43,322 nucleotides of DNA from Acidobacteriota bacterium (lineage in GTDB: Bacteria > Acidobacteriota > Blastocatellia > Chloracidobacteriales > Chloracidobacteriaceae). Both the position numbers and the translations under genes were made by a program. The stretch is taken from the NCBI GenBank assembly GCA_016208495.1, contig JACQXX010000100.1, positions 1 to 43,322 of the forward strand. The letters run 5' to 3'. Shown here one piece after another: positions 1 through 43,322 of the stretch. Position 1 is the first letter of the stretch; each line of letters opens with the position of its first letter. The notes beneath the pieces were generated by a model, which saw only the letters and a program-made list of their open reading frames with translations, did not search any database and was not told the DNA's origin.

Positions 1-111
1 GTTCGGCTTTTCCTCCTTCCCGCTCTTCCTGCTTCCTCTTCCTTTCGCCTCCTTTGCCTTCTTCTTCTCTTTGTTCTTCCGCCTTCACCTGGACTTCTCT
101 TTCTGAATTGA

Positions 112-168
112 CCTTTTTTTATTCAAACAAAGAATTGCTGTACGACCGCTTCATTCCAAAATGGTATT
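112..168 (+). repeat. Partial copy of the heptamer-cored palindromic element
   Basis: The right end (CATTCCAAAATGGTATTA, 151-168) matches the inverted copy ending at 1963 in 17 of 18 positions. The AT-rich stretch before it resembles the stretch in the other copies, less closely. No left end is visible: upstream there is only CT-rich low-complexity sequence (1-110), so this copy is either truncated or begins outside the window. It sits 11 bases beyond the stop codon of the minus-strand gene ending at 180. Confidence 0.6.
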
Positions 169-179
169 ACCAACCAGTA

Positions 180-917
180 TCAGAGGTTTTTGAATGGTTG
201 ACTGGGCTCCTGACGTGGATAGTTGGTCGGAAAAGCTCGGTTCCACAGCCATTCGTAAGCGGCTTCGGGAAGTTCCTCCTTGAGTTGAAAATTGTAGATT
301 TTATTGGGACCGCCGAATTGAGGTTCAAACGTGGTGAAGGAGAGTTGAAACCGGTTTGGTCGGGTGACATCCTGAAGGTCTCGATACCCCCACGCCCGCG
401 AGTGAGTTGAATCCTCCGGGGATTCAAATACAAATTGGTCCGAATACATTTTCAGGACCCCTTCACAGCCACCGAAACGATGCAGGTGTTTAACCGGAAT
501 TTGATAGACCGGCAGGGTCGGGCCTGCCTCCCACAGATTCGTGACCACCAGCCGTTTGGCGTTTGCCCGCAGGAGCCCAACCGTATCGAGCGGGATGTCG
601 GAATCCACAAACCGAAAGCGGAAGACACGGTCACGCCCGGCATACCATTTCTGGTCTTCATAGGTGACCAGGACCAATATTCTCGGTGACTGGATGTAAA
701 TTTCGCGAAGGTCTTCATACCGCCAAACCCTGGAATCATTGACTTCTTTCAGCACTTTGGATTGGTAGGAAATCCCGTCGGATGTGATCGTCAAGCGACC
801 AGTTTGGTTTTTCAGAAAATGCTGATGCTCCACGGCAAAACCAGGTTCTGGTTTTTGGACCTGCGACTGGTTTTGAAATCCGAACAGAAAACTGGCCAAA
901 ATGAGAAGAATGCACAT
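180..917 (-). CDS. Unknown exported protein with a duplicated domain
   Basis: I do not recognise this 245-residue protein. It starts with a short hydrophobic signal-like segment (residues 1-14) followed by a polar Gln-rich linker, so it is probably exported. Two similar units can be seen: around residues 40-75 (GRLTITSDGISYQSK, then RVWRYEDLREIYI) and around 155-185 (GVLKMYSDQFVF, then RAWGYRDLQDVTR). Each has a beta-hairpin-like stretch followed by W/G-Y-x-DL, which looks like a duplicated small beta domain of PH-like type; that fold is a guess. The start has a strong AAGGAG site that overlaps the TAA of the lytic transglycosylase gene before it, so the two are very likely translationally coupled. 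It is the last gene of the metal-efflux run. Confidence 0.8.
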   Translation of the reverse strand: MCILLILASFLFGFQNQSQVQKPEPGFAVEHQHFLKNQTGRLTITSDGISYQSKVLKEVNDSRVWRYEDLREIYIQSPRILVLVTYEDQKWYAGRDRVFRFRFVDSDIPLDTVGLLRANAKRLVVTNLWEAGPTLPVYQIPVKHLHRFGGCEGVLKMYSDQFVFESPEDSTHSRAWGYRDLQDVTRPNRFQLSFTTFEPQFGGPNKIYNFQLKEELPEAAYEWLWNRAFPTNYPRQEPSQPFKNL

Positions 918-925
918 AAAACTCC

Positions 926-1945
926 TTACCGGGTGCGAACCGTGATGCCTCTTCGTTGGAATGATACAGGTTGATTTCGACCAAGGGTGATCGCGGCCAG
1001 CACGGCGGGAACGTAGCTTTTGGTTTCATCTGGCAACAGGCCACGGCGGCTTAATTCCCAAAAATCACGGGCGCCGCTCTGGCGTTGCAAGCGCAGGATC
1101 CGGTGCTCACCGGCATTGTAAGCAGCCAGGGCGAGCGGCCAGTCCCGGAAGATTCCAAACAAATCCCGCAAATATCGAGCTGCGGCACGGGTTGATTTTT
1201 CGGGGTCATGGCGTTCGTCCACATCCCCGATTTGACGCAGGCCATAGCGTTCCCCAGTCCCTTTCATAAACTGCCAGATACCCGCTGCCCCGGCGCTGGA
1301 ACGGGCAAAAGGGTTGTAGGCGCTTTCGACCAGGCCGAGAAAAATCAACTCCTCCGGTATGCCCTCCTCGTGGAAAACCTGTCGCATCATGGGTTCATAC
1401 TCTTTCAAGCGGGAAAAAGCAGTCTTAAACCCTTGACCTTTGAAAAATTTGACGGACCTGGTCACCTGCGTTTGTCCAGGTTGGGAAAGTTCAAGTCTGG
1501 TACCTGGGGCAGGACTGTTGACCCCTTTGAGTTCGGCCACGTGACGGGACAGTTCGAGAAACGTCACGTGAATGGTCGGTTCGTAAAACGCGGCTTCATC
1601 CGATTCAAGCAGTGCCTGCCGGGCTTTTTCAAAGACAGCCTCTGCTTCCATCTGTTTTCCTTGCTTGAGCAGGGTTTCGCCATTCCGGAAAGCCGACTCG
1701 GCCAGCATCTGCAACTCTGCGAGACGGGCTTTCCGCTCGGTTTGCCGGTACAGGTCATCGAGCAAAATTTCCACCGTGCCCGGAAGGGCGGTCCGCTGGG
1801 TCTGGGTCAAGGCTGGTTGGGCGGAGGTCCGGGGTTCACTGGTTTGGGCCTGACACCCCAGAACCATTCCCAGCAGTGTAAGACAAAAGACGGGTACCTG
1901 ACCGATGGCGACTGAAAAATGGTGATTACCAGTACCATGTTTCAT
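926..1945 (-). CDS. Lytic transglycosylase lipoprotein, MltD/Slt-like
   Basis: The product is about 339 residues when started at the ATG at 1945, which gives MKHG... and a lipobox ending LGC near residue 30, so a lipid-anchored periplasmic enzyme is expected. A longer in-frame start at 1984 would put extra residues before the signal. The middle part is helical and may carry a short TPR-like region (ETLLKQGKQMEAEAVFEKA). The C-terminal half is a family 1 SLT domain with the catalytic Glu in LVESAYNP, followed by GIWQFM and AYNAGE. These enzymes cleave the MurNAc-GlcNAc bond of peptidoglycan to leave 1,6-anhydro ends. Its place after the efflux pump genes may mean it opens the wall for pump assembly, but a repeat element separates it from cusA, so co-transcription is uncertain. 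Confidence 0.92.
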   Translation of the reverse strand: MKHGTGNHHFSVAIGQVPVFCLTLLGMVLGCQAQTSEPRTSAQPALTQTQRTALPGTVEILLDDLYRQTERKARLAELQMLAESAFRNGETLLKQGKQMEAEAVFEKARQALLESDEAAFYEPTIHVTFLELSRHVAELKGVNSPAPGTRLELSQPGQTQVTRSVKFFKGQGFKTAFSRLKEYEPMMRQVFHEEGIPEELIFLGLVESAYNPFARSSAGAAGIWQFMKGTGERYGLRQIGDVDERHDPEKSTRAAARYLRDLFGIFRDWPLALAAYNAGEHRILRLQRQSGARDFWELSRRGLLPDETKSYVPAVLAAITLGRNQPVSFQRRGITVRTR

Positions 1946-1962
1946 AACAAACTCTTCAACTC

Positions 1963-2070
1963 TTATACCATTTTGGAATGGCATCCTCGTATTAGCAAAC
2001 AGCTAAATTATTGAAAAAATTGCATTTTCCTGAACCATGAATCCGATCCCATGAACCCTAATTGGTATTA
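1963..2070 (-). repeat. Heptamer-cored palindromic element, 108 bp
   Basis: Read on the minus strand it begins TAATACCAATTAGG at 2070 and ends CCAAAATGGTATAA at 1963, so the ends are inverted copies. After the first end come four degenerate 7-bp units (GGTTCAT, GGGATCG, GATTCAT, GGTTCAG), then an AT-rich stretch (CAATTTTTTCAATAATTTAG). The copy at 15165-15272 has the same length and order. The TAA at 2070-2068 is also the stop codon of the cusA-like gene. Confidence 0.8.
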
Positions 2071-5000
2071 GCTGATGACTGAGGTTGGGGCTGGTTCGTG
2101 GTCAGGTTGGTGAATCCCGGCGGCTTCTTTTCTCACGTGGAAATACCAACGCCAGACCTCGTAAATCGCCGGGTACACCACCAATTCCAAAAGAAATGAA
2201 GTCAGCATCCCGCCCACCAGCGGCACGGCAATTCGTTTCATGGTGTCGGATCCGGTGCCGGTGGCCCACAACACCGGCAGCAGGCCGATGTAATCAACCA
2301 TGACAGTCATTAACTTAGGCCGAAGGCGTTTGACGGCGCCTTCCACAATTGCCTGATGGAGTTGGTCACGGGTGTTGAGCTTTCCCTGGGATTTGGCCTC
2401 TTCATATGCCAGGTCCAGATAGAGCAACATAAAGACCCCGGTTTCGGCATCTACCCCCAACAACGCGATTAATCCGACCCACACGGCAATACTGACGTTG
2501 TAATCGAGGAAATAGAGCAACCAAATCGCTCCAATCGCTGAAAACGGCACCGCCAACAACACAATGGACGTCTTTACCAGCGACTGCGTGTTCAAATACA
2601 GAAGCAAAACAATCACCAGGAGGGTGATCGGAATAACCAACAACAATCGGTTGGCAACCCGCTCCATGCTCTCATATTGGCCGCTCCAGGTCAGAGTGTA
2701 GCCGGGGGGAATCTGGACGCCGGCACGCACGGCTTCCTTGGCGTCGGTGACAAATCCACCGACATCCCGACCGGCCACATCCACATACACATAACCGCTC
2801 AATCTCCCGTTTTCATTCCGAATCATGCCTGGCCCGGTGACGATTTTCAGATCGGCTAACTGTTCCAGTGGAATCTGGGGGCCGCCCATGGTGGGGACCC
2901 GAATGCGCCGCAGATCGGCCAGCGTGCTGCGGTAATCCCGAAAATTTCGGACATTGATCGGATATCGTTCACGACCTTCGATGGTGGTGGAGACAGATTC
3001 CCCGCCGATGGCAGACATGATCACCATCTCTACCTGTGCCACAGTCAAACCGTAGCGCGCCAATTCGGTACGTTTCACCTCAAAATCAATAAAATATCCC
3101 CCGGCGGTGCGTTCGGCATACACACTCGCTGTTCCCCTCACCGGGCGCAAAGCCGCTTCAATCTGTTGGCCAAGGTGCTCAATGACAGTTAAATCCGGTC
3201 CCAGAATTTTGATGCCCACCGGAGTCCGGACCCCAGTGGTCAGCATGTCAATCCGCGCTTTGATAGGCATCGTCCAGGCATTCACGGTTCCAGGAATTTG
3301 GAGCGCTTCATTGAGTCCGCCGGTCCCGTAAATCAACTCCTGGGTGCTTTGGTGGTCCGGCCAGGCGCGGCGCAACCAATTCTGTAACCACTCCGGTGCC
3401 CAGGCAGAGTACCAGCGGGGGATTTTCGGCCATTCGGAAGCCGGTTTCAGCACAATCACCGTTTCCATCATTGAGAAAGGGGCTGGGTCGGTGGCGGTTT
3501 CAGCGCGCCCTGCTTTGCCATGCACCGTTTTCACTTCTGGGAAGGATTTGATGATCCGGTCCTGAATCTGGAGCAGCCGTTGGGCCTCGGTGATTGAAAT
3601 GCCAGGCAGTGTTGTGGGCATGTAGAGCAAGGTGCCTTCATCCAGAGGTGGCATAAATTCTGATCCCAATCGGAAATAAATCGGAAGGGTCAGAGCCACT
3701 ACCAGGACTGCTCCAAGAATGGTCAGCCATTGATGTCGGAGAACCCATTCCACCACTGGTTGGTACAGGCGCATCAACCACCGGCTCAACGGGTGCTGCT
3801 CTTCGCTATAAATTTTTCCAACCAGCACCGCATTCACTATCGAACTCACCCATCGTGGCCGAAATCGGAACCGGTCGGTGCGAATCAACAGCACCGCGAT
3901 GGCCGGAACCAGGGTGACTGACAGGATAGCCGCCATCACCATTGACAGGTTTTTGGTAAACGCCAGGGGCTTGAACAACCTGCCTTCCTGGGCTTCGAGA
4001 GCAATGATGGGCAGAAATGAAATGCCGATCACCAACAATGAATAGAAACTCGGTGCACCAACCTCTTTTGCAGCGTGAATAATAACGGTATGCCGCGGGG
4101 TGGGTCGCCCTTGGGCCTCCCATTCCTCCAATTTTTTATGGATTTGTTCGACCACGACGATGGCCGCATCCACCATGGCTCCGACCGCAATCGCAATCCC
4201 TGAGATGGACATGATGTTGGCGGTGACGCCCAGATATTCCATTGGGATGAAGGCGATGACCACCGCCACGCAAATCGTGATCACGGGAATCAGGGCGCTC
4301 GGCACGTGGAGCAAAAAGATGAGAATAATCAGGCTGACCACGGTCAGTTCCTCGATCAGGGTCTCTTTGAGGGTGTCAATCGAACGCCGAATGAGTTCGG
4401 ATCGGTCATAGGTGGTCACCACGGTTACCCCCGGCGGCAAACTGGCTTCGATTGCCGCCAATTTGGCTTTGACGCCAGCGATCACATTCAGTGCATTTTC
4501 TCCTACCCGCATAATGACGATGGCACCTGCGGCTTCGCCTTCGCCATTGAATTCCCCGACCCCACGCCGCAAATCAGGCCCCAGAACCACCTTCCCCAGT
4601 TGTTTTATCAGGACCGGAGTGCCGGTTTCGCGGTTGACGGCCACAACCAGTTGTTCAATATCGGCTTTGGACCGAATGTACCCTCGTCCACGGACCATAT
4701 ATTCCCGCCCGGAAAATTCGACCAGGCGTCCACCGACTTCGTTATTCCCCTGACGAACCGTTTCAATGACCTTGTCAATTGGTATCTGATAGGCCGTCAG
4801 CGCATTGGGATCGAGATTAACCTGGTACTGCCGTATAAATCCGCCGAGAGGGGATACTTCTGCCACACCCGGAACGGATTGTAATTCATAGCGCAACTGC
4901 CAGTCCTGCAAGGATCGCAGGTCGGCCAGGTTGCGCTTGCCGGTTTGATCTACCAGCACATACTGATAAACCCACCCGACCGCGGTTTCGTCCCGGGCCA

Positions 5001-5382
5001 GTTCGACTGACACTCCTTCCGGCAGTTTAGGCAAGATGTTGTTGAGATATTCCAGGGTGCGTGACCGCGCCCAGTAAATGTCGGTGCCTTCCTCAAAGAC
5101 AATGTAGACATAGGAAAAACCGAAATCGGAAAACCCCCGGATGTCTTTCACCTTGGGTACGCCCAGCATGGACCGAATAATCGGGTAAGTTACCTGATCT
5201 TCAATAATGTTTGGGCTGCGGTCCCACCGTGAGAACACAATCACCTGGGTATCTGATAGGTCAGGGATGGCATCCAGCGGGATGTTACGCATGGATCGGA
5301 TGCCCATCACTATCGTCACGGCCACTATCAACAACACCAGCGCTTTGTTGTATGCACACCACTCAATGAGCCGGTCAATCAT
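2068..5382 (-). CDS. cusA: CusA/CzcA-family heavy-metal RND efflux pump
   Basis: This 1104-residue inner-membrane proton/metal antiporter has the usual RND length. The start ATG at 5382 (MIDRLIEW) has an AAGGAGG site 5 bases ahead; a longer frame from 5412 has no such site. The first membrane helix is at the N-terminus, followed by the porter segment NIPLDAIPDLSDTQVIVFS. The TM4 motif GAMVDAAIVVVEQ is the type found in the Cu(I)/Ag(I) subgroup rather than the Zn/Co/Cd subgroup. LLYMPTTLPGIS and AWTMPIKARIDM carry two methionines that correspond to those of the E. coli CusA metal site. The third expected methionine appears replaced (SAIGGESVSTTIEG), which I infer from memory of the E. coli protein. 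It is the last pump gene of the operon; its stop codon lies in a repeat element. Confidence 0.95.
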   Translation of the reverse strand: MIDRLIEWCAYNKALVLLIVAVTIVMGIRSMRNIPLDAIPDLSDTQVIVFSRWDRSPNIIEDQVTYPIIRSMLGVPKVKDIRGFSDFGFSYVYIVFEEGTDIYWARSRTLEYLNNILPKLPEGVSVELARDETAVGWVYQYVLVDQTGKRNLADLRSLQDWQLRYELQSVPGVAEVSPLGGFIRQYQVNLDPNALTAYQIPIDKVIETVRQGNNEVGGRLVEFSGREYMVRGRGYIRSKADIEQLVVAVNRETGTPVLIKQLGKVVLGPDLRRGVGEFNGEGEAAGAIVIMRVGENALNVIAGVKAKLAAIEASLPPGVTVVTTYDRSELIRRSIDTLKETLIEELTVVSLIILIFLLHVPSALIPVITICVAVVIAFIPMEYLGVTANIMSISGIAIAVGAMVDAAIVVVEQIHKKLEEWEAQGRPTPRHTVIIHAAKEVGAPSFYSLLVIGISFLPIIALEAQEGRLFKPLAFTKNLSMVMAAILSVTLVPAIAVLLIRTDRFRFRPRWVSSIVNAVLVGKIYSEEQHPLSRWLMRLYQPVVEWVLRHQWLTILGAVLVVALTLPIYFRLGSEFMPPLDEGTLLYMPTTLPGISITEAQRLLQIQDRIIKSFPEVKTVHGKAGRAETATDPAPFSMMETVIVLKPASEWPKIPRWYSAWAPEWLQNWLRRAWPDHQSTQELIYGTGGLNEALQIPGTVNAWTMPIKARIDMLTTGVRTPVGIKILGPDLTVIEHLGQQIEAALRPVRGTASVYAERTAGGYFIDFEVKRTELARYGLTVAQVEMVIMSAIGGESVSTTIEGRERYPINVRNFRDYRSTLADLRRIRVPTMGGPQIPLEQLADLKIVTGPGMIRNENGRLSGYVYVDVAGRDVGGFVTDAKEAVRAGVQIPPGYTLTWSGQYESMERVANRLLLVIPITLLVIVLLLYLNTQSLVKTSIVLLAVPFSAIGAIWLLYFLDYNVSIAVWVGLIALLGVDAETGVFMLLYLDLAYEEAKSQGKLNTRDQLHQAIVEGAVKRLRPKLMTVMVDYIGLLPVLWATGTGSDTMKRIAVPLVGGMLTSFLLELVVYPAIYEVWRWYFHVRKEAAGIHQPDHEPAPTSVIS

Positions 5383-5451
5383 ATCCGCCTCCTTGATGTC
5401 ATCCTGTACCACCCCGACTTTGAATGTGAAAGCGTGGGGTTTGGGAAAAGG

Positions 5452-7032
5452 TCAATATTGTGAATGGTCGGGGGAAGTCGAGCCGGTTTTCTGATTTGGT
5501 TTTCCATCTGACGGCTCGGCCTTTCCGTGTCCGGAATGGCCCGAACCGGCCATTCCCTGCAGGGCTGACTTGAGGCGGCTTTCCGAATCAATCAAAAAAT
5601 TGCCTGAGGTGACGATTCGTTCACCGACTTTCAATCCGCTTAATACAATGTACCGGCCAGCTACATTTGTTCCCAACCGCACGCTACGTGGCTCAAAGTA
5701 GCCGCCGTCGAGTGCCACAAATACGGTTTGCTCGCTCCCGGAATCCAGCACCGCCTCTTCGGGAATGGAAAGCTGGGTGCCGTACCCAACCTCAAGTTCG
5801 ACGTTGGCGTACATATCGGGCTTCAACTTGAAGTGGGGATTCTGGAATTCAATCCTGACTTTGAGCGTCCGGGTCAAATTGTCGAGTTGCGGATAAATGT
5901 AATTCACCTTGCCGCGAAAGGTTTCACCTGGGAAGGCTGAAAAGGTCACCGTGGCGGACTGACCCAGTTTGATGGAGGGAATTTCGTACTCGTAAATATC
6001 AGCCAGCACCCAAATGCGGGACAGGTCAGCCAGGGTGTAGAGTTCCATTTCAGGTGTCACCTTCTGTTGTTCAAAGGCATTTTTAGTCAGGATGAAACCA
6101 TCGTTGGGCGCATAAATCATCAGTGATTTCAGCGGTTCACCTCGCGCCTCGATTTGTTTGATGTCAGCTTCCGGAATATCCCACAACTGCAATCGTTTGC
6201 GGCTGGCTTCCACGAGTGCGTTCGTACTGGCGGCAATTTCTGGATAGGGGCTGTCACCGAGGTGTTTACGAGCTTTGAGCGCGAGCAGGTACTCTTGCTG
6301 GGTCGAGACCAGATCGGGGCTATAGAGGCTGACGAGCGGTTGGCCTTTGGTAATGAGTTTACCGGTAAAATCAACATAAATCTGTTCAATCCAACCGTCA
6401 ATTTTGGTGTGGACATGTGTAATTTTGGTTTCGTCATAGGCTACCCTTCCGACCGCTCGAATGGTATGACCCAGGGCACTTGACGTCACCTCATCATAGG
6501 TGACCCCGATAAGTTGTTGTTTGGCCGGGTTGATTTTTACGGTGCCTGGAGGCATCTCCGGTGATGTGCCATCCTGGGCGTATACCGGTACCAAATCCAT
6601 TCCATCCGGCGCTTTACCGGGTTTGTCCGAACGATTTGACGGGTTCATGGGGTCTTGCCAGTAGAGAATTTTTCGCTCGCCGGCAGGTCCTGAATTTGCA
6701 CTTGAAGGGGTTGCAACTTTGATGAGCGTCATATTGCAAATCGGGCATTCGCCAGGTTTGGGCGAGGTGTACTGCGGGTGCATCGGGCAGGTATATAATT
6801 CGGCGACTGACTTCTGGAGCACGGGTTGGATTCCGAAATATCGGCCCACCGGGCCATCTCGAAGCTCTCGACGATAGATGTACCCAGCCACCACCACCAC
6901 CAGGACCAGCCACCAAACCCACCGGCGTGTGGCTCGTCGCACTGGACGAATAACAGGCAGGGGCTGGGTTGGCGGGAGAGGTGGTTCAGTCGGGAGCGAT
7001 TCCAGCGGGTCAGGAGGCAACTGCGGTTCCAT
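5452..7032 (-). CDS. cusB: CusB-like efflux adaptor with metal-binding modules
   Basis: This is the periplasmic membrane-fusion subunit (526 residues) linking the RND pump to the outer-membrane channel. After a Pro-rich cytoplasmic start there is one membrane anchor (residues 38-53). Residues 80-106 form a heavy-metal-binding module (YTCPMHP, then CPICNM), and residues 122-151 form a related degenerate one (YWQDPMNP, then DGMDLVPVY). The barrel-sandwich and beta-barrel parts follow (VGRVAYDETKITHVHTKIDG, then LYAPNDG-like and VLADIYEYEIP segments). The C-terminal tail has GHSGHG and DHS, which could bind metal. It lies 13 bases after the outer-membrane factor gene and 69 bases before cusA. 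The two metal modules in one adaptor suggest that it also delivers metal to the pump. Confidence 0.94.
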   Translation of the reverse strand: MEPQLPPDPLESLPTEPPLPPTQPLPVIRPVRRATRRWVWWLVLVVVVAGYIYRRELRDGPVGRYFGIQPVLQKSVAELYTCPMHPQYTSPKPGECPICNMTLIKVATPSSANSGPAGERKILYWQDPMNPSNRSDKPGKAPDGMDLVPVYAQDGTSPEMPPGTVKINPAKQQLIGVTYDEVTSSALGHTIRAVGRVAYDETKITHVHTKIDGWIEQIYVDFTGKLITKGQPLVSLYSPDLVSTQQEYLLALKARKHLGDSPYPEIAASTNALVEASRKRLQLWDIPEADIKQIEARGEPLKSLMIYAPNDGFILTKNAFEQQKVTPEMELYTLADLSRIWVLADIYEYEIPSIKLGQSATVTFSAFPGETFRGKVNYIYPQLDNLTRTLKVRIEFQNPHFKLKPDMYANVELEVGYGTQLSIPEEAVLDSGSEQTVFVALDGGYFEPRSVRLGTNVAGRYIVLSGLKVGERIVTSGNFLIDSESRLKSALQGMAGSGHSGHGKAEPSDGKPNQKTGSTSPDHSQY

Positions 7033-7045
7033 AGTCAGGTTCCTT

Positions 7046-8383
7046 TCACCGAATCAATTCGACTCCAAGGAGCGGTTCCAAGGCAGCCAGGGCTTTGGCC
7101 TGATTGGCGACCTGTTCGTAATAATTAAGTTGGTAGGTTTGGAGCGTCAGTAAACCGTCCAGCAGGGTTAAAAAATCCACTTTCCCAACTTCATACCCGG
7201 CAATGGCGGATTCCAACGAAAGGGTTGATTGGGGAATGATGGTGGTGCCGTACAGGGTGGTCAATTTCCGGGCGGTGGTAACGGCCAGATGCTGTTCCTT
7301 GAGCTTGAAGAAAACCAGCGACGACAGGGTTTCCAATCGTTTTTGCTCCATGGCCGTGGCCGCTGCCGCCTCGGCGAGGGCTGGCCGTTGCTTTCTCCAA
7401 AAATAAAGCGGGAGTTTCAGACCCAGGCTGATGCCGTACATTTCCGGCAATTTGGGGCGATGGTAATAGATAAATCCGATACTGAAATCAGGATAAAACT
7501 CCTTTTGCGCCAGTTGGAACCCGTATCGCTCGCGGTCGATACGGCGTTTTTGGGCCTTGAACTCTGGATAGTTGGCGAGCGCCAGGTCCTTCATTTGGAC
7601 CAGCGTCAATGTGAGCATCGGGGGTTGAAGTTCGGCGGGAAGCCCAAGTTCTGCCTCCGGGTCGCGGAATCGTAGCTGGTTCAGGGTGGCTTCCACGGTC
7701 AGGCGTCGTTGTTCCAAAATCGCCAGTTGGTCAATCAGTTTGGCGATTTCGACCTGGGCCTTGAAGACATCCTGCTGGATCCCTTTCCCAACCGAATACC
7801 GGGCTTCAGAAATCCGGGTGAATTTTTCAAGCAGGTCTTTGTTTTTTGTAATGATTTCAGTGGATTTGTACAAATACCACCATTCAATATAGGCACTTTT
7901 AACTTCGGCAGTCAGATTGAGCCGTGTCTGCTCGTACTTCCACCATTCCGTATCGGCCTCGACCGAAGCCATTTTGGCCTTGAGATCGAGTTTTCCGGGA
8001 AAAGGGAACTCCTGGCTGAAATTGAGCATTCGAGCACTGGCGGGGTCTTCGGATTGAAGGTCGAACGATGGCAACGGGTTGATGTTTCCAGCGTAACTGT
8101 AGGTCACTATTGGTTCCGGCAAAGCTTTCGCCTGCGGCACCCGTGCTCGCATCCGATCAAAATTGCGGGCCATGGATTGGATTTCAGGGTTGTGCTCCAA
8201 CGAGTCCGCTACCAGGTCACGCAGTAGCACCAGTGACGGCTGAGGTGCGGAGGCTGGTGGTATTGGTGTTTGCTGGGCACCCACCGGAACCCACCAGCCA
8301 TCGCAGACCAGCCACACCACCAGCCACCCAGCCAGGGACATACTTCCCGTAGGGTTTTTAGAGCCAGGCTTGAACCATTTCAT
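7046..8383 (-). CDS. cusC: TolC/CusC-like outer-membrane efflux protein
   Basis: The 445-residue product has an N-terminal signal (SLAGWLVVWLVC...GAQQ) and the two repeated helical hairpin modules of the outer-membrane efflux family: RDLVADSLEHNPEIQSMARNF near residue 50 and MKDLALANYPEFKAQKR in the second half. SQEFPFPGKLDLKA is typical of the metal-pump branch. The conserved turn near the C-terminus is GYEVGKVDFLTLLDGLLTL. It forms the trimeric channel through the outer membrane for the CusBA-like pump. The start at 8383 has an AGGGGG site. It is the first structural gene of the pump after the small upstream protein, from which it is separated by a palindromic element with a strong hairpin. 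Confidence 0.93.
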   Translation of the reverse strand: MKWFKPGSKNPTGSMSLAGWLVVWLVCDGWWVPVGAQQTPIPPASAPQPSLVLLRDLVADSLEHNPEIQSMARNFDRMRARVPQAKALPEPIVTYSYAGNINPLPSFDLQSEDPASARMLNFSQEFPFPGKLDLKAKMASVEADTEWWKYEQTRLNLTAEVKSAYIEWWYLYKSTEIITKNKDLLEKFTRISEARYSVGKGIQQDVFKAQVEIAKLIDQLAILEQRRLTVEATLNQLRFRDPEAELGLPAELQPPMLTLTLVQMKDLALANYPEFKAQKRRIDRERYGFQLAQKEFYPDFSIGFIYYHRPKLPEMYGISLGLKLPLYFWRKQRPALAEAAAATAMEQKRLETLSSLVFFKLKEQHLAVTTARKLTTLYGTTIIPQSTLSLESAIAGYEVGKVDFLTLLDGLLTLQTYQLNYYEQVANQAKALAALEPLLGVELIR

Positions 8384-8401
8384 AAGGCCCCCTGCAACTA
8401 T

Positions 8402-8550
8402 TAATGCGAATTAAGAGTTGAAAAAATAAGCGGATTTGAGCCCAGGAACTGAGCGGCAGGCTCGGAGCCCAGAGTTGCACCCTGGGCTCTGAGCCTGCGT
8501 CTCCTTCGTAGACTGAGAACCAAAACCACTTCAACCCTGCATTCGCATTA
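8402..8550. repeat. Palindromic element with TAATGCGAAT ends and strong internal hairpin
   Basis: TAATGCGAAT at 8402-8411 has its exact inverted copy at 8541-8550, and GTTGAA is shared a little further in, so the element has inverted ends. Inside is a stem of 17 pairs with one mismatch (8456-8472 with 8482-8498) and a 9-base loop. The outer TTA at 8548-8550 is also the TAA stop codon of the 149-residue gene. As RNA the hairpin would lie between the first gene and the outer-membrane factor gene of the operon and could act as an attenuator or processing site. Confidence 0.75.
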
Positions 8551-8997
8551 TTGTTTTGGTCGTGGTTCGTTGCCTTGCATTTCCTTGGCTCGAAAAGTGT
8601 GAAACTCAGCCATCCATTCGGCTTCGCGAGCCAGGGATTCGGCGGCGGTAATGTAGTGCTCACAATGGAGACGCATCTTTTTCACATAGCTGTTTTCAAT
8701 CACTTCCTTGGTTTGAGGAACCCGCTTTTTGTAATCAGCCAGCATTTTGTGGTGGAATTCGGCTTCCGCGCGGTATTCAGCGGCTTTCTTGCGGTAGCTT
8801 TCCGCCATCGCCAGATGTTCCGCCGCTGTTTGCGGCGGTTTGTCTGTCTGAGGCAGGGATTGTTCAATCGTTGGTGTTGATGTGGCTGGTTGCCCGAAAC
8901 CCGAAACGGTCACTGCTGTTCTTGCAAAGGCAATCAGCAGGGCCACCACCACTGCCATTGCCGCCACTGTTTTTCTGAATCGTTCCAGTTGGTTCAT
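8548..8997 (-). CDS. Small exported helical protein, first gene of efflux operon
   Basis: This 149-residue protein has a single N-terminal hydrophobic segment (residues 10-30, AAMAVVVALLIAFARTAV) and then an almost wholly helical, charged region. Visible possible metal ligands are in AEFHHKMLADYKKR, MRLHCEHYITAAES and EWMAEFHTF (His, Met and Cys in heptad-like spacing). I do not recognise a named family. Its position as first gene of a CusCBA-like operon, with its own strong GAGGAGGT site, suggests a periplasmic metal-handling or stress-sensing accessory protein, in the manner of CnrX/ZraP-type helical hairpins. That comparison rests on architecture only. Confidence 0.82.
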   Translation of the reverse strand: MNQLERFRKTVAAMAVVVALLIAFARTAVTVSGFGQPATSTPTIEQSLPQTDKPPQTAAEHLAMAESYRKKAAEYRAEAEFHHKMLADYKKRVPQTKEVIENSYVKKMRLHCEHYITAAESLAREAEWMAEFHTFRAKEMQGNEPRPKQ

Positions 8998-9304
8998 AAC
9001 CTACCTCCTCAATCCGTTTCAAACGCGCACTGCTTCAGTCACCAGATAATAGAACAAATCCTGTACCATACCCGGAGAACCAGGGGATCGTCGGATACGT
9101 CAATCAAACCAGAGGGTTAGGAACCGCCTCAATCAATCCCCAACCAGGGATGTGTCTGAAAACAAACAGTGAGGTGTCTACCTGACAGACAGTTTCACGC
9201 CCTGTGCTTCCTGCCGGATACGGTATAATTGCGGTTATGGAGTGGCATAGTGGTTGCGCTCCAATTTTTGATACCAGACGCTCTGCGGCCAAAGGGAAGG
9301 CGAC
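8998..9304. other. Divergent regulatory region between efflux operon and NtrB/NtrC pair
   Basis: This 307-base gap separates the minus-strand efflux operon from the plus-strand two-component genes. It holds the sigma-54 promoter listed separately. On the minus strand I found no GG-N10-GC match close to the efflux operon start, so how that operon is transcribed remains open. No small gene is apparent. Confidence 0.6.
9243..9257 (+). promoter_or_regulatory. Sigma-54 (-24/-12) promoter for the two-component genes
   Basis: TGGCAT-AGTGG-TTGC places GG and GC exactly 10 bases apart, the spacing that sigma-54 requires, and fits the TGGCAC-N5-TTGC consensus with one change. The expected start would be about 12 bases further on, some 35 bases ahead of the kinase ATG. 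The downstream genes encode an NtrC-type activator, so autoregulation is likely. Confidence 0.75.
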
Positions 9305-10390
9305 ATGGAACCCATTCAGCGATTGATTCGGAACGGAAACCCGGAAACTATGATGATCGTGGTGGTGGTGGTCCTCATCACGGGACTCCATTTTTTGACC
9401 AGCACCAAATACCTGCTCCTGCACGAAATTTTTCAGCGGTTGTACTACGTTCCGATCATTTATGCGGCCTACCGGTACGGTGTGCGAGGTGGGCTGGCAA
9501 CTTCCATTTTTAGCAGTCTGATTTACCTGCCGCATATTTTTCAGCATTGGGACCACTATGAAATCTACATGCTCAACCAGTTAGCCGAAGTGCTGTTGTT
9601 TCAAGTTGTGGCAGTCGTGACCGGAATCCTGGCGAATGCGGAACGGGTCCAGCGAACCCGGAGCGAGCAGGCAGCGAGCGAACGGCAACAGGCATATGAG
9701 GAACTCAAGCAAACCGTTGAGCAACTAATGGTCGCGGAGCGGATGACAACCCTGGCCCAGCTTTCACTGGCGTTAGTTCACGAAATCCGAAATCCATTGG
9801 GTGGGATTCGCGGGGCTGCCGAAGCACTGGAAACCGTCCTTCCGCCGACCGCGTCCAGTGGTGAATTCCTCGCCATTATTCAAGCCGAAGTTACCCGGCT
9901 CAACCGCCTGGTAACCGAATTCCTTGAATTCGGACGACCTCGCGTCCCCGAAAAACTTCCAACGCCGCCCAAGGAGCTGATTCAATCGGTGATCCGACTC
10001 ACTAAACAACATCTCAAGGAACACAAGGTTGAAGTGAAAACTGATTTGGCGCCTGACCTGCCACAGATTCTGATTGATTCCGAACAAATCAAACAGGTTC
10101 TGATCAACTTGATCTTGAATGCCCTGGAGGCCATGCCTGACGGCGGCGAACTGTATCTCGGGGCACATTTACAGCACAATGAGCTGGAAATCCGAATTGC
10201 CGATACCGGGCATGGCGTCAGCGAAGAAATTCGCGAACGGCTGTTTCAACCCTTTGTTACCACTAAGGCAAAAGGTTCCGGGTTGGGGCTGGCGATTTGC
10301 GGCAAACTGGTCACCCAAAACGGCGGCACCATTTCGGCGGAAAACGGAAGTGATCGGGGAACCGTGCTCTGGCTCCGCTTTCCGATCTGA
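9305..10390 (+). CDS. NtrB-type sensor histidine kinase
   Basis: The 361-residue kinase begins with a membrane domain of four or five helices (residues 16-110) with little periplasmic sequence between them, so it probably senses within or near the membrane. A coiled-coil signalling helix (110-145) leads to the dimerisation H-box HEIRNPLGGIRG with the phospho-accepting His159. The ATP-binding domain shows N-box NLILNALEAM, G1 DTGHGV, F-box PFVTTKAKG and G2 GSGLGLA. It starts after an AAGGCG site. The response regulator follows 17 bases later. Divergent from the CusCBA-like operon, it is most likely its metal sensor, comparable to ZraS/HydH; the stimulus is inferred from context only. Confidence 0.92.
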   Translation: MEPIQRLIRNGNPETMMIVVVVVLITGLHFLTSTKYLLLHEIFQRLYYVPIIYAAYRYGVRGGLATSIFSSLIYLPHIFQHWDHYEIYMLNQLAEVLLFQVVAVVTGILANAERVQRTRSEQAASERQQAYEELKQTVEQLMVAERMTTLAQLSLALVHEIRNPLGGIRGAAEALETVLPPTASSGEFLAIIQAEVTRLNRLVTEFLEFGRPRVPEKLPTPPKELIQSVIRLTKQHLKEHKVEVKTDLAPDLPQILIDSEQIKQVLINLILNALEAMPDGGELYLGAHLQHNELEIRIADTGHGVSEEIRERLFQPFVTTKAKGSGLGLAICGKLVTQNGGTISAENGSDRGTVLWLRFPI

Positions 10391-10407
10391 CGAAGGAGGC
10401 TAAGGCT

Positions 10408-11802
10408 ATGACCCCTGAACCCAAAATGCTCTTGCTGGTTGACGACGACGACAGCCTTCGGCGGGTCCTCCATCATCATTTGACGCAGGCCGGATATCAG
10501 GTTCTGACGGCGGCCAATGGTGAAGACGGCCTGCGGCTGTATACCGAAAACCCGGTCTCCCTCGTCATCACCGACGTGCTCATGGAAGGGATGGACGGAA
10601 CGGAACTCCTTCGCCGGATTCGTGCCCTAAGCGACGAGGCGATGGTGATTGTTATCACAGCTCACGGCACGATTGAAGCGGCGGTGACCGCCATGAAACT
10701 TGGCGCCTTCGACTACATCACCAAACCATTCAACCGTGAGGAATTGTTACTGACGGTTTCCAAGGGCCTCCAGTTCACTGATTTGGTGCGGGAAAACAAG
10801 TCCCTCAAGCGGTTCATCAACGAGCATTTTTCCATCACCAATCTGGTTGGGGCCTCCACCGGGATGCGCAAAGTCCTGACCCTGGTTGAAAAAGTCGCCC
10901 GGACCGACGCCATCGTCCTGATTACTGGGGAGAGCGGTACTGGTAAAGAACTCATCGCCAAAGCCATCCATCAGAACAGCCGCCGCCGGGACAAACCGTT
11001 TGTCGTAATCAACTGCGGCGCGATTCCGGAAGGACTACTTGAATCGGAACTGTTCGGCCATAAAAAAGGGGCGTTCACCGGTGCTATCGCTGATGCCCGA
11101 GGGGTGCTTGAGTCGGCTGAAGGTGGAACAGTCTTTCTGGATGAAATCGGAGAACTCCCCCTGTCGCTCCAGGTCAAACTTCTGCGGGTGCTTCAGGAAG
11201 GAGAATTTCTTCGCGTTGGGGACCATGCCCCGCACCGGGTCAATGTGCGGTTTCTGGCTGCCACCAACCGATCACTTGATAAAATGATCGCAGAGGGAGA
11301 TTTTCGGGAAGACCTGTATTTTCGTCTCAACGTCGTTCCGCTGGTCCTTCCACCTTTACGTGACCGCCGGGAAGACATTCCGATCCTGGCTGACATGTTT
11401 TTGACCGACCTGGCCAATAAGTACAGCCGTCCCTACCTGCGGATCGAAAAAGACGTCTTTCGCTACCTCGGCGCCTACCCCTGGCCTGGAAACATCCGCG
11501 AACTCAAAAACACGATTGAACGCATGGTGGTGCTGGCTGAAGGCGATACCATCACGCTGTCAGATTTGCCCGAACCATTTATCAAGCCAGCGGCCACCGT
11601 CGGACGGGTGACGCTGCACCTTCCCGACGAAGGAATTGACCTGGACGCAGTGGAAAAGGAAATTTTGGTCCAGGCGCTGGAGAAAAATGGGTGGAATCAA
11701 ACCCACACTGCGCGCTATCTCAGCCTGACGCGTAGCGCCTTGATTTACCGGATGCAAAAATTTGCACTCGATGAACACTCGTACAAACGACATCCGGCCT
11801 AA
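10408..11802 (+). CDS. NtrC-family sigma-54-dependent response regulator
   Basis: This is a three-domain activator of 464 residues. The receiver domain (1-120) has the acidic pocket VDDDD, phospho-acceptor Asp56 in VITDVLM, and the switch residues T and K (VITAHGT, TKPFN). The AAA+ domain (about 140-370) has Walker A GESGTGKE, the sigma-54 contact loop GAFTGA near residue 221, Walker [10 protein letters not shown] and the R-finger region [16 protein letters not shown]. The C-terminal Fis-type helix-turn-helix is [20 protein letters not shown] and following. The AAGGAGG site sits in the 17-base gap after the kinase. It should activate sigma-54 promoters for its own operon and probably metal efflux. 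Confidence 0.94.
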
Positions 11803-12077
11803 CCCAGAAAAACCTGTTGACTGGGGATTATTATTTTCAGGATTCCTCGACCGGGTCGAAGTAACAGCTCAGTAGAGCGTGTCGCAGAACGGATCTTTGG
11901 AAAGAAAAGAAATCAGGGATAAGAGACTTGAAACAGAAAGACGGTATAGGGTTTCCTAAAGAAATATGAAAAACCGAGAGGAAACCCATGACCGAACCAA
12001 AGAAGTGTACTGAGAAGAGGCCACCGGAACCAAGAGTTCGGTCATCACGCTTGAATTTCACAAAATTCGAAGTTGAT

Positions 12078-12216
12078 CCAGCGCCCATCCGGGCGCGAAT
12101 CTGGCCAGGATCTGGGTCCGGTGGTTGCGTGTCCAAAGCGACGCTGGCCACCGGTTACTGTCCATCGTCCTCCGGACGGAAAATATCAGGATCAAGCAAC
12201 TTTTTCACAATGAAGT
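12078..12216 (+). repeat. REP-like dispersed repeat, copy 1
   Basis: It contains in order: CCAGCGCCCATCCGGGCGCG, GATCTGGGT, a hairpin CCGGTGGT...CAAAGC...CCACCGG, TACTGTCCATCGTCCTCCGG, then ATCAAGCAACTTTTTCACAA. The same series is at 20895-21029. Both copies lie in gene-free sequence. Confidence 0.75.
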
Positions 12217-12266
12217 TGGATTTCTCCGTTCCGGAAAGGGTGGATTGAGCATCCTGAAAGGCTGCT

Positions 12267-12445
12267 GTTCGGATAGCCGGTCGGTTGGCCGCTTTTGGGC
12301 CTACCACCGGACACCAAGGTTACTCCGTTGTTGCTCCCCGCTTCGCCCGCGCACCGCAGGTGCGCGGGCGAAGCGGGAGAGGGTGGAGAATGGCCGGTGT
12401 CCGGTGGTAGCTCACAAAGCTTCGCAACCGACCGGCTATCCGAAC
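12267..12445. repeat. Nested three-stem long hairpin
   Basis: Three perfect inverted repeats lie one inside the other: 21 bp (12267-12287 with 12425-12445), 15 bp (12301-12315 with 12396-12410) and 19 bp (12337-12355 with 12359-12377) closing on a 3-base loop GCA. The stems are separated by unpaired segments of 13-21 bases. As DNA it could form a cruciform, as RNA a long rod. The middle and outer arms share the CCGGTGGTAG...CAAAGC...CCGGCTA pattern of the REP-like family nearby. Confidence 0.9.
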
Positions 12446-12702
12446 CGCAACGCTTCGCGGTGCCAAACCAGCACCCCATCTGACGGGCAACTCAGTTTGT
12501 CAACTTCGTTTGACCTTTCCGCAATGGAGGTTGGATTTTTCATCGGTTGTCATCTTTCCAAAGGTATTTTATATTGAGGCTTCGGCACTAACTTTTGCTT
12601 GTTGCTTACCTTATTGGAACCCTTTTTCCGCTCAAAGTTCAACGCACAGGTGTTTTTTTCTATCCGCTCAAGCGTGAACTTCGAGAAACTGAGTCAACCT
12701 CT

Positions 12703-13773
12703 ATGCCGGCTCCCCACTATCGCCAACGTCTCAAGCATTTGGATGACCTTCTGCATATCAACTATCAGAAGTTAGCTGAATTCGAGCGTGAGCTTGCCAT
12801 TACTGCCGATACAAGCAAAAGCTTTGAGTTGAAAACGAAAATTAAAGAAATCAAAGCGGTTATTGATGAGCACGAAACCGAATATGACCACCTGGAAGCC
12901 AAATTATCAGCGAACACGCCAACTGATCCGGTTCAACCACCGTCAACGCCGCCACCGGTTTCGGACCCAGTACCCCTACCACTCAAGCCGACCTTTAAAA
13001 ACAGCCTTGGCATGGAGTTTGTACTGATTCCAGCCGGGAGTTTTTTGATGGGCTCGACTGATGCTGAGGTTGAGGCTGCTTTGGCTGACGCGAAACGGTA
13101 TGACCAAAATGCCAAACGAGAATGGTTTACTCGTGAACAACCCCAGCATCGAGTCACTTTCGACCAGCCTTTTTACCTGGGGAAATTCCAGGTAACCCAG
13201 GCGCAATGGCAAACAGTGATGGGAAACAATCCATCATCTTTTAAAGGCGATACTTTGCCGGTCGAGCGAGTATCCTGGAATGACTGCCAGGAATTCCTGA
13301 AAAAGCTGAATGCCAAAAAAGATGGCTACCTCTATCGGTTGCCGAGTGAGGCGGAGTGGGAATATGCCTGCCGGGCTGGGACAACGACCCCGTTCTCGTT
13401 TGGGGAAACGATCACAACTGACCAGGTAAACTATGATGGGAAGTACCCTTATGGGAATGCTTCCAAAGGTGAGTATCGTCAAAAAACCACGCCGGTCGGA
13501 AGTTTTCCGGCGAATGTCTGGGGGCTTCACGATATGCACGGGAATGTCTGGGAATGGTGTCAGGATTGGTTTCAGGACACGTATGCCGGGGCACCGGATG
13601 ACGGGAGTGCACGAGAGTCGGGGTCCGATAAACAATTCCGCGTGATGCGGGGCGGTTCTTGGTTCAACTTTGCCAAATACTGCCGGTCGGCGAACCGCGA
13701 CAGGGACGATCCAGTGGTCGGCAGCGGGGACTTCGGTTTTCGGGTGGTTGCGGCGAGGACTCTAAATCATTGA
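12703..13773 (+). CDS. SUMF1/FGE-domain protein with coiled-coil N-terminus
   Basis: Started at the ATG at 12703, the protein has 356 residues; the frame is open to a TTG at 12595 but that extension looks non-coding. Residues 5-70 form a charged coiled-coil (QRLKHLDDLLHINYQKLAEF, then ITADTSKSFELKTKIKEIKA), followed by a Pro-rich linker (80-98). From about residue 100 comes a formylglycine-generating-enzyme-like domain: NSLGMEFVLIPAGSFLMGS, REQPQHRV, YRLPSEAEWEYACRAG, HGNVWEWCQDW, RGGSWFN and GFRVV. One Cys remains near the expected active site (YCRSANR) but the paired Cys is absent, so sulfatase activation is unlikely. The N-terminal part resembles the effector-associated coiled coils of bacterial conflict systems; that is inference. 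No ribosome site is obvious. Confidence 0.88.
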   Translation: MPAPHYRQRLKHLDDLLHINYQKLAEFERELAITADTSKSFELKTKIKEIKAVIDEHETEYDHLEAKLSANTPTDPVQPPSTPPPVSDPVPLPLKPTFKNSLGMEFVLIPAGSFLMGSTDAEVEAALADAKRYDQNAKREWFTREQPQHRVTFDQPFYLGKFQVTQAQWQTVMGNNPSSFKGDTLPVERVSWNDCQEFLKKLNAKKDGYLYRLPSEAEWEYACRAGTTTPFSFGETITTDQVNYDGKYPYGNASKGEYRQKTTPVGSFPANVWGLHDMHGNVWEWCQDWFQDTYAGAPDDGSARESGSDKQFRVMRGGSWFNFAKYCRSANRDRDDPVVGSGDFGFRVVAARTLNH

Positions 13774-13796
13774 TGCACTTTGATTTATGCACTCTT

Positions 13797-13819
13797 GACC
13801 GCGCGGTTTTTGCGCGGTC
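13797..13819 (+). terminator. Probable terminator after SUMF1-domain gene
   Basis: GACCGCGC pairs with GCGCGGTC around a GGTTTTT loop. The following T run is offset (CCGAAATTTTT), so it may be a weak intrinsic terminator between two convergent genes. Confidence 0.6.
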
Positions 13820-13868
13820 CCGAAATTTTTCCTTCTGTAAATTTTTTGGCCCCCGCTGGTTCATGAGT

Positions 13869-15134
13869 TCAGAGCTGCTGCCTGGAAGGTTCAGCGTTTC
13901 GTCTTTCGACGAGAGATTTTTCTTCCGGGGGCTTGAGCCGACGAAAGTTATAGAATAAGGCCAGGTCATAGATGATTTTGAGCCCGCCCGCCACAAAGAA
14001 CGGCGCCCCAAAGAGCGCATGTGCAAAAAACAGCCCGGTGACACATGGGGAGATTGAACTTGAGGCAGTGCGGACGATAGCCGTAATGCCGGCAGCGGCT
14101 GAACGTTCATCCGGTGCCACCACCGCCATGACGTAGGACTGGCGGGTTGGGACATCCATCTGAGAAATGCTGAACCGGAGCAGCAACACGCTCACTGCGA
14201 GCGGTAAGTTCGGCATCAGCGGCACGAAAATCAAAAGAAGATTGGAGGGAATGTGGGTAAACACCATGGTGTTGATCAACCCAAACCGCTCTGCCAGGCG
14301 TGCTGCAAGCAGTGCTGAGAACCCGGCCAGAATGTTTCCTCCAAAGAAAATTCCTCCCAAGACTGCTGGGTTCACACCAAACCGCACCACAAACCAGTAG
14401 GCCAGCAAGCTTTGCACCAGCAGGCCACCCGCAAACGAATCCACCATGAACAGGCCGGAAAGCTTTAACACGACCTTTTGAGACCGATGGAGACCAAACC
14501 GGGAGGGTTTCGGAGGCGTGATTTTTTGGTTGACTTCGGCTGCTTCAGAGAGTTTCAAAAAGCACAACCCCAGTACAGCCCCCAACAGCCCATACCCGAT
14601 GAGGACCAGCCGGTAGCTTTGGAATGCAGTGGTTCCGGCTCCCTGCAACATTTGTGTGAGGATGCCGCTGGCCAGTGATCCAGCCGCCGTTGCAAACGAG
14701 CCAACGAGGTTGTACCAGGCAAAAACACGGGTCCGATGCTCATTCGGGGTGGTTTGTGACAGGATGGCCTGTTCAATTGAGAGAAATGATCCAACTTCGC
14801 CACCGCTGGGACTGATCGTTCCAATGATTCCAGCCACAATCAATATGAAAAAGTTATTGGTCAGGGCAAAAACGACACCGGCCAGGACCATTAACCCGGC
14901 GCCCAGGAGCAGCATCTTTCGTCGTCCAATTCGGTCGGCAACGAGTGTAATCCAAAGTGTAACCGCTGTGTCTCCCACCAGTGTCAACGTCAATAAAAGA
15001 CCAATCTGCCGATCCGTCAAACCCGCTTGAACAAGATACAGCGTCAGCACCACCGAGAGAAAGCCATAGGCAAACAATCGGACGATACGGGTGAGAAACA
15101 ACAATTTTCCATCTTGGGTCAGGAGGCGGCTCAT
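13869..15134 (-). CDS. MFS transporter next to chromate genes
   Basis: This 421-residue protein has about twelve membrane helices and the major-facilitator loop signature between helices 2 and 3 (VADRIGRRKMLLLG). The start is set at the ATG at 15134 (MSRLLTQDGK); a TTG nine codons earlier lies next to a repeat end and has no ribosome site. The substrate cannot be read from the sequence. It lies downstream of chrA on the same strand, an association also seen in other chromate clusters, but a palindromic element separates the two. The C-terminal tail (EEKSLVERRNAEP) is encoded by a dispersed repeat that also occurs in non-coding sequence at 26240-26283, so the original terminus may have been replaced. 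Confidence 0.9.
   Translation of the reverse strand: MSRLLTQDGKLLFLTRIVRLFAYGFLSVVLTLYLVQAGLTDRQIGLLLTLTLVGDTAVTLWITLVADRIGRRKMLLLGAGLMVLAGVVFALTNNFFILIVAGIIGTISPSGGEVGSFLSIEQAILSQTTPNEHRTRVFAWYNLVGSFATAAGSLASGILTQMLQGAGTTAFQSYRLVLIGYGLLGAVLGLCFLKLSEAAEVNQKITPPKPSRFGLHRSQKVVLKLSGLFMVDSFAGGLLVQSLLAYWFVVRFGVNPAVLGGIFFGGNILAGFSALLAARLAERFGLINTMVFTHIPSNLLLIFVPLMPNLPLAVSVLLLRFSISQMDVPTRQSYVMAVVAPDERSAAAGITAIVRTASSSISPCVTGLFFAHALFGAPFFVAGGLKIIYDLALFYNFRRLKPPEEKSLVERRNAEPSRQQL
13886..13928 (+). repeat. Dispersed hairpin repeat inside MFS 3' end
   Basis: The stretch holds GGTTCAGCG, the small hairpin TTTCGTCTTTCGACGAGAG and ATTTTTCTTCCG. The same series appears inverted at 26240-26283 with only a few changes. 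Here it is read as the last codons of the MFS gene. Confidence 0.7.
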
Positions 15135-15164
15135 GTGGAAATCCCGTGCCAGATCGAACAAGTG

Positions 15165-15272
15165 TTATACCAATTTGGGGTCAGGGTATCGGGGTCAGGG
15201 GTCAGGGAAATACAATTTTTTCAATCATTTAGCCTTCCAGTAATACAAAGGCTTCATTCCCAAATGGTGTTA
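15165..15272 (+). repeat. Heptamer-cored palindromic element, 108 bp
   Basis: It begins TTATACCAATTTGG and ends CCCAAATGGTGTTA (inverse of the start). Next to the left end are four 7-bp units (GGGGTCA, GGGTATC, GGGGTCA, GGGGTCA), then ACAATTTTTTCAATCATTTAG and a stretch ending in CATT before the right end. It has the same length and order as the copy at 1963-2070 and lies between chrA and the MFS gene, with its right end 16 bases from the chrA stop. Confidence 0.8.
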
Positions 15273-15288
15273 CCAATCGGTCTGCCTA

Positions 15289-16659
15289 TCAGAAGACTGA
15301 TGTCAAAAACCCAATGCCCCCGGCGACCAGCACCGCCCACAGCACGTCAATCTTGAACCGATACAGCGCCGCAAATGCCACCAGACTCCACAGGAGCGCC
15401 CACCAGTTGGTGGTGGCTGAAAATCCTTGCGGCCAGATGACGGTGCTGCCGAAAACCAGCGCCAGATTGAGGACGACGCCGACGACGGCTGCTGTGATAC
15501 CGCTCAGGGCGGCGGTCAGGTGCTGGTTCCCGCGAAGCAACTCGATGTAGGGCGCTCCCAGAAAAATAAAGAAAAAACAGGGCAGAAAGGTTGTGTAGGT
15601 CGTAACCAACGCTCCGATAACCGCACTCAACAGCGGCGTAAGCGTGCCGGGGTGATTCCACCCGGCCATAAACCCAACAAACTGAAGCACCATAATCAAC
15701 GGGCCGGGGGTGGTTTCAGCCAGTGCCAGCCCGTCAACTGCCTGGGACTGGCTGAGCCAGCCATATGAGCCAACCGCCGCCTGGGTCACATATGCCAGCA
15801 CCGAATAGGCCCCGCCGAATGTCACCAGCGCCGCTTGACTGAAAAACAGATATTCGCGCACATGCAGGTGGTGGCGTCCCTGCCAGCTTATCAAGGCCAG
15901 TAGCGGCAGCCCCCACAACACCAGACAGATGGTCGCGATTGTGAACGCCCGTTTTCGGGAAGGCAGTGTGTGTGCCGGTGGCGGGGCATGGTCGTCAATC
16001 ACGGTTGGGAGTTCGGGCTGACCGGTTGCCGATGTATCAGTTGTCGCCTTACCTTTGGCGGTTGAGGCGGTAAATACATTTGGAGCGATTCGGTTGCCAA
16101 CCAAACCAATGAGTCCAGCCGCTAAGACAATGAGCGGGAAGGGAATGTGGAGCAGGAAAATTGCCGCAAATGAAAGCGCCGCAATCGTGTAATGAGCCTT
16201 GTGTTTGAGCGCCCGCCCGCCGATTTTGATCACTGCCTCAACGACAATTGCCACCACCACTGGTTTAAACCCGTTGAGCACCCCGGCGACGGTTGGGAGC
16301 GAGCCATAGGCCGCATACACATAGGAAAGCCCCATCAAAATAAAGATTGACGGCAACACAAAGAACCCACCGGCGACAATTCCGCCCCAGGTGCGGTGCA
16401 TCAGCCAGCCGATGTAGGTCGCCAATTGCTGTGCTTCCGGCCCAGGCAGCAACATGCAGTAGTTGAGCGCGTGCAAAAATCGTTCTTCACTGAGCCATCG
16501 CCGCCGCTCAACCAGTTCGCGGTGCATAATCGCAATCTGGCCGGCTGGTCCGCCAAAGGAAATAAACCCCAGTTTCACCCAAAACCGAAAGGCTTCGCCA
16601 AAGGTGACTGGTTGCCGGGCAGGTGATGAGTTTTCCGGCACTGTACCGGTTGAAGTCAT
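15289..16659 (-). CDS. chrA: Chromate transporter ChrA
   Basis: The 456-residue protein is a full-length two-domain member of the CHR family, an inner-membrane pump that exports chromate. The N-terminal domain carries the family signature [20 protein letters not shown] and [17 protein letters not shown], and the C-terminal half repeats it as [14 protein letters not shown] and [17 protein letters not shown] hydrophilic linker (about residues 205-245) separates the halves. It lies 12 bases behind the chrB-like gene on the same strand and is almost certainly co-transcribed with it from the AT-rich promoter near 17720. Confidence 0.96.
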
Positions 16660-16671
16660 AAGAATTGCCTT

Positions 16672-17634
16672 TCAATTTGCAGTCAGAGTCGTTTGAAAAA
16701 AGCGATAAAGCGCTTCAAACACCAGGGTTGCAATTTCCAACCGGCGTGAATCGTCCTGAATTTCCAGCGTGATGCCATTGATTACCGCTTTGATCCCGCC
16801 GGTTTCGGCCCGTTGATAGACATTGTCTTTAAGATCGAGGTCGTGGACGATTTCCCCAATCGCCCGCAAGGCCAGGTCGGAACTCCCACTCAGGTCGAGC
16901 AGGACTTCAAACGTGCACAGGTTCCCCTGATGGGTAAACTCACCCTCAAACATGTCAAAACGCAGGTGATCTGGTTCGTGGGCATAGCTGGTTGGATCCA
17001 CATAGACAAATCGCGCTGCCGGATCAATCAACCGCCGAATAAGCCAGGCTGAAGCCATTCGATCCACCTTGATGCCGGAACGCGTGACCCACGTGCGGCC
17101 AGTCAGGTTCGTCAATCCTGTTTCGGCGGGGGTGTCTGGTGACGGATACAAGATTCCGTCAATGGTCAGCAGCAGGGCATCGAGTTCCTCGCGTCCGGGA
17201 GCCTGAAAAAAGTCAATTCGGCGGACTTCTTCACTGCGTCGCTTCAGCTTTCGGAACTCAGTTTCAACCGCTGACAACTCAGGTTGTTGTGGCAACGCTC
17301 GCACTGTGGCCTGCAGGGCCTGTCCAGCCGCATTCAACGCCGCGTATTCTTCCGCCCGGAGCTTGCGGAAGTTTTCCTCTAATGTGTCGTCTGAAAGTCC
17401 GCCAATCACATCGGTTTGGAAAAGCCATGCCTCCCCACCTTCTTCAGTGATCTCCTTCAAAATCCATTGAAAATCTTCCAGCAATTCATCATTGTGCGGC
17501 AGCACGTAGGCCGAGTTTTTGATTGCCAGTGCCCCGATCTGGTGCAGCCGTCGCAAGACTTTGGCGCGAAAATACGCCGGTTTGGGAGGAATTTGGTGAA
17601 TGAGCAGCAGCCACTTTCCGGAAAATGCATTCAT
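16672..17634 (-). CDS. chrB: Chromate resistance protein ChrB
   Basis: The product of 320 residues matches the two-part ChrB layout: an N-terminal segment (WLLLIHQIPPKPAYFRAKVL, KNSAYVLP) and a C-terminal ChrB domain beginning WVTRSGIKVDRMASAWLIRR and continuing RFVYVDP, FTHQGNLCTFEVLL. ChrB acts as a chromate-responsive regulator in some organisms and has been proposed to help chromate reduction in others. It is the first gene of the chrB-chrA unit, with an AGGGAG site before ATG 17634, and the AT-rich sequence upstream holds its promoter. If it is a regulator, its target is likely that region. Confidence 0.94.
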   Translation of the reverse strand: MNAFSGKWLLLIHQIPPKPAYFRAKVLRRLHQIGALAIKNSAYVLPHNDELLEDFQWILKEITEEGGEAWLFQTDVIGGLSDDTLEENFRKLRAEEYAALNAAGQALQATVRALPQQPELSAVETEFRKLKRRSEEVRRIDFFQAPGREELDALLLTIDGILYPSPDTPAETGLTNLTGRTWVTRSGIKVDRMASAWLIRRLIDPAARFVYVDPTSYAHEPDHLRFDMFEGEFTHQGNLCTFEVLLDLSGSSDLALRAIGEIVHDLDLKDNVYQRAETGGIKAVINGITLEIQDDSRRLEIATLVFEALYRFFQTTLTAN

Positions 17635-17715
17635 ATGACTCCCTGAAATCGAACAAAGTTTATTTGTTTTATATAGCAGTTGTGATATTTTTAAAATGAA
17701 AAATCTTGCAATTGA

Positions 17716-17744
17716 AATATAATTCTATTTTGGTTGTTTTTCAA
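17716..17744 (-). promoter_or_regulatory. Sigma-70-type promoter of chrB-chrA
   Basis: On the minus strand TTGAAA (17744-17739) and TATATT (17721-17716) are spaced 17 bases apart in an AT-rich gap. The same bases give TATAAT on the plus strand (17718-17723), so a divergent promoter for the hydroxylase gene may overlap, although its -35 box is poor. Confidence 0.6.
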
Positions 17745-17779
17745 GCGATTGGTTTGATTCAGTCGAGAAGGAGTTGAAT

Positions 17780-18703
17780 ATGGAAAATGGGCTGTCGGAA
17801 CCGGTTCGATTGGCGGTGTGGTTAGGAATGGGAATGCTCTTATGGGGCGTTGAGTCGGTTTTCCCCCTGCAGGCCAGACCTTCAGGGCGTGGGCGGGCTT
17901 ACCGGGTCAATTTGTTCCTCACTGGTCTGACATTGACAGTGAATCTTTTACTGGCGGGGGGAATTCTGTGGGTATTGGGGCAGGCGACACGTCACCAGTT
18001 TGGAATCCTGCAACTGGTGGAGGGACCGGGATGGGTCAAGGCACTGCTGGGCATTCTTGGGCTTGATTTCTTTGCCTATCTGGCCCACGTCACAATGCAC
18101 AAAACAAGCCTGGGATGGAGCTTTCATCAGGTTCATCATGCGGAAACTCATGTGGATGTCACCACGACACTTCGACAACATCCAGGGGAAACCCTTGTCC
18201 GCATTGGATTTCAACTGGCAGGAAGTCTGGTTTTCGGTGTTTCGTTTGCGGTGTTTACCGTTTACGTCACGCTCTCAGCCCTCAATGCGCAACTGGAGCA
18301 CGTCAACTTTCACCTTCCTGAACCGATAGACCGTCTGGTTCGCAGTTTTTGGGTTACTCCAAACATGCATAAACTGCATCATTCGAGCCTGGAGGTCCAT
18401 TCACATTCAAACTACGCCAATCTTTTTTCTTTCTGGGATCGCCTCTTTGGTACGTTTCAACCACCCGTTGGCCTGGAAAAACTGACGTACGGTGTGGTGA
18501 AGCCTTACCCCTCACTGGAGTTCGAACCAAAAGAAAAACTCCCCGACTTGATGTCAAATCGGGGAGTTTGGGGTTTAAAACGAAATGCTGTAGCTCACCC
18601 CAGGATTGCGGCTTTGGGCGAGCAGGAAGGTTACGACGTGCCGCCGACCAAACGCATAGGTCAGGCTTGGGTGAAACTTCACGCCATCAAAAATCAGGAG
18701 TGA
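17780..18703 (+). CDS. Fatty-acid hydroxylase / sterol-desaturase superfamily protein
   Basis: The 307-residue membrane protein has four to five membrane helices and the full set of di-iron histidine motifs: HVTMH, FHQVHHAE, then NMHKLHH and the following HSHSNYAN. Members hydroxylate or desaturate lipids; the substrate here is unknown. The ATG at 17780 has AAGGAG six bases ahead. An oddity is at the 3' end: the frame runs through a strong terminator hairpin (18536-18569) and overlaps the convergent beta-barrel ORF by 129 bases. The last 50 or so residues (from NRGVWGLKR on) look like antisense of that ORF rather than family sequence, so the natural stop was probably lost. Confidence 0.9.
   Translation: MENGLSEPVRLAVWLGMGMLLWGVESVFPLQARPSGRGRAYRVNLFLTGLTLTVNLLLAGGILWVLGQATRHQFGILQLVEGPGWVKALLGILGLDFFAYLAHVTMHKTSLGWSFHQVHHAETHVDVTTTLRQHPGETLVRIGFQLAGSLVFGVSFAVFTVYVTLSALNAQLEHVNFHLPEPIDRLVRSFWVTPNMHKLHHSSLEVHSHSNYANLFSFWDRLFGTFQPPVGLEKLTYGVVKPYPSLEFEPKEKLPDLMSNRGVWGLKRNAVAHPRIAALGEQEGYDVPPTKRIGQAWVKLHAIKNQE
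18536..18569 (-). terminator. Intrinsic terminator of the beta-barrel ORF
   Basis: AAACTCCCCGA pairs with TCGGGGAGTTT (11 bp). On the minus strand it is followed by TTCTTTT, and it lies just after the minus-strand stop at 18575. It is inside the reading frame of the convergent hydroxylase gene. Confidence 0.8.
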
Positions 18704-18997
18704 TGAAAGGTTTTGGGTCAGGTTGATATTCATCCCGGCCAGCGGCAGAAAGCGATGTTCAAACTGGCTGTAGGCAACGCCCACATAGGGCGCAATCGGG
18801 AGTTTGACAACTTCCGAAATGTCTTTGCTGACAGTGGCGTAAAAGGACCGTCCGCTGGGTGTCCCGATCCGGTCCGAACTGGTGCCGAAAATCAACGCCG
18901 GTCTCTTTTTGGTCTCGGTAACGGCCACAAAATTGGCCAGGAGTCCGACATCATCAGCGCGTGGATTATATTCAACGCCGACTGAAAGCCGAGGCAA
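18575..18997 (-). CDS. C-terminal outer-membrane beta-barrel, no proper start
   Basis: The frame encodes amphipathic strands ending in the outer-membrane C-terminal signature GVSYSISF. The given start is a TTG at 18997 with no ribosome site, and the frame stays open and beta-barrel-like further upstream to 19123 (HQDRWTFGIRVL, RTTLTYRLLPRL) without any ATG, GTG or TTG there. The first stop upstream is TGA at 19126-19124. The TlpA-like gene before it is in the same frame and is separated by only TGA-CCG-CTT-TGA. A signal peptide is missing. It may be the cut-off end of an exported barrel or protein fusion, may start at ATC or ATT, or may be read through from the gene above. The protein family resembles uncharacterised barrel proteins; function unknown. 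Confidence 0.7.
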   Translation of the reverse strand: MPRLSVGVEYNPRADDVGLLANFVAVTETKKRPALIFGTSSDRIGTPSGRSFYATVSKDISEVVKLPIAPYVGVAYSQFEHRFLPLAGMNINLTQNLSSLLIFDGVKFHPSLTYAFGRRHVVTFLLAQSRNPGVSYSISF

Positions 18998-19132
18998 CAG
19001 CCGGTAGGTTAAGGTTGTCCGTAAGCCGGCGCGTGGAATCTGATGGCTTAAAACCCGAATTCCAAACGTCCAGCGATCCTGGTGCGAATTGGCAATCCCC
19101 CGGATTGCCCGGCCTTCGCCCGGTCAAAGCGG

Positions 19133-20074
19133 TCAAGAGGGAACGCTGGAACTTTTCGCATTCTCCTCGTGGCCCTCATGTTCGGTTGAGTCAACCGGTT
19201 CGGGTTCGGATTCTGACGTCTGGCTGGCTGATTGGGCGGCCAGCAGCGCATCAATCTGCCGGGTGAGTTCGGCTTCGGTGACGACGCTTGAAAACACCGC
19301 GGCGATTTTGCCTTCGCGGTCAATCACAATCGTGGCCGGAATGCCGGGACCAACCCCAAATCGGGCCATTGCGTCGGTGTTTGTCCCCAGCCAGATTGGA
19401 AAATTGAGCCCTGCTTCGCGAACAAACTTGATGACGGCATCGCGTTTTGAGGGTTCGTCTGCCGAAGCCGCAACCACCTGGACTCCGAACGCGGCATACG
19501 CATTTTGAGCTTTCACAAAAACGGGCATTTCCTGTTTGCACGGAGCGCACCACGTTGCCCAAAAATTGAGCACCACGATTTTGCCGCGATAGCCGCGCAG
19601 GTTCTGGGAACTCCCCGTCAGGTCTTTGAGTTGCAGGTCAGGTGCTTCGGTGCCAACTACATTGGCTGTAACCGGCTTTGATTCAGACACGGGTTGTTGT
19701 TGCAAGACCTTCAGGCTGTTGACCTTCAGGTATTGTTTGCCGTCCTTTTCCCGAAGCGTGCCACTGATTTCCACCTGTTTCGCCGTGTAGTCGAGCCACC
19801 CGCGTTTGGTTTTCTTCAACTTCCCAAACTCAAGTTGATACAGCGTGAAATCATCATTGGTTTTGACAGCCAGAAGGCTTCCAATGCCGTCGTTATGGCA
19901 CGTCACGGCACATTTCATGTCGTGGGCACTGCCGTACGGGGTCGTTTTGCGGTCGGCTTCCGTCCAGCATTCGGTACAGGCAATCTGGCCCTGGATAACA
20001 ATTGCTTTTTCCTGAGCGGTGACCACCGGCACGGAAAAAAACAAACTACAGATCAAAAGAGCAAGTACTCTCAT
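19133..20074 (-). CDS. TlpA-like thioredoxin with Cys-rich N-terminal domain
   Basis: The 313-residue protein has a signal peptide (RVLALLICSLFFSVPVVTAQ), so it acts in the periplasm. Residues 28-125 form a Cys-rich domain (QIACTECWTEADRKTTPYG, then MKCAVTCHNDGIGSLL), which may bind metal or form a disulfide. A thioredoxin fold of the TlpA/ResA type follows (about 145-280) with active site WATWCAPC and the cis-Pro segment GPGIPATIVID. The acidic tail has EHEGHEE. It probably reduces or exchanges disulfides for cytochrome or metal-protein maturation. A GAGGTG site is close to the ATG. The next frame downstream is a beta-barrel ORF in the same reading frame. Confidence 0.9.
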   Translation of the reverse strand: MRVLALLICSLFFSVPVVTAQEKAIVIQGQIACTECWTEADRKTTPYGSAHDMKCAVTCHNDGIGSLLAVKTNDDFTLYQLEFGKLKKTKRGWLDYTAKQVEISGTLREKDGKQYLKVNSLKVLQQQPVSESKPVTANVVGTEAPDLQLKDLTGSSQNLRGYRGKIVVLNFWATWCAPCKQEMPVFVKAQNAYAAFGVQVVAASADEPSKRDAVIKFVREAGLNFPIWLGTNTDAMARFGVGPGIPATIVIDREGKIAAVFSSVVTEAELTRQIDALLAAQSASQTSESEPEPVDSTEHEGHEENAKSSSVPS

Positions 20075-20093
20075 ATCACCTCAATCCAAAGTA

Positions 20094-20121
20094 TGAAGGA
20101 TGAATGATGAAGGATGAAAAA
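20094..20121 (+). repeat. Short heptamer array upstream of TlpA-like gene
   Basis: Four 7-bp units, TGAAGGA, TGAATGA, TGAAGGA, TGAAAAA, lie between two minus-strand genes. Unit length matches the other 7-bp arrays of the window. Confidence 0.55.
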
Positions 20122-20150
20122 AGCTTCTTCCTTGTGAGGACAACTCGGAA

Positions 20151-20528
20151 TCAGGCGTGTTTGGGAGGTGGAATGAGTGGGGGAAATTTTGGATCAGGCC
20201 GCACCAGACAGTACCAGTTGGGGAGAGGCTGAGCAATTTCAGCCTGGATCGAGAGACACATCAGTTTGGACGGGAGTTTGGCAATACAACAAAAACAATC
20301 TTCGTTCTGGCATTGCTCGGGAGTGTCTGGATGATGCTCGGAATTGCAATGTACTGTCGGGTCTGTTTGGGTGACGAGGGGGTTTTCTTCGTGGTGTGAA
20401 AACTCATCAGTACAGGGTTCGTTGCAATGACAGGTTGGACTGACGACATAACTCAAAACGACCAGACAGGCAAAACAAACCCGCAGAAGCGTTTGTATCG
20501 GTTGTATTTGCCGGTGGATGAGTTTCAC
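20151..20528 (-). CDS. Small Cys/His-rich exported protein, unknown
   Basis: From the GTG at 20528, which has a GAGG site ahead, the protein has 125 residues; a GTG at 20567 has no such site. A hydrophobic segment (LLRVCFACLVVLSYVV) acts as signal or anchor. It is followed by many Cys and His residues: SPTCHCNEPC, FSHHEE, VHCNSEHHPD, then CQNEDCFCCIAK. The tail is Pro-rich (PKFPPLIPPPKHA). I recognise no named family with certainty. The ligand pattern suggests metal binding or disulfide-rich structure, and it precedes the TlpA-like thioredoxin on the same strand, which could be its redox partner. Confidence 0.7.
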   Translation of the reverse strand: MKLIHRQIQPIQTLLRVCFACLVVLSYVVSPTCHCNEPCTDEFSHHEENPLVTQTDPTVHCNSEHHPDTPEQCQNEDCFCCIAKLPSKLMCLSIQAEIAQPLPNWYCLVRPDPKFPPLIPPPKHA

Positions 20529-20710
20529 TGCTGCCTCGCCAAAAAAATAGGTTTCCCAACTTAGCACAAACTACCGTGCGGCTCAATTCAAAGGGAAACG
20601 GTGACACACTTACACCTGGTTGGAGTGTCCGAAGTGAAAGAAGGCGCAAACGTTACCACAAGCTTTCATTGACGGCCAATTTGTGAGGGGCACAGAGCGC
20701 GCTCAGCCGG

Positions 20711-20807
20711 AATACCATCTCCGTTGCCGAAAAGGTCGTTTTCGCCCGGATGGGCGGTGGAAAGTAGCCGGTGGGCAGCCTGCTTTGAGGCGCACCCACC
20801 GGAATCC
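20711..20807 (-). repeat. REP-like repeat, inverted partial copy
   Basis: Read on the minus strand it has CCGGTGGGTGCG...CAAAGC...CCCACCGGCTACTTTCC, then CCCATCCGGGCG, and ends CCTTTTCGGCAACGGAG. The order matches the plus-strand copy at 20895-21029, so the locus is a large imperfect inverted repeat. Confidence 0.65.
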
Positions 20808-20894
20808 AGGCCGAAAAACGGTTCGCGCCCGGATGGGCGCCGGAAAATCAGTTTGGTTTGAGTGGTTGAGTTTCGACAACCGTGTGGCTTTGTT

Positions 20895-21029
20895 CCAGCG
20901 CCCATCCGGACGCGATTCGATCTGGGTAGGGTCCCGGTGGTAGCTCGCAAAGCCTCGCGACCACCGGCTACTGTCCATCATCCTCCGGATGGGAAATGTC
21001 AAGATCAAGCGATCTTTCCGCAACGGAGG
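20895..21029 (+). repeat. REP-like dispersed repeat, copy 2
   Basis: Contains CCAGCGCCCATCCGGACGCG, the stem CCGGTGGTAGC...CAAAGC...GACCACCGG, TACTGTCCATCATCCTCCGG, then GATCAAGCGATCTTTCCGC and AACGGAGG, in the order of copy 1 at 12078-12216. Confidence 0.75.
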
Positions 21030-21045
21030 AAATACCATTTTTAAA

Positions 21046-21408
21046 TTATCTCATCATTCCGTACTGAAACCCTCGAACTGGCTCAATTTTTGTAAACAGC
21101 GGATTTTCAACCCCCTGACGCTGGGCTGATTCATACACTGCTTTGGCATCTACCCCATGAGCGAGCAACTGGTAACCCAGCAATGCCACCCATTGCCCGG
21201 CATATTGAGCCTGGTGTTCTTTTATCCAACGTTGCTCATCTGGCCAGGTCGCTCGTTTGGGACCGTCAGATGGTGTTGATTCTGTCGAAACATCCGCTTC
21301 AGATTTCACTAAAACAGCTTCAATTCGCTGGAATTCTTCAATTGGGATTACCACTGCAATTGGATTCTGATTTTCGTCAACCAAAAACTGTTTAGGGATA
21401 TTACTCAT
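21046..21408 (-). CDS. Phd-like plus DUF5678-like small protein
   Basis: The first 35 residues (KQFLVDENQNPIAVVIPIEE, FQRIEAVL) look like the N-terminal strand-helix of Phd/YefM antitoxins, in which this part makes dimer and DNA contacts. The C-terminal half (EHQAQYAGQWVALLGYQLLA, HGVDAKAVYESAQRQGV) fits the small DUF5678 domain. The whole is 120 residues. No toxin gene adjoins it: the neighbour upstream is the helicase on the other strand. It may be an orphan antitoxin-like regulator. The start ATG has an AAAGG at somewhat long spacing. Confidence 0.8.
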   Translation of the reverse strand: MSNIPKQFLVDENQNPIAVVIPIEEFQRIEAVLVKSEADVSTESTPSDGPKRATWPDEQRWIKEHQAQYAGQWVALLGYQLLAHGVDAKAVYESAQRQGVENPLFTKIEPVRGFQYGMMR

Positions 21409-21729
21409 GATAATCCAACCTTTCTCATCCAGGATGTTCTGAACACAGGCAAACCAGGTTTCAAAAGTCTACAGGTTTTCAGAAAAAGATACAGAGTTCG
21501 AACTGTAGTTTGCTTCCATCTGATGAATCAACCAACTCAAGTCAAATCAACAACTTGAATACCACGAAGGAAAGATTTTCACAAGCTCAAGCTTGAACTC
21601 TGGTTACTACTTGCAGGAAGATGCCTGCTCAGAATCTTGCGCATTATTTCAAAGGACATAAAACATAGAACGCCTACCCGCTGATGCAGGTGGCATTGAC
21701 CTCTTTTATTTCAAGGAGAACCCAACTGC
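21409..21729. other. 321-base divergent gap before the helicase gene
   Basis: I see no gene, clear promoter pair or repeat of the window's families here. It contains a short palindrome CAAGCTCAAGCTTG and, at the end, the AAGGAG ribosome site of the helicase gene (21714-21719). Confidence 0.5.
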
Positions 21730-24700
21730 GTGTCTGAAGATTTCTCAACTGCTTTTCTGACCCCTGCCCAAAAAATGGCCGTGACGGCGCCGCTTGAATC
21801 CCGACTGGTGCTGGCTGGTCCCGGAACTGGAAAAACCCGGACACTGGTTCATCGGGTCGCCTATCTGATTTCAGAACTTCGTCTTCCGGCTGAAAGCCTG
21901 CTTGCGGTGACTTACACCAACAAAGCCACTGAGGAAATGCGCCACCGGCTGCGTCGGATGGTGCCCGATGATGCCCAGCGGCTGTCGGTGGGAACGTTTC
22001 ACTCGTTTTGTATTCGGGTGCTCCGGCAACATTATGAAGCCCTCAACATGCCGAAACACTTTGCCGTCACCGATGAAAGAGGACAGCTCAGTGTGCTCCA
22101 AAAAGTGGTGCCGACGTTGCGCGATACCAATGACGCCAAACGGCTGCTCGGACAACTCAGCTCGTGGCGGATGTCAGAAGCAGCCCAGCGGTCTTCGTTG
22201 ACTGATTTTCAAGAAGAGACACTCAAAAAATATCTCACTGAGCTTCGCCGCCAGGCATTGATTGATTTTGACGACATTTTGCTGCTGACCTTCAAGCTAT
22301 TTCACAAGCACGCCGACGTCTTAAAGCACCAGCAGGCACAGTACCAATCCATTTTAGTTGATGAATTTCAGGACACCGACTTGCTCCAATACCGCATTCT
22401 GAAACAACTCACGGGCTTGCAGACCCCGGTGTTTGCCGTGGCCGATGATGACCAGTCCATTTTTGCGTGGCGCGGGGCCAATCCGGAAAACCTCCGGCAA
22501 TTTGTGGCTGAGTATTTGTCCAGTGACAGTGAACCGCACGTGATCAAGCTCGAAGCAAACTATCGCTGCAGCGGCTCGATTGTTGCCGCCGCCAACCGAA
22601 TGATTGCCCCAAGTTTGCGTTTGTTTGACAAAGTGCCAACGGCGGTCAATGAAACCGGCGGGCCGGTGGAAGTTCGCGAATTTGACACCGACCAGGAGGA
22701 AGCCGAAGCCATTGCCCAGGAAATCGAGGATCTGGTTCAGGATCCAGGCCAGAACCTGACCTATCGCGATCTGGCGATTTTGTACCGTCGCCACCAGATT
22801 GGCGAGGTGCTGGAACTGACGCTCCTGAGTCATGGGATTCCCTGTCAGGTGGTGCGTGGGGCAAGCCTGTTTGACCTGCCGCGAATCCAGCGCGTGCTGG
22901 CCTTGATGCGGGTACAGCTCAATCCGAAAGATGAAGTCAGTTTACAGGCTCTGGTCAAGGAATATCTCGACGATCTGTTGTTTCACAAAGTCGAAGCCCT
23001 GGCGCGGTCGTGCGGCTCGCTTCGTCTGGCGCTCTGGAAGCGGTTGAATGCCAGCGACGGTGATCATGCCGAGCGGCGTCAGATTGGCCGGGTGGTCGGA
23101 ATGCTTTCGACGGCCAAAGCCCTGTATGAAATGCAGCCCGGACTTTCGCTCAGCGAATGGGTCCAGGCGCTCAATCTCTACCTTGAAGCCGAAGTCGTGC
23201 AGCGGGTTCAGGACACGGCCAGCCAGCAAGATATGCAGCGGATTTGTGACCCGCTCGGAATTCCGGCGCTTGAAACAGCGGCGCGATGGCTCGAACGGCT
23301 TGGAATGCGTCACGGTGTACTCGTGATTGCTGCCACCGATGAAGCCAACGAACTGGCGGCGGCGTTTCTGCTCAAGCCGCTGCTGGCGAATGCCCCGTTT
23401 GGTGTCAGCACCTGGCGGGCAATCGAGGTCAATCCAGTACCAAAAGGCAAACCGATGCTGCTCCTGGCACTTGATCCGGAAGCCGAAAAAGAAGTGCTGC
23501 ACCATCATCAGTTTATTGCGATTCTGGCCGTGACGACGGTTGATTCGCCGCTTCCAAAATCCAATCCGCCCAAACGCAACCTGCCGACCAGACTGATTCC
23601 AGCCGGTGAAGCCGGGCCGCAGCCTTCGATGTTTGTCACGCTGTGGAAACTGGGCCAGGCGTATCAGGGCTTGCGGAGCAATGTGTTTTTGCCTGATTAC
23701 ACCGCTGTGGATATTGAAACGACTGATCTTGACCTTGAACGCTGTGACATTGTCGAACTGGCTGCCGTGCGGGTACGCAATGGTCAGGTCGTGGCTGAAT
23801 TTTCCGAATTGCTCAAGCCATCTGTTCCCATCAGTCCACAGGCCGAAGCCGTGCATCATATCAGCGCCTCAATGGTGGCGACTGCCCCGACGTTTGAACA
23901 GGTCGCGGCTGAATTTCGGGCCTTCATTGGTTCTGACACGCTGGTGGCGCACAACGGACTTGGGTTTGATTTCCCAATCCTGATGCGGCGGCTCCGAACG
24001 GCAGCACAGGCCGCACAACAGCCAGTCCAGGGGCTTGAGAATGCGTTTTTCGACACGCTTCCGATGGCTCGCCAGCTTTATCCGGACGCCAAAAAAGCCA
24101 CGCTCGAATCACTGGCTGCGCGGTTTGAAGTTGACCCCGGCTCCAGTCATCGTGCGCTGGGCGATACGCGCACGCTGGCGCTGGTTTTTGAACGGATGAA
24201 AACTGACTATGCCGAAGCCCAGCGGGCCCGCAACGGCTTTGACACGCTCGGATGTCTGGCCGTGGCGATGCTGCTGGAAATGGATGAACTTTCAGCCGAG
24301 AAATCGCCGCTCTTCCGACTTGGCCGCCGCCAGTGGACCTCGGAAAATACCGAAGATCTGGTCAAAACCCTGGCAACGGCGGCTGAAGGCCGGGATGATG
24401 GCAGCGGCGAGCAATTGCAGGCGGCGTGGCACATGGTGATTCAGGAATGTGCCGACAGTCAGTTGTCACGCGATGCCGCCCAGGAAACGGAAAGTTATCT
24501 GCGGTTTCTGGAACTCCTCAAACGCTATGACGGGCGACCGCTGGCCGAAGTGATCCAGGAATTCGTTGATTTTACGCGTCTCTTTCAGCAGCAGGATGGT
24601 TGGAAAGAACGCAATGCCGTGACATTGATGACGATTCACGCCGCGAAGGGCCTGGAATTTCCCTTTGTGTGGATTGCCGGTGTTGATCAGGGCGTGATTC

Positions 24701-24873
24701 CGACCTATCAGGCAATCAAGGCCGAAGGCAAGCTCCGGGCGGCCAAAGTTGATGAAGAACGTCGTCTGCTCTATGTCGCGATGACTCGGGCACAAACCAA
24801 ACTCATGCTTTCCTTTGCCCATCAGCGCAAGGGAATGGACACCGGCCCGTCCGAATTTTTGCGGAGCCTGTGA
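21730..24873 (+). CDS. UvrD/Rep-type helicase with internal DEDDh exonuclease
   Basis: The 1047-residue protein starts at GTG 21730 after AAGGAG. Superfamily 1A helicase motifs are complete: Walker A GPGTGKT (30-36), VDEFQDTD (near 211), ADDDQSIFAWRG, LEANYRCS, then after a long gap VTLMTIHAAKGLEFP (near 962) and DEERRLLYVAMTRAQ. Between motif IV and V lies a DnaQ-type 3'-5' exonuclease domain (about 655-825) with all acidic residues: D661 and E663 (AVDIETT), D747 (GFDFPIL), H807 and D812 (SHRALGDT). So unwinding and 3'-5' degradation are in one chain, with the nuclease placed in the 2B region. It is longer than UvrD (about 720). A DNA repair role is the default; a role in defence with the nuclease gene after it is possible. 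Confidence 0.95.
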   Translation: MSEDFSTAFLTPAQKMAVTAPLESRLVLAGPGTGKTRTLVHRVAYLISELRLPAESLLAVTYTNKATEEMRHRLRRMVPDDAQRLSVGTFHSFCIRVLRQHYEALNMPKHFAVTDERGQLSVLQKVVPTLRDTNDAKRLLGQLSSWRMSEAAQRSSLTDFQEETLKKYLTELRRQALIDFDDILLLTFKLFHKHADVLKHQQAQYQSILVDEFQDTDLLQYRILKQLTGLQTPVFAVADDDQSIFAWRGANPENLRQFVAEYLSSDSEPHVIKLEANYRCSGSIVAAANRMIAPSLRLFDKVPTAVNETGGPVEVREFDTDQEEAEAIAQEIEDLVQDPGQNLTYRDLAILYRRHQIGEVLELTLLSHGIPCQVVRGASLFDLPRIQRVLALMRVQLNPKDEVSLQALVKEYLDDLLFHKVEALARSCGSLRLALWKRLNASDGDHAERRQIGRVVGMLSTAKALYEMQPGLSLSEWVQALNLYLEAEVVQRVQDTASQQDMQRICDPLGIPALETAARWLERLGMRHGVLVIAATDEANELAAAFLLKPLLANAPFGVSTWRAIEVNPVPKGKPMLLLALDPEAEKEVLHHHQFIAILAVTTVDSPLPKSNPPKRNLPTRLIPAGEAGPQPSMFVTLWKLGQAYQGLRSNVFLPDYTAVDIETTDLDLERCDIVELAAVRVRNGQVVAEFSELLKPSVPISPQAEAVHHISASMVATAPTFEQVAAEFRAFIGSDTLVAHNGLGFDFPILMRRLRTAAQAAQQPVQGLENAFFDTLPMARQLYPDAKKATLESLAARFEVDPGSSHRALGDTRTLALVFERMKTDYAEAQRARNGFDTLGCLAVAMLLEMDELSAEKSPLFRLGRRQWTSENTEDLVKTLATAAEGRDDGSGEQLQAAWHMVIQECADSQLSRDAAQETESYLRFLELLKRYDGRPLAEVIQEFVDFTRLFQQQDGWKERNAVTLMTIHAAKGLEFPFVWIAGVDQGVIPTYQAIKAEGKLRAAKVDEERRLLYVAMTRAQTKLMLSFAHQRKGMDTGPSEFLRSL

Positions 24874-24891
24874 CACGGAAAGCTTTGGAGT

Positions 24892-24913
24892 GCGGTGACT
24901 TGTCACCGCTTTT
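24892..24913 (+). terminator. Intrinsic terminator 1 after helicase gene
   Basis: GCGGTGACTTGTCACCGC is a perfect palindrome with the loop centred on CTTG, followed by TTTT. It lies 18 bases after the stop. Confidence 0.75.
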
Positions 24914-24918
24914 CCATA

Positions 24919-24939
24919 CAGCGACTTGTCGCTGCTTTT
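24919..24939 (+). terminator. Intrinsic terminator 2 after helicase gene
   Basis: CAGCGACTTGTCGCTG is followed by CTTTT. It has the same GACTTGTC centre as the hairpin just before, so the two may be copies of one small repeat. Confidence 0.65.
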
Positions 24940-24982
24940 CGGTGGTTCCAGGTTGAGGAAGTTGCTATTGAAAGGAGATCCC

Positions 24983-26089
24983 GTGGTGAAGAAAAAAACA
25001 CCTCGTCAGTTAAAGGCGTTGACTCCGAAACCAGTTGAAACGCCGGAAGAATCACCTGGGCGGCTTTTGAACGATATTCGCTTCTTAATCGAAGAAACCC
25101 GTGGAAGAATCGCTCGGGCGGTGAATTCCGCGTTGGTTTTACTGAACTGGCACATTGGTCATCGAATCCAAACTGAAATTTTAGGACACGAACGTGCCGG
25201 TTACGGTGATCAGGTTATTAAATTTCTGTCAGAAAAACTGACGGCTGAATATGGCCCTGGCTACACACGAACAGCTCTTTCGCGAATGGTTCAATTCACT
25301 GAGAGGTTTCCTCAAATAGAGATTGTCGCGACACTGTCGCAACAATTAAGCTGGAGTCATTTTATTGAAATCATTCCACTTAAAGACTCTCTCAAGCGCG
25401 ACTTCTATGCCGAGATGTGCCGGATTGAACGCTGGTCGGTGCGGATGCTCCGAGCCAAAATTGACGGGATGCTCTTTGAACGAACGGCGATTTCCAAAAA
25501 CACGGATGAATTCATCAAACAGGAGCTGGAAAATTTAAGAGCCGAAGACCGGATGACGCCCGATCTGGTGTTTCGAGACCCGTACCTGCTGGATTTCCTT
25601 GGATTAACCGGTACTTACAGCGAAAAAGATCTGGAGAATGCCATCCTGCGCGACCTGGAAAAGTTTCTGCTCGAACTTGGGTCGGATTTTGCTTTTGTGG
25701 CCAGACAAAAGCGCATCAACGTTGACGACGAAGATTTTTACCTCGATTTGCTGTTCTTTCATCGGCGATTGCGGCGACTGGTGGCGGTTGAATTAAAGCT
25801 CGGCAAGTTTATGCCGGCTGATTCCGGGCAGATGGAATTTTACCTCCGGTATCTGAACCGCTACGAACGATTGCCGGGCGAAGAATCTCCACTTGGCTTG
25901 ATCCTTTGCGCTGGAAAGTCAGAGCCACGGGTTGAGTTGCTCGAACTCGAACAGCGAGGAATTCGGATTGCCGAGTATTTGACCGAACTTCCACCCAAAA
26001 CCACGCTGGCCCTCAAACTGGCTGAAGTCGTTCGTCTCAATCGTGAACGGATAGACAATTTCACCCCAGGGAAAGAAACACCATCATGA
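24983..26089 (+). CDS. YhcG/DUF1016-type PD-(D/E)XK nuclease
   Basis: With the GTG at 24983 (AAGGAG five bases ahead) the protein has 368 residues. The N-terminal part (ALVLLNWHIGHRIQTEILG, then AEYGPGYTRTALSRMVQF and LSWSHFIEIIPL) is the DUF1016 helical domain. The C-terminal PD-(D/E)XK nuclease core shows D255 (FYLDLLFFH), E270 and K272 (VAVELKLG) and the following Gln (SGQMEFYLRYL). Proteins of this family occur with restriction and other defence genes and have been proposed to act on DNA or RNA; the function is not settled. It follows the helicase-exonuclease on the same strand, but two terminator-like hairpins lie between, so it may have its own transcript. Confidence 0.93.
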   Translation: MVKKKTPRQLKALTPKPVETPEESPGRLLNDIRFLIEETRGRIARAVNSALVLLNWHIGHRIQTEILGHERAGYGDQVIKFLSEKLTAEYGPGYTRTALSRMVQFTERFPQIEIVATLSQQLSWSHFIEIIPLKDSLKRDFYAEMCRIERWSVRMLRAKIDGMLFERTAISKNTDEFIKQELENLRAEDRMTPDLVFRDPYLLDFLGLTGTYSEKDLENAILRDLEKFLLELGSDFAFVARQKRINVDDEDFYLDLLFFHRRLRRLVAVELKLGKFMPADSGQMEFYLRYLNRYERLPGEESPLGLILCAGKSEPRVELLELEQRGIRIAEYLTELPPKTTLALKLAEVVRLNRERIDNFTPGKETPS

Positions 26090-26173
26090 CCGATTTCTCG
26101 TAGCGGATTTTGCGCTCCGGTTTGGGAACAAACTGATCAACACCTGGTGCCATTTGAACAGCAAAAACCAGAT

Positions 26174-26298
26174 ATAGCTTTTCAGATAAATATTTCTGTT
26201 CAGAGTAACGCCTTCAGGCGTGAGACGTGCCGGGTGGGACGGAAGAAAAAATCTCTCGTCTAAAGACGATACTCTGAACCTTTTTCTGAAAGGCTATA
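26174..26298. repeat. Palindromic element with TATAGCYTTTCAGA ends, 125 bp
   Basis: TATAGCTTTTCAGA (left) and TATAGCCTTTCAGA (inverse of right) bound it, and GTTCAGAGTA is repeated inverted further in. Two hairpin tips follow: ACGCCTTCAGGCGT and TCGTCTTTAGACGA. The right half (26240-26283) matches the repeat at 13886-13928. Confidence 0.75.
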
Positions 26299-26384
26299 GC
26301 ATGAACACCCTCAGCTCAACATCACCAGCAAGCCAGGTATGTCAACCTGGTGTCCGGCGAAGCTTCAGGTTTGGGAATCCGATC

Positions 26385-26412
26385 AAAAAACTGGCAGCCG
26401 CTGGTGGCTGCC
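26385..26412 (-). terminator. Intrinsic terminator of the modC-like gene
   Basis: On the minus strand GGCAGCC-ACCAGC-GGCTGCC is followed by AG and six T. It starts 13 bases after the stop codon. Confidence 0.85.
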
Positions 26413-26424
26413 TATCCCACCCGC

Positions 26425-27129
26425 TCAGACATCTGGTACTGACAAAATTTCACCTGGTTTTCCTTCAAAAACAATTTTTCCACGATCAAAGACAAACACC
26501 TGCTCGCCGAGGGCTTTGACTTCGTCGAGGTTGTGTGAGACATAGAGGATCGGGATTTTGAGTTCCTGTCGGAGCCGTAACAAGTCGTCAATCAACGACT
26601 GTTTGGTGACTGAATCCAGAGCGGAAAGCGGTTCATCGAGGAGCAGAATTTCAGGGCGCACAACCAGTGTCCGGGCCAGGGCGACCCGCTGACGTTCACC
26701 GCCTGACAGGGCACTGGGAAAGCGGTCAGCCAGAGTTCCAATTCCAAACTGATCAAGCATGGCCTGGGCTGTCGGTTGGGCGGCTGTTTTCGGCAGATGA
26801 GCGAGTCCATAGGCGACGTTTTCAATGACGCGCAAGTGTTCAAACAATCCCAAATGCTGAAACACATAGCCAACTCGCCGTTCCCGCAAGGCAAGATTGA
26901 TCTTTGGATGTGAACCACCATTCGATTCAAACAACACCCGATTCCCAAGTTGGATATGACCCGAGTCAGGTTGATGAATTCCGGCAATACAATTGAGCGT
27001 TGTGCTTTTCCCCGACCCTGACGGCCCAAAGAGCACGGTAATCCCAGCCTGAACGGTGAAGGTCACATCGAGTGCAAATGGAGTTTGCCCCGAAGTAAAT
27101 TGTTTTTTGATCGCCACCGAAAAGTGCAT
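26425..27129 (-). CDS. modC: ModC-like molybdate ABC transporter ATPase, short form
   Basis: The 234-residue ATPase has Walker A GPSGSGKST, Q-loop YVFQHLGLFEHL, signature LSGGERQRVALART, Walker B ILLLDEPLSALD and the H-loop YVSHNLDEV. The similarity to ModC is highest among importer ATPases (GITVLFGPSGSGKSTTLNCI, VGYVFQHLGLFEHLRV). It ends after the nucleotide-binding domain, so the C-terminal molybdate-binding (TOBE/MOP) part of full-length ModC is missing. It sits apart from modB (28196) and modA (37001), with clpP in opposite orientation in between, although all three are on the minus strand. No ribosome site is obvious before ATG 27129. A role for another anion is possible but modB and modA nearby favour molybdate or tungstate. 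Confidence 0.88.
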   Translation of the reverse strand: MHFSVAIKKQFTSGQTPFALDVTFTVQAGITVLFGPSGSGKSTTLNCIAGIHQPDSGHIQLGNRVLFESNGGSHPKINLALRERRVGYVFQHLGLFEHLRVIENVAYGLAHLPKTAAQPTAQAMLDQFGIGTLADRFPSALSGGERQRVALARTLVVRPEILLLDEPLSALDSVTKQSLIDDLLRLRQELKIPILYVSHNLDEVKALGEQVFVFDRGKIVFEGKPGEILSVPDV

Positions 27130-27245
27130 AAAGCGGATGCCTGCCTTGTCTCAATGCCTCAGAGTAGACTAAAACATCCTTACACATCGAGTTTGATTTT
27201 CGGAATTCACCCACAAACCTTCATTGCACAAAAGGACAGGTCCCC

Positions 27246-27857
27246 ATGTTGGTCCCAATGGTTGTTGAGCAAACAGCGCGTGGCGAGCGTGCTTTCGATA
27301 TTTATTCACGCCTCCTGAAAGAAAACATTATCTTCATCAATGGCGAAATTGACGATGATATGGCCAATGTGGTCGTGGCTCAGATTTTGTTTTTGGAGGC
27401 GGAAGACCCGGAGAAAGATATCAACATCTATATTAACTCACCGGGAGGGAGCATCACGTCGGGTCTTGCGATTTATGACACCATACAGTTCGTCAAACCA
27501 GATGTGGTGACGCTGGGTATCGGAATGTGTGCCAGTATGGCGGCGGTGCTGCTGGCTGCTGGCACCAAAGGGAAACGCTGTGCACTCCCCAACACCTGCG
27601 TCATGATCCATCAACCGCATATGGGTGGACGCGGAATGCGTGGCCAGGCAACGGACATCAAGATTTATGCCAATGAAATCATCCGGTTACGCGAAATCAT
27701 CAGTGGTTTGCTCTCACACCACAGCGGAAAACCTTTTGATCTCGTTGAGCAGGATGTCGAACGTGATCGGTATCTAACCGCACCCCAGGCCCTGGAATAT
27801 GGCTTGATTGATACCATTTTGGATCGGCGGGAACTTCCTGCAAAAGAAGGGAAATAA
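27246..27857 (+). CDS. clpP: ATP-dependent Clp protease proteolytic subunit
   Basis: The 203-residue protein is a typical ClpP: catalytic Ser97 ([14 protein letters not shown]), His122 (MIHQPHMGG) and Asp174 ([18 protein letters not shown]), and the [20 protein letters not shown] start. It forms the tetradecameric chamber that degrades unfolded proteins fed by ClpX or ClpA. Here clpP stands alone without tig or clpX, so it may be a second paralogue. The residue before the Ser (GMCAS in place of the common GQAAS) is unusual. The ATG has AAAGGA some nine bases ahead. Its TAA stop is the first three bases of a heptamer-cored element. Confidence 0.96.
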
Positions 27858-27969
27858 TACCAGTTTGTAGTCAGTAGTCAGTAGTCAGTAGTCAGTAGTT
27901 CACTAAGTTTATTTGATTGAATTACTTGACTGTTTTCTCATACGAGGACTCCATTGCAAATTGGTATCA
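27855..27969 (+). repeat. Heptamer-cored palindromic element, 115 bp
   Basis: It begins TAATACCAGTTTG on the clpP stop codon and ends GCAAATTGGTATCA. After the first end are four to five units of GTAGTCA, then TTCACTAAG, an AT-rich stretch with TTGATTGAATTACTTGACTG and TTTTCTCATACGAGGACTCC. It is exactly one 7-bp unit longer than the 108-bp copies. Confidence 0.8.
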
Positions 27970-28195
27970 AGGACATACATTCGAAACCCCTGACCCCCTG
28001 ACCCCCATAAGCGCCAGGATAAGAATCCTTGTGTCCTTTCCGTTGGCATTGAACGATTCTTTTATCGGGATTGGGCCGCGTCCTGGCCGTGACCGTGGGC
28101 TTCGCACCACGGCTATTACACAACGACCCTGCGGGCCTAAAACCTATGCCCCTGACCCCTGACCCCTGACCCCTGACCCCTGACCCCTGGTTTCA
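27970..28195. other. Gene-free gap with GC-rich hairpin and heptamer array
   Basis: Between the element and the modB-like stop there is a GC-rich palindromic stretch near 28076-28134 (CCGTGGGCTTCGCACCACGG) and heptamer sequence (CCCCTGA) at 27988-28003 and 28149-28190. No gene is visible. Confidence 0.6.
28149..28190 (-). repeat. Heptamer array at the 3' side of the modB-like gene
   Basis: Five perfect CCCCTGA units and one CCCCTGG lie in tandem. On the minus strand the unit is TCAGGGG, the same heptamer as GGGGTCA in the element at 15165. The array starts 6 bases beyond the modB-like stop codon. Confidence 0.85.
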
Positions 28196-28870
28196 TCACC
28201 ACTGGTGGCGGGCGGCGGTTAGTCGGTTCACACTGTAAAGCAATAGGGCTGCCACAACTGACATTACACCTGAGAGCATTAAGGCTTCTGAATCACGACC
28301 GGCAGCGACGGCGTCATAAATCGCCAGTGCTGCCGTTTGTGTTTTTCCAGGAAGGTTGCCGGCGACCATCAGGGTGGCGCCGAAATCTCCGAGGGCCCGG
28401 GCAAAGGCCAGGGTTCCAGCGGCAGCCAGTCCCCTCCAGGCCAGCGGGAGTGTGATAGTGCGTGCTACGCGCCATTCCGAAGCACCTAGCAACCGGGCGG
28501 CGTTTTCGGCTTCAGTCTCAACCGCTTCCATGGCAGAACGAGCTGACTTCACGACCAGTGGAAGCGCCGACATAAATGCAGCCAGTACGGCTGCTGTCGG
28601 GGTAAACACCAGTGGATTGCCGAAACAATTTTCCCAGACTCGACCAATCACCGACCGATTTCCAATCACAACCAGCAGATAATATCCCAGTACCGTTGGC
28701 GGCAGCACCAGCGGCAATGTCAGGAGCACATCACACCATTCCTTACCGGGAAACCGAAGTTTGGCTAGTACCCAGGCAAACGTCGCTCCGACAGCCAGTG
28801 CCAGTGCACTGGCAGCCAGGGCGACTTCAAAGGAAAGAAACAGGGGATGAAATGGGATGGTTGATGACAT
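28196..28870 (-). CDS. modB: ModB-like molybdate ABC transporter permease
   Basis: Started at ATG 28870 (MSSTIPFHPL) the permease has 224 residues and about five membrane helices. The coupling (EAA) loop is EAENAARLLGASEWRVARTI followed by TLPLAWRG, and LPLVLPPTVLGYYLL is a family hallmark of ModB. The frame is open upstream to 29032, but that part is only the translation of an 8-bp tandem repeat (TLSPCHLV) and is not part of the protein. It should work with the ATPase at 26425 and the binding protein at 37001. The stop codon is followed within 6 bases by a heptamer array. Confidence 0.94.
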   Translation of the reverse strand: MSSTIPFHPLFLSFEVALAASALALAVGATFAWVLAKLRFPGKEWCDVLLTLPLVLPPTVLGYYLLVVIGNRSVIGRVWENCFGNPLVFTPTAAVLAAFMSALPLVVKSARSAMEAVETEAENAARLLGASEWRVARTITLPLAWRGLAAAGTLAFARALGDFGATLMVAGNLPGKTQTAALAIYDAVAAGRDSEALMLSGVMSVVAALLLYSVNRLTAARHQW

Positions 28871-28879
28871 GAAACTTAT

Positions 28880-29004
28880 GACAAGGTGACAGGGTGACAA
28901 GGTGACAAGGTGACAGAATGACAAGGTGACAGGGTGACGGGGTGACAAGGTGACAAGGTGACAGGGTGACAGGGTGACAAGGTGACAAGGTGACAGAGTG
29001 ACAA
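28880..29004. repeat. Octamer tandem array, left arm
   Basis: About fifteen units of the 8-bp sequence GACAAGGT or its variants GACAGGGT, GACGGGGT lie in tandem. It is the inverse of the array at 29025-29080, so the transcript could fold into a long hairpin between the VPS10-type gene and the modB-like gene. Confidence 0.85.
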
Positions 29005-29024
29005 AACCTTCATTTCCTGAGCAT

Positions 29025-29080
29025 CTTGTCAAAAAGTCATTTTGTCAAAAGGTCACCCTGTCACCTTGTCACCTTGTCCC
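29025..29080. repeat. Octamer tandem array, right arm
   Basis: Seven 8-bp units such as TTGTCAAA, AGGTCACC, CTGTCACC, TTGTCACC lie in tandem, inverse of the array at 28880-29004. It begins 8 bases from the stop codon of the VPS10-type gene. Confidence 0.8.
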
Positions 29081-29088
29081 CTTATCAG

Positions 29089-32000
29089 TTACTTCCATTC
29101 CGGCAGGCGGCCTGGTGTCCAGGGAGCATCGGCGGCTTCGAGGGCTTTATCGAGGTTCTTGAGGTCAACTTCGAGCAGCGTGCGCAGCTTGGCGAGTTCA
29201 ACCTTGAATTCCTCATCCGCCACTTTCAATGAATCAACATGGGTTTGGGTCGGACGTGACGTGGACATCCGTTGTTCGCTCAGGATGCCTTCGATCCGTT
29301 CCGAGATTGATGGTGGTGTGGTTTCGTTCCGGGCACGGAGCACCACGTCGCCTCTGAGCGCCATCAGGATGGCGTTGAGCCGTTTTTCAATGCCCAGCGC
29401 ATCGTCCATCAGCTTGTTGTCAGCCTGGGGTGTTTCGTGAATCGCCTGTTTGATCTTCTTCAGGCGGGTTTTGGTGTCACCAGCAATTTCGAGTGCCCCA
29501 GAGACCACGCGTTTCAGCTTCATCGTTTTTTGCTGGAACTCGGTGAGCGCCGCCAGATCCGCCGGGTTCATGGTGTCAGTGCCTTCGGCGACAACCGAAA
29601 ATTCCTGTGGTTCAACCAGTTGGGTCAACACTCCATCCACCCGTTTGGCGATGTTGACTTTATAGCGTCCAGGCATGACCAGGGCCCCAAAACTACCACT
29701 GTCTTCATCAACAAAATCGGGTTGGTTTTCTGATGGAAGCTCTGGTTCCGGTTCACGAAGATCCCAGGTGACGCGGTTAAACCCAGACTGGTTTTTGCCT
29801 GTGAGTTTGCGGACCACTCGACCACTGGCATCCGTGACTGTCACCAGGATGGATGGTGGTTCTTCTTCGGCTTCGGCTCGTAACTGGTCGGGTGTTGGAT
29901 AGGGAGCTGTGGTTTTCTTTTTGACGGCTTCCTTCTCACCTTCCTGGCGCTGTTGTTTTTTGGTCTTGAGTTCGTCTTTCAGGTAGTAAGTAAACGTGGC
30001 GCCAAACGGTGGGTTTTCTGCTGTGAAGTAATTGGCCCCCTGTGAGCCTTTTCCGTTTTCCCCAATCGGACGCGACTGGATGTAGAGCAAAGCTTCACGA
30101 GTCGGATAGAGCAGGCACTCTGGTCCATTCAGGGCTTCGGCTGAGATGTTCCGCAGAGCTGAATAATCATCCAGGACATAAAATCCACGTCCAAAGGTCG
30201 CGACCACCAGGTCATTTTCCCGTTTCTGGATGGCCAGGTCGCGGACCGCAATCGTCGGCAAGCCGCCCTTTAACTGGATCCATTTCTGACCGCCATTGGG
30301 AGTGAAGAAAAGTCCAAATTCGGTGCCGGCAAAGAGTAAATTCGCAGTGCCGTGATCTTCAGCGATTGCCAGGGCTGGACCGTTCACCGGAAGGTTGGCT
30401 TTGAGCGAGGTCCAGGTTTTTCCGGTGTCGGTACTCTTGAGCACATAGGGTTTGAAGTCGTTGTTTTTGTGGTTGTCAAACGTGGCATACACCGTGGCGG
30501 CATCGTGCTGCGAGGCCAGCAATCGGCTGACATAGGTGGTTTCAGGAACTTCAGGAAATTTTTCCACCTTGCGCCAGGTGGCTCCGCCGTCTTCACTGAT
30601 TTGGATCAATCCATCATCAGTTCCGACATACAGAAGACCTTCTTTTTTGGGAGATTCAGCCAGCGCGGTAATGTTGCCATAGGGTGAGGTCGAGACACCT
30701 TTGGCCACGGCATCGGCTTCCCAAACACGTCCCATGACCGGCAGGGAATTGCGGTCAATGCGCCGCGTCAGGTCGCCGCTCACGGCTTTCCAGGTATTTC
30801 CACGGTCGTCGCTGCGGAACAGTTTGTTGGCGGCAAAATAGAGCCGCGTGTTGAGGTGTGGACTGATGATCAGCGGTGAGTCCCAGTTCCAGCGATAGGC
30901 TTCTTCGCCTTTGCCTTCAACCGGCTTGATTCCGGTCCGTTGGCCGGTCCGTTTGTCATAGCGGGTCAACCCGCCGTACTGATATTCGGAATAGACAATG
31001 TTTGGATCAAGCGGGTCAACTTGCTGGCGGAATCCATCGCCGCCCTGGGTGACAAACCAGTCGGAATTGACGATCCCAGAGGCGCTTCGGGTGCGTGACG
31101 GTCCACCCAAACTGAAATTGTCCTGGGTGCCGCCATAGATGTTGTAAAAGGGTTTCGCGTTATCAACCGTTACATCATAAAATTGGGTGACTGAGAGGTT
31201 TGACTTGTAGTTCCAGTTCGCCGCCCGGTCAAAGCTTTCGTAAATGCCACCGTCACAACCAACCAGGTAATAACTGGTGTCATTGGGGTCAACCCAGATG
31301 ACGTGATTGTCAACGTGCTTGTTTTTCTCACCCAGATTTTTGAGCGTCTTTCCACCATCGTCGGAAACTTTGATCAGCACGCCCATAATGTAAATGCGCT
31401 CGGCATTTTTGGGGTCAACATAAATGTGGGCGTAATACTGGGCCTGGGCGTCATAGGGGTTGCGCTTTTCCCAGGTGGCCCCGGAATCCGTTGACCGGAA
31501 GATCCCTCCGGCTTTATTGGTGGATTCAATCTGGGCATAGACCATCTGTGGCTCAGTTGGGGCAATGGCCAGCCCGATACGGCCCATCTGTTCGGTTGGC
31601 AGTCCCGAAGAGAGTTTATTCCAGGTCTTGCCGGCATCGGTTGACTTATGGATCGCGCTTTCAGGACCGCCGTTGATGAGCGTCCAGACGTGCCGCCGCC
31701 GTTGATAAGCCGCCGCATAGAGCACATCCGGGTTGGTCGGGTCCATGGCAAGATCGCTCACGCCGGTGTTTTCGCTGATTGAGAGGACTTTGTCCCAGGT
31801 TTTGCCATTATCCGTGGTTTTATACAGACCACGATCACCACCTGGTCCCCAGAGCGGTCCCTGGGCCGCCACATAGACGTGGTGGCTGTTGCGCGGGTCA
31901 ATCACAATTTTGCCAATGTGTTCCGAGGCTTTGAGTCCCAGATGCTTCCAGGATTTTCCTCCGTCATCCGAACGATACACACCATCGCCATAGCCGACAC

Positions 32001-32403
32001 TCCGCTGGCTGTTATCTTCGCCGGTGCCGACCCAAACCACAGATGGGTTTTTCGGGTCAAGCACTACGGTTCCAATCGAATAGGAACCTTCTTTGTCAAA
32101 AACAGATGCCCAGGTGGTTCCGGAATTGGTGGTTTTCCAGACCCCGCCGCAGGCAACGGCCACATAGTACTGCGCGCGGTTTTGGGGATGAACGGCAAAG
32201 TCAACGATCCGCCCGGAAGTCAACGCTGGACCAATCGAGCGCAATTTGAGCCCGGAAAACTTTTCAGATGCCAGCGGATCTTTGGGTTTGGAGTCAGTGG
32301 AAGCTGGATTTGGATCGGAAGATTGCTGAGCTTGAACCATCGCAAAGGTTGGCGAGAGCACGGCAATCAAAAAGAGAGACAACAAGGCACGAATTTTCTT
32401 CAA
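29089..32403 (-). CDS. Secreted VPS10/BNR beta-propeller protein
   Basis: The frame has no ATG near its start. A TTG at 32403 (LKKIRALLSLFLIAVLSP) follows an AAGGAG at 9 bases and begins with a proper signal peptide, giving 1104 residues. Residues from about 50 to 730 consist of BNR/sortilin-type repeats with recurring Asp-box motifs (KTTNSGTTWASV, RSDDGGKSWKHL, KTTDNGKTWDKV, KSTDAGKTWNKL, RSDDRGNTWKAV, QISEDGGATWRK), as in VPS10-domain proteins and glycosidases of the xyloglucanase GH74 type. The remaining 370 residues are a beta domain and a helical tail. Such proteins are common and expanded in Acidobacteria-like genomes. Substrate and activity are not readable. An 8-bp repeat array follows the stop. 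Confidence 0.9.
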   Translation of the reverse strand: MKKIRALLSLFLIAVLSPTFAMVQAQQSSDPNPASTDSKPKDPLASEKFSGLKLRSIGPALTSGRIVDFAVHPQNRAQYYVAVACGGVWKTTNSGTTWASVFDKEGSYSIGTVVLDPKNPSVVWVGTGEDNSQRSVGYGDGVYRSDDGGKSWKHLGLKASEHIGKIVIDPRNSHHVYVAAQGPLWGPGGDRGLYKTTDNGKTWDKVLSISENTGVSDLAMDPTNPDVLYAAAYQRRRHVWTLINGGPESAIHKSTDAGKTWNKLSSGLPTEQMGRIGLAIAPTEPQMVYAQIESTNKAGGIFRSTDSGATWEKRNPYDAQAQYYAHIYVDPKNAERIYIMGVLIKVSDDGGKTLKNLGEKNKHVDNHVIWVDPNDTSYYLVGCDGGIYESFDRAANWNYKSNLSVTQFYDVTVDNAKPFYNIYGGTQDNFSLGGPSRTRSASGIVNSDWFVTQGGDGFRQQVDPLDPNIVYSEYQYGGLTRYDKRTGQRTGIKPVEGKGEEAYRWNWDSPLIISPHLNTRLYFAANKLFRSDDRGNTWKAVSGDLTRRIDRNSLPVMGRVWEADAVAKGVSTSPYGNITALAESPKKEGLLYVGTDDGLIQISEDGGATWRKVEKFPEVPETTYVSRLLASQHDAATVYATFDNHKNNDFKPYVLKSTDTGKTWTSLKANLPVNGPALAIAEDHGTANLLFAGTEFGLFFTPNGGQKWIQLKGGLPTIAVRDLAIQKRENDLVVATFGRGFYVLDDYSALRNISAEALNGPECLLYPTREALLYIQSRPIGENGKGSQGANYFTAENPPFGATFTYYLKDELKTKKQQRQEGEKEAVKKKTTAPYPTPDQLRAEAEEEPPSILVTVTDASGRVVRKLTGKNQSGFNRVTWDLREPEPELPSENQPDFVDEDSGSFGALVMPGRYKVNIAKRVDGVLTQLVEPQEFSVVAEGTDTMNPADLAALTEFQQKTMKLKRVVSGALEIAGDTKTRLKKIKQAIHETPQADNKLMDDALGIEKRLNAILMALRGDVVLRARNETTPPSISERIEGILSEQRMSTSRPTQTHVDSLKVADEEFKVELAKLRTLLEVDLKNLDKALEAADAPWTPGRLPEWK

Positions 32404-32689
32404 AACCCGATTCTCCTTTTTATGGAATTGTAAATTTTTAGGAGTGGAATAGCGACGGTTGAAATTTTGACGCAAGCGAACCGATTATGCCCGGACCGGA
32501 CCTAAGTAGCAATTATTTGAAAGCAATCTAGGGAAGTAAAGACTTGCGTAGCGCACACTTGACTTGACTTTACGTCAGTTTCTCCTCTCAAATCCAACGT
32601 TCATTCAGTTGATTTAACCGTTTTCAGACAGCTTGTCCCGTGAAAACCTCTCTTTTGCGGCAGCCGTCTTTTTTCAAACTCAGGATCAT

Positions 32690-34879
32690 ATGACATTACC
32701 GATGCTTCGCTTTTTTGCCCGTTCTGCTGCCCTGTGTGTATTGATGCTGGCGACCAGCCTGACTTTTTTGGTGCAGGCAGCGCCATTTAAAGACGAACAT
32801 ATTGAAGTTGAACTGGTTTCCGAAGTGGAATCCATTCAGGCCGGACAGCCCTTTTGGGTTGCCCTGCGCATGAAGACCGAAGATCACTGGCACACTTACT
32901 GGCTCAATCCCGGCGGACCAGGGCTTCCGACCTCCCTCAAATGGAAACTGCCTGCCGGATTCACTGCTGGCCCGATTCAGTGGCCATATCCCGTCAAAAT
33001 TGTGACCGAAGGGTTGGTGAGCTACGGGTACGAAGAAGAAACCTTCCTCCTGGTTCGTCTCCAACCGCCTGCCACCTTAAAACCTGGTTCCACAATTGAA
33101 CTGGCCGTTGCGGCTGACTGGCTGGTCTGTAAAGAAATCTGTCTGCCGGGCCATGCTGATTTGAAACTGGGCCTGACTGTGGCGGATGGGGTTGCTAAAC
33201 CTTCCTCCTGGTCCGAAGCCTTTTCCGCCACCCGCGCCAAACTCCCACTTGAAGGCGCTGATTGGAAGTTACAAGCCGCGATTCAAAATGACAAAATTCT
33301 GCTGAAAGCGACCCAACCGGCTGATTTCAAAGACCAGCTCAAACAAATCGTGTTTTTGCCTCAGGAAGGGCTGGTCATCGAAGACGACGCCCCCCAAACC
33401 GTCAAACGGGTCGAAAACGGCTATCTGATTGAACTCAAACGGTCAATGATTGATCCGTCAAAGGTGCCGACCAAACTGGAAGGGATTCTGATTTCAGAAG
33501 GCTGGCGCGGTGAAAAGTCAGAACGGTCATTGCGAGTCAATATTGAGATTGAACCAGTTGTCAAACTCGGCAATCTGGCCGCCGTGACTGAGACCACCAA
33601 GCCCGGTGCTGGGGCCAAACCTGGCGCACCAGCTTCGTTTCTGACCATTCTGATTGCCATCGGGTCAGCGTTTGTCGGCGGATTGATTCTCAATCTTATG
33701 CCCTGTGTGTTGCCGGTGCTTTCAATCAAAGTTCTGAGTTTTGTCCAACAAGCTGGCGAAGACAAAAGCAAAGTCTGGAAACACGGTGCCGTGTTTACCC
33801 TCGGGGTGCTGACCCTGTTTTGGGGGCTGGCCGGGTCGTTGCTCATCCTGCGGGCTGGCGGAGAGCAGATTGGCTGGGGGTTTCAGCTTCAGTCGCCGGG
33901 ATTTTTAATTTTTATTTGTTCGCTGCTATTTTTACTTGGACTTAACCTGTTTGGTGTATTTGAAATCGTGCTCAACGTCGGCGGCAACCTGTCGTCCCAG
34001 TCTGGCTATTCGGGGTCATTTTTCAGCGGCGCACTGGCCACGCTGGTCGCAACCCCTTGTACTGCACCGTTTATGGGATCAGCGCTTGGGTTTGCGATTG
34101 CCCAGCCACCGATTGTTTCGATGCTGATTTTTACCTCGCTCGGGTTGGGAATGGCCTTTCCATACTTGATGCTTTCGCTGTTTCCGGCCTTGATGCGGTT
34201 TGTGCCGCGGCCCGGTGTCTGGATGGAAGCCTTCAAGCAGTTTATGGGCTTCCTGATGATGGCCACCGTGGTTTGGCTGGCGTGGGTGTTTGGACTCCAG
34301 GTCGGCGTGAACGGCTTGATTGCTTTGATGGCTGGTTTTGTCGTGATGGGGATTGGTGCCTGGGTTTTAGGCCGCTGGGGCAATCTGATGATGGCCTCGC
34401 GGACCCGGTTGATTGCCCACGTGGCGGCAGGAGTTTTAATTGCCAGTGGAATTGGGCTGGTTTGGGTTAATTCAAGGGATGTGGCGACAACAGCTTCAGC
34501 CAATACTCAGCCCACAACCACAGCCGAAGGGATTACCTGGGAACCATATTCTCCTCAGCGGTTTGCCGAAGTTCGAGCTGCGGGGAAACCGGTGTTTATT
34601 GATTTCACGGCTGCCTGGTGCCTGAGCTGTCAGGTCAATGAAAAAGTCGCCTTGAGCAAACCTGAAATTGCGGCTGAGTTTAAAAAGCGTGGCATTGTGA
34701 CAATGAAGGCTGACTGGACATCGCGCAACGAAGAGATTACCCGCAAACTTGCCGAGTTTGAACGCAACGGCGTGCCGCTGTATGTGCTCTATACCAAAGA
34801 TCAGAATCAGCCCCCAATGGTTCTGCCCGAAGTTATTACCCCCGGCATCGTGATGGATGCCCTGCAAAAAGTGAATTAA
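32690..34879 (+). CDS. DsbD/ScsB-like thiol:disulfide interchange protein
   Basis: From the ATG at 32690 (AGGA ahead) the protein has 729 residues. A signal peptide leads to a periplasmic alpha domain (DHWHTYWLNPGGPGLPTSLK, then WLVCKEICLPGHADL with two Cys), a membrane electron-transfer domain of about eight helices (LNLMPCVLPVLSIKVLSF, VATPCTAPFMG) and a C-terminal thioredoxin domain with FIDFTAAWCLSCQVNEK. It carries electrons from cytoplasmic thioredoxin to the periplasm. The first domain is of the ScsB rather than E. coli DsbD type. The thioredoxin-fold lipoprotein gene starts 47 bases later and is likely its partner. The protein diverges from the VPS10-type gene. Confidence 0.93.
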   Translation: MTLPMLRFFARSAALCVLMLATSLTFLVQAAPFKDEHIEVELVSEVESIQAGQPFWVALRMKTEDHWHTYWLNPGGPGLPTSLKWKLPAGFTAGPIQWPYPVKIVTEGLVSYGYEEETFLLVRLQPPATLKPGSTIELAVAADWLVCKEICLPGHADLKLGLTVADGVAKPSSWSEAFSATRAKLPLEGADWKLQAAIQNDKILLKATQPADFKDQLKQIVFLPQEGLVIEDDAPQTVKRVENGYLIELKRSMIDPSKVPTKLEGILISEGWRGEKSERSLRVNIEIEPVVKLGNLAAVTETTKPGAGAKPGAPASFLTILIAIGSAFVGGLILNLMPCVLPVLSIKVLSFVQQAGEDKSKVWKHGAVFTLGVLTLFWGLAGSLLILRAGGEQIGWGFQLQSPGFLIFICSLLFLLGLNLFGVFEIVLNVGGNLSSQSGYSGSFFSGALATLVATPCTAPFMGSALGFAIAQPPIVSMLIFTSLGLGMAFPYLMLSLFPALMRFVPRPGVWMEAFKQFMGFLMMATVVWLAWVFGLQVGVNGLIALMAGFVVMGIGAWVLGRWGNLMMASRTRLIAHVAAGVLIASGIGLVWVNSRDVATTASANTQPTTTAEGITWEPYSPQRFAEVRAAGKPVFIDFTAAWCLSCQVNEKVALSKPEIAAEFKKRGIVTMKADWTSRNEEITRKLAEFERNGVPLYVLYTKDQNQPPMVLPEVITPGIVMDALQKVN

Positions 34880-34926
34880 ATCCGCAAATTGAATCTGTGA
34901 ACCTTAGTTTTTAGGAGATGATAGCA

Positions 34927-35526
34927 ATGACAACAAAGATGAAGAACCTTGCATTACTCGCCATTTTAGGTGTTTTTCTGGTGATTGGCTGCAGCCCGGT
35001 GAATGGTGCCGGTGATGTGGCTGTTGGCGGTGCCGCCCCAAATTTCACCGGTACCGATAGCCATGGGAAAACCCACTCATTAACCGATTTCAAAGGCAAG
35101 TTTGTGGTTTTGGAATGGTTTAACCCGGACTGCCCGTTTGTAAAGGCCCAATATGATCCAAAACACATGCAGGAATTACAAAAGCTCTTCACCAAAAAAG
35201 GGATTGTCTGGCTTTCGGTTGATTCCTCAGCCCCTGGAAAACAGGGTCACTTAACCCCCGACCAGGCCAATGCGGTGTTGAAAGAAAAAGGCGCCGCGCC
35301 AACGGCATTGCTGCTTGATCCAGAAGGCAAAATCGGTCGCCTCTACGGTGCCAAAACCACACCGCATATGTTTGTGATTGATCCGAGCGGAAAACTCATC
35401 TACGCCGGCGCGATTGATGACAAACAGGGCAAAAACTATGTCAGGGCCGCACTCGAAGAAGCTCTGGCCGGCAAGCCTGTGAGCCAGGCTGCCACCCAGC
35501 CCTATGGCTGCTCAGTAAAGTACTAA
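34927..35526 (+). CDS. Thioredoxin-fold lipoprotein, peroxiredoxin-like
   Basis: The ATG at 34927 has AGGAG nine bases ahead; an ATG at 34918 would be too close to it. The 199-residue product has a lipobox LVIGC and then a thioredoxin-fold domain of the AhpC/TSA type (VGGAAPNFTGTDSHGKTHSL, VVLEWFNPDCPFVKAQY, then KTTPHMFVID). The active site is a single Cys (DCPF) and not CxxC, so it is more a one-cysteine reductase or peroxiredoxin-like protein than thioredoxin. It forms a pair with the DsbD-like gene ahead, which could recycle it. Its stop TAA starts a heptamer-cored element. Confidence 0.9.
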   Translation: MTTKMKNLALLAILGVFLVIGCSPVNGAGDVAVGGAAPNFTGTDSHGKTHSLTDFKGKFVVLEWFNPDCPFVKAQYDPKHMQELQKLFTKKGIVWLSVDSSAPGKQGHLTPDQANAVLKEKGAAPTALLLDPEGKIGRLYGAKTTPHMFVIDPSGKLIYAGAIDDKQGKNYVRAALEEALAGKPVSQAATQPYGCSVKY

Positions 35527-35760
35527 TGCCAGTCAGTAGTCAGTAGTCAGTAGTCAGTAGTCTACTAAGGGACCCAGAAGAAAATAAAATCCCACTGAAA
35601 TCGGGTTCAGGGTTCAGGGTTCAGGGTTTCGGCGATGAGTTGACTGATCCCACTCAAGATGAAGACTGGGGAACTGGCGGGTACCACTCAACGTGGAGTA
35701 TCTGGTTGATTGAATTACCTGGCTGTTTTCCAGTACAAAGTTTTTTCCAAGATGGTATAA
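35524..35760 (+). repeat. Heptamer-cored palindromic element, enlarged to 237 bp
   Basis: It begins TAATGCCAGTCAG on the stop codon of the lipoprotein gene and ends CCAAGATGGTATAA. Four GTAGTCA units are followed by TCTACTAAG as in the 115-bp copy. A block of about 120 bp that includes three GGGTTCA units is inserted, and then TTGATTGAATTACCTGGCTG and TTTTCCAGTACAAAG complete the common order. Confidence 0.75.
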
Positions 35761-36035
35761 CCTCATTGAGGGTTCAGAGTTGGAGGGGAACGAACAGTTT
35801 TTGAATCGTTTCGTCCTGAAGTTTCAATTTCTTTCCCACAGGTCGCGCCAGTCGCGACCTTTTTCATTCGAACGGGATCGGTTTTTGGCTCAGAGTTCAG
35901 GCTTTATCCGCTCCCGTTCGGTACCAGTGTGAAACAGAAGTTCCGAATGATGGATAGGTTATCTCATTGAATCAAAATGTTTTGACCTGTTCATAATTCA
36001 TAATTCATCACTGGTATTTCCAAGGAGAATTTGCA
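35761..36035. other. Intergenic region before esterase gene
   Basis: Together with the element this is more than 500 bases without a gene. It contains one intrinsic terminator (35840-35864) and a 9-bp inverted pair CGAACGGGA...TCCCGTTCG at 35869 and 35920. The AAGGAG site of the esterase is at 36022-36027. Confidence 0.5.
35840..35864 (+). terminator. Intrinsic terminator
   Basis: AGGTCGCG-CCAGT-CGCGACCT is followed by TTTT. It may end the DsbD-lipoprotein transcript after it has crossed the element. Confidence 0.8.
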
Positions 36036-36899
36036 TTGATTGCCACAGCAAGAAAAACAACCAGACGCCGCGTTGGGTCTTCGTCACGGCGCGCACGGCG
36101 CCATTCACCAGTTCAACATACGCTGACCGGGAATTTCCGAATGCACACGGCCTTTCCCTCCAAATTTTTGCCGCAGGCCAGAAATGTCCTGGTCTATTTG
36201 CCGCCCGACTATGAAACCAATGCCACCCAGCACTACCCGGTTTTTTACATGCACGATGGGCAGAACTTGTTTGACGCCGCCACAGCCTACATCCCTGGAA
36301 ATGACTGGCGGGTTGATGAGACGGCTGAAGAGTTGATCAAAAAAGGTCGGATGGAACCGGCGATTATTGTCGGCATTTACAACACCGGAGTGCATCGAAT
36401 TGATGAATACACGCCCACCCACGATCCTCGGGTTAAAGCTGGAGGGAAGGCTGACCTCTATGGTCGGCTGATTGTCGAAGAGTTAAAGCCGTTTATTGAT
36501 ACGGTGTACCGGACGCTTCCTGGGCGCTTACACACGGCGCTTGGCGGTTCGTCATTGGGAGGATTGGTAACATTGTATCTGGGGCTCAAATACCCGCATG
36601 TCTTTGGCCGGTTGGCGGCACTTTCGCCTTCACTCTGGTGGGATCAGCACTGGCTGGTGCGCCAGTATCAGGCACTTCCTGGCAAGCTGCCCTCAAAAAT
36701 CTGGCTCGACATGGGGACGCGTGAAGGCCACACCGCCCTGGCCCCAGTGCAACACTTTCGGGATGCTCTGGTCCATAAAGGGCATGATCTGGACGTTGAT
36801 TTGCGGTACTTTGAAGCCAAAGGTGCCCGCCATGGCGAACGAGCCTGGGCCAAACGCGTAAAACCGCTGCTCAGATTTTTGTTCCCACCTCAGAAGTGA
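36036..36899 (+). CDS. Alpha/beta-hydrolase esterase, esterase-D/enterochelin type
   Basis: The 287-residue protein is of the putative esterase family. NVLVYLPPDYETN, FYMHDGQNLFDAATAY and RVDETAEELI lead to the nucleophile elbow GGSSLGGLVT; an Asp (DMGTREG) and His (GARHGERAW) complete the likely triad. The first 35 residues are Arg/Ser-rich and basic without a signal peptide, so it may be cytoplasmic. The start is TTG at 36036, eight bases after AAGGAG. It is related to esterases acting on acylated sugars or siderophores; the substrate is unknown. It is transcribed alone and convergent with the modA-like gene. Confidence 0.9.
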   Translation: MIATARKTTRRRVGSSSRRARRHSPVQHTLTGNFRMHTAFPSKFLPQARNVLVYLPPDYETNATQHYPVFYMHDGQNLFDAATAYIPGNDWRVDETAEELIKKGRMEPAIIVGIYNTGVHRIDEYTPTHDPRVKAGGKADLYGRLIVEELKPFIDTVYRTLPGRLHTALGGSSLGGLVTLYLGLKYPHVFGRLAALSPSLWWDQHWLVRQYQALPGKLPSKIWLDMGTREGHTALAPVQHFRDALVHKGHDLDVDLRYFEAKGARHGERAWAKRVKPLLRFLFPPQK

Positions 36900-36926
36900 G
36901 TGGAGAATAAAGGATGAAGAAACCCT

Positions 36927-36964
36927 CGGGTTCCGGGGTTTTGAAACCAAAAAACCGGAACCCG
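36927..36964. terminator. Bidirectional hairpin between esterase and modA-like gene
   Basis: CGGGTTCCGG (36927-36936) pairs with CCGGAACCCG (36955-36964) and the loop has further pairing (GGTTTT with AAAACC). It lies between convergent genes. The T run is weak. Confidence 0.65.
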
Positions 36965-36970
36965 GCCTTT

Positions 36971-37019
36971 CTTCATTCTTCATTCTTCATTCTTCATTCT
37001 TCATTCTTCATTCTTCACT
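36971..37019. repeat. Heptamer array at the 3' end of the modA-like gene
   Basis: Six perfect CTTCATT units and one CTTCACT lie in tandem. The last codons of the modA-like gene (KNEE) and its TGA stop are formed by the array itself, read on the minus strand. Confidence 0.9.
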
Positions 37020-37780
37020 TCTCCAAACCCATATTTCTGAAGGATTTGCTGGCCTTCCTGGCTCAGGGTAAATTCCCTGAACCGTTTAGCCTGGTCAGGA
37101 TGCCGGGTGCGCTTGAGGATGCACAGGGTCTGGTTGAGCGGTTGATAGAGTGCTCGATCAATCGGAAACAAGTGTCCTTCAGATCGAGTGGTCACCAAAG
37201 ATTTGGCCACCAGGCCGATGTCGGCATTCCCGGTGTTGATATACTGGAACGCCTGGCTGATATTTTCTCCCATAATCAATTTTGTTTGGATCTGGTCATA
37301 GATTTTGGCTGCTTGCAGCACCTGAACGGCTGCTTTGCCATAAGGGGCGTGGTCTGGGTTGGCAATGGCAATTCGACGGATGGCTGGATTGGTGAGTTCG
37401 GTGAGCGAGGTTATTCGAACGGGGGTATCTGCCCGTTGCCAGCCAACCAGATATCCCTGGGCATAGGAAGTTGTTGATTTTTCAAGAACCAACCCCTGGT
37501 TGCGGAGTTGGTCGGTATAGCTTTGATCAGCGGCGAAAAAGAGATCAATCGGGGCGCCTTGTTCGATTTGGCGGGTCAACAAACCCGTTGAGCCAAAGTT
37601 GATTTTTACGGATTGACCGGTTTTTTGTTGAAACAGAGTCGCAATTTCCTGCAAGGCCGGATTCAAATCAGCCGCCGCGGCGATCTGTAACGGCTCGTTG
37701 GCTGGTTGGTGTACTGAGGATGTACATCCCGCCCCAGCCCAGGCGAAAACCAGTATTAGAAAACAAAAGAGATTTTTCAT
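37001..37780 (-). CDS. modA: ModA-like molybdate-binding lipoprotein
   Basis: Started at ATG 37780 it has 259 residues. A signal with lipobox AGAGC anchors it to the membrane. The family series AAAADLNPALQEIATLF, FGSTGLLTRQIEQGAPIDLF and FAADQSYTDQL carries the Ser and other ligands of oxyanion-binding proteins (molybdate or tungstate). HAPYGKAAVQVL and ADIGLVAKSL complete it. The binding protein should deliver to the permease at 28196. It is about 8 kb away from the rest of the transporter, which is unusual. The C-terminus is coded by the heptamer array, so a few residues may be acquired. Confidence 0.93.
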   Translation of the reverse strand: MKNLFCFLILVFAWAGAGCTSSVHQPANEPLQIAAAADLNPALQEIATLFQQKTGQSVKINFGSTGLLTRQIEQGAPIDLFFAADQSYTDQLRNQGLVLEKSTTSYAQGYLVGWQRADTPVRITSLTELTNPAIRRIAIANPDHAPYGKAAVQVLQAAKIYDQIQTKLIMGENISQAFQYINTGNADIGLVAKSLVTTRSEGHLFPIDRALYQPLNQTLCILKRTRHPDQAKRFREFTLSQEGQQILQKYGFGEVKNEE

Positions 37781-37964
37781 GGATCGTGTCAACCGTTCAG
37801 GTTTCGGAAAGCTTCATTGAAACTGTCTTTGCGTGGTTCAACCGGCTATGTTATAACCAGTGCCAGTCTTTGACACCTCGTTCCTTACCTGAGGTCAAAA
37901 AGAATCCCAAGTCTGAGCCAACTTTCATACTGATCTGGTTCTTCGCCAGCCCAAGGAACAATCT

Positions 37965-38435
37965 GTGCCACGTGAAATCATTGGAAAATTAAATGCTGAC
38001 GGCCTGCGATGTGCCATTGTCGTCAGTCGCTGGAATGATCTGGTTGTCAACCGATTGCTTTCGGGGGCAACTGATACCCTGGAACGTCTTGGAGGCTCGC
38101 CTGACTTATGGGCGATTGTCCGGGTGCCGGGCTCCTTTGAAATTCCTTTGGCAGCGAAAAAACTGGCCATCAGTGGAAAGTGGGATGCCATTATTTGCCT
38201 CGGAGCTTTGATTCGAGGTGAAACACCGCATTTTGACTATATTGCCGCAGAAGTCACAAAAGGAATCGCAGCTGTGTCCCTTGAATCAAACATCCCGATT
38301 ACCTATGGGGTCTTAACGGCTGACACCGTTGAGCAAGCCCTGAATCGGGCTGGTTTGAAAGCTGGGAACAAAGGGGTTGAAGCTGCGATGGCCGCGGTGG
38401 AGTTATTCAACCTCTACAAAGAACTTTCAAGTTAG
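37965..38435 (+). CDS. ribH: 6,7-dimethyl-8-ribityllumazine synthase
   Basis: The 156-residue protein is the penultimate enzyme of riboflavin synthesis, condensing the pyrimidinedione amine with dihydroxybutanone phosphate. Visible motifs are [48 protein letters not shown] (with the catalytic His), and [15 protein letters not shown], followed by [13 protein letters not shown]. It starts at GTG 37965 with AAGGAA ahead. The nusB gene is 106 bases downstream, and ribH-nusB is a classic arrangement. I see no FMN riboswitch in the 180 bases ahead. Confidence 0.97.
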
Positions 38436-38541
38436 GGTGCAGAGTGCACTGGAACCGATTCCTCTGGTGTTTTCTGCCGACCCAGAGCTTTCCCAGTTCC
38501 GGCCTCTTAATTTTTTTCCCGTCTGTAGGATTTGAAATATT

Positions 38542-39006
38542 ATGGGTGTTCGTCGTAGGGCTAGAGAGTGCGCCTTACAAATGCTCTTTCAATTTGATTT
38601 AGCAAAACCAACTCTTCCAGAACTTCTCAAAACATATTGGGAAGAACTCAATGACACCAGTGGCGATGCTCAGGAATTTGCCACCAATCTCACCCTGGGG
38701 GTAATCGCCCATCTTGATGAGGTTGATGCGTTGATTCGTCGGCGCACCGAACACTGGCGAATTTCCCGGATGGCGGTGGTTGACCGGAACCTCCTTCGGT
38801 TGGCGGTCTATGAATTTTTGTACGAGCCTGAGACGCCAAAAACCGTTGTCATCAATGAAGCCCTTGAAATTGCCCGGCGCTTCAGTACCTATGAAGCGAC
38901 CCAGTTTGTCAATGGAATCCTGGATGGCATCAAGCGGGACTTAGAGGGCAATGAAGAGGACCAGGCGCCGTTGACGCCTCAAAGTTCGTCTGCAACGACC
39001 GCGTAA
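38542..39006 (+). CDS. nusB: Transcription antitermination protein NusB
   Basis: The 154-residue protein is a compact helical RNA-binding factor that with NusE/S10 helps antitermination in rRNA operons. It begins GVRRRARECALQMLFQFD, the usual NusB start, and shows ISRMAVVDRNLLRLAVYEFL and VINEALEIARRFSTYEATQF with VNGILD near the end. It lies between ribH and the DUF4388 gene, which follows after only 23 bases and is likely co-transcribed. Confidence 0.97.
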   Translation: MGVRRRARECALQMLFQFDLAKPTLPELLKTYWEELNDTSGDAQEFATNLTLGVIAHLDEVDALIRRRTEHWRISRMAVVDRNLLRLAVYEFLYEPETPKTVVINEALEIARRFSTYEATQFVNGILDGIKRDLEGNEEDQAPLTPQSSSATTA

Positions 39007-39029
39007 CAATCTGTGATGGAGACTAACCG

Positions 39030-40601
39030 ATGAGCCTTGCCGGGACACTTGAGGAACTTCCTCTGGCGGACATTCTTCAAATTATCAGCCTTGGCCGGCG
39101 CACCGGGATTCTGACGCTGCTCACTGCGGATGGTCGCTTTACGATGTCCTTTCGGGATGGGCTGGTGGTTGGGGCAACCGAAGCCCAGGGCCGTCCACTC
39201 GGGCAGGTGCTGATTGATTCCGGGCTCATTACGGCGGCGCAACTGGCAGCCGCGCTGGATTTACAAATCTCTGGCGACTGGAAACCACTTGGTGCCATCC
39301 TGGTTCAGCAAGGGGTGATTGTGTATGACCAGTTGGAGGATGTTGCCCGCCGTGAACTTGAACGGATTACCCGCCGGATTGTCCAGCTTCAAAAAGGAAA
39401 TTTTAGTTTTCAAGTGGCGGAAGTTCCCACCTATGGCAGTTGCCGTTTGAACGCGCAGGAAATGTTGCTCGAAACTGCCCGACAGCACGACGAACTCCGT
39501 CACCATCAAGCGCTTCAGACTCTCAGCGATCCCAATCCCCGCAAAGGCTACATTCTCATTATCAACCCCCACGGTGAACTGGTTTTGCCTCTGCGCCAAG
39601 CCCTGGCAAACCTTGAAGTCGAAGTCCATGCCGTGAGTAATCTGGCCCCAGAGGCACTTGTGACCGGGTTTGATGAACTGATTCACAGTGGATTACCGGC
39701 CCTGGTCATCGCTGATTTTGAGGAACTCAACCCGCAACCTGGTGGGGAGCCAAGGCTGGCCTGGAAGTATTTGAAAGAGATTGGGGAGCGTTCCATCACG
39801 TTGATTACCGCTGAGTACCCGGCTCAGGTGACACAGGCGATGCTGGATGCCTTCAATCCATTGCGGATCCTGTCACGTCCGAATGTACGGAGCCTCCAGG
39901 GCTCTATTTCACCCCACGCCCAATCCCAATTGACGGCTTTTGTCGAGCATATCAAAACGGTTGTCGCCCAATTGACCAGTGCCTCACTTTTTGAATCAAT
40001 GCATCCGGACGCGGCTGACTTTTTTTCGGATGTCGGGATTCCCATTGTTTTGCCTGAACGTCAGGATGAAGGCTCTGAAAAGCGATTGCTTGAACTCCTC
40101 CATGAGTCCATCTCTCAGTTAAAAAATCCGGACGAAACCACGGAAGTTTCCTTGTTGTTAATGCGATTGCTGGCTGAATGCTTTGACCGGGCGCTCTTTT
40201 TTCTCGTCAGGGGCGATCAACTCATCGGACGCGGTGGGTTTGGGTTTTCAGCGGCGGCTGAAAAAGCAACGGCTAAAGTCCGTAAATTGCGCATTCCACT
40301 TGCGGAAAGCGATACATTCGGCCAGGTGTGTGCTCAGGGAAAGCCATTTCGCGGAAATCTCAACCCGCACTGGTGGGTCAAATATATTCCGGTTGAAGTC
40401 GGTGAATGTCCTTCGCGTGAAATTGTGATTTACCCGCTCCAAACCCAGGGCGGAACGATTGGACTGGTCTATGCCGACAACTCAATTCATCATAAACCAC
40501 TTTCGAATACCCACGTCCTTGAGATTTTTCTGTTCCAGGCCGGGATTGCTCTCGAAAACCGCAACCTGCAACAACGCCTGATGGGCCGCTCGGCAAGCTA
40601 G
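39030..40601 (+). CDS. DUF4388 (PATAN) plus GAF-like signalling protein
   Basis: The 523-residue protein begins with a DUF4388 domain (LAGTLEELPLADILQIISLG, RRTGILTL, FRDGLVVGATE), which in bacteria occurs with receiver and GAF domains. A helical region (70-170) follows, then a pseudo-receiver-like domain (YILIINPHGELVLPLRQALA; LPALVIADFEEL), which may lack the phosphorylation residues. The C-terminal part (about 345-510) looks like a GAF domain (LLLMRLLAECFDRALFFLV; YADNSIHHKPLSNTHVLEIF). It is likely a cytoplasmic signalling or scaffolding protein. It starts 23 bases after nusB and its stop is directly followed by a tandem array. Confidence 0.85.
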   Translation: MSLAGTLEELPLADILQIISLGRRTGILTLLTADGRFTMSFRDGLVVGATEAQGRPLGQVLIDSGLITAAQLAAALDLQISGDWKPLGAILVQQGVIVYDQLEDVARRELERITRRIVQLQKGNFSFQVAEVPTYGSCRLNAQEMLLETARQHDELRHHQALQTLSDPNPRKGYILIINPHGELVLPLRQALANLEVEVHAVSNLAPEALVTGFDELIHSGLPALVIADFEELNPQPGGEPRLAWKYLKEIGERSITLITAEYPAQVTQAMLDAFNPLRILSRPNVRSLQGSISPHAQSQLTAFVEHIKTVVAQLTSASLFESMHPDAADFFSDVGIPIVLPERQDEGSEKRLLELLHESISQLKNPDETTEVSLLLMRLLAECFDRALFFLVRGDQLIGRGGFGFSAAAEKATAKVRKLRIPLAESDTFGQVCAQGKPFRGNLNPHWWVKYIPVEVGECPSREIVIYPLQTQGGTIGLVYADNSIHHKPLSNTHVLEIFLFQAGIALENRNLQQRLMGRSAS

Positions 40602-40606
40602 GTGAC

Positions 40607-40710
40607 CGGGCTGAAGACATCGGGCTGAAGACATCGGGCTGAAGACATTGGGCTCAGGGCTTGGGGCTGAAGACACCGGGCTCAGGGCTTGGGGCTCAGG
40701 GCTGAAGAAC
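40607..40710. repeat. 14-bp tandem array
   Basis: Three perfect copies of CGGGCTGAAGACAT are followed by variants with GGGCTCAGGGCTTGG. It begins 6 bases after the stop codon of the DUF4388 gene. Unit length is twice 7. Confidence 0.8.
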
Positions 40711-40721
40711 TGGTTTTATTT

Positions 40722-40749
40722 CATCCCTCATCCTTCATCCCTCATCCCT
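40722..40749. repeat. Heptamer array upstream of molybdopterin enzyme
   Basis: Four 7-bp units CATCCCT, CATCCTT, CATCCCT, CATCCCT. Confidence 0.75.
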
Positions 40750-40816
40750 TTCTGTGCCCCGAGCTTGCGAGACTTCAGCCCAACTCCTAACCTCTCATTC
40801 TTATCTCTCACACTTT

Positions 40817-42985
40817 ATGACCACTCCTGTGACACATTTCCGAACCTGTAATTTGTGTGAAGCCCTCTGTGGCATCGAAATCACGGTGAACAACCAGGAC
40901 ATCGTTTCGATTCAAGGTGATCGCCAGGATCCATTTAGTCGTGGCCATATTTGCCCCAAGGCCGTGGCGCTCAAGGATGTTCACCTGGATCCAAATCGGT
41001 TGCGGCAACCAGTCCGCCGGACAGCAACTGGCTGGGAACCAATCAGTTGGGAAACCGCTTTTGATGAGGTTGCCACCCGGCTGCGAAGTGTGCAGGCCCA
41101 GCACGGCGTGAATGCGGTGGGAGTGTATTTGGGAAACCCGAATGTTCATAACTATGGTTCGATTCTGTTTGGCCCATTGTTGCTCAAAGCACTGGGTACC
41201 AAAAATCGGTTTTCGGCCACTTCAGTTGATCAGTTGCCGCACCATTTCTCAGGTTTCTTTTTGTATGGTCACCAATTGATGCTTCCAATTCCGGATATTG
41301 ATCGGACTGACTATCTGTTGATTGTGGGCGGGAATCCAGTGGTATCAAACGGAAGCCTGATGTCGGCACCTGATGTCGCCGACCGGTTAAAGGAAATTCG
41401 GCAGCGTGGTGGAAAAGTGATTGTGGTTGATCCACGCCGGACTGAAACCGCAGCAATCGCGGATGAACATTTTTTTATTCGCCCAGGAACCGATGTCTTT
41501 TTTTTGCTGGGAATGCTCAACACCCTGCTAGTTGAAAACCATGTCCAGTTGGGGCGGCTGGCGGAGTTTACCGACAACCTGGACCAGCTTTGGCCCCTGG
41601 TCGAAGCCTATTCGGCGGACGCGGTGGCTGGCGTGACTGGTATTCCGGCTGATGTTATTCGGCGGCTGGCACATGATTTTGCCGCCGCACCTTCGGCGGT
41701 GTGTTATGGCCGAATGGGGGTTTCAGTCCAGGAATTTGGTGCCACAACCCAGTGGTTGATTCAGGTGTTCAACATTGTGACCGGCAATCTGGATCGTCCA
41801 GGCGGAGCCATGTTTACCTTGCCAGCCTTTGATGCCGTTGATTTGACTGGGCGGATGGGGCGCAACGGTCATTTTGGAAAATGGAAAAGTCGGGTTCGAA
41901 ACCTGCCTGAATTTGGCGGTGAACTCCCGGTCGTGGCCATGGCTGAGGAAATGTTGACTGAAGGTCCGGGGCAAATTCGGGCGTTGGTGACTTCGGCGGG
42001 AAATCCGGTGCTGTCAACGCCAAATGGAAGTCAGCTTGAAACGGCACTTGCCGGTCTCGATTTTATGGTGTCGGTTGATTTTTATATCAACGAAACCACC
42101 CGCCACGCCCATGTCATCTTGCCGCCCACGGCTGGATTGGAGCATGAAAACTACGATGTGGTTTTTCACGTGCTGGCCATTCGGAACACGACCAAATACA
42201 CCTCGGCACTTTTTCCGGCTGATTCAACTTCCCGCCATGACTGGGAAATCTTTTTAGAACTGTTTTTGAGACTTGGTGGGAAACATATTCCAGAGAAGGA
42301 GCAGCGGCGAATCAAGCGCTGGCTGACCAAACGCAACGCCCCCGAAGTCGTTTTGGATTGGGCATTACGGAACGGTCCCTATGGCTCCCGATTGTCACCA
42401 GTCTCTCAACAACTCACCTTGCACAAGTTGAAACAACAACCGCATGGCATTGATCTTGGGCCGTTACAACCCTGTTTACCGCAACGGTTATTTACCCAGG
42501 ATAAACGCATCAACCTTGTCCCCGATGTGTTTACCAGCGATTTAACACGGGTCCAACGCCGATTTTCAGAAATTGCCCAGGAAGTGCCTTCCGATCAATT
42601 ATGGCTCATCAGCCGCCGCCATTTACGGAGCAATAATTCCTGGATGCACAATGCGGTTCGACTGGTGCGTGGAAAAGACCGCTGTACCTTGCTGATGAAC
42701 CCGCAGGATGCCCAGAACCGGCACATTGAGCATGGTCAACAGGTGGCGATTTCTTCGCGTGTCGGCAAAGTCCAGGCCAAAGTTGAAATCACCACTGAAA
42801 TGATGCCAGGTGTTGTGAGCCTTCCTCACGGTTGGGGGCACCATCGGGAAGGTATTCAGATGGATGTCGCTCAGAAATTTGCGGGTGTGAGCGTCAATGA
42901 CTTGACGGATGATTCGCGACTTGATGAATTGAGCGGGAATGCGGCCCTGAGCGGGGTGCCCGTTTCAGTTGTGGGAATTGGTTAA
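40817..42985 (+). CDS. Molybdopterin-dependent oxidoreductase, formate-dehydrogenase-like
   Basis: The ATG at 40817 gives 722 residues; the frame is open to 40754 but that part is repeat-derived. The N-terminal 4Fe-4S site is C-x2-C-x3-C (TCNLCEALCG) with a fourth Cys in GHICPKAVAL. Molybdopterin-guanine-dinucleotide domains follow (VGGNPVVSNGSLMSAPDVAD, VIVVDPRRTETAAIAD, VTGNLDRPGGAMFTLP) and a C-terminal molydopterin-binding domain (LWLISRRHLRSNNSWMHNA). The Cys or Sec usual in formate dehydrogenases is not found in the aligned segment (SATSVDQLPHHFSGFF). No export signal is visible. It may use the molybdate delivered by the scattered modABC genes. The reaction is unknown. Confidence 0.93.
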   Translation: MTTPVTHFRTCNLCEALCGIEITVNNQDIVSIQGDRQDPFSRGHICPKAVALKDVHLDPNRLRQPVRRTATGWEPISWETAFDEVATRLRSVQAQHGVNAVGVYLGNPNVHNYGSILFGPLLLKALGTKNRFSATSVDQLPHHFSGFFLYGHQLMLPIPDIDRTDYLLIVGGNPVVSNGSLMSAPDVADRLKEIRQRGGKVIVVDPRRTETAAIADEHFFIRPGTDVFFLLGMLNTLLVENHVQLGRLAEFTDNLDQLWPLVEAYSADAVAGVTGIPADVIRRLAHDFAAAPSAVCYGRMGVSVQEFGATTQWLIQVFNIVTGNLDRPGGAMFTLPAFDAVDLTGRMGRNGHFGKWKSRVRNLPEFGGELPVVAMAEEMLTEGPGQIRALVTSAGNPVLSTPNGSQLETALAGLDFMVSVDFYINETTRHAHVILPPTAGLEHENYDVVFHVLAIRNTTKYTSALFPADSTSRHDWEIFLELFLRLGGKHIPEKEQRRIKRWLTKRNAPEVVLDWALRNGPYGSRLSPVSQQLTLHKLKQQPHGIDLGPLQPCLPQRLFTQDKRINLVPDVFTSDLTRVQRRFSEIAQEVPSDQLWLISRRHLRSNNSWMHNAVRLVRGKDRCTLLMNPQDAQNRHIEHGQQVAISSRVGKVQAKVEITTEMMPGVVSLPHGWGHHREGIQMDVAQKFAGVSVNDLTDDSRLDELSGNAALSGVPVSVVGIG

Positions 42986-43060
42986 ATCCCGTTGAAGAGA
43001 GGGAACGACAGCCAGGGTCAGGATTGAACCCACCTGTAAAATAGATTGACAGTAAAAGCA

Positions 43061-43090
43061 AAAAGGAGGAGCGATATCGCTCCTCCTTTT
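43061..43090. terminator. Bidirectional intrinsic terminator
   Basis: A perfect 30-base palindrome: AAAAGGAGGAGCGAT pairs with its inverse ATCGCTCCTCCTTTT. T runs lie on both sides (TTTTGTTTT on plus, TTTTTGCTTTT on minus). It separates two convergent genes. Confidence 0.95.
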
Positions 43091-43119
43091 GTTTTGATCA
43101 AACCAGATCAGCTACCGAT

Positions 43120-43322
43120 TTATTTGTTGTAGCGGTAGGTGGTGTACTGGGAATCCATCCGGGTATCCTGACCAGCCGAGAACTGGAACATACAGCTATC
43201 ATCGGTGTAGTCCATAAAGTTGGTGATCGGGTCGTTGCCGGCGATTGAAGCGCAGCTATTGCGGCCAGTTGGGCAGCCATACGCGGCTGAGCGTTCGGCT
43301 GGCGTGTCAGACACCAGGTCGC
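43120..43322 (-). CDS. C-terminal end of M43 pappalysin-like metalloprotease
   Basis: Only about 67 residues are in the window; the start is beyond the right edge. The visible part has [37 protein letters not shown] and [22 protein letters not shown] with the Met-turn is the hallmark of the M43 metzincins, with SDTPAE ahead and a Cys pair. It is a secreted zinc protease. The zinc-binding HEXXHXXGXXH motif must lie upstream, outside the window. The gene ends at TAA 43120. Confidence 0.9.

Follow-up and report, generated by a model that had tools for sequence, protein, structure and literature searches.

The locus studied here raises the question of whether a helicase that carries an exonuclease inside its own motor is a genuine bacterial enzyme and, if so, in which process it would act. 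The gene lies at positions 21730 to 24873 of the forward strand of the window (the whole 43,322-nucleotide stretch of DNA that was analysed, in which no RNA families or tRNA genes were detected), where a frame that is open from a GTG at 21730 to a stop at 24873, and that has full-length orthologues, encodes a UvrD-type helicase of 1047 amino acids with an inserted exonuclease.

Two Pfam matches delimit the helicase. UvrD-helicase at residues 10-260 (E 2.7e-72) covers domains 1A/1B with the conserved residues of motifs I, Ia, II and III (21757-22509, + strand, as for all features below), and UvrD_C matches residues 272-1031 (E 2e-52) with a large gap inside the match. According to this second match and to an alignment with PcrA, the first half of domain 2A, with motif IV, spans residues ca. 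272-375 (22543-22854), and the second half, also matched by UvrD_C_2 and containing motifs V and VI with the conserved K973, G974, R1012 and R1020, spans residues ca. 960-1034 (24607-24831). Domain 2B is divided into a part that aligns with PcrA at residues ca. 376-500 (22855-23229) and a part, helical in the predicted model, at residues ca. 840-955 (24247-24594), in the region of which the PcrA alignment resumes. The insertion, with limits set from the PcrA alignment and the AlphaFold2 model, totals ca. 330 residues and comprises two domains: an alpha/beta, Rossmann-like domain at residues ca. 505-652 (23242-23685), here called domain X, and a DEDDh exonuclease at residues ca. 655-830 (23692-24219), matched by Pfam RNase_T/Exonuclease at 659-820 (E 1.3e-27). 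A preliminary description had placed the exonuclease between motifs IV and V, in the 2B region; Pfam, the model and the alignment all agree with that position, the refinement being that two domains are inserted, both of them within 2B.

Structure prediction had been named beforehand as the result that could overturn this arrangement, and it returned a folded domain and an unsplit helicase. The AlphaFold2 model (mean pLDDT 85.3, pTM 0.78) has the 1A/1B/2A/2B fold, and 599 of the 642 residues of Deinococcus UvrD superpose on its residues 5-1047 (2.8 Å, Z 41.2). The exonuclease, which has the RNase_T fold with its D, E, D, H and D residues, superposes on E. coli Pol III epsilon (1j53; Z 24.8, rmsd 1.4, 164 residues), is a close match in sequence and fold to Pol III epsilon and PolC, and resembles in fold S. 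aureus DinG (Z 24). Domain X has no Pfam match and is modelled with a pLDDT of 87-95 per block in the full model, save 77 at residues 601-610, and of 84.2 when modelled alone. Its best Foldseek E-value is 0.0029, and its scores against a phosphosugar isomerase (SIS; Z 11.1, 4.6 Å, 142 residues) and against the DHH protein RecJ (Z 9.0, 3.9 Å, 132 residues) are alike and of uncertain meaning.

Residues were counted over 28 aligned fused proteins, the window protein and 27 others. The exonuclease residues D661, E663, D747, H807 and D812, which the preliminary description had named correctly, are invariant in the 28 proteins, as are K35, T36, D211, E212, Q242, W247, R279, K973 and G974 of the motor; E976, R1012, T1019 and R1020 are found in 27 of 27, one protein truncated by a contig end (L022) being left out. 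The motif residues R248 (motif III) and Y278 (motif IV) are variable among other family members; in the window protein they are intact together with the rest of the helicase motif residues, as had been claimed. Pfam, the model and the conserved residues bear out in this way that helicase and DEDDh exonuclease are both intact on a single chain. Mean pairwise identity is 49.0% in the exonuclease, 48.7% in 1A/1B and 38.0% and 53.3% in the two halves of 2A, and is lower in the two parts of 2B (32.0% and 31.6%) and in domain X (25.4%). At the sequence level, conservation of the exonuclease is equal to that of the motor, whereas the 2B parts and domain X drift.

The GIG motif, through which 2B of UvrD contacts the duplex, is absent from all 28 fused proteins, none of which has GIG, GVG or GLG in 2B ahead of the insertion. 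Among 18 ordinary relatives, 11 have a sequence of the form [RK]G[IVL]G at this position; the remaining seven are divergent or paralogous UvrD-like proteins. Since loss of GIG could mean poor unwinding, the fused protein may be a translocase or a tether and not a processive helicase.

The preliminary description had also pointed to phyletic distribution as a check, and the same inserted layout was recognised at 29 of the 80 loci retained from a scan of species genomes, in Acidobacteriota, Gemmatimonadota, Calditrichota and UASB270. Because the arrangement has been kept across several bacterial phyla, we take it to define a real enzyme family, apparently undescribed, and not an oddity of a single genome. 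Within every carrier phylum the fused gene is found in part of the genomes only, and it would therefore stand outside any universal pathway. In a tree, one branch with 100/100 support splits 28 fused motors from 18 ordinary UvrD-like proteins, showing that the fused motors share a one-group ancestry. The motor, the motifs and the 1A/1B/2A/2B layout are those of the UvrD/PcrA/Rep SF1A helicases, and the N- and C-terminal UvrD helicase domains with motifs I-VI are present; on the other hand, the ca. 330-residue 2B insertion, the lack of GIG and the separate tree group set the window protein apart. Its scores against the NCBIfam equivalogs (in bits, against the respective cut-off) are 396/911 for pcrA, which is the best, 368/1144 for uvrD and 365/951 for rep, as expected of a member of the same superfamily that is not an orthologue of any of them. 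An ordinary UvrD-like helicase accompanies the fused one in the window genome and in all six other fusion genomes examined, and the idea that the fused protein is a stand-in for UvrD was rejected on this ground. A viral origin was likewise discarded: a viral scan gave 27 loci, of which 15 have a match to the window protein at E<=1e-4, through the exonuclease region alone, and 12 have none at that threshold. Coverage of the protein reaches 80% in none of the matching records, 185 from phages and 1632 from plasmids. A literature search covering titles and the beginnings of abstracts, with most subscription papers outside its coverage, found no description of this architecture, and PMC5512222, in the part available, treats other fusions. 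The results indicate that Gemmatimonadota, Calditrichota and Chloracidobacteria have an apparently undescribed enzyme, which annotations probably label as a plain UvrD-type helicase.

On balance, we think that the protein is probably a chromosomal repair enzyme whose exonuclease receives the 3' end that trails behind its 3'-5' motor. It would be a UvrD/PcrA paralogue acting in DNA repair or replication maintenance, with an SF1A motor (1A/2A) that, judging from its family, would move 3'-5' along one strand, and an exonuclease that, given its residues and their constraint, would trim nucleotides off a 3' end. A motor of 3'-5' polarity has the 3' end of the strand that it tracks trailing behind it, and handing this end over to the exonuclease would therefore be the simplest coupling; a single chain could then both unwind DNA and degrade the 3' strand. 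The nuclease might lie near the strand exit, as the preliminary description had suggested.

Gene neighbourhoods suggest a partner in one phylum. In Calditrichota, where neighbours were grouped by sequence clustering and examples verified with Pfam, all six loci have a recJ-like gene downstream on the same strand, adjacent or within ca. 1 kb; five of the six have a holC-like gene upstream, and a DUF494 gene (five loci) and topA (three loci) are also found downstream. RecJ has 5'-3' polarity, and together the two enzymes could remove DNA in both directions where there are gaps, nicks or stalled ends. This recJ/holC neighbourhood was seen in Calditrichota alone; like domain X, the lack of GIG and the spread over several phyla, it is not mentioned in the preliminary description. 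In Chloracidobacterium, cinA is found downstream within ca. 60 bp at the four loci examined (one of them checked with Pfam), taken from seven genomes of the genus, and no shared repair neighbour was recognised beside the window gene or in 17 Gemmatimonadota-titled loci lacking Pfam annotation.

In UvrD, 2B is a mobile domain thought to control activity. With a nuclease built into this domain, the family offers a natural variant in which the debated role of 2B can be put to the test. We entertain, tentatively, the possibility that 2B has been rebuilt, with loss of GIG and addition of the exonuclease and the Rossmann-like domain, so that its swing would gate the nuclease and the enzyme would work with RecJ at replication gaps; one of the open and closed states would then unwind and the other trim the 3' end.

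The proposed polarity logic is that of RecB/AddA and of WRN; what differs is the site at which the nuclease is attached. RecB, AddA and AdnAB likewise have an SF1A motor and a nuclease in one chain, for which the trailing 3' end would be the natural substrate, but their nuclease is a C-terminal PD-(D/E)XK domain, whereas that of the window protein is DEDDh and lies within 2B. That the two nuclease folds differ, as had been stated, is supported by the fold comparison and by Pfam, with no PD-(D/E)XK family among the 10 listed by a Pfam scan of the full-length protein up to E 1. MrfA, of a helicase family other than UvrD/PcrA, and MrfB are two separate proteins, whereas the window enzyme is one chain. 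WRN, with an N-terminal exonuclease, shares the polarity logic and differs in its SF2 RecQ motor and in being eukaryotic. As far as the accessible parts of the sources describe them, the human RecQ protein WRN combines a 3'-5' helicase and a 3'-5' exonuclease in one chain (PMC1435914), and the helicase MrfA and DEDDh exonuclease MrfB of Bacillus cooperate in repair (PMC10889028/PMC11194089). ExoDinG, the DinG of Bacillus and Staphylococcus, also joins a DEDDh exonuclease to a helicase in one chain, but in the accessible part of PMC11981726 the motor is SF2 DinG-like and the exonuclease N-terminal.

It can also be the case, although we regard it as rather doubtful, that the two activities are separate. 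The helicase would then displace a protein or a strand, and the exonuclease, at a fork or gap, would proofread or trim a 3' end on the nascent strand and not on the tracking strand, in a way comparable to DnaQ or ExoX in mismatch repair or removal of chain terminators. The resemblance of the exonuclease to Pol III epsilon and PolC, in sequence and fold, and the holC-like and recJ-like neighbours in Calditrichota would fit such a role. In E. coli, according to the part of PMC4636137 available, the YoaA helicase interacts with chi (HolC), tolerance to AZT also requires DnaQ, and the hypothesis is put forward there that SSB, via chi, brings YoaA to replication gaps. Outside Calditrichota, however, holC was not seen next to the gene.

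A GajB-like anti-phage nuclease-helicase appears very unlikely. The helicase part is matched by GajB profiles of PADLOC with E-values down to 5.2e-105, and the adjoining window gene (24926-26089) encodes a YhcG/DUF1016 protein (YhcG/PDC-S02, PD-(D/E)XK); nevertheless, we reject a defence role because these profiles span and detect the generic UvrD motor and the YhcG gene is not conserved, being missing from the syntenic position in genome G001. Moreover, no GajA-type protein was found in the neighbour gene or in 20 further Pfam-scanned ORFs (of 81 ORFs of at least 100 amino acids in the window), housekeeping genes flank the fused gene in Calditrichota and Chloracidobacterium, and there is a single match per genome at E<=1e-180.

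A replacement for AddAB/RecBCD in end resection, to which the polarity logic of a 3'-5' motor and nuclease in one chain would lend itself, is highly improbable and was set aside, since PF12705 (PD-(D/E)XK of the AddA/AddB kind), present in 37 of 40 Calditrichota genomes, co-occurs with the fusion (19 of 21 genomes with it and 18 of 19 without it) and shows no mutual exclusion. Finally, a misassembly, a chance ORF or a decayed domain, as might be imagined from the odd layout and from the internal stop or frame break seen in a few relatives, has practically no likelihood and is already refuted by the orthologues, with 29 loci of the same layout in several phyla, intact catalytic residues in 28 of 28 proteins and a confidently predicted fold.

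The open reading frame at 21730-24873 (+), with 1047 open codons starting at GTG, encodes a protein in which Pfam places UvrD-helicase at residues 10-260, UvrD_C across residues 272-1031 with a large gap within, and the exonuclease family RNase_T at residues 659-820, all of them far above the cut-off. It also matches the NCBIfam models for pcrA, uvrD and rep, but each at less than half of the equivalog cut-off, so that it is a member of the superfamily and an orthologue of none of the three. The AlphaFold2 model (mean pLDDT 85.3, pTM 0.78; input alignment of 28 natural proteins) had UvrD, PcrA and Rep as its top Foldseek matches. With VIA-align, 599 residues of Deinococcus UvrD were superposed on model residues 5-1047 (Z 41.2, 2.8 A), and 164 residues of E. 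coli Pol III epsilon on residues 656-825 (Z 24.8, 1.4 A). The two superpositions thus rule out a split helicase and an unfolded inserted domain; the helicase and exonuclease in one chain that had been put forward in the preliminary description are borne out by Pfam domains, model and superpositions alike.

The insert consists of a small alpha/beta domain (domain X, residues ~505-652) followed by the exonuclease (~655-830), and lies between two stretches aligned to PcrA. When the profile of an alignment of 28 fused proteins (A3) was aligned to PcrA, the first stretch ended at PcrA 491 and the second began at PcrA 474, the two overlapping around 474-491, where the alignment is weak; this place (~474-491) we take to be inside 2B, from the range assumed for that subdomain in PcrA. 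Domain X, folded alone with a pLDDT of 84.2, has no match in Pfam. Its model weakly resembles the SIS and DHH Rossmann-like folds (Z 11.1 and 9.0; best Foldseek E 0.0029), a likeness too weak to name it, and in the Gemmatimonadota proteins it is shorter (90-103 residues).

Single chains with a helicase and a nuclease are already known, the nuclease being a DEDD exonuclease in WRN and ExoDinG and one of another kind in RecB/AddA. The titles and opening lines of abstracts that came up in literature searches mention no UvrD-type motor with an exonuclease inside its 2B domain, and the combination is described by none of the Pfam models for the window protein, nor by the best 25 of 50 NCBIfam or the best 25 of 56 PADLOC matches. 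What appears to be new, none having been found, is the exonuclease within 2B of a UvrD-type motor.

Among the matches listed for 39 related genomes, the window's own included, a single frame over full or near-full length was found in 12. Such a frame is present in 9 of the 10 genomes of the window's family, the gene of the tenth (G002) being broken in two close to where its contig starts, and in 3 of the 4 genomes of a second family of the order (in G013 the protein reaches residue 982). None of the matches listed for G010 and 25 other genomes of the class spans the whole length, and UvrD-like and exonuclease matches are separate there. In a scan with one genome per species, the best 80 of 537 relatives were examined; helicase flanks the exonuclease in 29 of them (L018-L046) and the other 51 match the exonuclease region alone. 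The record titles of the 29 (Chloracidobacterium, Acidobacteria, Gemmatimonadetes/Gemmatimonadota, Caldithrix/Calditrichota, bacterium UASB270 and one 'Gammaproteobacteria' MAG) place the inserted layout, whose phyletic distribution had been proposed as a check, in several phyla. The proteins of the relatives G008 and G011 lie without a mismatch within those of L018 (titled Chloracidobacterium sp. CP2_5A) and L019, respectively, and on this ground Chloracidobacterium is assumed to be the sister genus. A3 comprises the window protein and 27 of the 29 loci; L040, truncated where its contig stops, and L046, with a broken frame, were omitted.

For the phylum counts the cut-off was E <= 1e-180, which no ordinary UvrD reached (best 5.8e-119); the counts are lower bounds for the phyla of the window, L024, L042, L047 and L075, two candidates having been scored per genome. 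The fusion was found in at least 5 of 297 genomes of the window's phylum, all in its family, in at least 65 of 298 of that of L024 (titled Gemmatimonadetes; 3 partial, 2 with one internal stop), in 21 of 40 of that of L031 (titled Caldithrix abyssi; 2 of these partial), in 2 of 4 of that of UASB270, and in at least 1 of 299 of that of L042, the one being L042's own genome. At the same level, with two candidates per genome, it was found in 0 of 299 genomes of the phylum of L047 (titled Oscillospiraceae) and in 0 of 292 of that of L075 (titled Gastranaerophilales), scans that include no positive genome, the same query having matched in other phyla.

The DEDDh residues D661, E663, D747, H807 and D812, described as intact at the outset, are indeed identical in 28/28 proteins of A3, and also in 12/12 of A1, an alignment that shares with A3 the window protein and two further proteins. 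Averaged over all pairs in A3, the exonuclease is 49.0% identical and 1A/1B 48.7%; the two halves of 2A reach 38.0% and 53.3%, the two parts of 2B 32.0% and 31.6%, and domain X 25.4%. That the exonuclease keeps pace with the motor would not be expected of a decayed or passenger nuclease.

In a tree of the motor core, with insert and 2B removed, the 28 fused proteins stand apart from 18 ordinary UvrD-like proteins, a small set from few phyla, with support 100/100, as would be expected from a single fusion event; the patchy distribution would then need loss or transfer. The fusion at L042:3411-6332, in the Gammaproteobacteria-titled MAG, branches with the Gemmatimonadota locus L034 (support 98.3/96), by transfer or misbinning. 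Where PcrA and E. coli UvrD have the 2B motif RGIG, whose GIG contacts duplex DNA, the aligned profile of the fused proteins reads 'vLpeallkevralaee'. GIG, GVG or GLG occurs at this place in 0/28 fused proteins, and the motif in 11/18 ordinary ones; it is missing from seven UvrD-like proteins that are divergent or paralogous (L134, L136, L137, L138, L144, L146, L148), so that unfused proteins too have lost it.

A gene for a YhcG/DUF1016 PD-(D/E)XK protein (PADLOC PDC-S02; 24926-26089, +) lies directly downstream in the window. It is absent from the syntenic place of the close relative G001, which retains the ABC-transporter ATPase, clpP and next genes, and is therefore no constant partner; it is possibly a recent insertion in the window genome. 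In Chloracidobacterium, cinA lies <=60 bp downstream in 4/4 loci fetched (Pfam-checked in one). In Calditrichota, a recJ-like gene lies downstream on the same strand in 6/6 loci (in L033 with two short ORFs intervening), a holC-like gene upstream in 5/6, and downstream a DUF494 gene in 5 and topA in 3 of the 6, several loci breaking off too early to show these genes; examples of the neighbours were checked with Pfam. At L044:6481-8062, in a Calditrichota MAG, two ORFs separate recJ from the DUF494 gene, one of them methyltransferase-like by a motif recognised by eye. Among 17 Gemmatimonadota-titled loci, whose neighbours were judged by eye, an alpha/beta-hydrolase-like gene is downstream in 5, and no common repair gene was recognised.

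The SF1A motors UvrD, PcrA and Rep move 3'-5', and DEDDh enzymes take nucleotides off 3' ends. Since a motor moving 3'-5' would have the 3' end of the strand that it tracks trailing behind it, motor and nuclease would suit one strand, as they do in RecB/AddA and WRN. The most likely function, which we favour with some reserve, is that the fused protein would unwind DNA and, coupled to this, trim 3' ends at gaps, nicks or stalled ends, RecJ handling the other polarity. That the nuclease acts instead on the nascent strand is less likely, with the holC-like neighbour in its favour; in E. coli the YoaA helicase has the chi protein HolC as an interaction partner, and its recruitment to gaps via SSB and chi is a hypothesis of the authors (PMC4636137). 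A stand-in for AddAB was rejected, PF12705 being present in 19/21 fusion-bearing and 18/19 fusion-free Calditrichota genomes, as was a stand-in for UvrD, an ordinary UvrD-like helicase accompanying the fusion in 6/6 genomes and in the window genome.

On a Bosea plasmid (NZ_AP022849.1, 685272-688958), a single joined match spans separate helicase, RusA and dnaQ genes, which may be an unfused analogue. Elsewhere in the window, positions 2068-11802 carry RND efflux genes (AcrB-like; CusB-like with a heavy-metal binding domain; outer-membrane channel) and, after them, genes for a histidine kinase and for a sigma-54 response regulator; a chromate transporter and ChrB are encoded at 15289-17634, and a 1128-aa protein with sortilin/BNR repeats is encoded at 29089-32475 (-). 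Related words of 23-30 nt, direct and inverted, occupy 20738-20977, in the gap before an antitoxin-like gene (21046-21408); two of the arms, 20823-20845 and 20893-20915, are 91% complementary.
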